NCBI RefSeq assembly: GCF_020382885.2
Contig: NC_058508.1
Location: 7,060,055 to 7,124,054, forward strand
Direction of reading: 5' to 3'
DNA from: Scatophagus argus
Lineage: Eukaryota; Chordata; Actinopteri; Scatophagidae
DNA: 64,000 bases
Shown here: in pieces, positions 1 to 64,000 of the stretch
Numbering within the stretch: position 1 is the stretch's first letter
Layout: every line of letters starts with the position of its first letter
Made by a program: the position numbers and the translations under genes
The notes under the pieces: model-generated
Seen by the model: the letters and a program-made list of their open reading frames with translations, nothing else
Database searches by the model: none
Told to the model about the DNA's origin: nothing

Positions 1-783
1 AACTCAATGCAGAGAGGAAGCACATCAAAAATCAAAAAGTGGGAGGACCAGAGGGGATCAGAGCGACACTGAGAACAAATCATTCCTAGAATGTCGAGCT
101 AGAATTGACAGCTTCCTGGCTGAAAAAAAGTTAAGCGCCAGTTAGAACTCCAGATTTAAAAACCACTAAAATATTCAAAAGGATACTGTTTTGTTCCGAC
201 ACAGACACTAACAGATAGTAAAAGGGATTGTAACTAATAAAAAACAGACTTTAAAGACAACTGTTGAAGGGAAAATCTAACATGTAGTATAGTACATTAC
301 ACCTACAGGCTAGGGAAGAATGTCATATAGAGGGCAATATCATCATAAGTCAGTTCTCATTAATCACATTTAACAAGCTGCTTAGAGGTTAGGTAAATTC
401 AGTATGTTCTTTGCATGTTATTTCAGTATCAGGAAAAGAGGCAAGATTGGCCTGATGCATAATAAATTCCCCGGACCAAACTGAATGCATTGCATTTGTC
501 TGAACTTAGTCAGGATTATCCACATTTTAGACTTCAACCTCTCTGCCATTGCAGTACTACATAGAATATAAACTAACATGGTTAAGTACAACTTAATTAG
601 GGGCTTTCTAGAAAGTATCATCATCATCATGCAGAGCTGTAACAGAACTGTCTAGCAAAATGTGTGCAAATAAAAGGATCAAGAATCAGCAGCAGTTTTA
701 TGAGGCTCTAATCCCATAATGTGTGTAACAAGTAACTAATCTGGTCGAATCGTGTTTGTGCACATGTTCTAAGTGGGCCTTAC
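1..783 (-). other. csnk1e: csnk1e intron (partial)
   Basis: This stretch follows the donor site of the last csnk1e exon in the window. The donor reads GTAAG on the minus strand at 783 and below. No further kinase exon could be read in it; the residues that follow LGI in CK1 kinases must lie left of the window. I see no other gene here. Confidence 0.6.
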
Positions 784-1236
784 CGATTCCAAGGTGCGTG
801 TTGATGGATGCATAGCGTGCCGTGCCAGTCAGGTTCTTGTTCTCCCTGTAAGGGATGTGCTGGTGTGTGCGGGCATCACGGTACTTTTTGGCCAGGCCAA
901 AGTCAATGATGTACACCAAGTTGCCCTTCTTGCCAAGCCCCATTAAAAAGTTGTCAGGCTTGACATCCCGATGGATGAAATTCTTGGAGTGGATGTACTC
1001 AATGCGACTTATCTAAAGAAGATATGTGAGACAATGAGTGAAGAAACTCTCAGGTCCTGCAGCTCCAAACGTAAAATACTTTGGTACACAGACAAGATAC
1101 ACTAGGTGTCATTCATGGCCACAACAACAGGATTGCACTTTTCTCATGTTGTTTTCATGTAAACCTTTAGTCACTGAGAAGTAGTAGGTGCACTCAATAC
1201 ATCAATATCTTGACCAGACAAAGAGGAGGACAAAAA

Positions 1237-1273
<37 letters not shown>

Positions 1274-3686
1274 TATATGAACACTGGACATGGGAAGGTG
1301 ACAACCCCAGGCTACAACTGGAGAAGCAAGCATCCATGTAGAGGACTGACACAGCAGATCAGCTGCAGTTAGGATAAAAGTTGAGATGAGCTGTGCTTGA
1401 GAGAACAATGTATGAAGTGAAATATCTAGGTCAGTACAGTCAAAGCAGAGGCCAGAATTAATTACAAAGTACACTGGATGCACAAGAGTAGTGGAGACCA
1501 AAACATCTACGATCTTTAGAGAAGCCTGAGGGGACTCGTGCAATGTTTATATATAGAACGTGCACCAACAAATGAAAGTCAAGTAGGTCATGCACATGAC
1601 CTAGTGGGATCATAAATATTAGGTCTCAGTATTCTGCTAGTAAACAAAATGGTTTCAGCCAGAGGGATCTTTGAGGATACAGTGAAACTGTCCTAATTCT
1701 AATGTCCCTGACTTATCATGACATTTTGTGTCATACCATCTGGTCAGCCAAAAGCAGGACAGTCTTCAAGCTGAACTTCCGGGAGCAAAAGTTGAAAAGG
1801 TCCTCCAGACTGGGACCAAGCAGCTCCATTACCATCACGTTGTAGTCTCCTTCTGCACCACACCACTTTATCGATGGAATACCCACTGGAACACATATAC
1901 ACACAGTCAGCAAGAAGTTTCTTCAACCCGCTTGGAAAATCAGTTTCTTCAAAATGCCTTAACTCATCTATGTTGGGTCACCTAATACAGACCACAACAG
2001 ATGACAACAACTTGAAAAGAGAAAATTCTTCAGAAAACAATTCTTAATGTTAAAAGAATTAGAGATGCACTGATTGACAAGGAACCCGAATCTGCTGGTT
2101 TTCTGTGTTCTCAGACCGGAAACCGGCCGGTCAGTCTCTTGTATCGCTGATTTCAAGGTTGTCTGTTTTATGAATGATCCACACGTTGTATGCACAGCGG
2201 CACAGACAATAACTCGCAGCCACACGCTAACATGTTCTTCATCTTGAGTGAAGAAGACACAAGCAAAGGAGAAGTGGCTAAAGCTAAAGAGAGCTCAGTG
2301 CCAGACCTAAGTGAAAAGACCGAAGCACTCAGTTCAGCTGGTTACTCCCTGATCGGCTATGTTTCTGGTCATGGAGGAAGTTTTTCTTACTCGACTCCAT
2401 AGGCTCTCTGAGTCCCCGATGACAAAGAAGGTAGCAGCCACTTATGGTCCATGTATATTTATGCTATTTGTTTGTAACAGTTTCTTGCTAACAACTACTT
2501 AGAACAACTGGAGTAGGTTTTAAGGACAATGAATGGCACAATTTAAAGTTTGAACTTACATGTGTCGTCAGCAGGAATTTTACTTTACGGTTATTTAAAG
2601 ACGCGACACATAGCAATCTAATGTGTACCTAATAGCTTTTGGCATTATGTTGGAAGCACACATCCTACAGTACTGCTCTGCTCCAATCTTTAGTTGTGAG
2701 TGAAACACTGTTTGTTAGTGTTTTCACTGTTTTTACAGTGATGGGGATATTGCCTGCACCCTTAATTGTACAGATTCGGACTTGCGTGACCCAAGAGGAC
2801 TTTGGAGTTGGGTTTTACTGATGGGCTCTTGGCGATCCTGACTCAAGTGATTTAAAGGACTCAAATAACTCGTGTCAGTACAATGAGTCATCCAGCAGGC
2901 CTTAAATCTGAACGCAGAACTGTATTTGCCATGACTACCTCTTTTCAGTTGCTTTATTTTGAGAAAAAATTGTAAAGTTTAATAATCTCTTTTGTTATGA
3001 AAGAAAAATGTTGCATTGCAGAAAAGTTGATTTTTGTTTGTATATGCTGTCAGTTACAGTTGTTAGAAAGAAAATATGAATCTGCAAAAATCGGTACTGG
3101 CAGGTCACACTTCCAAAAAATTGGAATTGAACAAGAAAACTGCAGTCAGTGCATCTCTAAAAACAATGCATTGTACATCCTGCCAGCAGCCTTAGTAGGG
3201 TATTCAGATCTATAATACTGCCAAGGACAAACTGAAATAACCTGCCAAATGTGTTGAAGCTATATGCACTCCTTACCTCCTCCTTGCATCATCTTGTAGA
3301 ACTTGCTTTCAATGTGCAACTGTGGGTGTTTGGTCTTCACACATTCCAGCTTGATGGCTACCTCCTCACCGGTGGCAATGTTGGCACCTGAGGAGATACA
3401 CAAAAATACAACCACAGCTGTAAGAGCTAATACCAATCCAATAATGGATAGATATGAAGGGAAATGGAGAAATTAATGGTACACTATGAAAAGGAAGACC
3501 ATAAATTAATGTGGAAAGAAACTAATGTATGAAACCTTAACAGAGGAGAAAAGTGAAAAGTTGTTTAAGACAAGCAAAAACAACACAAAAAAGACTGACT
3601 TCACACTTACCAAGGTAAATGTCACCAAAGGAACCACTCCCAATCTTTCGTCCAAGCCGGTACTTGTTCCCAACTCTTAGCTCCAT
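784..3686 (-). CDS. csnk1e: casein kinase 1 epsilon, 5' half (exons 1-4)
   Basis: Serine/threonine kinase of the CK1 delta/epsilon group, which phosphorylates PERIOD clock proteins and Wnt pathway components in cytosol and nucleus. Coding exons on the minus strand are 3611-3686, 3277-3387, 1737-1885 and 784-1012, giving 188 codons plus one base. All junctions keep frame. Visible parts are the start [18 protein letters not shown], the glycine loop GSGSFGDIY, the ATP lysine in EVAIK (K38), the catalytic loop HRDVKPDN (D128) and DFG (D149). Exon 4 ends at the codon split after LGI. The variable residues [18 protein letters not shown] and GIPSIKW match CSNK1E; CSNK1D has GNR, GTDIAAGEE, ESKIYK and GIPTIRW. 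The C-terminal half of the kinase and the autoinhibitory tail lie outside the window. The start codon is the first ATG after the acceptor near 3702. Confidence 0.95.
1239..1268. repeat. (AT)n microsatellite
   Basis: Roughly 30 bases of alternating A and T in the csnk1e intron between the exons at 784-1012 and 1737-1885. It is a simple sequence repeat, useful only as a length-polymorphic marker. Confidence 0.85.
2060..3159 (+). mobile_element. hAT-like DNA transposon remnant (copy 1)
   Basis: About 1100 bases bounded by short terminal inverted repeats: TAGAGATGCACTGATTG at the left end and its counterpart ending GTGCATCTCTA at the right. The flanks aaaagaat (2052-2059) and aaaacaat (3160-3167) match at 7 of 8 positions, as expected for the 8-bp target duplication of hAT elements. 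Inside, on the plus strand near 2232-2270, a reading frame encodes [11 protein letters not shown], which resembles the start of a BED zinc finger of hAT transposases, but the zinc ligands and the rest of the transposase are not recognisable. The element sits in a csnk1e intron and is a relative of the copy at 17101-17624. Confidence 0.75.
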
Positions 3687-6277
3687 GGTTGCGAGTTCTC
3701 ACTGCCACCAACACAGAAATAGATTGTTTTAAGAAAGCACAGGACACATGACACCATGCGAGCTCATCTGTGGTGCTCCTCGTCTGTTACTACTAACTTT
3801 GAAAGATTATGGGATGAGCTACTGCAACTTGACTTCCCAAGTGGTAGAATGAGGGACCGTGCCCTCAGGAGTCAGTCAGCTGCTCACATGATGATCCGTC
3901 AGTCACAGACACACTGAACTGACCACGTGTTTGTGTGAGAATGTTGCCTGAGCAGGGCTAGCTGATCAGCAACAGCTGTCTGGCCTCCAGAGATACACGA
4001 TTAGGACTGGGAGGGGGAGGTGGTTGGAGTGAGATCAGCAAAAGCAGGGAAGGGAGGAGAAATAAATACAGAAAAATGAGAGCAACACTCAATTTTAAGT
4101 TGCCATTTGGAAGTTTGCCATTTGAGCACCAAGAGTTGGCACACATGAAGTGAAATGAAGTGCATCTTCTGAGCTGAACTGCACGTGATGCTGGAGCAGG
4201 ACCATGATTTATTTAGTACTCTCTCAACCACGCTACATTGTGCAGCCACTGCAAAAGCAAGACTGAGCTCTCCACTGTTCTGTACTAGCACTGCCAAGGG
4301 AGGGAAAGCATGAGCAGCCGTGGAGCTCTGGCTGGCTTTATCTGTGTCAAGGCCCTCAGACAATTCTGTGCAATGAACTTCAGTAAGCAAAGTGCTGCAG
4401 AAAATGCACCAGCGTAGAGGATCATTTATCACAGAGATTTCCTTCCTTGCCACCAATCTGGGAACACAACAACTGTGCCCTTCATAGTAGTGTACTCTCA
4501 ATCCAAATGTAGCACTGCTGCATCTTTAAATAATACTTCCTGCAATGTGGCCAACAACATATAAAATAGAACACATCACCGCTACTGATTCTTGCTTTTA
4601 TGCACATCTCCTATAGAAAACATGATATAGTTGTATGACAACACAGGAAAAATTGAATACAAAACAGACAATCTTACTTTTGTGGACATGCCAACTCAAG
4701 CAAGCAGAGCGGTCATCAGTTCTGCAGGATTAATTCTCTGCATTCGGTCTGCTTTCAGCCAGAGCCTCCTTCATCACAACATAAATTATCCCAGAAGTGA
4801 CTTTGCTTGATTGTAAGCAGTAGGATTAAAAAGAGAGCTGCTGACACCAGCTCTGTTTTAAAACTGCTTGAACAGTGATGATGGCTTACATACTATCATC
4901 TCGGATCAGCTGAGCCTTGTTAAAGGATTCAAACGCAAAACAACTCGAATTGCACTGTTCTCATATCAAGTGAAGACGTCAACTTAACCAACATACTGTA
5001 AGATATGTAGACAGAACTTGTCAACTCCAGTTGATGAAAGGGCAGCCTGCCATATTGGATGTGATGGAGGCAGATGGATTTGGGCTAATAAAGGGTTAGG
5101 TTTCATTACACCAAGTGGGTGTCTCATGTGCTGTAGCCAGGGACCGGATTCATGGTGCAACATTAATCACAAAGCTACACAGTAAGCGCCATTGATTAAT
5201 TACTTGGTACATCAACAGTGACACACAATTTTAAACAGCACAGTTTCCATATGGTTTTCATCTGCACATACCATCATGCGCTCATTTTAAAAATCTTAGC
5301 AAGGGAGAACTTTGCAAAGACATGCACAATAAAATCATAGCAAAGTGAAGACTGCATTTATGTTTCAAAGGTGGCCTGTCTCTTGTGAACTGAAATTAGC
5401 TTATCACAGTGCACCGAAAAAAAAGGAACTCCATCTCCGGTTATGGTAGTAATGGCTTACAGAGCAGTGGACTGTTAAGATACAACACTACGTTACATAT
5501 CTGCTGGTTAGGCGTCTTTGTGGCAGTTGTGGTGACAGGATGTCCCGAGGAGGTGGTACACTGTCTTTAATCACCTATACACGAGGAGACTTAAGTCACA
5601 TGAAAAACGAAGCAAAGCTACGCCTCTTACTCTCAGGCAGCTGTCACTCCACAATCAGCTCGTGTGTTACAGTCTCGACAATAAATGCAAACATTACCAT
5701 GACCATGACCGAACTTGCAAAATCTAAAATAATTGCACAAGTTTAACAGTTGGTTTCTTAAGGTAATGGAACATGTCAAGCTACGGTACACTTTCCTGGT
5801 TGCAATTTGATGGGAAGAAAGTCGGTAGTGATTTACGTTACAAAAGAAAATTACTAGCTAAAATAATGTTACGTTTACTAAAACACAGATTATGTTTTAG
5901 GACACCCGTCTGTTTAATTCACAGAGGCATTAAGTAAAAATATCAGCCGAAGGCATTTACATAAGTTGACTGTTAGCTGCTAAGAGTAGGCTAGCGTTGA
6001 CGTTAGTAGAAATACGTTAATGGAACCGTAAAACGTAGCGTACAGTAATTCTTTTCGAAATTAAAATAAGCTTTAAATGTATATATAACACTTCGCTACA
6101 TTTTGTATCACACTCATAACCGCACCCATGTAGGTAGTGGACTAACCTGTGTAGATAGCCATCCCTACTACTCGCCCCCTCCCCCTCTCCTGTACGCCGT
6201 GAATACAAGACTCTGATTCGGCCGAATCAGGCCCCTTTTCCCCCTTGGTTTCCCTGGTTCCCCGACCCAACACTCAC

Positions 6278-6490
6278 CCGATAATGGGTTCGTCCGAGAG
6301 CTGGTTCGGTGGAGGTTCTGATCCAATAGTTGTCAGTCGGACAGAAGCCTGCGCAGAGGAGGATGGGAGCGGATTCTAACGGCTCTCATTCCCCCAGCTC
6401 TTAGATCTGTCGTCGGTTGCACTCCCTGTTGATATTCCCACAGAAGCTCCAGCAGCACGAGCGGCCGTTCTCCACTCTAGTCTCTCTCCC
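6278..6490 (-). promoter_or_regulatory. csnk1e: csnk1e 5' noncoding exon and promoter region
   Basis: A minus-strand donor GGTGAGTG follows 6278, giving an untranslated first exon that would splice to the acceptor near 3702, just before the start codon. The surrounding 6150-6530 is clearly richer in G+C and CpG than its neighbours, as in housekeeping promoters. The exact transcription start cannot be read from sequence; the upper limit given is approximate. Confidence 0.6.
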
Positions 6491-7349
6491 CCTCTCGTTA
6501 CTTAACAACGCGCCCGTTCACAACGTCGATGATGTCATTGCCTGAATGTCAGTGCACAGTCATTAAAGGAAAACGTCACACCTAACTGCTCCTTCCTCCA
6601 TAATTTTGACCATTCATCAATTATCCCATTTCCTTCCGTTACTCATTTTGAGTCACAGTTCACAAAGTAAATTCATTGGTTGTGTTCATCAAACACTCAT
6701 CACGTTGTGACAGTAAAAAGTACTTGTGTTTTTCCTGTGATAAATAAAGTTTATCTTTCAAGTGCAACATACCAAGCATCAGATTTCACTAGCTGCATGT
6801 ACATATCTATGTCACAACATCTAAGGCAAAAGACGCCTGTGACGTCTTACAAAGTGTAGATGTTACAAAATCCTTTAAACCCAAGCTTAAATCTATGAAG
6901 AAAAAAATGTGGTCCGTTATAACGTTTTGTGGTACAAGTGTATCCACAGCACATTTACTGTATCAGAGAAGGTAAATAATTTCATACAGTAAGCAGTGGC
7001 TTACTGTAGGATGACGTGGGTGTTAAATAGGATTGGTTTGTGGATGGTAATGAGAGGGTGACAGATGGACATGCTGGCTTGTTTTTCTGAGGCCCTGGCG
7101 ATGAAACAGCTCATAGGCCTTTCCCTTTATGTAATTTCTTTGTCGTACTCATCACTGTATCTTGCAGAAGGCAGTTTTCACTGTCACCATACTATGCGGT
7201 GCTTGGTGTTCACACCAGCATAACTTTAAAACTGAGACTGGTTTAAAAAAAAAAAAGGGATTCAGCACAAACATAAGTACTTTTAAGCAACATCCAGAAA
7301 CCTGAACTCACACACCAAATACATTATGAAATGACTACAAAGACACCTT
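6491..7349. other. intergenic spacer csnk1e/tnrc6b
   Basis: The spacer lies between the csnk1e promoter and the end of the tnrc6b transcript; both genes run on the minus strand. It is A/T-rich, and I recognise no gene or repeat in it. A half-CRE motif TGACGTC lies near 6839. Confidence 0.5.
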
Positions 7350-8817
7350 TAGAAGCCAATACTTTCATCTTTATTAATCTTGTTCTCATTTGTTTAAATA
7401 AATTTTTTACTTTGTAAAATCTCATAACGAAAACACTGAACAGGAGTGTTAAAGCCTGTCTTAATTTAAAACGAATACACAACAACAGAACATTAAAAAC
7501 GTACGGCAACTCTTACTCTGCATCTGTAAACAACCCGTCCCACCCCTCCCTCCCATTCCACACAGTTTGATAAGATTTGGCATGTCCATTATCTCAACGC
7601 ATATGCCTTCAGCTCTTTGTGTCATTAAAATGTTCTTTTTTATTATTGCAGGTCAGACAATAAAAAAAGACAAGTCTGCTAAAAAAAAACTTCGAATGAG
7701 AGAAAAAAAGCATTAGTGCCAATATTTCTTAACACACAGTCAGCAGTATACCGAATGCACTCAAAACTTTTTGTATAGACCTTCTGAATAGTAAGCAGCC
7801 TTGCCCACATTACGACAGGCAGTAACATGCACACACACACACAAGTTATCCTCAGCTTCACACACACACACACGCTCACACAACAACTGTGGTGGTTTAA
7901 TCCACTTACTTGGTCTCAGTCTCACTCATACTTATGTCCATATAGTGTGTATGATACTGCACACAGTATTGACACATGGAGAAATGCAACATAGCCTCAA
8001 ACTGCCAGCAATTTAACATCTATCACTGCAACAGTAACAAACATATTCAAGAGAGAATAACAGAGAAAGAGTGCGTGAGATACAACAGTAGGAGGTCAGC
8101 ATTTTGAAAACAGAACAATGACATTTTTCAATATTTTCACTGTTCAAAAATTAAAACCATACATACAAACAAACAGAAAAAAGAAATCTAACATAATATA
8201 ACACAGTAAGATACAGTTCTGTTTTCAATCAGAGCTGTTTTGCATGTGTTTGGATTCGGTCTCCGTTTTTATGGGGACGTGAATACAAACTGCACTTAAA
8301 CCTCACATCATGTAGTAGTTTTAAGTTCTCTTATACGATGAAGGTAATGCTGTTTACAGTGCCCATCTGTCTGAAGGCTTGTCTGTATTTGGTGTGTGCA
8401 TGTGTATGTAAATCTGTTGAAAAGTCCCCTATTTACTGAGCACATTGCAATCCAGTCAAGTCTTTCAGACCAACTGACTTTTCATTCTCTGTCAGGTTTC
8501 AAGTCTAAGCAGTTGAAATCTTCATCTGTGGAAAAAGGCTGTATACACACCTAACAGTCCCTGCATTTGTTTATGTAATAGCTTAAGTCTGGCCACAAGA
8601 ATGTGTGTAAGCATGTCTCACATTTCTGCTTTGTGTGTGCACATTAATATGCATATCATGAATTTGTATGCACATGTGTATATGTGTGTTACATGAATTA
8701 ATATGCATACAATATGTGTGTATGTGTGTGTATGTGTGCTATAGTAAGTACATATGTATCCCAGTGTATGTTGTTATCAGTGTGTCCAAACCTACACGTA
8801 CAAACGGATGGGCCTCA
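7350..8817 (-). other. tnrc6b: tnrc6b 3' untranslated region
   Basis: The stretch between the tnrc6b stop codon and the candidate polyadenylation signal. It has no coding potential. It contains (CA)n runs near 7830-7875 and alternating TG/TA sequence near 8650-8745. The 3' limit is inferred. Confidence 0.5.
7370..7375 (-). terminator. tnrc6b: candidate tnrc6b polyadenylation signal
   Basis: AATAAA on the minus strand, reading tttatt on the plus strand, about 1.44 kb after the tnrc6b stop codon. It is one of several possible signals; tttatt near 7637 is another. Confidence 0.45.
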
Positions 8818-11800
8818 TCAGATAGAATCAGCTCCTCCACCAAGCAGGTCACCAGGCAACAATGCGGCAGGACTGTCCATTTGGTGCCTTTCCTCCATTT
8901 GTGGTGCCCCCCACAGGCTACTGCTAGGGTATCCTGCAGGCATGCCACCCCAGAGCCCAGACCTCCCAGACTCTACTCCACTGACACCTCCACCCTCCCC
9001 TGCTCCGTTGGTGCTCCACTGAGAAAATATCCCCAGCCCGGGTCCTTGGGCTGAAGAGGCTTCTGAAGAACTCCCTGTACCATCGAGACTCTGCCAGGCA
9101 GAGCCAGAGGATCTCGCACTACCTAGAACTGCTGCTCCACTTTCCCCTCCTCCACCACCACTTCCATTTCCACCTGAAGTTGTGCCCGCCGGTGCACGCT
9201 CATTCCCTGGGGAACTGCCTCCACTGCTGGCCACAGCTGTGCCTGTTCCAGATGAACCCTGCACCCCACTGGACGCTGCCCCTCCTGCGCTGGCCCCCTC
9301 TGCCCCTCCGGCCTGGGAATGTGCAAAATAGCGAGCGACTTCTTCCTCACTCACAAACTCCGCCAGGATTGTGGTGTTGCCCAGAACACACCTGAGAGGA
9401 AGTGACAATACAAGACTCTTTAAATCAACAGGAGCATCTTTCATGTTAAGTATATGTGCGTGTTATTAAGGTTACTGGTTAACCTACATGTGTAGTGCGC
9501 CCTGGGCCTTGGCTGCTTCCTGTCGGCTGCTGTAGCGAATCAGAGCGCTGCCCTGGGTCAGGCCAAGGTGGAAAGTCAGCAAGGGACCGTGCTGCATGCA
9601 GATAGTCCTCAGTGTGGAGCCATCAATCTACATGGAAAGAAGTATAATTGTTAAGTGTAATAGCTTGTGTGTGTGAGATAAAACAATATAACAGTAATTG
9701 CTCACAATCTTGAGTCATCAATTATAGACTGCCAGAGAGAGTTTGGAAACTCTAGGAGATTATACAACAGTGGTTACATGTATGAAGAACTTTGTATGAA
9801 AAAGTAATGTAGTTATGACTGTTCGTTGTGGCTTTATTGTTCAGTAATTCTGCCACATTTACAGTAAAATATACAAGTTGAGCAAGCCTGTGCACATGAG
9901 CACTGAGTAAGGTCAAATGGGTTATTGTAAACAAATTTTAGCCGCTAATTTAGATTTAATGCTAATTGGTTTAGTCAGAATTTAGTCATTTTTGTCTTCA
10001 TAGTTTTAGCCCAGCTTTAGTCATTACATTTTAGTAACATTTAAAATGTTTTCTCTCTTTAAACTATTACAGTTATCCTCATACAGGTGTCAGATATTGA
10101 CATCAACTGTGTAATCTTAGAAACACACAATTGTTTTCCGATATGCACGGCCAGTTTCACTCATAAGACGTGAAGCTAGGGGACTGGCTTTAGCCAACAT
10201 GTTATCTCGTTCAGTGTTAACGTGGAAGCCAGACTCGCTCATTATTTTGATAAGCAAACTGAAAATATATTTCATGAGAAAAACTGGTTTCTTAACTAAC
10301 ACTACCACGGCTTGCTAGAAAATTTGCCACATACTGACATAACCTACTGCCCAGTAACACTGACTAAGGTTAGTAAATTTATATGCTACAGTTTGCTAGC
10401 TTACACAGGCATTCCTAGCAGTTTGGTACAAAGTGCATGTTCTGGTTGGGTGTATTATTCCTACTTAATTTATAGAAACAGGACATCTCTCTTTCTCCCT
10501 TTACTACAGACCACTGTGTTTTCCTTTCTGCCAAAAATAAAGCATGCTCATAGATCTAGTCTTCTTATCAGACCATTTTTCACTGTCATTATGTCGCTGT
10601 CGGTATGGGACAACATGAGAATCATTATATTTCATGTCAGTCGACCCACCTCAACCAGTGACAGGGACACACTGTTTGTATTCTGAGAAACAACTAGACA
10701 CACAAGTGGGGGAAAGTATAATGAATTTTCTGAATGAACATTTTAGTTTCATCAATGAAAACAAAATGTACATCTTGTCATCAATTTTAATCATCAAAAA
10801 ATCTACTTTTAGCTTGTCACGGTCTTAGTCATGGAATAATGGTTGAGTATTGTTAACAAAATTAGAAGAAAAAAAAACAATATTATTAAAACAAAAACTT
10901 TGTCCAGAGATAATTAAATATATTTAATTATATGCTTTTCCCAGAGAAGTGTCATGCAAGTCTCATTTTTGCAAATCCTAATTGATTAAATGGCTCATCC
11001 AACTTCACAATCCAATTACAGCTGGGTCATGCATCATTCCATCTAATTTGCATAAGTCAGACTGAAGGAGAATACAGATGAATGAGCACAGCAATTTACA
11101 GCTTTTGAATTCAAACCCAGTCTGCCTGGGCATCTGTTTTAATGTATAGTTATAATTATTTCTTCTATGATGAAAGATAGAAAATTTACCCTGTTTGTAC
11201 TGTATTCTCCTGTTGCATCTTGTCCTCACTCTCCTGCACCAACTCAGTTTGTACACAGTATTAGTGGGAGTGACACTGCTAATATTAATACTGCTAATAT
11301 ATCTTTGTTATCTCCATGTAGCTTACTTCTTAGAGTTTCCACCTCTATCAAACTGTCCCTGCCTCTCTTTCACACTCCTTACCTGAGGGGTCAGGTTGCT
11401 CAGCAGCAACCAGCAGCTGCCTCTTGAGGCAACACCGTCGCTCCAAGATGCGCCTATAAAGAATAAAAGAGAAAAGAGAACTTCAAAACACAAGACTAGA
11501 ATAAAATGGTCACCGGGGATGTCATAGATTATGACAAATACAGTGATCATGCAGAAGATTATCTTAACATAAAGACAACTTTCAGTAATACCTAAGTCAA
11601 CATGTCACTGTCGAGATCTGTACCTACAAGGTATACAGCTGTCACAAATTTACAAATAGATATGAAATTAAATCTTTTCTCTGTAAACAGTACCTGGCCC
11701 AAATCTTGATTCTTGATTAATCCCCCCTCCTCCCCAATTCCGAGCCAATCGTGGGCCTCCGCTACCCCATGGGGAGGGTGAGGCCTGCTTCTGATTGGTT

Positions 11801-14800
11801 AAGCCAGGAGGGGGGCGTGGCAGCTGTGAGCTGTTGCGATTGGTCTTCCACAACTTGTTTTGTCCGATGGGCTCTGGGGGCCAGCTGGGTTTGTACTCCG
11901 AGTACTTTCCTGAAGAGGAAATGGGGAGGTGGGAGAAAGAGGGGGGAAAATAATTTTGATAAACAACACACAGAAATAGGAGTGGAGAGGACACAGGACA
12001 GTTATCTTTTCTCACATCTTTGTGGAAATGGCCTTATTTGTACACCAGTGCAATAATGGAGACGAAAGAATTTGAAAAGCAAATAATAGCAGAGCTGATC
12101 AGATAAAGGGGAAGTCAAAATGCAAAAGGAAATTTTAAAAAATGCATAATAATCAAATAAATCAAAACATATACCTGTGCTGTGTGCATTGCTGAGGGGA
12201 CTGTCTGAGGCACTGTAGGGCCAGGCACCAGGTGAAGGCAGCGAGGTGTTGAGGGTGGGGTTTGGCCCTACAAAACATTAAAAGGTTATCTGAAAGCCAT
12301 ACATCCTGTTATAAGCAAGACAAGGCAACTATAGTACAGCTACACTGCAGATAGAGCCCCGAATGAATGTCAAACCTTTGCCCTCAGAATTTCTAACAAT
12401 AAATCCCTCTGGAGCCTTAGGTTATGTCATTTACATTTACATTTTCAGTTCACCAAACTGGGACCAAATTGGAAATTGTTTTACTGCAAGTCTCATGATT
12501 TTTGAGATTTAGTGCCAATGCAAAATCCAATAGCTATGCCCAGCAAAATATCTGGCACATTCAAATACCTATGTTGTCTCGCAGTAACTGATGGTCAGAG
12601 TCGTTGAGGCTCGGGGGTCCTGGAGAGCCAAGAACACTACCAGGGGTCATGTAGGGGTCAGACTCTGGGTCTCCACTACTCTGGATCCCCTTCCAGGGCA
12701 CACCAGGCTGGAACTCTGTCATAAGAACACAGAAAACTTATTGATCTATTGACATTAAATGGTACATCACTATTGCTATTCTTAAAATTACACAACAAAC
12801 ATACTCAAAAAGTGGTTTAGTGGTTGTGCCATGATGATTGTTGTAGATTTGTTTATTCAAGAACAATTTGACTAAACTAGACAAGACTGATCTTACATTT
12901 GTACATTATGGATTGTTTCTGAGTTATAGACATATTGAGTCCATCAATATGCATGCACACACAAACAACAGACAGGTTGACACATGTCTACTGTTCTCTA
13001 CGGTCTATTCCCATTATCCTAACCCGAGGCAGTGCGTTGGCAACATGTATCAGAGGAAGACACACTCACCTGGAGGCCAGCTAGATGTGGCAGGTTTGTT
13101 CCCCATTTTACTCCCAGGGGTCCGGTGCCAGTTGTCTGCAGAGCCTTGGGGATGAATCCCCAAACTATCACCACCCAGCATTTCATACTGGGAGTAGGGG
13201 GACCCTCCTCTAACCTTTATAGAACTGGGTAAAGGACCTAGGGAACAACAAACCAAAGAGAAATAAGGTCAAACAGAACGAATGAATATGTCTCAAATCA
13301 CTTTTCATTCAGATACACTGTGAAAGAAGGTGATACCAACGCAGTTAGGACCAGATTGACAACAGCCTGAGAGGTGGGCTTTCCCTAAGTGTCAATTTTG
13401 CCTTTGCAAAAATCAGGTTACACACCATCTGTTAACCTACCATTCTTGTGAAGGGTTGTGTCAGGGGGAGATGGAGCTGGGGAGTGTCCCTCCATCATCC
13501 ATTTGAAGCGGGATTGTTGTCCTCCTGTGTCCTTCATCCCTCCCATCATGGGACTAAGCTCGAGTCCTGACAGGTTACCACCGGGGGCAAGCCCTGAAAT
13601 AGAAAAACAAACACTCATGGACATGTAACATTTTATTAATATTCAGTTCAATACAGCCTTTGCCACAGCTGGCAGGTGTATTTTATTCTAGAGTCTGTGT
13701 TCAGTATCACTGGGATTACACCACGACTAGGGGCTGTTTAAAAAAGGAACAATGTCTTTATAGCAATCATGATTACAAAGGTAACATGCTTGTGTTTACA
13801 CAAATTAGATTTAACTGGATAGCTCTTATTATTTTACCTTGAGATACAGATTAGTGACAGAATTCTGACTATTCTTGCAGGTGGGCAAGGCTGTATACAA
13901 TTAACCCAGGGCATATTTGATTCAAAATATCTTCTTTTGGGGATGTCATGTACCTTAGGATAGCATTCCAAAATGTTACTTTGGTAGTCTAACAAATATA
14001 AAACCTGATACCTGAAAGTGGTCGTGTTATACATTTTGGGTTTTTTCATGTACTTCAGTGTGTTACACATATTTTTGTGCATGTATTTAGCTCCTGGGCC
14101 ACTCCAGTAACTTTACAAACTTAAGAATGTGTGAATTTTACTACAGACTGCATTATCAATGAGGGCTGATACCAGGTACACTACAAAAACAACAGTATTA
14201 GGGCACCTGACCATTATACCAGCAGGGACTTTAAAGACATTCCATTCTAAATACACAGACAGCTTTGCAGCTATAACAGCTTCCACTATTCTGGGAAGGC
14301 TTTCCACAATATTTTGGAGTGTGTCTGTGGAAATTTTTGCCCACACATGCAGTAGAACAATAATGATGTTGGGCACTGATGTTGGACCAAAAGGTCTGGC
14401 TCACAATCTCTGTTCCAGTTCATCCCAAAGGTGTTGGATGTGGTTGAGGTCAGGAATCTGTGTGGGTGAGTCAAGTTCTTCCACACCAAACTCATCCAGC
14501 CATGTCTTTATGGACTTTGCTTTGTGTACCACAGTCATGCTGGAATAGAAAAGGACCTTCCCAAAACTGTTACCACAAAGTTGGAAGCATAGCATTGACC
14601 AAAATGTCTTGGTATGCTGAAGTATTAAGATTTCCCTTCACTGTAAGTAAGGGGTCAAACCCAACCCCTGCAAAACCCAAAATCAGCAAAATCCCAATAC
14701 TTTTGTCTATATAGTGTATCTGTGATCTGAACCTTGCAAGCTGCAAGTGTTTAGCTGTTAATTCTTTAGACTAGCCTGTTGAATGATGTGTCAGCATGTT

Positions 14801-17800
14801 GTGCAGCTAATAAGATAGTGTGGGATGATGTTGGACTAATGTTGTAATATTGGGGGACAGTCAAGAGAGACTGCGCTGTGCAAGGTCAGATCTGGTGCTA
14901 CAGCAAGGTGTGTTTTTTTTAACATGAAAACATGTAAACTTATTTTAGTTGACACCAAAAATAGTTATTCTGTTGACGACATCACATCTAACAGAGTCTA
15001 ACCCACAAGTATTTTTCCTCTTGCACTCACCAGAGTACATCCCTTGTGTTTTGGCATGAAGCTCTGATAAGGGTCCCCCCATTCCAGGATGTGGAAGGAG
15101 GTCTACCATGGGCTGTTTGGACAGACCTCCTCCCAGGTGAGAGGGGGAAAGTTTGGAGCTCCCTCCTCCTGCTCCTGTTCCTCCAACGGCACCCTGCTGA
15201 TGCTGTCTCTGCTGCTGCAGAATAGCCATAATCCTTGCCAGCTGAGACGGACAAGATTCAAGAAAATACACCACTATTAGAATAACTGCTAAGTACAGTG
15301 AATGGTCACGAATTGTTCTGACGCATTAACACCATATTTACCAACATTTAGAGTTCTGAAGGATTCAATTTACATGATAGATGGGTACAATGCAGTCACA
15401 TTAATGAGGTGCTAGAGGGCTTAATTTATTGAATCACAGAATATGTAAGGTCTTTATATTTTTGTGTACTTCTCAACTACATCTCCACTTATCCAACCAA
15501 GTTAAAAAGAAAAACAACTTCTAAACAGTTTGGACTACATCCCATTTAGTACTGAGTACTAGTATTAAGAAACAACAAACAATAGTAATAGTGGAAGTCC
15601 TACTGACATTGTACGGTATGGTAGAACATGATCATGCTCACCTGCTGTGGGTCTGGCTGCTGCCTGAGAGGCTGAGGCTGAGGGAACTTCCTCTGGTTCT
15701 GCAGAAGCTGCTGCTGCTGCTGTTGTTGTAGCAGGAGCTGACAAGCCTGTGAGATGGTGGACAGAAATGGAGGTAAACAAAGAATACATAGGCTAGTACT
15801 TACATACAGACACAGTAAGTATGTTATTAGGGGGTGGTGATGTTATGATTCATCACAGGGCCACACTATAGCAGATAAAATAAACAACAATGAAATATTT
15901 ATTTCAATGTGATGTATCAATCTGTCAATTAAAATTCTAACATTTAGTCACATACCAGATGGAACTGCTGCATGTGGGGGTAAATGTTGCTGAGCATTGC
16001 TAGCTGCTGCGGGGAAATCTGAGGAGGGAACACTCCTCCGCCAACACTTCCAACACTGCCAACACCTCCTACTCCTCCAACCACTCCACCCACACTGCCA
16101 CCAGGAGAGGGCATCTGCTTCAGCATAGGACCCGGCACCTGCATGTCACAGGAATGTCTTTCGATTTAACTGCTGATACAGACACTTGAAGACATAATAT
16201 GAGAAGCACAGGCACTGCATTCATCGAGGTCCATTCATTCTAAATTTATGAATAGGAATAAAACAATTTAAATTTAGTTTTAGAAATGACCTTGCACACC
16301 GTCACAGGTCACATGTGCAAAGCACCAGGAACTATTAGCAGGGAAGAATCCAATTTTGAACAGGCCCTGCCTACAAAATGGCATCTTCTCAATAGAGAAC
16401 CTTAAGATGCATTAAGTGTGGGACTGCAAACAATTAGACAATGTTACAAGGTGTCTGAAAAACATAACTTAGTAATGCTGGAAAAACAAAAGCATTAAAT
16501 AAATAGTTAATATACAGTACACACTAAATAAGTAAAATTAAGCTCATCATTACATGTCACACATTATGTTAGTTGCTCTTGAAAAACTACCCTCTCGCCT
16601 AAATGTCACACACATTTATTTAACACATAAAGCAATCAGACAATCAATATCACTATGGTTTGTTCTATATCATGTTGTATATCATTTTAGTGACGTGCTG
16701 CACCAACATTGTGGACAACAAACAGTCAGTACTGAAAATCAGACATTTTATGTGAAGTCAAAATTTGTACAATTCAGGACACTCTCGAAAATATTCATCA
16801 TAACTAGTTACATCACAAACAGAAGTCAACAAACCTGAGCAGACAGGAACTGATGAGGCACTTGAGCACGTAACCCTTGGGAAGGGTTCACTGGATGCAT
16901 GCCAGGCTGGTGCATCCCTCGAGGGGGAGGCATCCCTCCACCACTGCCAACAAACACTCCATGACCACCCATCTGGAGTGCAATGAGAAACATACAAAAA
17001 TAACAATGTAATTGCAGAGAAGTCTTCTCATCTCATAATAATTTTTTAACATCCTCAAGTTAGCACAACTCACACTTTTTAACATCAATGTAACAGATAC
17101 TAGAGGTGCACTGATTGCAATTTTTTGTCCGATTCAGATTTTCTTTCTCAGAACAAAAATTGACAAAAAACAAATGAAAACCAACTTTTCTTTAGTGTAA
17201 AATTTTACTTTCATAATGAAAGGAATGATTAAACTATACAATTTCCTCTTAAAATAAAGCAAATGGAAAGAGCTACAAATAACAAATAACTGAAAATGAG
17301 CTGTGCACTAAACGTTATCTGACATATTTTACTTTACCAAACAAAATCAGGTGCAACAGATTTATTTAACAAAACAGATGTCAGTTACTCATTTTACAGT
17401 ATGATTATAAATTCACCAGGGCTCAGGTAATTTATCAGATTTCTGAAGCCTCTATTCTCAACTACGGCTGATCAAACAGGGTCATGAATTCCATAATTGT
17501 CTGCATGGGCCGCTGTGCGTATGTGTAAAAAGGACCAACTTGGATTTGGAGATACAAGTAACTGACTGGCCGGTCTCTGATCTGGGCTGAGAACCATGAA
17601 AATTGGCCAGTTGGTATATCTCTAGCAGATACTGATGATATTTAAGTTAAAATAATACAAAATGATAGTTCACATTAAAAATGGAAGGTCTGTGAAGTAT
17701 CTTGACACTAGTTAGCAATATAAACGCATCCATACCTTTTCACCATAGAGCCCCATGTCAGCAGGACCCATGTCTTTGGAACTAGGTATGCGGTAACCTC

Positions 17801-20800
17801 CTCCACCTCTTCCTCCTCTGCGCATCTCCCCATTATAGTCACTTATACCTCTCTTGTCTCCTTCCATCTTTTTGTCAACACTTGGGTCATCTCCCTAAGA
17901 AACAACAATTTTTTGACAGGACAGTAACAGAGGCCTCATTGACAATCCATCCATCATAATAACTTTAATTAATTATATTATTATTTTATATATATAATTT
18001 TTACAATTCTAATTATCAATGTGGGTGAAAGTTCTGATTAAGAGCATTTTGATTTAAAAAAAAAAAGACAGATGACAGATAAAACATTTGAAATTGCATT
18101 TCTAGCTGTTTTCAATAGCTAGAAGTTTTAAGATTATTTTTTCACAAAACATCTTACCAGAAGACCCATGTTTGAAAACTGACGTGACACTGGGTTCATC
18201 CAGCTGTCCCCTCCTCCACTCTTTAGAAAAGAAATGCAGACATTCAAAAGTCAGTCAAAAAAAAAGAGAAAGGGAAAATAACTCAGTACTGTGGAAAGTT
18301 ACTAAACAAACGTCTTTGTCTCAGTACAAAGAACCACATGAGACCATGTATAGTTTGTGTCCCAGACCCTCCTTTTCCCAACCTTGATGTTGCCTCTTTT
18401 CCCTCCATGAGTGTGACCCCAGCCTCCAGAGTTGAATGAGGAGCTGCTTCCCTGGGAACCAGTGCTGTTCCAAACTGCTCCACCACCATCATCTTCCTCA
18501 TCCCAGCTGGGGTGACGAGAGGCTGAAACAGAGCCTTCTCCCTTCCCACCCCAGCTTTCCATTGACTTGGCACCTGCAGCAAAATCAAATCAAATGATTA
18601 TGACAATGTTGGCAGTCATTTCTCTACATTTCCTCTGTTGGAAAAATGCTGAATATCATTCAGATTGAAAGATGTGAACATTTATTTGACGACATGACAT
18701 TATAATGTTAATTTGAGACCCAGCAACATGTCTCAGAATGAAAGGAGAGCATCAAGAAAGTGTAATATTTTGAATTGTGCACATTTTTTTCTATTCTTAC
18801 CAGGTTTACCAGGGTTAGGCGAAGGGTTACCCCAGCCAGATGCCTTGGGAGGTTCATCTGGATCACCCCAACCTGTTGCAGTATCTGACACCTGGCCCCA
18901 AGCAGCTGTACCATTATCCACAGACTGTGCACTTCCTCCCCACATTCCTGGACCTGGAGATTAAAGAAATTGAACACTGCCATTTAGAATGTGCTGAAGT
19001 GAAGTTAAAGGTGGCATTCTAAGAGCAAGCACCTATGAGGTGTAATGAGGCTGAAATTAATATTAATTAATACTATTAATTAATATTGCGGTGCTCTGTC
19101 ACTACTTCTAATATAAACTGCTGTCAGAGTACAGAAATGCAGTACTTTAACACTTCAAATGCTGATGCTCACTCTGCCTTAATTGTAGCTTGCCAAATGC
19201 ATTCAAAAAAAAAAAAAATTGTACACCACATGCTTACCAACTGCAGCATTGCTTGGGTTTGTGTCCCTGCTGTGCTGCATCCCAGGCTGCCTTCTAGGTG
19301 GTTGTTGCTGTATGGATGGTATAGCCTGCGGACCGTGGCTTTGGTCGGGTGTAGCACTGTTTTTGTCCCACAAATTCACATTCTTGTTGTTGTAGCGGGT
19401 TGGGTCTCCCCAAGCTGAAGTGCCATCATCAATTTCCATTTTGCGACTGATGGACTGAGGGGAAGGTTCTTCCCAGCCACTGGGCTCCAGGGAGTCACCA
19501 CCACCTCCAGAGATTTGGGGGATTGGGCCCGAGGTCCACCCTGAACTTTGGTTCTGATTCTTGGATGGTGGACCTCCAACACCAGACCGACTGCTCCACC
19601 CTCCTTGCATGGGAACTCCTTGTGGTTGCTGGCCCTGCGATTGGTGCTGCTGTTGATTTGGGGCTTTCATTGGTGCCACTTGGCTGTTTGGTATCTGTGC
19701 TGCTGCTGTGTGTGGCTGGGCACTCCCCCAGTCTTGGTGGGATTTGCCCCCACCTACATCTCCTCCTCCCCATCCTCCTCGCTGAGATCCCCCTTCTTCC
19801 AAATTACCCCAGGAAGATCCCTCGTCAGAGTTGCTTCCACCTCGGCAGCGGCCATCACCACTCCCACCTCTGGATATAGAATCTCTCTGTCCCCAGTCTC
19901 CACCCCCTCCACACTGTCCTCCCCAGCCACCTGCCTCCCCTCTTCCAGTTCCCTTCCATCCTCCTGTCCGGCTCCGTTTATCCTCTGTACCATCCGTCCA
20001 CCCACTCCCCTGCTCTCCAAAGTCTCTCCAGTTCCCTCCTCTACCTCGGTTATCCCCCCATTGCTGTTCTTCAGTCCCCCAACCTTTGCCCTGCCTTTCG
20101 GTTGGGAGTTCACCCCAGCCTCCAGCAGCCTTCCCCTGGTTGTTATCCATATCTTCTTCTGGCGTTTCTGTGCTACCAGTCATGTGAGGACCACAGGTGG
20201 ACTGTGTAGCACCACCATCCCAGCCATCCCTCACTGTGGCAGGGCCAGAGCTCAGGCTGGTCGTGTGACTGCCAGCAGATAGTTCATTATTTACCGAACT
20301 GGTGTTAGATGGGTACCCTGGGCCGCGACTAGTGGTAGTGTTCATTGGTGTTGATGAGAATGCAGAGGAAGATGAAGTGCTTCTTTCATTCCTATTTCCT
20401 ACTCCTCTTGTGGTGTCCAGGTCCCAGGCCACATTCTGTCGGATCTGGGTCTGCCCCCAGCCTGTGTTAGACAGAACCCTGGGGTCCAGATCAGATCGAT
20501 TGAGCATGCTGAGTAAGGCCACTTCAGCACCGGAATTCTTGTCGGTATTGTGGTGTGCAGTCGAGGCTCCTTCCCGCTTTTGTCTGTCATCACTCTCTCC
20601 TCCACCACTTCCAGCTATGGACCCTCCTCCGCTAGAGGATGAGGGTCCTGCACCTCCAGTGCCTCCACCCAGCCCACCCCACTCCCCACCTGCACTGTCC
20701 CCACTTTCTGTCCCTTTCTGATTGTCCCATGCTTTTGTCATAGTTGCAAACTTTGGTGAGGCAGGGTCCTGCAAAACGCTGCCACCAATACCTATACTGC

Positions 20801-23686
20801 CTCCACTACTGCTGCTGTTACTGCTCTCATCTCCTATTCCACCCTCTATTGCTAAGTTACTTGAACTTGCACCTCCCACTGTGCCAGCCCAGTCTGCTTC
20901 TGAACTGCCTCCTTCCCACACTCCCTGAGATACCACTGGGGTATTTGAGTCATCATCGTTTTCCCTGCCCCACCCTGCCTTGTCACCCTGGCTACCAAAA
21001 CCCCACACATTCCCTTCCTGCCCCTGAGCTACAGTCCCTCCCCCACCCCATCCATCCACCTGTGAGGCACCTCCACTGGGGTCAGGGGACACTGGAGGCA
21101 TGGATCTCCAAGAAGAAGAGGCAACAGAGGAGGAAGTGGAAGAGCCAGAATTATTACCACTCCCTTCTGCTTCAACACTAGCAACCTGACAGTCCCTCTC
21201 ATCGCCACCTTCTTGATTTGGTCCTGCTCCTCGTGCTTCTCCACCTGAACCCAACTCTGGCCCAAGGCCACCTAAGTGCTGCTGCTGCTGTTCTCCACTG
21301 CTGGCTCCCAGAGCTGTCTCAGTGTGCTGCTGATGGAGACCAGTTTGATTCACAGATGAAAGAGAATGGGAGGAGATGAGGGTGGTGCTGGCAGAGAATG
21401 AGGAAGTTGGAGTAATGGACGAATGTAGTGGAAGGCCATCGCTAGCCGAAGTTGATGTTCCACCCTGTACCAGGGCAGGCCAGGCGGAGGGGTTCATGCT
21501 GGGGTTGAAATTGGCACCAGGGACACTACTGCTGCCACTCACAGGGCTCTCCTGAGGCCCAGGAAGATGGGAGACTTTGGAATTGTAAAATGCTGCTGAT
21601 CCTAGCCCTGCCTCCACCTGAGAGGAGGTGGAAGAGCCCCACACACCAACACTTGACTGAACACATTCATTAAGCGAGGAAGAGGAGGAAAGAGGAGAAG
21701 AGCGAGGTGAGGAAGGATTGTCCATGTTCCCTGCTCCTCCTCCTACCGCTCCTCCCTTCGGCTGGATGTTTCTCTCACTCCATGAGGCACTACTGTTGTT
21801 GTTACCGGGGCTGTCTTGCTCCTGCACCTCTCCTCCAGCCCCATCAGAACCCAATTTGGCCCCACCTAGGATGCTAGGCCAGTCCCCCAGGTCAGTCCCA
21901 TCCACAATCACCTTCCCGCAGCCCTGAGAAGAGGACGGGCTGCCAGAGCCTGCCCCCCAAGTGGAATTTGCATAAGTTGAAGTAGTAGTAGTAGAAGACG
22001 ACGACGAAGACAGAGCAGCGACACATAATGAGGATGAGGAGGAGTTGGGGGGTACGGCAGAGGATGAATCCAGGTTTGAATCTATACAGACAAAATTAAG
22101 AGCATTCATTTTAAGTGACAATTAATGACTTGCAGATCATATCAACTGGCAGGGCCATTACTCACTGTTGCAGAATACAACTTCACAGCTATGACTATAG
22201 TGTAGTTATAATGTCAGCTGGATGGATTTTATGCTCTATAAAATCTTTTTCATGGCTACTGGATAAAAACTGTAAAATGCAGCGCAGTGTTTGTAAAATT
22301 CTTGGACAGTTGCTACTTAAAGAAAGAAGATGGTGGACTACATATCAAACTTGTTCATCTATTTTCATTTTGAAACATCAACCTACCTGTGCCTCCAGCT
22401 GTGTTTGCATTGGGGTTATCTGCTCCCTGTGAGGAAAGAGGCGGGGTGGCTACCCAGCCACTGCCTCCTCCTGCACCCCCTTCCCCTCCTCCTACTCCTC
22501 CCCCCAGCAGCATGGAGGACAGCGGTGGCTGACCCCTCTTCAGTAGCACTTTGTGATCCTGCTGGCAGCGAAATCTCGGTGGAACCTCTCTGGACATGTA
22601 TCGCTGCTGCTGGGAGGTCTGGCTTCCAGAGGGGGAGGAGGAGGGCTGTCCGTTGGCCACAGCAGTCCGCTGCTTTGCATTGTTCCCGCCACCAGGAGGA
22701 ACTTGTGCAGAAACGCTGGCTGCACCAGGACTTGGGGATGAGGGGGCAACAGGGCCAGGGCTGGGTGACACTGAGCCTGGGGTGGTGAGCAACTGGGAAC
22801 AGGAGGGCTTGGCTGATTCTGGCACTGAAATACACAAATAATGAAGAATGTGAATTACTGATAGAAAGAGGATGTGGGTATGTCACTCAACTGTAGGTAG
22901 GTTATGTTACTCTATAGTCAACAATTTAAAAAAAAAAATAAACAAAAAGGTTAAAGTATCTTAAGTATGAGCAAGCATGTGCAAAATCCTATAAAACAAT
23001 TCCCTTGGTCATCACAATACATTATATGTATTACAAGAAAAAGGAACTGCTGAATAAAGCATAAGACGTAGACATTATGTCACTGACATTACCTTGATAT
23101 CTTTATTGAACAGAGAATGATAAATGACTGTGATGATGACAAAAACAACAGAAAAAAATAACATACCTTTGATTTTCTGCTCTGACACCTAAAATAGAGA
23201 TAATAAGTAAATCAGATGCAAAGCAGAAGAGAATTTGCTCATGGAAAAAAGAACTACACAAAAAGGCTACACTTTTTTGGGGTTTTCACATCACTACCTA
23301 AATACATCCGTGTAGACCTTAATAGGGTTCAGTCTTGCTACTGAAACTTACAAAATACAATATCTGCACGCTGTTTAAGCAAACATGATCACATGACACT
23401 GGATATTCATTTTACAATTTCTAAATATGAAAAATCCATCCCAAAGCTCTATAAATTCAGTTACTTAATGAAGCAGTGAAAATGGCAAACTGGTTTTGAA
23501 ATGTATCCGTTCCAATTCAACAACAATACTGGCAAAGTAAGTGGTAGTAATATGTAAGTGGGAATATCACACAGATTCTTTGCAAAATATATATATGAAA
23601 AAAATCAGATTTTTGGCAACACTGTTTACCTTCTGAGAGCTTTCCCTTTTCTTTTTATCTTCTTTCTTTTTTTTCTTGTCTTCCAT
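8818..23686 (-). CDS. tnrc6b: trinucleotide repeat-containing adaptor 6B (GW182 family)
   Basis: Scaffold of the microRNA silencing complex. It binds Argonaute through GW repeats and recruits PABP and the CCR4-NOT and PAN2-PAN3 deadenylases in the cytoplasm. Exons: 23630-23686, 23167-23188, 22387-22824, 19238-22081, 18801-18953, 18383-18573, 18158-18220, 17736-17894, 16835-16972, 15956-16138, 15642-15746, 15031-15241, 13441-13593, 13070-13237, 12569-12715, 12175-12267, 11694-11909, 11383-11453, 9488-9627, 8818-9391. They total 2041 codons, every junction in frame. Order: lysine-rich start [13 protein letters not shown]; motif [22 protein letters not shown]-rich region (residues 173-1235) with Argonaute hook [15 protein letters not shown] near 712; Q-rich stretch near 1425; silencing region with [18 protein letters not shown] near 1790-1865; tail [14 protein letters not shown]. 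The REVPPRF segment and the tail fit TNRC6B rather than TNRC6A or TNRC6C. The start is the first ATG after an in-frame TAG. Confidence 0.95.
9488..11453 (-). CDS. tnrc6b: tnrc6b RRM-encoding exons
   Basis: Exons 11383-11453 and 9488-9627, continued by 8818-9391, encode a non-canonical [15 protein letters not shown], then [20 protein letters not shown], then [14 protein letters not shown], then [16 protein letters not shown]. In GW182 proteins this fold does not bind RNA and forms part of the silencing domain. The intron between 9627 and 11383 is 1.75 kb of A/T-rich sequence with no recognisable gene. Confidence 0.9.
14179..14716 (-). mobile_element. degenerate Tc1/mariner-type element fragment
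   Basis: About 538 bases inside the long tnrc6b intron. Imperfect inverted ends are present: CACTACAAAAACAACAGTAT at the left, and the complement of a right end reading CACTATATAGACAAAAGTAT. Both are flanked by TA (14177-14178 and 14717-14718), the target site of Tc1/mariner elements. The minus strand encodes the transposase C-terminus with the motif [17 protein letters not shown], a relative of the NPIEHLWDEL block that holds the last catalytic acid. Here that block reads NHIQ, so the acid is lost, and frameshifts follow. It is internally deleted and inactive. Confidence 0.8.
17101..17624. mobile_element. hAT-like non-autonomous element (copy 2)
   Basis: This 524-base element in a tnrc6b intron has ends TAGAGGTGCACTGATTG (left) and, read inward from the right, TAGAGATATACCAACTGGCC. 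The flanks acagatac (17093-17100) and gcagatac (17625-17632) match at 7 of 8 bases, an 8-bp target duplication. The interior is A/T-rich and has no transposase frame. The left end resembles that of the element at 2060-3159, so both likely belong to one family mobilised by the same hAT transposase. Confidence 0.75.
19238..22081 (-). CDS. tnrc6b: tnrc6b exon 4: GW-rich Argonaute-binding region
   Basis: A single 2844-base exon with no stop in frame, coding for 948 residues rich in S, G, W, N and Q. Dozens of WG/GW pairs are visible, together with the Argonaute hook [18 protein letters not shown] and the conserved block [21 protein letters not shown]. Tryptophans in such tracts insert into pockets of the Argonaute PIWI domain. 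The exon is bounded by the acceptor TATAG before ATTC at 22081 and the donor GTAAGC after 19238. The long open frames on the opposite strand here are a by-product of its repetitive codon use. Confidence 0.93.
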
Positions 23687-25300
23687 GAACTACTGTTCCC
23701 TTTCCTGATTCTCCTGTCTGTTAAGAGAAATGTACATATTCAATTATTTATGTTATACTTCAGGTCATACTGAAAGGAATTTAATGCCAACAAAAGTATA
23801 CCCTTTCATACACACACAAAGACTTTGAATCAAAATTAATCGTACATTTTCTATCAGATTGCTGTCATGTATTTTCCTGTATAATGCTGTGAAGACTGTA
23901 ATGTTAACCACGGGGAGACAGCTTGAAAACAGCCCTTGGTAGCCTAGCTTCTCTGCATAATTCATCAACCAGCAAACAATTGCGATTCCAACCAAGAGAC
24001 CAAGACAGGTAGCAGCCAAACAAACAAGTGATTTCAAACTCTAATAGATCTCTGGAATATTCAAGTTATTCTGCATTGTGGTAACAACAGCATGACCCAC
24101 CGAACCCTGGCTTAAATATGACAATACGACACGATCTATGCAGCATTAAGAAGGCTCTCACTGACCTCTCATCTGCCAAAAGTAAGCCTGAAATAAGCAA
24201 ATACAAAACTCATGCCCAAGTAAGGCCGTGTTTGTGGGAGACAAACATACTACAGAGGGTTGAGAAACAACGGTTATATGTGGAAAAGTAAGGGATCTCA
24301 AATACCAGTGAGCTCTTAATACGACTGGGCCCAGTGTTTCTGCTAGCTAAGCTGCGTATAATTAGCACCATGTCACACAGCGCTAATGTAAGTTAACTGG
24401 ACCACTTAGGGTTTTAACCCTTACTTGTACCCTACATAAATGCGCCAACTGACACAGTCTTATGTTGTTTGTGAGAAGCCTTACGATGCAGATATTTGCA
24501 GTCGCATAAGGAAAAAAACAAACAAACCGAATTTCATGTAAATCAACAGATCAGTAAGGAATAGCTGTGCAGCCATTAAAGGCCACGAGAAAAGCTTCAC
24601 TCGGGTGAGCACCCAGCTAATTCTAGTTGAGTTTACACCAGCTGGTAAGCGCTGTGCCATGACCTGAAGAGCCGGTCGGCTGTCCCAGAGCGAGGTGCCT
24701 CTGCCGCTCCGCGCAACGAATCTAACCTCTACGCAGTTGACTGCAGACAACAGGCACGTCATATTAGCTAACAACATCCTCCTTGTTTCAAAACATGGAG
24801 CATTTCATTCACCCAATGTACTCTTATAATTCGAAACTTTACCACACTAGTAACAAGTCAGTGAACATACTGCTAGCACGCTGGTTCATTAGTTGTAACA
24901 GTCGACAGAGCCAAATCTAACGACGAACTTCAGTGACGTTTCTCCAGCATTGCAAGCCCTAGCAAGCGAAGCTCCTCTAGAACTGAAACCCAATGTTGGC
25001 TGGGCAAATGCGGAAATACCCAAAGGTATTAATCAGCGCATTAATAATGAAAGCTACTGAAGAGTATGACGTTTATACTGAATACTCACCTCGGGAATCA
25101 CATAGGACATAAAGTGCTTCTGTGCAAAAATTCTTGCAGACCTATCGCTAGCAGGCTAGCAAGGTAGCTAGCCTAGCGAGCTAGTTCTTCGAGGCTTCCA
25201 AGGCTAAATTGAATAAGAAATGACATCACCGAGAGGCGAATTGTTAATCGTAGAAAAATTGAGGAAAGGCGAGTATCGTTTTTTGAGCGACCGTAGTTCT
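23687..25300 (-). promoter_or_regulatory. tnrc6b: tnrc6b 5' leader: noncoding exon and first intron
   Basis: The first coding exon extends upstream to an acceptor at about 23718. A likely first noncoding exon ends at 25090, where the minus-strand donor reads GAG then GTGAGT. The intron between holds no recognisable gene. The start site is not visible; the exon probably begins between 25200 and 25450. Confidence 0.5.
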
Positions 25301-25501
25301 CAGGCTGTAAACAAAACATGCATAACCCTTTGATGACTGTCAGACGCTGTATGATCGGTTAGTTTACTATCGGCCATTTTGCTTCTGTGTGAAGGTTTAG
25401 CCAGCATATGATTTCACGAAGCTGGTTGTTGATCAGAGAGGGGAGGAGGAGCAGGGCGCGTACCGACACCGTCCACCAGGGGGCGACTCATAACTGGAAC
25501 A

Positions 25502-25509
25502 TGACGTCA
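25502..25509. promoter_or_regulatory. CRE palindrome near the tnrc6b promoter
   Basis: A perfect TGACGTCA lies in the C+G-richer stretch just upstream of the tnrc6b first noncoding exon. It is the consensus for CREB/ATF dimers. Whether it is bound is inference. Confidence 0.5.
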
Positions 25510-25510
25510 T

Positions 25511-26183
25511 GCACGAGAGGCATAAATAAGTAAACAAGTGGGTCAAAATCTGTGATGTTACCAGCAAAACAGTTCGAGTTGCACTTTTAAAACTACAACT
25601 AGAACACAATGAGCCTTTTTACGTGTTTTTGCTATCAATTCCATGTATGAAAAATCACAAATTTCTATATTTTTAGAATTTGAATGTTAGGTAAAAGTAT
25701 TGTGGTAGTTTCAGGTAGTTTTGAAATTTTGCTCCAGAGGAAAAAGCATATTTGTCAGTTTCAGTGTGAGTACATAGTACATCCTGTGGTGGGAATTTAA
25801 AAAAAAAGCGTAGAATAGTTCAATGAGTACATTAAAAAATGTAAAATAAGTTTGTTTTTATATTGTTTCCTTAATCGGTCTAGTTACTGGGCTGTCATAG
25901 TTGAATTTAAATGAACAACAATTAGATCAGGTCTGTTATGTATTTGAGTACACAAGTAAAGTAAAAATCAATTATTTTATAATAATTTATTTTATTTTTT
26001 TTTACTGGTTACAAAAGAAAAAAAGATTTGGCAGTAAAAAACAAAACCATTTGGTCACAGTGAGCTAAGGCTTTTGTTGTACAATGTAGTGTAAACACAA
26101 ATGTAGCACTTACTGAGGTTCAGTGATAGACACAATACAGTTTACATCCTTGAGATTATGTGAGCAGAAAAAGAAAGACAGTC
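25511..26183. other. intergenic spacer tnrc6b/card10
   Basis: A/T-rich sequence between the tnrc6b promoter and the end of the card10 transcript, including oligo-T and oligo-A runs near 25980-26040. I see no gene or mobile element. Confidence 0.5.
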
Positions 26184-26189
26184 TTTATT
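26184..26189 (-). terminator. card10: candidate card10 polyadenylation signal
   Basis: AATAAA on the minus strand (tttatt on the plus), about 560 bases past the card10 stop codon. The intervening 26190-26751 would be the 3' untranslated region. Confidence 0.4.
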
Positions 26190-26751
26190 GTAAATATAAA
26201 ATGTGAATAAGCAGATTTGTACTCTCCACCACATCCCTGCTTACAAGGTACTACGATTCCCTTTACCCATTACCTTTGTCCCTCTTTTGTGTTCTCACAG
26301 CTTAACTTTCCATTCACATCATAACTGAAATAACCGACGTGGCACAAATGCTTTAAAAATGGGTACCTTTTGTGGTCATCTCAGAATATTTTGAGAGTAA
26401 ATTTATATAATAAAACTGTAAGTGTAGTAGGGTCTGTACTATGCACCTTCTTTGTGTGGCTCAAATCTGTTTCTCCAATTGTTGCCAGTCCAGCTTGTCT
26501 ATATAGCTGAGTCCTGTTTGCATGCATTTGCATGGACCCAATCTCACCTCCTCTGAGACTGAAAGGGGAAAGTAGGTCCAAAGCTGATCTTGGTCCACTT
26601 ACTAAGAATAGCGGGATGATCTAACACTAAATGTTAATCCTCTATAGAAACATGGCTATGGTTTGGTGCCTGCTGGCAATTGCCAGATTGTTTGTTCAAA
26701 GCCAGGAGAATCTCGTTTGCACTGTGGATATGTACGCTCTATATCTCGCTA

Positions 26752-29396
26752 CTACTGAAGCCTATCTAGTTCTACCCATGCTACTGCCCTCTGCTGGCTG
26801 TAGATGGCATTGCGTATGGCTGCCAGCAGCTCGTCAGTGCAGCTCCAGGTGCTGGGCTCCAGGGTGTAGTAGAGCAGGGGTAATGTCTCCAGCTGCAGCT
26901 CCTCAGCTTGGCACACCTCCTCCATTATGCTGTCCTCTCCACACCGTGGAAAAAACTTCCTGTTTCAAGTGATGCATCAAATTATAGAACAAAATGTTGG
27001 GTTCTTTCAAAAGACTTTTTGCACATTTGTAAGGTAAGAAAATACCACACCGTGTGAGTGATCTGAAGTGTATGGAAAACGTGGACAAGAAAGAGAGATG
27101 TGCTATTATGCTGCTGTGATCTGAAGTACACTGTAGCACTGAATTTACTGTACATACAAAGCAAGTGAATGTGCATATACCTCAGCTTCTTGTGCTTTTT
27201 GCTCTTAGGGCGGATGTGGATGACGATAGGGTAAATCCCCTGTCTTAACAAGCCCTCAACACTGGGCAGCCCCAACTCCAGCAGACAGTGCTTGTCCTGA
27301 GACAGATATAGACAAAAATTTGGATAATTTATGACAATGCATATTCATTATCATTACCATGTCCTCTGTTCCCATAAAATGTACAGGTGATACAGGTAAT
27401 AGTTGTGGTTGGTTCACCTACAATTACTGAGAAAAGTGCAGTGCAGTTCGCTAATAAGGAGGTGGAGGAGGAAAATGTCACCTGGAAAGAAAGACAACAA
27501 TGATGTGTTTTGTCATTACCTGGCTGATAACATCCTGTATTGATTGCAGCCGTATGCCAAGAGCCTGCTCTGGACTGCAGGAATCCAACAAGAACACTCT
27601 CTTGTCTTGTCTCTCTGAAGCCTGAATAGGCTCTGTAAACCACACGCAACAGAGCACGGAAAAGGAGACAGCGGTCCATCATTTGATGAGCAGTTAAAAA
27701 ATTACCTTTTTGTTCAGTTGCGTTTGAGGCATTATGTGTGCAATGAAGTGTGTTTGCTGTGTACATACCTGGAGGGCAGGTGTTGAACTTCAAACCAGAC
27801 TCTGCTGGTTGCAACAGCCTCTCTATGAGACCACGGGAGAGCAGAGATGGGGAGAAGATGACCGGCCGCTTTGTCTGAACCTGCACCGGCTGCACTACAC
27901 TGTACGGTATCAAGTGCTCCTCATGACCTGAGGGGACAGGCACACACAAACGTGTTCATATTCATGCAAAGAACTTGCATTTAAAAAGATTTATCATTCA
28001 GGTCTGTTGCATTCTTGTAACAATATGGCTGGATCTTACGTTTGCTGAGAGTGTAAAGGACCTGCTGTGTGGAACCAATCCCACGGCAACTAGGGTCTAC
28101 TGCCTTGACTAATCGTACACGTCCAGTTGGTTTCCTCAAGAACTACAGCAAAATCAAGGTAAAATAAACATCAGTCGATCTGTTTACTGTGGTTACCAGC
28201 TGTGTAATAGTTTAGTAAAGGTAAACTACTGAATTTGAATTTCCTGTTCATGTCATTATATGAGCTGTCTTACCACCTTCTTCTTTAAGTCCTTTTGCTC
28301 CAGGGCCATTTTTCGTAGCCTCACAAGTAACAACTGTTGGGCCCTAAGATAGAAAATAGTACAATCCAAGTTTTACATATATATACATAGTTCTGCACAT
28401 ACTACACGTGTAAACTATGTCTTTAAGAACTACTGTAAAAAAAATCCTCACTGGCCTGAATTAGTATCTGAATTAATTTAGCAGTAAAATGAAGGTCTGA
28501 TTGGCAAACCTGTTGTAGTTGGGCATTGTTCCTGCCTGCAGGGGCTTGGCTGTGTGTGGGTCCACCAGGGAACAGCGCCATTGGTATTTTCCATTGTACC
28601 GTGTGTCTGTGACATGTATAATGTCATCACAGGACACACCCAGAGAAGGTGGGTCACCGTGAGGCTCCATGTTGAGATTTACACGCACATAGAAGGAGTC
28701 AGCACCCATAAAATTAGGTGCCGAGAGCTGGGAGCACAGCTTGGAGTATGCTGAGACATGGATGAACGTGACATTAGGTGTGTCATGGGTAGAGGTTTCA
28801 GCAATACAGTGTTCCTGTTTTGTATTGACTTTTCTAAATCTCTGAAAAAATGAACTCACCCTCTGGGTTACTCTGGTGTTTGAGTGCTGAGAGCTCAGTC
28901 CACCATTGCAGAGAGAAGTGGGCTACCTCAGCAGTGCACTGGCTCAGCAGTACATTGCCCCCACCAAACAGAACCTTCTCCAGCTGGATAACATGAAGAA
29001 AAACAGCATGTTATATTCCAGGTTTACCTTCAGTTCTTCTTCTTATTTCTTCTTACATTTCATTTCATTTTTGCAGTCAAGGATCTTGCAAAAAAAATCA
29101 CACATCTCTTCATAAAATATATAAGCATTAGCTGAAGCAAACATTCGCCCTATGAAGCTTTTAAGGTATCACACACACACAACCTCACTCATGTTTTATT
29201 CACCATACAGACACACACCTCTAACAGCTCACTGCCCTCCTTTAGTCCAAATTGTTCAGCTGGGGAACCAGCTCTCACATGGCTGATAAAGATTCCTGTT
29301 CGGTTTCCTCCAACTATCGTAATATCATCAGCTAGACTGGCTCTTCTCTGCTTAGGTGAAGTGGGTGGGCTTGAAGACGGGGAGCGAGGGGGTATC
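26752..29396 (-). CDS. card10: card10 MAGUK module (PDZ-SH3-GUK)
   Basis: PDZ: exon 29219-29396 ([20 protein letters not shown], then [18 protein letters not shown]) and 28860-28983 ([20 protein letters not shown]). SH3: exon 28510-28750 ([35 protein letters not shown]). Hinge: 28274-28343, beginning [19 protein letters not shown]-like: exons 28040-28142 through 26752-26959 ([73 protein letters not shown]). As in the family, the GUK fold carries no evident nucleotide-binding loop and acts in protein binding. Confidence 0.9.
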
Positions 29397-32300
29397 CTGA
29401 AAGATGGCGAGGATGGTCAGCAATTGATAAGATTGGTGTGACGTGTATAATCAACAAAGATTCAGCAAAAGTATTTCAACTCCAAAAGCTCACTTTCTGT
29501 AGTTAAAAGCTCCTTAATGGGAGTCAGTTATTTACTGTACCTCTATTGTAGTATATCTGCTAGAAATTAATTTTTGGTTGCATATTGAGGCTCCCACAAA
29601 CAGTTTAAGATCATGCAGTTGCAAAAAACACGGTTAATGCACCAACATTCGCACCATACCCACATAAATAAATCCCCTAAAATGTTTTCTACTGTAGTTT
29701 ATAAGACAGGACCTCTCCAAGGTTGTACCTTGGAAGCCTGGGATGGAGTTGGTGTGAAGAGACTGCAGGCAGGTTGACAAGGTCGGGGGGGAAGAGATGA
29801 GAGTGCAGGGAGTTACAGGAATCCCACAAAGAAGTTTCACTGTGTTCACCTGAAAACACCAGAGAGCCTCATAACTTCCTCTCACAATGTAAAGAAACAC
29901 CAGGACTGGATTCAGCACATTATCTGGTCTGTTTTATTGTAATTTGATGCCAAATGGAACAATTAGTCAATCATTAACAATTTTTAGAAGTTAATTTGTT
30001 TTTTTTCTGCATGATTGATAAATAACAGAGGTTATTGAGTACCTGAGGGCTTTATTTGCAGAGAAGACTCTGACAGTTGTTCATGCAAAACTTGACAGAA
30101 TCAAATATACCTGTAATGTTATCATTCTCATCACTGCCCCAGGACTCCAAGTCAAACCTTTTCAGAGCAGAAAAAAAGGATAGTCAAATTAAATATAGGT
30201 GAACAAACATACTGAAAGCACTGGCATGTGGGGCCGATTAACTCACTCTATATTGAATCGTCGGTTGATGGAGTTCATACAGGGAGGAAAAGGAAATGTG
30301 GAGAGCCGATTTATTTCCTTTTCATTGTCTTCTGTCTGAGGGTAGAGAAGTATATAAAATCACACTGATTCTGACTCTTGTCTTTTTTTCTTTAGCTCCT
30401 GTTTGCTAATGAGCTTAGCTGTGATACTCACTGACAAAAGTAGATTCTCCTCTGAGTTGGAATGAGAATCTGTGAAGGAGCATAAAGTAAATAAAGCGCT
30501 TAAGTACAAGTATTTTCCTGTACAAATCAACTTCCAGGTGTCACTGCGTCCAACTTACCCTCAGAGTTTTCATTAGCTTGGCCTCTAGAGGGCGTCTGTG
30601 GCACAGAAAAGCACAGAGAAAACAGTATGACCTCATTTTGAGGTAGAGGTATTGTGCAGGTACTGACATGCTAAGAGTTGCATAAGAATGTACAATAGTG
30701 TCTCATACTCTAGACAATAAAAAGACCCTAGTCCAGGTGAAGAAATTTGCTTGGCAGTTCAAAAGCTGCATTCCTTGCAAATAACAACGGGAGAAGGCAT
30801 GTTGTTCTCTTCATGTTGTTCTCTTCAGAACCTTGGAAATGATCCCTTAAGAAGAGCTTACACTACATAAACAGGTAGCTTCAACTCCATGTTGGACCAC
30901 AGAGCAACATTTCAACAATAAGGACCTCTGATTGAAATCAGAGATGTGTTGATTCCGTGATTCCACTGTTGGTGTGAATACAAGTAACAGTTGGACACCA
31001 GTCCTGACCTTTCGCAGAAGCAGACGGGAACTATTGGCCTGGGCTCTCAGGTCCAGTCCAAGGGAACAGCAGGGGCCGTAGCACTGGTCCTCACTGCACA
31101 GGGACAGGTGGGACTAGGGAGACACAGGGGACGATATATATATTGTTTCAGCGGAAAGACAGTGCTGTGCTTCTAGCTTACGACTGTATATTGCTGTGTG
31201 GTTTACGTACACAGTGCAGACAGGGGCTGCTCTGGTCCATCTGCTCCCGGCTCCTCTCCCTCTCTCTCTCCAGCTCCCTTTGCTGCTGCTCCAGGTTGGC
31301 CTGCAGCTCTGCAATGCGTTTACGTAGACGGTTCTTATCCAGCAGACAGTCTGTGTACTCCAACTGCAGGCTGTCGCGACTATGGAGAGCCTGGTACGAA
31401 AGAAAAAAGATGTCTGCATGGTATTAAAACTTGGGGAAATTAAACTCGCACCAGGCTGAATAGAAAGTCAACTGCAACACAACTATGGTGCTTTAATGCA
31501 CTCTAAAAGACGGTCAGAAGCTGTGCTGGGCCCGACTACACATGTGAGGCATGAGTCCAGGCTGGATACAGACACTGACCTGGTCCCTCTCCTTTTCTAG
31601 TTCCATGATCTGGTTGAAATAGGACACACTTCTCTTCTGCTCAGTCTCCCAGTCCAGCTGGAGAGTTCTCACCTTCAGCTGTAGCTGCTCACACTGCAAC
31701 TCCAGCTGCAAACATGGGTCAGCGTTACAATCTCTGCAACAACTGATTTAGGTTAAATATCTAATCTTCACGATCATTTGTGACATCTGCTCACCTTGTC
31801 CCTGTGCTCCTCAGTGCTCTGTAGCTCCCCTTCTAATCTGCTAATGATATCACAGAGCTCCTGCCTCTGTTCTGCAGACTCCCTGCGGTCCTGCTGCAGG
31901 ATATCCATCAGAGCCTCAGGTACACAACAGAGAGAAAACTTTGAGATCATAAAACACTGCACCTTTGGAGACATCACTTGAAAAATGCCACAAAATCTTT
32001 AGCTGGAGAGACAAAGGTACTGTGGCTGATTCTGACACAAAAAAGAGTTTTAAAAGTACTTACAGATGATAAACATTGTAGGTTTAAAAACTTACTATGA
32101 CTCCAGTGGCAGGAACTGAGTCCCGCATCTGAGTTCCTTTACTCTCAGCTTTCTGAACCTCTATACGATGCACCGGCTTTTCTGGTAAAGCAGGTGGGCG
32201 ACCATTTACTCCATTAGAGAGCAAACTGTTTCTTTTTGCTGGTGTAGCATTCCCTGGAGTACCGAGTTTCTCTGTCCCTGTCAGTCTGGACCTTAGCTCC

Positions 32301-35300
32301 TCTATCTGTATGGAGAACAAGCAAAGCAGCCATAAAGACATATCCTGATATTTCAAATTATAGGCTTTACTTTTCATCATACATTAAGTGTACCTATATT
32401 AATACGGATTATGTATGTTAAAAGGACCATAGTTGAAATAATAATAACAACAATGATCATATGAAAAAAAAAATAACCACAAATATTTTTTCACAGCCAA
32501 GTGTTTTGCACCTCAGTGGTCTGGTCGACATGTTGGGACAGGGTACAGTCTAAATAAAAGTGAGGCTGGTAACATCTACACAGTTGGTTTGAAATGCTCA
32601 CTGTTCTATGTCGCAGGTGTGTGCCAGCTGAAGTGGCTTTACCTGAACTGTCTTATTTGCTGCTTCATTATTCTGTTAAAATGAAAAATGCATTGTTCTT
32701 GCCAAATCTTACATAAAAAATAGCTCTCTTGTTTTGGAAACATACTGTATCACTGGCAAACTGACCTTGTGTTAAACAACCATTTCTGACTCTCACAGAG
32801 AGAGCTGTGAGAGCTCTCTCTGTGAGAGACTAAAACATCTCCTTGAAGTTTAGAGCAACAGGAGACAGGAGATAATTTTGCGGGACTCTTGACAAGAAGA
32901 TTGCTATTATTGTCTGCAGCCACTACACAGCTGCTTTTGCAGTCAGGATTAGCTGAGGAATGTGGTGGTGGAAAGGGAATGACTCATCCTCTCACTTCAC
33001 TCAGGGGGGCTCCAACTGATTCACAGGAATTTCTCGGTAAAAGATGGTGGTTGTATTCGACAACTTCTATGAATCAATATCTGTAAGTTCAATGAGTTTA
33101 AAAACCAGGCTGTGGTGAAAAAACATATATGCTTTTTACCATTCTAATTAAATTAAGTTTATACTTAATATTAAAACATTATGTTATTTACGTGTACCAT
33201 GTGCAGTTTTCTGTTGTTCCCAACTGACCCACCTGCCTCAGTAGTTCTCTCTCACGGGTGGAGGCCTTGCCTTGTTCCTCCAGGGCCCTGGAGTACTTCA
33301 CAGCCTGCTCCAGATGTCTGTCCTTCAGCTTGCCCAGCTCTCGACTGGCTGACTCCCAGTCCTGACGCAGCCTTGGGATCATTTTTGTGCAACATAAGGT
33401 AAGCAACGTGTTTTCTGTGATTTACATTAAAGCTATTCAATTATGAATTCACTAGTAGTTTTAATTCATCCACTGAAGCCTCAAGAGAAAATATTATCTT
33501 AAAGTTGCCCTCTAGTCAAAAACAGGTTTTTTCCTACAATTGAACATTTGGGCTTCACTGTGTAGACTGATGTATGCGCAGCGTCTGACAACAGAAGGCT
33601 GTTTTCACATTCACGACTGAAAGTATAAATTTTCCTCAGTTGTGAACTGAAAATCCAATTTTAAGGGACAAGATTTGTGAGATCACAAATAATTTGGAAT
33701 CCAATCCTGGTCCATCATTCAGCAGATACAAGTGGGATGTGGAAACCTGAAGCCTCCAGAGCACACACACTGAGAATGGGCTTTTGGTATACCTTGATAC
33801 ATGTATGGAATAAATCTTTAGATCAACAGAAACATAATGTTAGCAATAGTATGTTTTGCCCCCCTATCCCTTTAGTATCGCTTTGTATAAAACAATCATA
33901 GACCAGCTGACACAAGTGTTTCTGTGAATAGATTTTACAATTGGATGTTTAAGTTCAAATCTTTAAAATGTTACACCTTCCTCTCACTATCCTTTGGAAG
34001 ATAACAACAAAAGAAATTATTTAGCTCAACTGTCGGCAAAAGTTTCTTCCATGACTCATTGCTTTCCTATAAATTCAGTGAATATTAGTCTCTGAGAGAC
34101 TGATTTACTTTTCACAGCCTGACAACAGAAAAGCAAGATACAAACTGACAGGAACCAGCTAAAATACATAAGTGAGCCAAACCTCTCTAGCTGCAGTCTG
34201 TCGTGACGTAACTCTTGAGCTTTACGCTCCGCACGACTGCGTTCTTCCTCTGCCATCCGACAGCGCTGAGACAGCCGTCGCTCACACATACGGCTGTTTC
34301 GAAGCTGCTCCCTCAGTTTGCGCACCTCCAGAAGCAGAAACTGGGTCAAACCTTCTGGACCCTCCTCATCTGGGGAATGGAGGCAGGTTATAAGTAATGG
34401 GGAACTATGCATAGTCTTGTATAGTTTCTGTGCTGTGTGTATAGTCTGCACAGTCCTTGTGCACTATGTATAGTCCTGCACATTATGTATAGTCTTGCAT
34501 CGCTTTAAACGATGTACAGTGTATATTTAAGTGTAGCACCTGGTCCCTGAAAGTCTGAATGTCTTATCTCTTTGTGCGTTTGCTATGCAATGGATAACAC
34601 AGTCGTCCATCTAGATGTCCAGCCAACCCAGTCTCAAGACAACACCCTTAAGTACTAAACTTTGCATCTTCGCTGTAGTGTCTAAAAACAAAACCATTAA
34701 AAGTGTTGGAGTTAGCGTTTCTAGTCAAATCAAATCATTAAATGCATTCACCGGAATACCCAAAGAGATAAACAATTTGAGGACCTGGGAGGTTTAATTC
34801 AACTCTGTGACGTGTGAGATCACACCACACCAATTCTCAACATGCAGAATAATCCCAGTTTACCCAGTATGAGGGAGCATCGCTGTGTGGGCTGTTGTCC
34901 AGTCAGCTGTGTGTACTGGTCTGGGTGGTAAAACTCCAGTGATTCCATAAAAGCTTGAAGACCTCGCTGGCCTTGACCACGCAAAATATCCAGCAAACGA
35001 CCTGTTTAAACAAAAAGGAAAAAGAAAGTCTAAAATACTTTAACCACGCATCTTCAACAAGGACAATGTTGAGGACAAAAAAAGAAAAAACTAACGCAAG
35101 CTCATATCTGTATTTTTGTACTGTAACCTCTAAGTATAAAAATGCAACCTCTTTGATGTAGGTTTCATTTATGCCTGTGGTTACATACTGTAGATATTTC
35201 AAACATGAACATGATGAATGAACTGACTGGCAATGAAACAGCAGTGATATGAGCGCTGGGTGCTCAGGTGCTTGTCTTCAACCCTTTCACATTCCTTACA

Positions 35301-38300
35301 CTCCTCTTTACTCAGTGATGTCTTACTCATCTTACTCTCTCCTTAGTTCATGCCTGTTACACTCACCACAGCATTTGTCTTTACTCTCTGACAACCTGTC
35401 GCACACACAACGTTTTTTCTTTGGTGGTTTTACAAAAGAACCACACAGCATATACTGTGGTTTCCCTACAGTATTGCTACCCATTTTCAAAGCACCTCGT
35501 AAAATTGTAGGTTTCTTTCTTGTCTTCCAGGCAACCATTCGTACTAGTTTCATGAAGACAATATTGCATGTTCACATGATGTTCTGCACCATTAAAAGTA
35601 TGTTAACTGCAACATAACCATGGATGTAGAGACAGCTCTGGATTGCTTTGATAATGAAGAAAGTTATTCTCTAATAATTCTCACTTAAGTTATTAAGCTA
35701 TAAATAAGGCTGTTTTTGATATGATTTCTAAGAAGATTTGTTGAGATTTATTCACAAAGGGCAACACAGCTCTTGCTACTTTTACAAAGTGTATGTGAAT
35801 CAGATTTGACTGAGTTATGGCTCTGAAAAGCACCTTATTTGTCTCCATGAGCCACTGCTGCTGCAACTGTACAATAACCAGCCTGTCCCTTTCAGTATTG
35901 CACTTCACAGTATCTTCACAAGTTTAAGTTAATTTTCATTCTACTTGATGTAGTTGATGGTTAACATACTGTATACAGAAACAGCAACATGGTCTTATAT
36001 ATAATGTCACATAATGATGGGTGAAATAATTAAACATTCGGATAAGCATTTTGCTTTCATGTTCAGTTTATCTGGTTGGCTGTCGCTATGTTGATTTAGT
36101 TTGCAAATAAAATGTTCCTCCTCTTACCGGCTTTGCTGATGCGCAGTGGGTACTGTGTGGAGTTGAGCACCTCATCCTCATCCTGTTCATCGATGACCTT
36201 GCACTGGCGCAGGTACGGGGTGAGTTTGGCCGGGTTGAGGATGCGTGTGAGCTTGTGCCGTACCCCCTCCACACGATCCCAAAGCTCCTCACAGCGCTCC
36301 TCTGACCAGGGGGGTGAAGATCGCGCCTCCTCCTGAGCTGTGTCCTCCTCCTCTGCCCAAACTGTGACACCTGCAAGAGATCGAAAATGTACAGGCAGTT
36401 TAGGAAGTCTGCATACTTAACTGACAGAGACAAGATTTCATAAAAGATAAAAATAATAATCTTGCAATAATTAAGTCACTCGAGAAATGCTTTGATCCTT
36501 TGCTATTTTGGACCATGTCTGTTAAACACAACATGTCTAATGTCCAGTCCTAGACAAAATATTTTTTCCCATGGCGAATTCCAGCAGTTTGTTTTTGTCT
36601 AACTACGCTTATCTGTGTCTCTGCAACTCTCAGCCATCAAAAGTGGGTCACTACAGTATGTTAGTGCGATGATTTCTAAACCCTCTCAATCTGATAAAAA
36701 GATAAGACATCAAAAGCAAACATACATATGAGGAACCTTTGTAAAACATTTAAAATTCCTCCAAAGTTACCTTAAATAAAACTGATGGTGATCCTCTGTG
36801 TCCATCACTGAATTTCTATATAACATTCATTCTTTAAGATGCATAAAGGATTACTGAGCCTATCTGTTGCATAGCGAAGGAATGGGAAATGAGATTACTG
36901 GAAATCCAGCGAGGAGTGCTCAAGGGGATTTACTCCCCACAAAAGAAAAGGCTGACAGATGAACATTTAGCTTGAAGCCATTTAAAAAGCTACAGATGAA
37001 GAGATTATTAGACTATTAGATGAAAGCCAATAAATGTTTGCATCATCAGGAAAGAACTCGTTAAGTAGTTACAGTGTGAGATAATGTGACAGAAGCAGTG
37101 GTTTATATACATATTTAGTTTCTCAAGAGCAAAAGTCTGCTCTTATGAGGGTCATAAACCATTGTGGGGAGGACACTTTGTGGGTCAGTGTCTCAGAACG
37201 TAGGAATGAAAATACTGGCGTGACTCATATCGCACACCTAAAAACACACCAGAGCCCCACAGACAAAAGCCTTCTCGGCCCCATTCACTTCACAATGGAG
37301 GAAACAAGGAGAGAAAGTGAGTAAACATGCAGAGCAGTTACATATATAATAACATGTGTGACTGTGAGCTATTTTCTAAAGTATCTACACGTAACAAGTA
37401 AGATAAAGTGGTTGACTGAGTTATCGCTGATGCAAGGGTTGGAAAAGCTTTCCAAATCCTGTGAGAGATTGCTGAACGAGGTGTTGATATGCAAGCAAAA
37501 TATCACGTGTCCTTTACTATTAGTTTAACAAATGCACTGAGCCCATTACAATCACAGAGAGCTCCCTGTTCTCATCTCTGAAATGCAACACTGTATACAT
37601 TTTATCTCATTTTCTAATGCTTTTCATCCTAAGAAAGAAATGTAAAAACTCTCTTTCCAGGTTCTGATAACTTCTGATGTCCATTTGTCGTACATTATAC
37701 ACTGTATGGAATAAATTACTTGAAGTTACATTCTAGAAGCAATTTAAGGATTAATCTTAAGCCCATGCATTAGACCCTTTCAGTATTTATCCCCAGTGTC
37801 TTAGTGTTCTTATCCAAGTTATTTACTCATAATGAGAGTGAAGTGTCTGCTGCTTTGTGCAGCTGATCTGACCTATTTGAGCTAACAGGCAGGCTGAGAC
37901 AGGTCTGGATGCTCTGGAATCTCTGTCATTACCCATAAACAGTCTATTGAGACACTGTTCTCATGTGATTACCACCAAACTCCTCCTCCTTACACTCAAA
38001 ATAGTAGAAAATACACACCCAAATTGAAATGCAATGCTGTATCTACCACTAACTTCCCTTAAAAAATGACAGATTACACCCAGTTAGGTGAGGTTCACTG
38101 AAAACGGTAAAAAAGAAAAAAAACCCACATAAAACCTGCTTAATTAATCTGCTTGAAAATCAATAATAAACAAATAATGACACAAAACACAAAATTACAT
38201 GATCTATTCAAGTAAGAAGATGTAGGGACAAAATCATTCCTTATCTCTCTCTCTCTCTCTTTTATTCTATGTGAACGTTTGCGAATAAATATGAGATTAT

Positions 38301-38791
38301 AATAATATTTTATATTTGATCTGAATGAGAATATATTGTTAGTTTATGGAGATTAAAATGATTGTGTTAACTGTATTGAGAAAAAAGTTTTTGTTTTGTA
38401 GAAATGTGTCATCGCGAAATTGATGCAAAAAAGTGATGGTAACTTGAACCATTAGTTCAAGTCCCGTAAAGTTTCAGTGGATGCTCAGTGGATTCCTGCT
38501 CCACAGTGGCCACAGAGATACACATGATGTGGTAGATTATTGTATGAAATGGAAGAACTAAAAACGCATAATTTTGCTGACACAAACCGGAACCCGGACC
38601 TGAGAACCTTATCGCTGATAATATACCGATAATTTGCTGTAACCCTTCTGCCATTCATCACGTAACCACATGGTGATTGTGACAACTCATTTCCCAGAGA
38701 TATTCAAGCGAATATGACCATAATATATAAATAGATGTAGATAAAGTGCAAACATCGCCATACTGAGTGTTGATGCCGACTTACCACTCAT
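26752..38791 (-). CDS. card10: caspase recruitment domain protein 10 (CARMA3)
   Basis: CARD-MAGUK scaffold at the membrane that assembles with BCL10 and MALT1 to activate NF-kB downstream of G-protein-coupled and growth-factor receptors. Exons: 38785-38791, 36128-36370, 34864-35001, 34183-34369, 33233-33371, 32096-32305, 31795-31914, 31580-31705, 31211-31390, 31009-31113, 30559-30595, 30432-30469, 30247-30335, 30111-30157, 29729-29849, 29219-29396, 28860-28983, 28510-28750, 28274-28343, 28040-28142, 27769-27927, 27520-27614, 27181-27296, 26752-26959. They total 1026 codons plus stop, all junctions in frame; human CARD10 is about 1030. Domains: CARD (residues 30-120), coiled coil (130-450), linker, PDZ (about 610-695), SH3 (700-780), GUK-like (830-1026). 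The block [15 protein letters not shown] and the head-to-head cdc42ep1 neighbour favour CARD10 over CARD11 and CARD14. Confidence 0.95.
31211..34369 (-). CDS. card10: card10 coiled-coil exons
   Basis: Exons 34183-34369, 33233-33371, 32096-32305, 31795-31914, 31580-31705 and 31211-31390 encode long heptad-rich helices dense in E, R, Q and L, such as [38 protein letters not shown] and [21 protein letters not shown] non-helical insert rich in P, N and G in exon 32096-32305 ([20 protein letters not shown]) interrupts the coil. The intron at 33372-34182 contains no recognisable gene. Confidence 0.88.
32791..32827. repeat. short perfect inverted repeat in card10 intron
   Basis: Sixteen-base arms TCTCACAGAGAGAGCT (32791-32806) and their exact complement (32812-32827), separated by GTGAG. 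It could form a stem in RNA or a cruciform in DNA; no function is evident. Confidence 0.8.
34407..34502. repeat. degenerate short tandem repeat
   Basis: Several imperfect copies of a unit like TATGTATAGTCCTGCAC lie in a card10 intron. They look like minisatellite-type slippage products. Confidence 0.55.
34864..36370 (-). CDS. card10: card10 CARD-encoding exons
   Basis: Exon 36128-36370 encodes an acidic lead and the CARD start, including [40 protein letters not shown] and YPLRISKAG. Exon 34864-35001 continues with [20 protein letters not shown] and [17 protein letters not shown]. This domain nucleates BCL10 filaments. Exon 34183-34369 then begins the latch/coiled-coil region with [20 protein letters not shown]. 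Confidence 0.93.
36371..38784 (-). other. card10: card10 first intron
   Basis: A 2.4-kb intron between the 7-base first coding segment and the CARD exon. It is A/T-rich with a short (TC)n run near 38242-38262. No gene, conserved reading frame or mobile element was recognised. Confidence 0.6.
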
Positions 38792-39060
38792 GTCTTAATC
38801 CTGCTTGGATCGGTTTTGAAGCTAAACCCAAGTACAGCGGAGTGTGTTATCTAGTCCTCTGCATGCCGTGCAGGTCCACAAAGAAGTCCGGAGCGAAACT
38901 GAGGCCCGAGCTCAGTGTGTGGGCAGACGCCACCTGACTGGTCAGCAGCGGAGCGCACAGGTCCTCCTTTGCGCACAGCCTCAGCTCCTCCACGCTTGGT
39001 CAAACACAACCAGCCAATCGGTTGAGAAGAGGAAGTGAAAACGTCCCTCTTATCACCACA
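38785..39060 (-). promoter_or_regulatory. card10: card10 first exon and promoter region
   Basis: The first exon contributes only ATGAGTG to the coding sequence (38785-38791), followed by a GTAAGT donor. Upstream, 38860-39010 is richer in G+C and CpG than the flanks and probably holds the start site. The range is approximate. Confidence 0.5.
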
Positions 39061-42000
39061 TCACCGCGGATTTCCTCTAGTAAGACTTCTTACTGCTCAG
39101 GAAAGTTTCTGTAAGGAGCGACGCATCAATGATGTCCCATGAGCACTAGATGGCGCTTTCAACCAATGAACTGTCTCCTATGAGTTGAACATTATAGCAG
39201 TATTATTTTAAAAAAATAAACTCTACAAAAGTGAGTGAAAAGTGTGCTCATTCAGTTTTAAATTGTGAGTTTTGTTACAAAGGCTTGTCACAGAAATATG
39301 ACGAGGACAATGTGACTCATTGACACTGTGAGTCATTTTCCAGAGCAAAAATAAGTTCTCACCTTACAGAGTGGCAGCTGTAGGACTTTGTGCCTTGGAG
39401 GAGCGCAGGTTAGTCACCAGACAGCGCATTCACTGGAAACCTGACTGAACTGATCCACAATGACAAAGAGTTTCACCGTCACTGTTTCTTTCTTATATGC
39501 TTGTGGACCTACCACCAGATAACTCGTCAGCACCCAATAGTGGGTTTAACTGTGTAGACATAAAATCAGGAAATGATGAGTCAAAACAAGTAGAGACAAG
39601 TGCAACTTATCAAAAAAGTGTCACACAAATTAGTGCGATGATTAAAGCTTACAGTCAAAACCATTTTACAACAGGTGAAAGACTTAGTGGCCCCTTGAGC
39701 ATTAAATGAGAGGAAAGTTGTGTTTGTGTCACAATTCAAACTAATGGACATTTCAGAGGCATGTAATTTAACTCAAGTCAAAACATATATTCACACGAAT
39801 GCTTCTTGAATGTGGGACAGGACCGGATGGAGGGTGTGGTGTGAAATGTGTCCTTCAGTTACAGTTTGAAGTCAGGCAGGAAATATGGGGTGTCTGACAG
39901 AAGAATGTGTCTTTTTCTTGGCATGTGGACAGAAAATGTCAGGCTGCCCTTCGTCTCTAAGTCTTCAGTGAATTAACAGGCCTCCTGGTTGGAGTCTCGG
40001 TCCTGCTGATTAGAGATGATGTAGAAGGAAGGTGTAAAAGAGATATTATATTATGCACTCGTCAACCCATAGACTACAGTAGGTTTAGTTTATGTGAGGA
40101 TGTGCTGTCCGTAAATATTCTCGGAATAAACTGGCCAGGAAGTTGTGTATGCAGAAATACAGATATCCCTTTCAGCAGGATTTGATCACATTTACCTATG
40201 AGGTAAGGGGCAGAAAAGCAGCATTTTATTTTAAAAACTCACTGAGGGGTTTGTAGCTGTCTGACAAAGTTCTACAACATTAGTTGAGTAGCGTTGATTG
40301 TGTTACCTCTCTATCATAGTTTTGTTTGTGATTTTTAATATGATAATTTACAAACAGGAAATAGAGTAGGTCATATAAATAACTATTTCCTCTTTGCACT
40401 TTTGTCTTATCTTGTACCACTTCGTCATTGTCTCTCTATTTCACACCACCTTTGGTTATTACTCACAAACTCACACCTCCTCTCTCTCTGTCTTTTTTAG
40501 TGCTCCCTCTTGCCCACCGTTTTCTTCTCCTCATTCTCTTTCCTTTTGTTTTTTTTCTTCCCCTCCTTCTCTTTGCCTCACTGCTTGTCATTTACACTCT
40601 GTCCCCTTCCTCCAACAGTCCATCTTGGTTTTGGTCTGTGGAGGGCGGGAGGGCTGCAGTGGACGAGCATTCCTGTTGTCTCTGAGGTGACAGCAGCACA
40701 GAGGAGCCATTGACAGCAGCACTGGACCCCACAGTTTGCTCATGCTGGAATGTGTTAACTTGTGACAGTTCAGTCACACAGAAACAGATTGTGCAGATTT
40801 TCATGTAACTGTACCATATATTTGAATTGTTTTGCTCTTTATGTTGATTTTTTTTTTGCCCTCCAGACAACAAATGAGGTGATGCTTCAATATCTTTTTG
40901 AAAAAGTGAAAAAAAGCTGTTTGAAACCAGTTGACGGCCTTGGACATGACAATGTAGATGAGTGATGTGTTTTGAAGCAGGGAACAGTTTTGATCCAGCA
41001 GCTGTTTTGTTTGACCTGGAGCTTCAAGGTGGTATGAACTGTGTTGGCCCTCACTAGCTGTAGTTTGTACAATATGAGGAACTTCCTTTTGCTTTTCATA
41101 TCTGTGTGATTACTCCAAGTGCATTTTGGAAAGAGAGCCAGAGAACAGTTCTGGAGGCTTCCCTGCATGCAGACGTTTTCAGTTCAAGACTAAATCAAAC
41201 ATGTCAACACAACTATTCAACAGTGCTTAAGCAGCACCACTGTCTGTGGGTTCCAGTTCTACGTTTGTTCCAGTTTGATCCTGCCTGGCACACAACAGGC
41301 CCAGCTCTTCACCCAGCAGCTGACCCCCCATGGGTCCATCTATGACTCAAGCCTGGCGGCTACACAGAATCGCCCCTTTGTGTCTGTGAAGAATGTGTCT
41401 TTTTCTGACTTTTTCGGAGAACAGAGGCAGAGAAAGAGAGGAACGGGGCATGAGTAATTGAGACAGATTTAAATCTTTACATGTGATTTATGCTCTCTTT
41501 GTAGGCAGGATACTGCGACAGAAGCTTTCACTACTGATCAGCCTGGTGGTATTCAAGATACCTTTGATGCTTTATGACACATTTGAGATTATATATGAAC
41601 ATCAGACACAAGTCAAACACACCTGTTTCTACCATTCAAAGGGGGAGATATATTTCTAAAGGTGCTGCTAAATCTGCTTTGACATAGAAATTCACTTGTG
41701 GTCTGTGCAGTTAATATGTCCACTTGTCCTCAGCTCTGCAGCTATGTCATGTCAGCAGTGTAGCTTAATGAGATCTTGTAAACAGCCCACTGTAATACCA
41801 CGCAATTTCCTGTTTAATATGGAATCAACATTAATAACACCAGAGGGTTAGACTGAAGAAAGGAATTCTTAGTGAAGCAAACAAAAAGCTTGGACAAACA
41901 ATGAGTGGGACAAAAATATCAGAACATTTAAACCAGAGGCCATATTTTGAAAGTATTTATTTACCAATGAATTAACTTGGTTTAATTTGCATGACCTGCT

Positions 42001-42400
42001 GTGTGAAGGAAGAGTTTTTGTCTCATAGAAACTTCATATGGAGAGGATGCGGTAAATCAGAATCTCATCTGGACCAACTTAGAGTCAAGTCATTGCTCAG
42101 CTTGGGCACAATTAAGGAACAACTCAGACATGTAGACATGTAGACATGTATTCAGACAATCTTCTCATGCCCTTAGAATAAAACAACAACAAACAGAAAA
42201 AAATATGTAACCCATAAATGTACAGTATACCATAAGACTAGAAAATGGTATTTTAGTCCAGATGCTGCACCTCAGTTTAAGCTCCACGTTATTTTTTCAA
42301 TAAGCACCCCTTGTCTCGCATAGTATGATGTGCAAATAGCCCATTGGTTTACTCATTATACTGTCTGAACATCTTTTTCAACATACTTGCAGACAAACGT

Positions 42401-42442
<42 letters not shown>

Positions 42443-45400
42443 GACTTTGCGGTACCAGTGAAAACTGGCGCTCCGGCCTTCTCCTCTTCCTGTCACTCTC
42501 CTTCCAGCGCAGTGAGGTTTGAGTTAACGTTTGAATTACAGGGTGTTACATAGCTGTCTAAATCTGAGCTCCACCACACATTTGAACTGCAGACATAGAC
42601 AGCTTTACCAACCACTGCACATCAATCTGCAGATACACAAACAGCTCAAGAAAAGCAACTACTGCTAACCGCATGCTAAAAGTGGTTAGCTCTGAACAGG
42701 AACACAGTATTATATTGTAATAGAGCAGTCATAATAAACACAAATACTTTTGGCATTCAAAGTCCACGTCTGTCTGAATATTTATGTGTGTATATTTGAG
42801 CTCACATTTCAGCATATGTACGTACTTCTTTTTGCACTTTTGTATGCTGTCTAGATGGGCAGACGTGGAGATGATGTCCAGGGGTTTTCTGTGTGCGTCA
42901 CCTTCTGATGGATCACATTTCCCTGGCTTTAGGGACTCCCATTTCAACTGACATGAACAAAACAAACACCGGGATGAAGGCCATTCCTCTTGGGAATGAC
43001 TACAATGAAGTAAGAGAGTGGGAGAGGCAGTGGTCAGACTGTTCTATTTCAAGGTCTGCACATCAATGTTTGTTTGTAATCTTACAAACAGAATATTTTC
43101 AGGGTTATCTAACAAAGATATTAACAACGGAGTTTATATTATGAGAACATGGAGATCTGAGTTATTCATTAAGATTACTAGAAGCCGTTTAGTTTCTTAA
43201 TGAACCCCTCATTATATTTGCTCTCTGTTTCCATCTCCAGCTCTTTCAGCATCTGAATGTGTGCTCCAACCATAAAACAGTATGTCTGGAAGTACAATGG
43301 TTGGTTTCAGATCTCACCAGCCCACCCAGACATCATCATCTGTCTCCCCATCAGGCAGACATGCAGGGATGAGAGATTAACCCTTGCTGAGTCCCAGTGG
43401 CTCAGGCAAACTACAGAATTTCCCTTGCTCCAGCTGTTCACTGTGGTCTGCTGTGAGGAAGTCAAACATGACTCTGGTATGTCACTGAACAATATGAGAA
43501 GACCACTCACACATCACTGCAGAGAACTGTGCTTCAGCATAATGGTGCTCAGTGTATGTTGCCTTGAGACCTCTTAAAGCAAAGTCTCTCACATTCCCAG
43601 TCACAAGGCAGGCCTCATTTATTATGCATAAATTGAATAAAGATCATCAACCCTCATGAATTAACAACTTTTTTCTTTCATGACGGACAGATGTACAGAC
43701 AAATCTGCAAACCCTGCCATATGAAATATACATTGTTCAGTATGCTCCAAAGTGTACTGCAGTGAATTGAGGATATTTCAACATATGAATGCTTTGGAGC
43801 ACATTCCATATTTTATACATTTTTTTTTCAGATTGTTGTATAAAGATGGGAGGACTGTAAACAGCATATTCGAAATAGTTCTATTATATTTAGATGAGTG
43901 AGTAGTTCTGAATCTACCTAACAGTAGCTAAGAAGTGGATTTTGTTGCAGTCCTGGATTCAGATGTCCCTGTGGATGATACAGAAGGTAAGTATTTGATC
44001 CTCAGTAGAAGGATTTCGAAGTATTCATTTAAAACTCCTTGGATATACGGTAATTAACAAGGCATAGCCACTGCAGGGCTGGTGAGATACCATGTTCTGC
44101 ACCTGAACATCTGAAAATCGTACTCCTAAATTTAGATCAGGCTTCCAAAAACAAAATGAACAGTCACAGTTTAGTGACTGTAAGTGTTTCAGTATGTGTC
44201 TGTGTGTTTTTTTATTGTAGCCTAGAAAGCACTGAGGAGTGACATTACAATGCTCTATTGTCTTTGGGCCAACACACAGCTTCCTGACGGCTCAGAATCC
44301 ACAGAAACAGGAGCGCAATCCAAACAAAGACAGAGCGCTTTCATGTACCCCTTAAAGCCAATCCTCCATATATCAACATCATCTTACAACCCCCAGCTTC
44401 AAGTGAACAGTCCCACTTTTCAAACAATGTTCTCCAAATGCACATCTGGGTTTTATGACAGCAGGAGTGTAACCTGGATCTGAGCCAGTTCCACAAACAA
44501 AACAAAAAAAAACACTCTGACTGACGGACAGCTACCATGAAGAGTTCATCTCTGGGGGAATTGAAATCAGTTTTGCACAAATTCATACCTGACTTGTTTG
44601 AATGTGTTTTTACTGGATGAACCCATTTGGTCAGAGTGACAGCAGTGAGCTGTTGAACGCAAAATGGGTTCTGCATTTGAAAAGAGTTAAACTCTTTGGC
44701 TCCCTCTCCGATTTGTGAGCAAGTCATTTCCTGTCAAGAAATGCTTGTTCTGTCCTCGAGACTTCTCATCCTGTTTCACTATAACACGCCTTTCTCTCAA
44801 GCTCCTTCTCTATCTTCCTCCCATGCCCGTGAGCTTCTTGTTTTGGTCTCTTTGTCCTCTTGTATCCATGTTGGATCTCTTTCTTCCTGTGTTACATCTG
44901 CCTGTTACTTTACCGTATTCCTACCATTACTGAAATGTGCAATAATCAGAAATTATGATTAAAATAAAAATATACTAAATTTGTGACAAAAACATTTTCA
45001 ACATTTTTTTATCACTCCCTGTATCTTCTGGTTTTCTCTTCCTCACCCCCACATTGACATCCACATTCACTGCTCATCAGAGCGTCTGAGACAGCAGTTG
45101 TCAACAAGAGCTGCTTGTATTTCCACATTCACAGCGTAGATGATCCCCAGTTTCTAAAGTCTGTTCTCGAGGCCCAGACCCATCTCCATGTCCCCTCTCC
45201 TCTCCTTCTCTTCACTCACCTTTCCTGTCCCCTTGTTCCAAGTTGCTGCCTTTCCTTCCTCTTCTGAGTCCACTGTACTCTCTTTTCCATTCCATCTCAT
45301 CCCTCAGTCAATTCAGCCTCTCCCACGTTGCCACTTTTTCCAACATGTCATGGGATATCAGTTTCTTTGTTTGTCAAATATACATTATAGCACATCAGGT

Positions 45401-45469
45401 TGGACATTTGGATTTATGAATTTCCTGACTATTTTTTTCTCAAGATGCAATTTTTATTTATTTATTTTT
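39061..45469. other. gene-poor spacer between card10 and cdc42ep1 (part 1)
   Basis: About 6.4 kb of A/T-rich DNA in which I recognise no conserved protein on either strand. It contains pyrimidine-rich stretches (40480-40620, 44760-44930, 45190-45310) that make meaningless open frames. Undetected enhancers or noncoding exons of cdc42ep1 are possible. Confidence 0.5.
42402..42439. repeat. (CA)n microsatellite
   Basis: Roughly 38 bases of uninterrupted CA repeats in the spacer upstream of cdc42ep1. Confidence 0.9.
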
Positions 45470-46662
45470 TTAGGATCCTGAAGACCTGTGCCAGCCAGCT
45501 GTCTCCTGTACTAGGACATCTTTCTCTGAGTCAAGAGAAAGTTCCAACACTGTGGAAGACGTCCTGTCTGGTTCCAGTCCCCAAGAGGTCGAGGCCATCA
45601 GATCCGGCAGACTACAGACCAGTCGCCCTCACATCTCATGTGATGAAGGTCCTGGTGAGACTGGTCTTAGCCCAGCTGAGGCCGCAGGTGAGGACGTTTC
45701 TTGACCCCTTGCAATTTGCCTACCAGCCCCATTTAGGAGTTGACGATGCTGTCGTCTACCTGCTGCAACCACCCATTTGCATTTGGATGGTGGGGGGGGG
45801 CACTGTGAGGATCACATTCTTTGATTTCTCTAGTGCTTTCAACACCATTCAACCTCTGCTAGTGGGTGAGAAGCTGCGGGTGATAGGTGTCGACGACGCA
45901 AGGATCTCCTGGATTACTGACTACTTGACAGGCAGGCCACAGTTTGTCTGTCTGGGCAACGTCTTGTCTGATGTGGTGGTCAGTGATGTAGGAGCTCCAC
46001 AGGGAACTGTGCTTTCTCCCTTCCTCTTCACCTTATACACCACTGACTTTCAGTACAACTCTGAGTCATGTCACCTGCAGAAGTTTTCTGATGACTCAGC
46101 TGTTGTCAGGTGTATTAGAGAGGGAGAGGAGGGAGAGTACAGGACACTGGTGTACAACTTTGTAGAGTGGTCCGAGCAGAATCACCTGGGACTGAATGTC
46201 AACAAGACCAAAGAGATGGTGATCGATTTCAGGAGGAAGAGGACGCCTTCGCAGCCACTACGGATCAGGCGGGAGGTGGTGGAGGAGGTGGAGGACTACA
46301 GATACCTGGGAGTGGTGATCGGTAATAGACTGGACTGGACTTCTAACACCGAGGCTGTGTACAAGAAGGGGATGAGCAGACTCTATTTCCTGAGGAAGCT
46401 GAGATCCTTCAACGTGTGCAGCAAGATGTTGGCGATCTTCTACCAGTCTGTTGTTGCCAGCACCATTTTCTTTGCTGTGGTGTGTTGGGGCAGCAGCATC
46501 AGAGCCAGCGACACCAACAGACTTGATAAAATCATCAAGAAGGCTGGCTCTGTACTTGTTCTCAAGCTGGAGTCGTTTGAGAGGAGGATGCTGAACAAAC
46601 TGTTATCCATCATGGACAATGAACATTATGTCATATGCCACTTTTTATTTTGCTATTTTTAA
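45400..46662 (+). pseudogene. truncated LINE reverse transcriptase reading frame
   Basis: A 420-codon open frame, uninterrupted but incomplete at both ends. The N-terminus begins in unrelated host sequence and the usual C-terminal arginine/lysine-rich tail is replaced by NEHYVICHFLFCYF. The lack of stops suggests a fairly young insertion. It is not a host gene. Confidence 0.8.
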
Positions 46663-46733
46663 CATTTTGTTTAGTTTGTTGTGTGTATTGCTGCTGCTGC
46701 ACTGCAATTTCCCAGCCTGGGATCAATAAAGTA

Positions 46734-46768
<35 letters not shown>
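45470..46768 (+). mobile_element. 5'-truncated LINE (CR1/L2/Rex1-like) with reverse transcriptase frame
   Basis: The open frame ending at 46662 covers most of a non-LTR reverse transcriptase: DYRPVALTSHVMKVLVRLV, DPLQFAYQPHLGVDDAVVYL, FFDFSSAFNTIQP, GAPQGTVLSPFLFTLYTTDF, the catalytic box FSDDSAVV with both aspartates, NVNKTKEMVIDFRRKR, EDYRYLGVVIGNRLDW and YKKGMSRLYFLRKLRSF. The endonuclease domain is missing, as expected for 5' truncation during insertion. The 3' end is a short tail with AATAAA followed by (TCTA)n at about 46735-46768, typical of fish L2/CR1-group elements. The first 25 or so codons of the open frame come from flanking DNA. The exact clade is uncertain. Confidence 0.85.
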
Positions 46769-47639
46769 TTACCAGCATCTTCATGCTGTGTGTGCAGTGA
46801 TGCACACATCACAGCATACACCAAATACACACACTGAGGCAGAAGAATACACTCACAACATGTATATCAAACTGATGTAACATTCAAATATTTGATTAAT
46901 TAATCCAAACAACCAATCTCTTTAATAAATCTGTGAAGGGCAGAGGTTGGAGTTGATGGACTGCTGTAAACCTTTGACAAAAACATGCAGGAGCAGCAGT
47001 ATCTGAAAATCAAATTGTTTCAACCTTCAGAAAATAGCTGATGTCTAATCTTGCTGTACACACTTTTACACACATATCCAAACTATTGTTGCACACACAA
47101 ATGAATGCATTGAAAGAATTCCACTGAGTGTATTTTTTATCAAGAGTGAGGTGTCATCAATACTCTTAAGTGTTCTTGTTAACAGGGCTGGGTAAAAGTC
47201 ATTGTGTGTGTGTGTGTCTCACTATGATTTTTGATTAAATGTCCAAGTCCTTACAGCCTATTAAAGCAGGTTCACATGTCAAGCTTTAAAGCCAGTGGCA
47301 GACAGAGAGGATCCAAGGTAAAGACCCGAATGAGTTCAAGCATCAGGATATTTAGTGAGAAGCACAACCACACTGAGACGAGACAGTGTGGGAAAAATCC
47401 CAGTGGTTTATTCTTTTAGCCCGTAGCCACGTCTTCATTCATCATGTTGGCTACATTGAAGACCTCAGGCAAACATGTTATGGCACTTCTGTTGTTCTTT
47501 TCTTTGTATCTTTGAGCTTACATGTGTTTTCATTTTGCTCACATTTAAAGCTTACGTGATCTGATATCTGATACACACACACACACACACACACACAGGG
47601 TTAGGGCTTCATTCAGTCATTATTTATCGTTCACGCTTG
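46769..47639. other. gene-poor spacer (part 2)
   Basis: Between the LINE tail and a C+G-richer patch starting near 47640. Nothing was recognised apart from (AC)n at about 47573-47597. Confidence 0.5.
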
Positions 47640-47849
47640 TGGAGTCCACCCACCTCCTCCTCCTCCTCCTCTTTCTCTCCATCTCTCCCCAGTCTCCCAG
47701 TCCCAGCAGCAGTGCAGAGCCGCTTCCACGCTGCACTGATGCAAAATAGTGAAACATACGGTGTGGACCGCAAAATGTGGAGGGCGACGACAGAGAAAAG
47801 AGGGACGGGGTGTCTGCGCGAAGGGACTGCGCTCTGACTTTATTGGAAG
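47640..47849 (+). promoter_or_regulatory. cdc42ep1: candidate cdc42ep1 first noncoding exon
   Basis: A local C+G-rich patch ends at a consensus donor (GGAAG then GTGAGT, boundary 47849/47850). It lies about 5.4 kb upstream of the coding exon, on the same strand, with no other gene between. The assignment to cdc42ep1 is inference from position. Confidence 0.4.
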
Positions 47850-48601
47850 GTGAGTTCATGTGTTGCCGTAATAGTGGACATGTGAAATCAGAAACAACAA
47901 GTAAGTTGCTACACGGTGAAAACTGAACGGTGGTTTTCTACAAAATTACGTTTGAGTTCGTCTTTGTGCGTTAAAGAAGCCAGTGGTGAGAGAGGCACAG
48001 CGCAAAGGCGCAAATCTCATACAAAATCGCGCTAAAATGAGATACTGCACCTGAACCTGAAACCCTCTTGCTGTGAGGTGACAGTGCTAACCACTGCACC
48101 ACCTCTTTTATTCAGACAGAATAACGTAATTCACTAAATGATCATGGTTAATCACTGTTATGAACCTATAGGTATGTTTGGCTGGGTGTCAATTATCATC
48201 ATTTGTCAGCTTTAAATTATATAATCTGTGTCCATTCTGCAGGTTCATCAGCCAAATGACTGCTTCATTATTCAGTAAAAGTATGTCAAGAGAGTGAGTC
48301 TCAAAAATCCTAATAACATATAGAAAACAAAGTGCATCTTCATGAATGGACAACGTTCCCAGTGCTGCAGTTTGATGTTCAACTTGATATGATCCACTCT
48401 TGTGTCAGAGTTTACAATGAGACAGTTACTTTTAAAGTCCTTTTTCATTGGTGCTTACACCATGTTACCCTCCATCCTCTGTGCATCCTGTGTTACATCC
48501 TACAGAGTACTGTGAACTGCGGCTTGGTTCTAACTGAGCTGGTGAAACTACGTTTGGTGCAAACAATCAAAATCACTTAATTGGTCTCTCTGCTTCTCCA
48601 G

Positions 48602-48653
48602 TGGAACCATAGAACAACTCTGTCCCAGAGTCGTGCCAAATCTCAAGCCGTGG
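48602..48653 (+). other. candidate small noncoding exon
   Basis: Fifty-two bases bounded by a strong acceptor (CTCTCTGCTTCTCCAG) and a consensus donor (TGG then GTAAGC). It could join the exon ending at 47849 to the cdc42ep1 leader. No protein similarity is seen. Confidence 0.35.
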
Positions 48654-51543
48654 GTAAGCAGCCTGTCAGAGATTTGGCATCATGGTAAGAGCGGGTGAAG
48701 GCAACTTGAAAAAGATTACGTTTTCAAGGGGTGAAGATCACGACATTATAGAGTGAGCAGTTAAGGTGTAAAGGTGAAGCAATAGCCATTGAGTTTACCC
48801 TGCAGCAGAGAGCTCCTTTAAACAGCCACTGTAACTGTTCCTCCCCATTTGCGTTGCTATGTTGAAGAGGCAACATTTCCTTATGCTTTTTGTTCTGCAC
48901 GGCTATTGAAATGAAATGAGATGTTTGCAGTTCTCTGTTGTTTGGCCTCATTTCCCCTGTGCTATATTGCCCTATACATAAAACAGAATTCATGAAGGTA
49001 GTGAATGGTGACATAGGTTAAATCTGACCGTAAAGATTGTTTTGGTTGCTTTGCCTCCTGTTGTTTTTGTCTTTTTTTCTTTGAAGTCTTAATGTGCTGT
49101 AAAAGAAGAAGTTGAACTGTGGTAAAAGAGGTCTGACATGCAGCGAATTCTAATCTCAAATGTTTCTTTCTGAGAGAGTTAATGTGTTGGTTCTGTTGTG
49201 CATTCAGGAAAATGTGAGAGGGAGTGAACAGGAAGTACATTTACGAGTCACAGTACTCAGAGAAGACACATATGTTACATCACACCTCTGTTTGAAGTCT
49301 TGTCATGTCATCACACTGAGATATTATACATCACAATCAGCCATCAGCAGATTCCTAAATCAGCACAGTCAGATAACATACAAAACCTTAGAATATATGC
49401 AGTGCAGAGACATCCTCACCCTAAGGACCTGACAGGCCATGGAGTGTATTGCCACGTTGCAACAGTGGATCCGTGTAAACTTAGTGCATGTTGTATTTTG
49501 GAGCCATGTGTAATGGTCAGGATGTTCTGACCTCAACCACAGTTTGCTGGTGCTGTGCTTTAAAGGGACCACAGCCCTCCAGTCCAGTGGAGGAAGCAAC
49601 CTCAGAACTGACCCACGGTGACACAGCCTTGTGTGTGTGTGTGTCCATGTACAAGTGCACAGATGAATCTCTTCCAGAGCCACTGTGATCGAATGGTCCA
49701 TAAAATGTCATTAAAGCTCTTTTCTGCCATTTGTGGCTCTGTGGTACCAGATGTTTGATGAAGACGATAAATCTGCTTGCAGCGGCCTGAAACAGAAAGT
49801 GGAAGCAGCATGTTTGGCAGTGTGTGTGTGTGTGTGCGTGCGTGCATGCATGTTTGACCAAGGGGAAAAACAAAGTTACAGTGAAAGGCTGTAAGACTTA
49901 CTGAGGAGAGAGGCTAAAATCAAAGTCTGGGAAAAACAAACACACACGAGGACAAGAAGTAAAAATGTGTTTCTCATCAGTGTGCTCAGATCCTTCACTT
50001 GATGGCCATAATAGATGGCGTCCGGTCTGCTCTCATCATTGCATGTTGCTCCCATTACGCTTTCCGAGCCCACCATGTGTCTCTGTCTCTGCAATCAGTC
50101 AGGCAGAGCATGCAAAACAGACTTGTTTATAGATGTCTGCAGGTACACTTTACAGATAAATAACATGTTTATCACATCTTACTGTGCAATTCCATTGATA
50201 TCAGTGCGCTAAATATAGTTCTCAAAATGAATTTCTGCACTGTTATTATGCTTTATTGTACATGAAGAGATGATGGCTTCTGATGGCTTGAGCTGTTTTT
50301 ATGGCTCACAAATCTATGAGGAAAGTGGAAAACCATATGAAAGGTTGATACTGGTCTAAGTGAAATTGGAGGAGAGAACTTGTTAAATTCACTGACTCAA
50401 ATGTGGCACCAATTTGATAGGCAGAAAAAGAGAAAAACCTGCTGTTTGGGGGTGTAACCATGGAAATTGTATCTGTATTCATCAGTCTGGGAGCTAATGT
50501 TAGACTGAGCACTAAGCTCTGAACAGTTTCTGATATGATTTGATTTTAGCTGAACTTGGTTTTGACACCAACAGTGGTTGTCTGTCTAACTCGCTAATGT
50601 TGATCTTCCTCTGACCTTCTCGTGTCCCATGGGCCCTAATCGCTCATCAAGCTAAATGTTACTGAGCTGTTGGATCAGAAGTGGTCAGGCAACAGCTAAA
50701 CTCTATCCTACCTCCCCTCCTCCTCTTCGTGAATGCTCACTCACTCATAGATTGATTACTCCTTCTGTCACACCCATGCTTCCATCATATCTTTCCTCCT
50801 TTCCATCTGTCATCACAGACAGTGAATACAATCTGTGATGACCACCTCTGAACATTTGTCCTCTGGGATTAGTTAAAGATTTAGTGAAGGCAGTCTTAGC
50901 CCTGGTCAGTGCCCAGCAAGAGTGGCACATCACCTTGCTCAAGTTGTTAAAGCACGAGTCCAGATTGGCCTGGCAGCAGCATCGACTGCCGTCGGTTTGC
51001 AGAGGTCACGTGTTTGGAGCTTATCAGCACTCCCTTTGCTCTGGAGTCATTCCTTCGGCAAACAGGAAGAAGGAGCTCAGAGTGTATCCAGGAAAAACAG
51101 ACAAACCAGGAGTTGGGAGTTTGTAGGAACATATATGTATCTCTCTCGTGGCATTAACGTTGTGCATAAATCGTTAGATAGATCTGGCGTCTCTGCAGAT
51201 CACTGTGGTTGAATATGGGGACACTGGGACTTTTAGTTTTTGTCATGCCACTTTAAATCATTGTTCATTTTCAACTTTAAGATAAACTGCAACTTTATAT
51301 TATCAGTTAGTCTGTAAATTATTTTACTGATGAACAATAAAGTCTATAAAACATCAAGTGAAAAATTAAGCAAAAAAAGCTGAGCACAATTTCTCGGTGC
51401 AAGGCTTTCAAAGTGCATTTCCCAGTACCAGTCAATCCACAGTTTTAGTCTCCTGACATATTTATGTGTGCCTGAACTGCTTTATTCTTTGGTCTTGTAT
51501 GTGACTCACATCTCTCTCCTTTTCTCCCTCTCTGTTATCTTAG

Positions 51544-52261
51544 CTGGCCTTAAGTGAACTGAATGAAAACACAGAAGTCCCATCTACACAGAAGCCATCG
51601 GCAGACTAAGTAGATTGAAGAAGACAGAGAGCAAGTGTGGGAGTCAGGGAGGGAGGGATGACAGAAGGGATTAACAGCTAATCCAGTGCGTGGACAATCC
51701 TGGAGGAGCCTTATTTTTCTTCCAGGATCATGTAGAGAAAAAAACATTTGCTGGATTACCTTACTTTATTGGCCTTTTCAAAAGAGCATCACCCTCCTTC
51801 TTCCTTCTTCTTCTCTAAGGTCTGACGTCTTGCTTACAGAGGGACCAGGGACCAGAACAAGGAGCAAAGTGACAAGCTTGGTCTCAGGATGCCTCATGGA
51901 CAGTTGGGTGCCACACATGGATAAACCTCTTTATTGAGAGATGGTACACGGCAGTGGACCCCCTCTCTCTCTGCTTGGAGTTTGATGAAGTCCATTGCAG
52001 AAGAACTCATTGGACGAGATAGACAAGATCCTCTCAGAAGTTGGGATCTGTAGGACACAGGGACTCACTGCCAGCAAGCTACAGAGTGGAGACACTACTG
52101 TTTTCTTTCAGCTGTGTTTTGGGAATTGTTTGTTTGAAGGAGCAGGATTACAGAAATTATCGAATGTTTCTGAAGCAAAGAGAAGCCATGAATGTAACTG
52201 CTTGAGGACAGAGCATGCAGTGTGGATGAGATGCTAAAGTAAGGTTAAAAACCACAGACAA
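51544..52261 (+). other. candidate large 5' untranslated exon
   Basis: Acceptor CTCTCTGTTATCTTAG before 51544 and donor AA then GTGAGT after 52261 bracket about 718 bases with several short upstream open frames. It lies in the right orientation to be an alternative cdc42ep1 leader exon. Unproven. Confidence 0.3.
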
Positions 52262-53243
52262 GTGAGTAACACTTCAGACATAAACTCAGGCACTAATCCT
52301 TGTAGACTAACTTGAAACCCAAGAAATAGTAAGAAGGAGTGGCTCAGTCTGGTGGAAACAGGAATATAGAGTGACTCAAATCAGCAAGTGTGCTGGTGCC
52401 ACATACTATCCAGTGTCACTTTGTCTTTAAAATTCTACACACTGAAAAACTTCTTTTGCTAAGTTTGGACAAAAGGCAAATTAAAATACTTGGTTAAATA
52501 CCGATTTTACAAGGCTTCCTGGTGATGTGATCTTCTGAGTGTATGCAAGACAGTTCTCAAGACAGTCCTCAAGACAGTTCTCCAAGTCTAAAAATGTAGA
52601 AAATTAAGTGAACATTGTCAACATGAGGATGTTTCTTTCCTTTTTGTGATACAAACCAGACGAGTTGTTTGGCTGAATTGTTTCTCAATGTATTTTCAGT
52701 TGTGGTTAGACTTTATTTTTCTAAACTCATCATTCATTGAACCAGATCTTAACCAAATAAGCCCAACCAGCACCAGACTCTCCAACCACACCAAGTGTGG
52801 TAACCAGAAGAAACAAATTATGTCGCTGTAATTTATGACCAAAAGCTGTTCTTATGCGGGACAAGTGAGCTGAGCGTTTGGTCATATTGGGCAGACGTAC
52901 AGTACTGGCTGACAGGGAGGCCAAAAACAGAACAGGATGGAGATGGGGACTTGACTCTGCATCCATATTGGCATGTTTCAGTGTAGATTCAAAAGCAAAC
53001 CGTGGGCAGACAGTGGATGAATAGCTGGCTCTGGTCGTGTGGCGAATGGATTATACACACATTCTCTGCACGATGAACAACCACATGTTTGTGTTTTCTC
53101 TTCTCACTGTCTGCTCATTTTAATTTTTTTTCCTCTGCTTTTACAGTGGATCCTAAACTGGAATTTAAACTCAACTGACGCATAGCCAGAGCTCAGACAT
53201 TTTCATTCAAATTAAAGGGAAATTACAAAGGTTTTCTGCCACC

Positions 53244-56200
53244 ATGAGTCTGGGAAAACTGCCAGGGATCAAAGGCCTTGTGTCTGGCTCTCAGGGGAAA
53301 CGTCGCTTCAAGAGCGAGCTCTCTGTGGACATGATCAGCCCGCCGCTGGGTGACTTCCGACATACCATGCATGTTGGCCGTGGTGGGGATGTGTTCGGTG
53401 ACACTTCCTTCCTGAGCAACTATGGGGGCATCAGGGAGCCAGGAAGTCCAGATTCTGCAAACAGCTCCAAGACTGGGTTCTTCACACGTACTTTTCGGCA
53501 CGTGCGGAAGAACTCTGTGCCGCGGCCACGAGGTGGCTCCCGTGACTTGACATCCCCTCCACCAGACATCTCACCCATCATCAAGAATGCCATCTCCCTG
53601 CCCCAGCTGAACATGGACTCGCCCAATGGGTGCCTACAGAGGGTGCTGTTCCCCAGCTCCATCAGCTCAACAGATGGTTCCTTCTGCACATATGGTAAGA
53701 TAACATAAATACTCAGCACAGGATAGTATTTATGTGAAATCAAATCAACTTCAACTGTGTGTGTCTTCACATCCCATCTCACACAACAGTATATGTCAGT
53801 AAGGCTGCACGGTTAAAGGTGGTCAAGTGGGTTTCAGTTCATTTTGCATCAGAACCCAGATTTGACCTCACTTTGCAAACTAATGTGTTCAGTTACATTT
53901 TATGTGTAGATTCTTTTTTTTTTTTTTTTTTTTTTTTGGATAAGATTCAACAAAGACTGCAATAGATAAAGCATTTAAGCATCAACAGTTGCTAATGCTA
54001 ATTTAATTAGGAGGATTTAAAATATATGTGTGTGTGTGTGGGGGGGGGGGTTATTTTTTATTGGTGTTGTTATCTTTAGGTTATGGTAAACTGGAGGAGA
54101 AAATAATAAGCAAAAAGCTCCTATAAGATCCTGCAACCCAGACAGTATGATCAGTGACCTAGTTATGGGCTGCAGCAGAGGGGCAGAGCAGCACTGCATT
54201 AGTCACCATGACGGGGGAGAAGCCCAAACCGGTGATATACTATATCATTACAGTTGCAGTTCTCACTCTTCACTCTCCAGCAGACCAAATAGCATAAAAA
54301 GCTGCTGAGCTGACTTGGCACAAACAAGACTATAAATGTCAGCGAACACACAAACAGAAAGGGTGAGGTTGCCCTCTGCCTTTCAACATCATTCCCACAT
54401 TCCTCCAAGACAACCGGCAAACAAGCGGGCTTCTTCTGAGTCATCTGAATTCACCTTGGCAACACCTGTACACAGCGAGGTCTATAAACACAAACACGCA
54501 CAGCTGGTTCAGGGGAAAGAGAGAGATACTTAGTGGGTATTTCCTGTCATGTGCGCAGCATTAAAACACCATTCATTATATCTGCTAACCAATCACAACT
54601 TATCAGGCAGCAGCATGCGTAGCCTGGACTGGAAATCCCCACTCTGTCTCCAGATTCCTTACCCAATTCATAAGGAATTTGAACAAAGTGATGTGGCACC
54701 GGCATAAAGAGCCAGTGAGCTGAAGGATGATGGGAGCCTTTTGTCATCAGTGGGTTTCAGTATGTTCTCCAAGTCAGTATTTCCATCCATCTTTTCATAT
54801 TCCTTCGGTTGTTCTTTAATGAAAACATAATGCCAGTATTGCAAAACAAGGCCTACAGTAGGTACTAATTACATATTAATTATATTTAAAAAAACAAAGT
54901 TCTTATACAAAAATGTAAAATCCAGGTTTTGTTATTGCAAAGAAACGCAACAATTTTTAGTTTGAAAAGTCTGAGGGCTAAACCTGAAATTTGAGGAGCA
55001 CTGTTTCATAACAAATGTGATAAACCTCTGTACAAAGAAAAGCAAGTCATTTTAATGTAATTTTATTTTATTCTTCACAAATTAACAAACCTTTATCAAC
55101 TGATCATCGCTCACTCCATTCTGTACTGTAAAGGCAAAGTAGTTTTTTTATGGCTCAGCTTCAGCCTCTTCAAAGGTTCTTGTAGAGGTGGAAAAGTCTG
55201 AAGAGGTATAAACCTCCCATGTCAATTTCTAGTTTCAGGTCACTTCATATTTGTATAACTGTCGGTCTTGTTGTCCATTTCCACCCCCTCTCTGTGGCAT
55301 CATACTTCTTCATCAGCTCCTCCTGTCTGTCTGTCCGTCCAGTAGGCAGAAAATTCAGTCTGTCCTGATAGGGAAATTTCAGCAGTGCCTCTCTGAGTTG
55401 TTACAAGCTGCCATCTTGTGGTGGAAGAGTTAAATTGCTAGACTTCTGTTCTGGTTTTGCTTACAAGTGTTGGCAGAAATTTACACTTTGCAAAGTCATT
55501 TTAAATTAAAACTGTTGTAAAAACATAACTTTACATTTAAATTCTTCAATGACTCCACTACAAAATCCAACTGCTGCCCTTTAAACATTTCTTGTTACAC
55601 ACTTACATTGAGGTTATTCATTTATGATATAATGCTGTCTTAAAAAGTTCAAGTGTATGTTCTTTTTTCATCCTTGCGACTTTTGCATGTGTTCTGCTTC
55701 TGTCTGTTTGCAGGTCTGCAGTCTGGATTTGTCACTCTCCCTCGTCTCTCTCGTCTTGACAGACAATTTCAAAATGAAGACATCCAGAAAGGGTCTCCAT
55801 CAGACAGTGGCGGCATCACACTGACACGCTCAGACTCCCTCACTTCGTTCACTGTAGACCTTGGCCCTTCCCTTATGACTGAGGTACTGAGCTTGATTGA
55901 CAACCCCAGCGGCCTTCAGATGTCAGATCACAGTCAGGCTCCAGGCGAGGAAGAGAAAGGAGAGGGCGAGAAAGAGGAAGAAGAGGATGACAGCTCTCTG
56001 ACACAGACGCCTGTGCAGAGCCCCGGCTTGACGTCACCCAACTTTTCCATGGGTAGTGGGTCATTCAGCAGGAACATGAACAACAGGGGGCACTCCTGTA
56101 GCTCTACCTGGACAGAGCAAGAGGAGGAGAGGAGGTCTCTGAGGACACCAGACGTGTGCGCTGGGTCTCCTCAGAGAGCCGAGCCTGCAATGGAGGCAGA

Positions 56201-56360
56201 GAGGTTCCAGAGGGCAGCTGACGTGCTGTCTCGTCATTATGGCGGAGAATCACTCACAAAGGGAACGAGGATGAGCAACTGCACCACCTCCCCTGCCCGT
56301 TCACACAGCCGTAAAACACCGTATGCCTTCTCTGAGGAGGAAGAAGAGATTAAAGTCTAG
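53244..56360 (+). CDS. cdc42ep1: Cdc42 effector protein 1 (BORG5)
   Basis: Binds GTP-loaded Cdc42 and septins and shapes actin and septin filaments at the cell cortex. Two coding exons, 53244-53694 and 55714-56360, give 365 residues. The leader part of the first exon starts at the acceptor at 53146/53147, and the start codon has a strong context (GCCACCATGAG). Residues 31-45 hold the CRIB motif ISPPLGDFRHTMHVG, followed by GRGGDVFGDTSFLSN. The second BORG block is SPIIKNAISLPQLN near 110-123, and the third is RSDSLTSFTVDLGPSLMTEV, early in exon 2. An acidic stretch and the C-terminal EEEEEIKV follow. The N-terminus MSLGKL matches CDC42EP1 rather than CDC42EP4, and the card10 neighbour agrees. 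The 2.0-kb intron contains a poly-T run near 53912-53938. Confidence 0.95.
54951..55035 (+). repeat. cdc42ep1 intron segment, duplicated downstream (copy A1)
   Basis: About 85 bases closely match 58371-58460, including GAGGAGCACTGTTTCATAAC and GTGATAAACCTCTGT, with a small insertion in the second copy. Together with the 56534/59272 pair this marks a tandem duplication. Confidence 0.75.
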
Positions 56361-56402
56361 ATGTTGAAACTCTATGAAAGAGAACAGAAACTGCACTTGT
56401 CT

Positions 56403-56408
56403 AATAAA
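56403..56408 (+). terminator. cdc42ep1: candidate cdc42ep1 polyadenylation signal
   Basis: AATAAA 43 bases after the stop codon. If it is used, the 3' untranslated region is very short. A longer transcript would run toward the Tc1 element at 56650. Confidence 0.4.
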
Positions 56409-56649
56409 ATCATAAAAACTGTCCAGCAAACTGAGTTCTTGGTTCAGTTCAAGTCAGAGAGGCTGAACATTGACATATTCTGTTGTTCCTCCATAAAACA
56501 TTCTTCCATTTATCACATGTATGGACATGTGGGCAACCATCAGATCCTGGTCTTTGTTCGGTTTCTGCAGTTTGGATGTTTGATGCCGATCTTGACCCTG
56601 GACCTGATCCCCTCTGCAGTACATTGCTGCCGTGACGTGGAGAGAAATG

Positions 56650-58210
56650 CAGTGCATCCGGAAAATATTGACACCACTTCGCTTTTTGCATATTTTGTTA
56701 TGTTACAGTTTCTAAAATGGATTAAATTCATTTTTTTCCCTTAAAGTTCTGCATAAAACACCAGATACTGACAAAGTGAAACAAGTTTGCTTTCATTTTT
56801 TTGCAAATTTATTAACAATAAAAAAAACAAAAAATATAACATGTACACAAGTATTGACACCCTGTGATCAATACTTTGTTGAAGCTCCTTTGGCAGCAAT
56901 TACAGCCTCGACTCTTTTTGTGTATGATCCTATAAGCTTGGTACACTTATTTTTGGGCAGTTTCTCCCACTCTTCAATGCAGAACCTCTCAAGCTCCATC
57001 AGGTTGGATGGGGAGTGTCAGTGTAAAGCCATTTCCAGATATCTCCAGAGAAGTCTGGCCTCTGGCTGGGCCACTCAAGGACATTCACAGAGTTGTCTCG
57101 AAGCCACTCCTTTGTGATGTTGGCTGTATGCTTAGGGTCATTGTCCTGTTGGAAGATAAACCTTCACCCCAGTCTGAGGTCCAGTGCACTCTGGAGCAGG
57201 TTGTCAGCAAGGATGTCTCTGTACATTGCTGCAGTCATCTTTCCCTCAACCCTTACTGGTCTCACAGTTCCCGCTGTCGCAAAACATCCCCACAGCATGA
57301 TGCTGCCACCACCATGCTACACAGTAGGAATGGTATTGGCCAGGTGATGAGCAGTGTCTGGTTTCCTCCAAACACGATGCTTGTCATTCATGCCAAAGAG
57401 TTCAATCTTTGTTTCATCAGACCAGAGAATTTTGTTTCTCGTGGTCTGAGAGTCCTTCAGCTGCCTTTTGGCAAACTCCAGATGGGCTTTCATATGCATT
57501 TTACTGAGGAGTGGCTTCTGTCTGGCCACTCTACCATACAGGCCTGATTGGTGGAGTGCTGCAGAAATGGCTGTTCTCCACAGAGCAATGCTGAAACTCT
57601 GTCAGAGTTGACTCTGTCACTCAGTTTAGTTGGGCAGCCAGCTCCAGGAGGGCCCTGGTGGTTCCAGACTTTTTCCACTTATGGATTATGGAGGCCACTG
57701 TCCTCTTTGGGACCTTTAATGTGGCAGAAATCTTTCTGTACCCTTCCCCAGATCTGTGCCTCGACACAACACTGTCTCAGAGGTCTACAGACAATTGCTT
57801 TGACTTCATGGCTTGGTTTGTGCTCTGACATGCACTGTCAACTCTGAGGGCTTATATAGACAGGTGTGTGCCTTTCCAAATAATGCCCAATCAGCTGAAT
57901 TTACCACAGGTGGACTCAACTCAAGTTGTAGAAACTTCTGAAGGATGATCAATGGAAACCGGATGCACCTGAGCTCAATTTTGAGTGTCATGGCAAAGGG
58001 TGTGCATACTTATGTACATGTTACATTTTTTGTTTTTCGTTTTTAATACATTTGCAAAAAATTCAAGCAAACTTGTTTCACTTTGACATTATGAGGTATT
58101 TTGTGTAGAATTTTGAGTGAGAAATTTGATTTAATCTATTTTGGAATGAGACTGTAACATAACAAAATGTGCAAGAAGCGAAGCAGTGTGAATACTTTTC
58201 AAATGCACTG
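56650..58210 (-). mobile_element. full-length but inactive Tc1-like transposon
   Basis: About 1560 bases with imperfect terminal inverted repeats of roughly 200 bases, beginning CAGTGCATCCGGAAAATATT at the left and, read inward, CAGTGCATTTGAAAAGTATT at the right. TA follows the right end; the left flank reads TG, probably a mutated TA. The transposase lies on the minus strand. It starts near 57811 with MKSKQLSVDL and is stopped at once by TGA. Later pieces are KILWSDETKIELFG and VWRKPDTAHHLANTIPTV. Several frameshifts and stops make it a pseudogene. It sits about 290 bases past the cdc42ep1 stop codon. Confidence 0.9.
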
Positions 58211-58370
58211 TAAGTGGCAAAGATGTCTGACCTGCTCTAATTCTATGCATAATAGTTGACTAAATATACTATAGGGCATTGAAATTTGAATGGACTTTGA
58301 GTTTTATATTTTTTCACACTGTATTCACCACATCCTTATCATGTTTAAGAGCAAAATGTATTTTACATAA

Positions 58371-58460
58371 CAATTTTTAATTTGAAAAGTCCGGGGGGTG
58401 AAGCTAAACCTGAGAATTTGAGGAGCACTGTTTCATAACAAATGTGATAAACCTCTGTGC
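58371..58460 (+). repeat. duplicate of cdc42ep1 intron segment (copy A2)
   Basis: Second copy of the segment at 54951-55035, in the same orientation, about 3.4 kb downstream and beyond the Tc1 element. It carries no coding sequence. Confidence 0.75.
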
Positions 58461-59214
58461 AATGTAAATAAATTAACTGGAATCAGGAATCACTGTGTTG
58501 TACAAACTTAGCGGTTAACAGTTGTGCAATTACAGCTCATATTCCTCTGAGGTCTATGTGATGACTTCACCTGTAATATGTTTATAGCACCCTTTACCAA
58601 ACTTTTATCAGTATTAGCTAAGTCTTTATTTTCTAAAGTGATAAGGCTGATGTAATAAAGGCCTGATTTGCAGTTTGTCGTGTCATTTCATGAAATTTCA
58701 ACTTTCATTTTCAAAAACATTTTGTTAAACAAAGACATTTTAATCAAACTCTGTCTCCTGATAATAATTTGTTCTAATTAGTAAGTACACGTCCAACAGG
58801 CACAGAGCAAGTTTGGCACCCAGCTGGAAACCTCATGGCTGCCTGTTGAACTCACTGCATAACATTTATTGGTTGGGTGGTGACACACTGATGCCCTTTA
58901 TATATGAAAGCTTCACACTATCTCATCTAAAAATGCTTACTTTTCCCCTCTTATCTTGCTCTGCAAAACTGAAACTCATCATAAAATATAGGATAAATCT
59001 TTATGGTTTCCCTGTTGGGACACCTAGTTCTTGTAACAGCACAAGGACAGAAATGAGGACACATATAGAATGTAAGCTACATAAATGATTGACATATCAC
59101 CTTTGTTTGAAAGGTAGAGAATACAAAAAGTTGACGTGAATGTACTATAAATATATCATTTTTGCAAAAACAGTAAAAACCTGTAGTACTGAGTTGATCA
59201 ATAACCCTTGCTGC
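58461..59214. other. spacer with no recognised gene
   Basis: A/T-rich DNA between the two duplicate segments A2 and B2. It may be diverged intron sequence of the duplicated cdc42ep1 piece. No coding signal was seen. Confidence 0.45.
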
Positions 59215-59362
59215 TTTCAGATGTCAGGTTAGGAAGACAAAGGAGGGGGAGACGAAGAAGAGGACAACATTCAACCATCTTATCCTGGTTTGTATTCAGT
59301 TTCTGCAGGTCTGATGTTTGATGGTGATTTTGACCCTGGACCTGAACTCCTCTCAATCATTT
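59215..59362 (+). pseudogene. degraded duplicate of the cdc42ep1 exon 2 and 3' region
   Basis: Positions 59272-59362 align with 56534-56625, just past the cdc42ep1 stop codon; shared runs include TTGACCCTGGACCTGA and CAACCATC. The preceding 59218-59270 (CAGATGTCAG, then a GA-rich stretch) resembles the acidic-tract part of cdc42ep1 exon 2 near 55917-55990. The rest of that exon is missing and no open frame remains. It is best explained as a decayed partial tandem copy. Confidence 0.55.
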
Positions 59363-60022
59363 TATGTAACATTAATATGAAAATATTTCTGCATTTCTCT
59401 ATTTCAGTTAATAAAAAATGTCTGCCAGCCAATCACAAATAACGTCAATTAAAAAAGAGAAAAAGAGGGTAGATTATAAAGGGACAAGCTGATGGTGGTC
59501 TGTAAATTCTGTAAATGAAAATGAATTTTTTTGTGCAGCAGACATATTGTTTCTACCCACACATGAATGACCAACAGACACCATGAACATCAGCTGGGTC
59601 TTCATTTCCTTCGGGATCCATATTGTTTGGTGAATTAATTGTTATTCCATAAGACAATATGATGCAATATATACAAAATAAAAGCATAAAATATAGTATG
59701 AATGATTTCTTGTTAAAATTGTTGCATTACCTTCAGAATATTTAATGATTCTGGCAATCCAAATATGACCATAAACTAACAGTGAATTGGAATTTATAAG
59801 CTCATTCTGAAGTTTGCGAAGTTCTCATATATGTAAAGTTTTATGAATTGATTGTTTTATTTATTGGCCAGTAGGACAGCAGAACAATGTCATTGTCATT
59901 GCCACTGACCACTTCCACATTGCACATGATAACTTCAACAGTCAATATAACACTTTAGAGAAGTGCAGCTTAAAAAACAGATATCCATTAGAAAGTATGT
60001 AACTTTGTAAATTGCATTGTTC
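59363..60022. other. spacer left of the palindromic promoter
   Basis: A/T-rich sequence lying downstream of the left-pointing promoter copy. I searched the minus strand for GVIN-like exons or any conserved protein and found none. Confidence 0.5.
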
Positions 60023-60091
60023 ACCTGTCCTCTCTGCTGTTCAGAAATCTGCCTCTGCCTTTCTTTTATACTAGTGAGGGCATAAAGTAAA

Positions 60092-60105
60092 GTGAAAGTG
60101 AAACA
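60092..60105 (+). promoter_or_regulatory. ISRE-like element, left arm (mirror copy)
   Basis: GTGAAAGTGAAACA, the exact mirror of the site at 60250-60263. It could act as a second enhancer site for the GVIN gene or drive leftward transcription. Confidence 0.7.
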
Positions 60106-60249
60106 TCTATAACTCCTGATTTGAGTCATGAAACATCCCATGAAACAACCTCAAACTTTCACTTTGAGTGAAAGAGTTAGAGATGTTTCAAAGTGAAAGT
60201 TTGAGGTTGTTTCATGGGATGTTTCATGACTCAAATCAGGAGTTATAGA

Positions 60250-60263
60250 TGTTTCACTTTCAC
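60250..60263 (-). promoter_or_regulatory. ISRE-like element, right arm
   Basis: TGTTTCACTTTCAC fits the interferon-stimulated response element (AGTTTCNNTTTCNC/T) except at its first base. It lies about 20 bases upstream of the TATA box of the GVIN promoter, where STAT1/STAT2/IRF9 or IRF dimers would act. Confidence 0.75.
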
Positions 60264-60284
60264 TTTACTTTATGCCCTCACTAG

Positions 60285-60292
60285 TATAAAAG
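60285..60292 (+). promoter_or_regulatory. TATA box of the GVIN promoter
   Basis: TATAAAAG, followed about 30 bases later by the expected start region near 60317. The mirror copy, reading CTTTTATA on the plus strand, is at 60063-60070. Confidence 0.7.
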
Positions 60293-60316
60293 AAAGGCAG
60301 AGGCAGATTTCTGAAC

Positions 60317-60439
60317 AGCAGAGAGGACAGGTTTGTGAGGGGCAAACTTTCAACTCACATCGTGATCTTCAAAGTCACTGGAAGGATTGAAAGAAGCAGC
60401 ACATCTACATGAAACAGGCAGAACTACTAAAACACAAAG
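60317..60439 (+). other. GVIN first noncoding exon (approximate start)
   Basis: It runs from the inferred start site 25-30 bases after the TATA box to a consensus donor (AAAG then GTGAGT, boundary 60439/60440). It would splice to the acceptor near 61093, shortly before the start codon at 61111. It includes the end of the inverted repeat. Confidence 0.6.
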
Positions 60440-61110
60440 GTGAGTTTAGTGATCACTGATGTAGTCATTCATTGTACAATTTTAAAAACCAAAATCAGAT
60501 TTAAGTTTAGATTAGAGCTTAGTTACTTTGAACAAATTAACCTCTGTTGAAATCAAACTCAAACATTGCCAGACCCTCACATACATTCATTATGGTTTGC
60601 AGCGGACTAGTCTAGTCATAAATTAGCAAAGTTATGAATTATAAAATCATATTTATAAAAATTTAACAAAATTTTCATTTGGCCTATGTTTCAAAATGTT
60701 TTGCTTTTGTATAATAGAAGTGCTTCATCACTGTGACTTAAAAAAAATGTTTCTGCTGTTGTTGTTCACCTTGGAATCAGGTTGTCAGCACAAAATGCAT
60801 AAACCTTTTAATTATTATCTTCATGTGATGTGTGGTGCCGAAGCCCTTCATCAGATATGAAAGAAGTGCAGAGACACATCTTATTAAGTATCTGTGCAGA
60901 GGGCCGCCTGACAGGTCATGAGACTACAGAGTTATAAAATGAAAATTTGTGTAAAATGTAGCAATTTTCCACAAAGATTAATAAGATTTTTATTGTTTCT
61001 TGTTACTCATTCAGTTTGAATGGTGATTCATACTTTGAGTGCAGGTTTATCATAGTATGTGTCTAACTGACTTTGTCCTATGACTCTATAAAGCATGAAG
61101 AACACATAAG

Positions 61111-64000
61111 ATGGAGAACCATGATGACAATACAGATGCTGAAAGAGAGTCTGAAGTGAAATCTGTAATATCTTCTGTGACAAATGAACAGGGTAATATA
61201 AAAGTTTAAAAATAAACCTAAGACATTGAACAGTCTAATTACTTTGTTTCTATGCTGATCATGAATATTCTGATATTCCTTCATGGCTCTGCAGTTGGGA
61301 TGATGGAGGAGAGTGAAGCTGAAACCAAGGTAATAATAATATCTCTTCAATTTTTTATCATGTCATTTTAAAACTTTTCTTGTTTCTTTACTAATTTTAT
61401 CACTGCCCGCTGCCAACTGTTTCACCTTGTTTTTATTTCATGTTTTATTGGTTATTGGTAATTGACTTTTTCTCTTCTCTCTTGTTTATGTGTCACAAAT
61501 ACACTCTGTCTTCAGTTTCAAAACACATCTTAGGTAGACTGGAATTATTATTATTAACAACAACAACAACAATAATAATATATATATCTTTTTTTTCCAA
61601 CACCAGCTCACTGACAGATTATAGATTGTACTTGTGTTGGTGATCTTCTTATTCTTAATCTCAGTGACTTTAACCTGATGAACCACTGAGATTAAATGAA
61701 CTAATTTGTTTCCTTAGTGTGATCCAGCAAATGAAGCAGGTGATGGAGGAGAATCTGAAAATAAGTCAGAAACATCTACAACCAAGGAGAAAGGTAATGT
61801 TTTATTAAATTATCAGATATCTTACAGTACATTGCACTGACTCTCTTAAAATGCAGTTTCTGATTCCGCATCAGGTGAATTACATACGAGTGGAAACAAG
61901 GATCAGGTAAGAAGTTTGTATTTTTTTTCACAAACTCCTTAGGACTACTTTCTTTATAACCCATTATTATTATTTTTGTTATTCTTGTTCTTCTTATTAT
62001 TATTATTCTTAATGTTATTATTGTTATTATTGTTATTATTGCCTACAGTACAGTTTTATTTTATTATTTACAGCAGTCAGTGAAGATTTCTCAAGAGATC
62101 AACAGGAAAGATGAATATCAAAGAGAATTTAAAACTCTGCTTGATAGACTTCACCTTCAGGACAAACATCAAAAGAAGTTGACACCAGGAGATTTTCTTC
62201 AAATAGGTCCACCTGTGAAACAGGACCATGACACATGTGAGAAAGATCTAGCTCATACTTTTCTTCAGAGGTTGATGATGTTAGACTATAGAGCCAGATA
62301 TATTCCTGTCAGACAAGACAGTCCTGAGGTCAGCCATTCAAATCCTGTTCCAGAGTCTGACACTGTTGAGACAGATGACAATGACTTAGATGCTCTTTTT
62401 GGCTCCACTGTAGACTCTGATCAATCAAAACAGACTCATGTGCATCCAGTAGATGTTCAGATGGCAGTGTTTCACTGCTCAGACAGTTTTTTTAAGCAGA
62501 ACATGGTTACAAAGCTATCACAGTGTCAGTACGCCTTACCTTTACTTGTTCCTGACCCAGTCACAATGGATATTTACTGCCCTCTGTGGACTTTCAGGCA
62601 AATAATGAAAACATGGAAAATAAATCAAACCAAGACTAATTCAAAGAACAGCATGATGAAGAGCATGCCCATCTGCAAAGCTGAGACACCCATGGTGTCA
62701 TTTTTCCGCCTGGGTTCACTCTCATTGTCTAAATCTCAGCTGATGAACTCTTTGATCAACGAGCGTCACAACACCTTCTTCCACAGAAACTGCCCAGGGA
62801 GCACCAAGTCTCGCCATCTGATGGATGGTGTGGCAGAGATTGCCTGGTACTGCCCTGCTGGGAAAGCCAATGATGCCTTCACTGACTGCATTGCCTTTAG
62901 CAATCTCCATGGTGATGCTCTGTTGATCAATGAGCAGCGTGACATACTGATTGAGAAATCTTCAGTCAGTGTTGTTCTTGTACCAACTCTGGAAAAAGGT
63001 GACAAAAGTGCAACAGTTATCGCATCCCTTTTCAAGTCTCCAAAACCTCTCATTGTTCTTATTGGTGATAATGTTCATGGTGCAGTTCAGATGAAAGAGG
63101 GAAAATACAAAATGGGGTTAAAGGACAGAAGTCAGTCAGATATTTCTGAAGAGTTAAAGAAAATCATTCACAACATTTTGTCTGGCCCACATACATCCTT
63201 CAAGCTTGAATCTATGACTGAGACCTCTGGAATCAGAGTGGACGAAGATGACACAAAATGCCTAAACGGGAAATCTGCAGCTGTGAAAATGGTGACGTTG
63301 CTTCAGGGAATGGATGTTTCTAGGATCAAAAAGAAATTTCTCCCTTGCCAAGGCGAACTGTGGCACGGGTGGTGCATAACAAACAAAGAACAGTATCGTC
63401 TAAAAGGAAACATTGAAAAGGAGAAATGTAAGAAGCAAGAGGAACTGATGAAAATACGACAAGATCAGTGCACAGCTTCCTGTAGTCAGCTGATGAAACT
63501 GTTCATTGAAAGCCTCACATCTTTGAAATCAACAGAAAGAGACTATTTCTTGAAATGGACTCAGATCTTGATAGATGCCCTCTCCACAGACGATTTGTCT
63601 CTAATTCTTCAGAGCTATGATGAAAAGTGGTCGGAGGTCTTGGCTTTGAAGAAGAAACATGACAAATCTGATCAGGTAAAAAGGAAGCAAATTGAGCTCG
63701 ATCAAATATCAACAAAGCTACAGTCAGCAACTTTTGGCTTGGAGCACATCTTCAGAGAAATGGGACAGATCTATGAAGCCCACAAATCTTTGCAGAAACA
63801 ACCAGAGAGGGGACAGACTGACTGGTCTAAATTCCCAGAGCTTGCTGCAGAGCTGATGATATCAGGTCACCCCATGGAGCTGATGGACGGCGATGCAGGT
63901 CATGTGCCTTTAACATGGATCTCTGGTCTATTAGATCAGGTCATCAAGAAACTGGGTGACAAGAAAGTTTTTGTTTTGTCAGTTTTAGGTGTGCAAAGCA
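61111..64000 (+). CDS. gvin1: interferon-induced very large GTPase-like protein, 5' part
   Basis: Family of giant interferon-inducible GTPases (GVIN/VLIG, related to URGCP), dynamin-superfamily proteins linked to cell-autonomous immunity. Exons: 61111-61192, 61295-61329, 61718-61793, 61857-61906 and 62074 to the window edge, 723 residues so far, all junctions in frame. The first four encode an acidic, low-complexity N-terminus (MENHDDNTDAERESEV). The large exon is open for 1927 bases: HTFLQRLMMLDYRARYIPV, VFHCSDSFFKQNMVTKLSQC, YALPLLVPDPVTMDIYCPLW, VSFFRLGSLSLSKSQLMNSL, MDGVAEIAWYCPAGKANDAF, then a charged helical stretch. It ends with KKVFVLSVLGVQS, the strand that leads into the GTP-binding P-loop, which is not in the window. 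Start choice: first ATG in frame after the acceptor near 61093. The 62074 acceptor is a CAGCAG tandem, so one Q may be optional. Confidence 0.9.
61955..62045. repeat. TTATTA-type simple repeat in GVIN intron
   Basis: Imperfect TTA/TTG repeats lie just before the acceptor of the large exon. A further A/T-rich simple repeat lies near 61545-61590. They overlap the polypyrimidine-tract region of the intron. Confidence 0.7.

Follow-up and report, generated by a model that had tools for sequence, protein, structure and literature searches.

Gene content of the window

The window, which is the whole stretch of 64,000 nucleotides analyzed, belongs to a contig of 22.96 Mb, one of the 48 that make up a genome of 571 Mb, and the genome stretch that overlaps it was identical across the 9,055 shared bases. 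The right end of the window is occupied by a gene of the URGCP/GVIN type, with the following features:

61111 to 64000 and beyond the window, plus strand: URGCP/GVIN-like gene, recognized by open frame, stop codon and Pfam
61111-61192, 61295-61329, 61718-61793, 61875-61906 and 62074 to beyond the window, plus strand: coding exons of the URGCP/GVIN-like gene
60318-60439, plus strand: putative noncoding exon 1, with its start placed about 30 bp past the TATA motif and a donor GT at 60440

The coding sequence starts at the ATG at 61111 and, after a giant last exon, finishes with a stop codon whose last base is 66852 when the numbering of the window is continued, giving about 1,667 codons in total. 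The edges of the small exons were picked by eye; eight distinct combinations of exon edges were tried; two of them keep the frame open, and one of these two has GT at the varied donors. The Pfam analysis of the predicted protein revealed the families URGCP (2e-105) and URGCP_GTPase (5.4e-43), and the gene is apparently intact. The URGCP family is that of GVIN/VLIG, the interferon-inducible very large GTPases.

Other elements were found further to the left. A Cdc42 effector (BORG/CEP) gene in at least two pieces is located at 53169-56360 (plus strand; PBD 1e-7, BORG_CEP 3.1e-9), and a decayed Tc1/Sleeping-Beauty-like transposon at 57320-57776 (minus strand) lies between this gene and the palindrome described below. 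The transposase matches HTH_SB (3.2e-17) and HTH_Tnp_Tc3_2 (3.4e-9), two further pieces match no family, and the inverted repeats of the element (56650-56831 and 58026-58210) are 73-84% complementary. Two pairs of direct repeats near the 3' end of the Cdc42-effector gene (54988-55056 and 58415-58483, 69 nt, 86%, spaced 3.4 kb; 56534-56615 and 59272-59353, 82 nt, 83%, spaced 2.7 kb) suggest an old duplication or dispersed repeats. A reverse-transcriptase frame at 45391-46662 (RVT_1 5.9e-20, 423 aa between stops) is probably a non-LTR element. Long Gly/Ser/Trp-rich frames at 8818-22882 (minus strand) resemble a TNRC6 (GW182) gene, and no Pfam family was matched at 19206-22121 and 8821-9462.

Structure of the palindrome

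Upstream of the URGCP/GVIN-like gene lies a palindrome whose arms (60023-60167 and 60188-60332) are exact reverse complements at 145 of 145 positions around a spacer of 20 nt (60168-60187). The original prediction was right about the exact palindrome, its sizes of 144 and 22 being one pair short of the 145 and 20 found here. This is the longest among the inverted repeats listed for the window. The background for a scan for perfect arms of at least 20 with spacers of up to 100 comprised 273,797 non-N bases, from the window and the next 210 kb downstream, and three perfect inverted repeats were recovered, with arms of 145 (the palindrome), 38 (an AT repeat) and 30 bp. Because the next perfect non-AT inverted repeat has arms of 30 bp, the palindrome is not a chance match.

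Identity is lost abruptly at both outer ends of the palindrome. Local alignment of the 500-bp outer flanks, with the left flank reverse-complemented, gave a score of 27, which was reached by 25 of 200 letter shuffles, and the 2-kb outer flanks gave the same score, reached by 34 of 50 shuffles. A larger, decayed inverted duplication is disfavored, since these alignments were no better than those of shuffled letters. Folding of positions 60000-60360 as single-stranded DNA predicted one long hairpin of -183.6 kcal/mol, whereas shuffled versions had a mean of -38.9 (z -32) and none of 100 was as good.

Whole-genome DNA searches with the promoter, in which the best candidates were scored and common words skipped, found a single place only. 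An exact-pattern search of the viral contig collection gave no match, and none of 4227 Rfam families reached the gathering score in 52000-64000. A literature search covering titles and abstract openings found no mirror-duplicated ISRE promoter.

Promoter motifs in the two arms

Motifs were matched at consensus level, with AGTTTCNNTTTCNY assumed as the ISRE consensus. The features of the palindrome are the following:

60023-60167, minus strand: left arm, with the promoter module in inverted orientation and reverse-complementary to 60188-60332 at 145/145 bases
60168-60187, unstranded: spacer of 20 nt, which with the first bases of the right arm forms a diverged copy of an arm-internal element
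60188-60332, plus strand: right arm, which may be the original promoter of the URGCP/GVIN-like gene, continuous with the putative exon 1 and its GTGAGT donor
60092-60105, minus strand: ISRE-like motif of the left arm, 1 mismatch to the consensus
60250-60263, plus strand: ISRE-like motif TGTTTCACTTTCAC of the right arm, 1 mismatch to the consensus
60155-60166, minus strand: inner IRF-E-like motif of the left arm, 1 mismatch
60189-60200, plus strand: inner IRF-E-like motif CAAAGTGAAAGT of the right arm, 1 mismatch
60122-60128, unstranded: AP-1-like TGAGTCA of the left arm (consensus TGASTCA)
60227-60233, unstranded: AP-1-like TGACTCA of the right arm (consensus TGASTCA)
60063-60070, minus strand: TATA motif TATAAAAG of the left arm, consensus level
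60285-60292, plus strand: TATA motif TATAAAAG of the right arm, consensus level
59856-59865, minus strand: AATAAA twice, overlapping, at 173 and 177 nt past the putative start of the left arm

All these motifs of the right arm are mirrored exactly in the left one. The ISRE-like motif, with one mismatch, ends 21 bp before TATAAAAG and beside the URGCP/GVIN-like gene, which at consensus level is the arrangement of an ISG promoter. A promoter-like module in each arm, with IRF/ISRE and TATA motifs and next to a GVIN-type gene, had been predicted, and both the motifs and the Pfam matches agree with it; the designation "interferon promoter" has to be corrected, as the module resembles the promoter of a gene of an interferon-inducible GTPase family, not that of an interferon gene.

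Two of the seven ISRE matches of the window at one mismatch are inside the palindrome, as are six of its 12 partly overlapping IRF-E matches at up to one mismatch. These six places all have one mismatch, some overlap the ISRE, and half of the ISRE and IRF-E matches of the palindrome are a product of its symmetry. Both TGASTCA (44 matches, counted over two strands) and TATAWAWR (70 matches) occur often in the window, and a consensus-word scan of the palindrome stretch found no GAS-type site.

The promoter is also internally repetitive. Positions 60174-60190 match 60240-60256 at 16 of 17 bases, and 60190-60200, with the sequence AAAGTGAAAGT, is reverse-complementary to 60256-60266, which makes an 11-bp inverted repeat within one promoter copy, so that a single copy is partly self-complementary.

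Direction of transcription

Transcription is expected to start at 60318 (plus strand) and 60037 (minus strand), about 30 bp past each TATA motif. The original prediction considered divergent transcription; no GVIN-like match, recognizable gene or long minus-strand frame adjoins the left arm, so a pair with a gene on each side is not recognized at this locus. RSAD2/CMPK2 is a divergent interferon-stimulated gene pair with a shared promoter. The palindrome shares with pairs of this type an ISRE-bearing divergent geometry, and differs from them in its exact mirror identity and in having no recognized second gene.

Splice and poly(A) signals were sought as simple consensus words, not as scored models. 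On the right side the donor is at +122 and the first A(A/T)TAAA at +894, whereas on the left side AATAAA is found at +173/+177 and the first GTRAGT at +1183. Promoter direction has been attributed to U1 and poly(A) signals (Almada 2013 and Ntini 2013, as discussed in a passage of PMC3882496). On this account, the left arm, followed early by poly(A) signals and not by any nearby 5' splice site, may fire a short unstable antisense RNA at most.

Transcripts able to fold into a long hairpin had also been proposed. The starts predicted from TATA spacing are about 15 nt inside the outer ends of the arms, so the RNAs of the module itself would carry only about 15 nt of the palindrome and no long hairpin; only read-through from outside the palindrome would yield a long-hairpin RNA, and the idea is therefore weak.

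Origin of the palindrome

The origin considered probable, with some reserve, is one local inverted duplication by foldback or template switch of an interferon-responsive promoter, in which the right arm drives the gene and the left arm is a young mirror copy. A single TATA promoter of the URGCP/GVIN-type GTPase gene would have given rise, once, to an adjacent inverted copy during a single local event of replication or repair, either foldback-primed or by template switch. The right arm would have remained the working promoter, and the left arm would mainly add a second IRF/ISRE/AP-1 cluster about 160 bp further upstream and may also fire the short antisense RNA. ISRE elements are generally orientation-tolerant. 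The direction in which copying ran, its mechanism and every function are our inferences; the left arm is taken as the copy because the right arm is continuous with exon 1.

The local duplication is favored by sharp-ended identity between unrelated flanks, by the junction of the right arm with an open-frame gene and by the failure to find another copy. Template switch or foldback leaves perfectly matching inverted arms that end abruptly and are separated by a short spacer, as seen here. Two repeats at the centre could, if they pre-date the event, have primed a foldback: one is the 11-bp repeat already described and the other consists of 8 bp, CTTTCACT/AGTGAAAG, around 3 nt (60156-60174). The 8-bp repeat straddles the present edge between arm and spacer and may have arisen from the event instead of causing it. 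At the outer ends, inspection by eye showed no clear microhomology.

With no differences in 145 bp, the 95% upper age of the duplication is about 1.0-3.4 Myr, if conversion is left aside and the assumed rates per site and year are 1e-8 to 3e-9. The perfect identity is therefore compatible with an origin that is not very recent.

Comparison with known inverted repeats

Short-range template switches often create perfect inverted repeats, with a templated length in great apes of median 12 and maximum 128 in the figures quoted from PMC7954356, and the same process creates hairpins whose largest pattern, in the part of PMC8794818 consulted here, is 59 bp in rRNA genes. The palindrome is similar to these products of template switch and quasipalindrome conversion in that one event would turn nearby sequence into a perfect inverted repeat. 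However, its 145 bp exceed both quoted maxima, which counts against the local duplication proposed here, and a whole promoter would have been copied.

Foldback-primed inverted duplications at breaks also have a short inverted repeat, a short spacer and perfect arms; in wild-type yeast, two out of three inverted duplications had at their centre an inverted repeat of 5 bp whose spacer was 35 bp long, as given in an excerpt of PMC10622511. Those events are chromosome rearrangements, whereas the palindrome stops after 145 bp, so a foldback origin needs a second switch back. Near-perfect palindromes longer than 100 bp are known in small numbers in human, 783 of 100-200 bp and 718 over 200 bp according to passages of PMC7680136 and PMC7999016. 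The palindromes catalogued there are spacerless and the very long ones are mostly AT repeats, in contrast to the complex promoter sequence and 20-nt spacer found here.

Alternative explanations

An assembly or library artefact, in which a foldback molecule or a wrong join placed a false inverted copy beside a normal promoter, is rather unlikely and is the foremost alternative. Foldback reads make up about 0.55-0.6% of ONT genomic reads (a figure taken from a portion of PMC12870357), interrupted palindromes are known from historic DNA libraries (as mentioned in part of PMC3946424), and the 210 kb downstream contain N runs of 74 and 75, which may be assembly gaps or withheld sequence. Against this, the window contains no N, and no similar object was found in it or in the 210 kb downstream.

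A bidirectional promoter under selection, with the mirror copy kept for a useful antisense RNA or for boosted interferon induction, is improbable. It would agree with the full divergent geometry of mirrored ISRE and TATA motifs, with the share of IRF-E matches in the palindrome, half of them due to symmetry, and with the behavior of salmon VLIG-1, which in a passage of PMC4337061 had the top fold increase among antiviral genes in cells treated with type I IFN plus virus. However, the left arm is not flanked by any recognizable gene or long minus-strand frame, the poly(A) signals on the left come early, and the identity is perfect outside the motifs too, which selection on the motifs does not need.

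A remnant of a head-to-head duplication of GVIN genes, whose identity has been kept by gene conversion, is very improbable. Vertebrate GVIN genes occur in clusters, and the other genome matches of the GVIN-like protein, on C1 (two, about 10 kb apart), C2 and C5 (two pieces in one frame), include neighboring copies. However, these paralogues are only 30-38% identical, which makes conversion between recent GVIN copies unlikely and speaks against the upkeep by conversion that had been suggested; the outer flanks are unrelated, and the 679 residues encoded in the window had no other match in it or in the 210 kb downstream. As far as the protein search indicates, there would be no recent sister gene as source or homogenizing partner. 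In the paralogue stretches L028-L031, which extend just 1.5 kb upstream of the match, and L033, the space between the C1 copies (L032 was left out), eight ISRE-like matches were found (three in L028, four in L030 and one in L033), none of them less than 400 bp from a TATA match, and there was no perfect inverted repeat of at least 18 bp with a spacer of up to 100. The GVIN protein gave one unconfirmed pattern match in the viral contigs and 34 in prokaryote genome contigs, none confirmed, as expected of such collections.

A transposon of the foldback type, or a MITE, having terminal inverted repeats of 145 bp deserves equally little credit: the overall shape, the Tc1-like remnants 2-3 kb upstream and a TTGT that lies directly at the right end and again two bases away from the left end would fit it, but this TTGT, seen by eye, is too short and out of register for a clear target-site repeat, a single genomic place and no dispersed copies were found within the limits of the search, and one arm is the promoter and 5' end of a gene.

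Significance

If the palindrome is an artefact, it calls for caution on inverted repeats in assembled promoters. If it is real, it offers a clean example from nature of a slip in replication or repair that doubled a whole promoter as its mirror image, exceeding in length the longest great-ape template switch in the figures from PMC7954356. One could then test directly whether ISRE promoters that are symmetric in orientation lose direction or gain induction, and whether downstream splice and poly(A) signals alone restore direction. It is also conceivable, as a doubtful extension, that a one-step duplication created a symmetric switch that would fire both ways on infection and respond more strongly or more cooperatively, giving an antiviral GTPase gene a new regulatory state that may still be segregating in the population.
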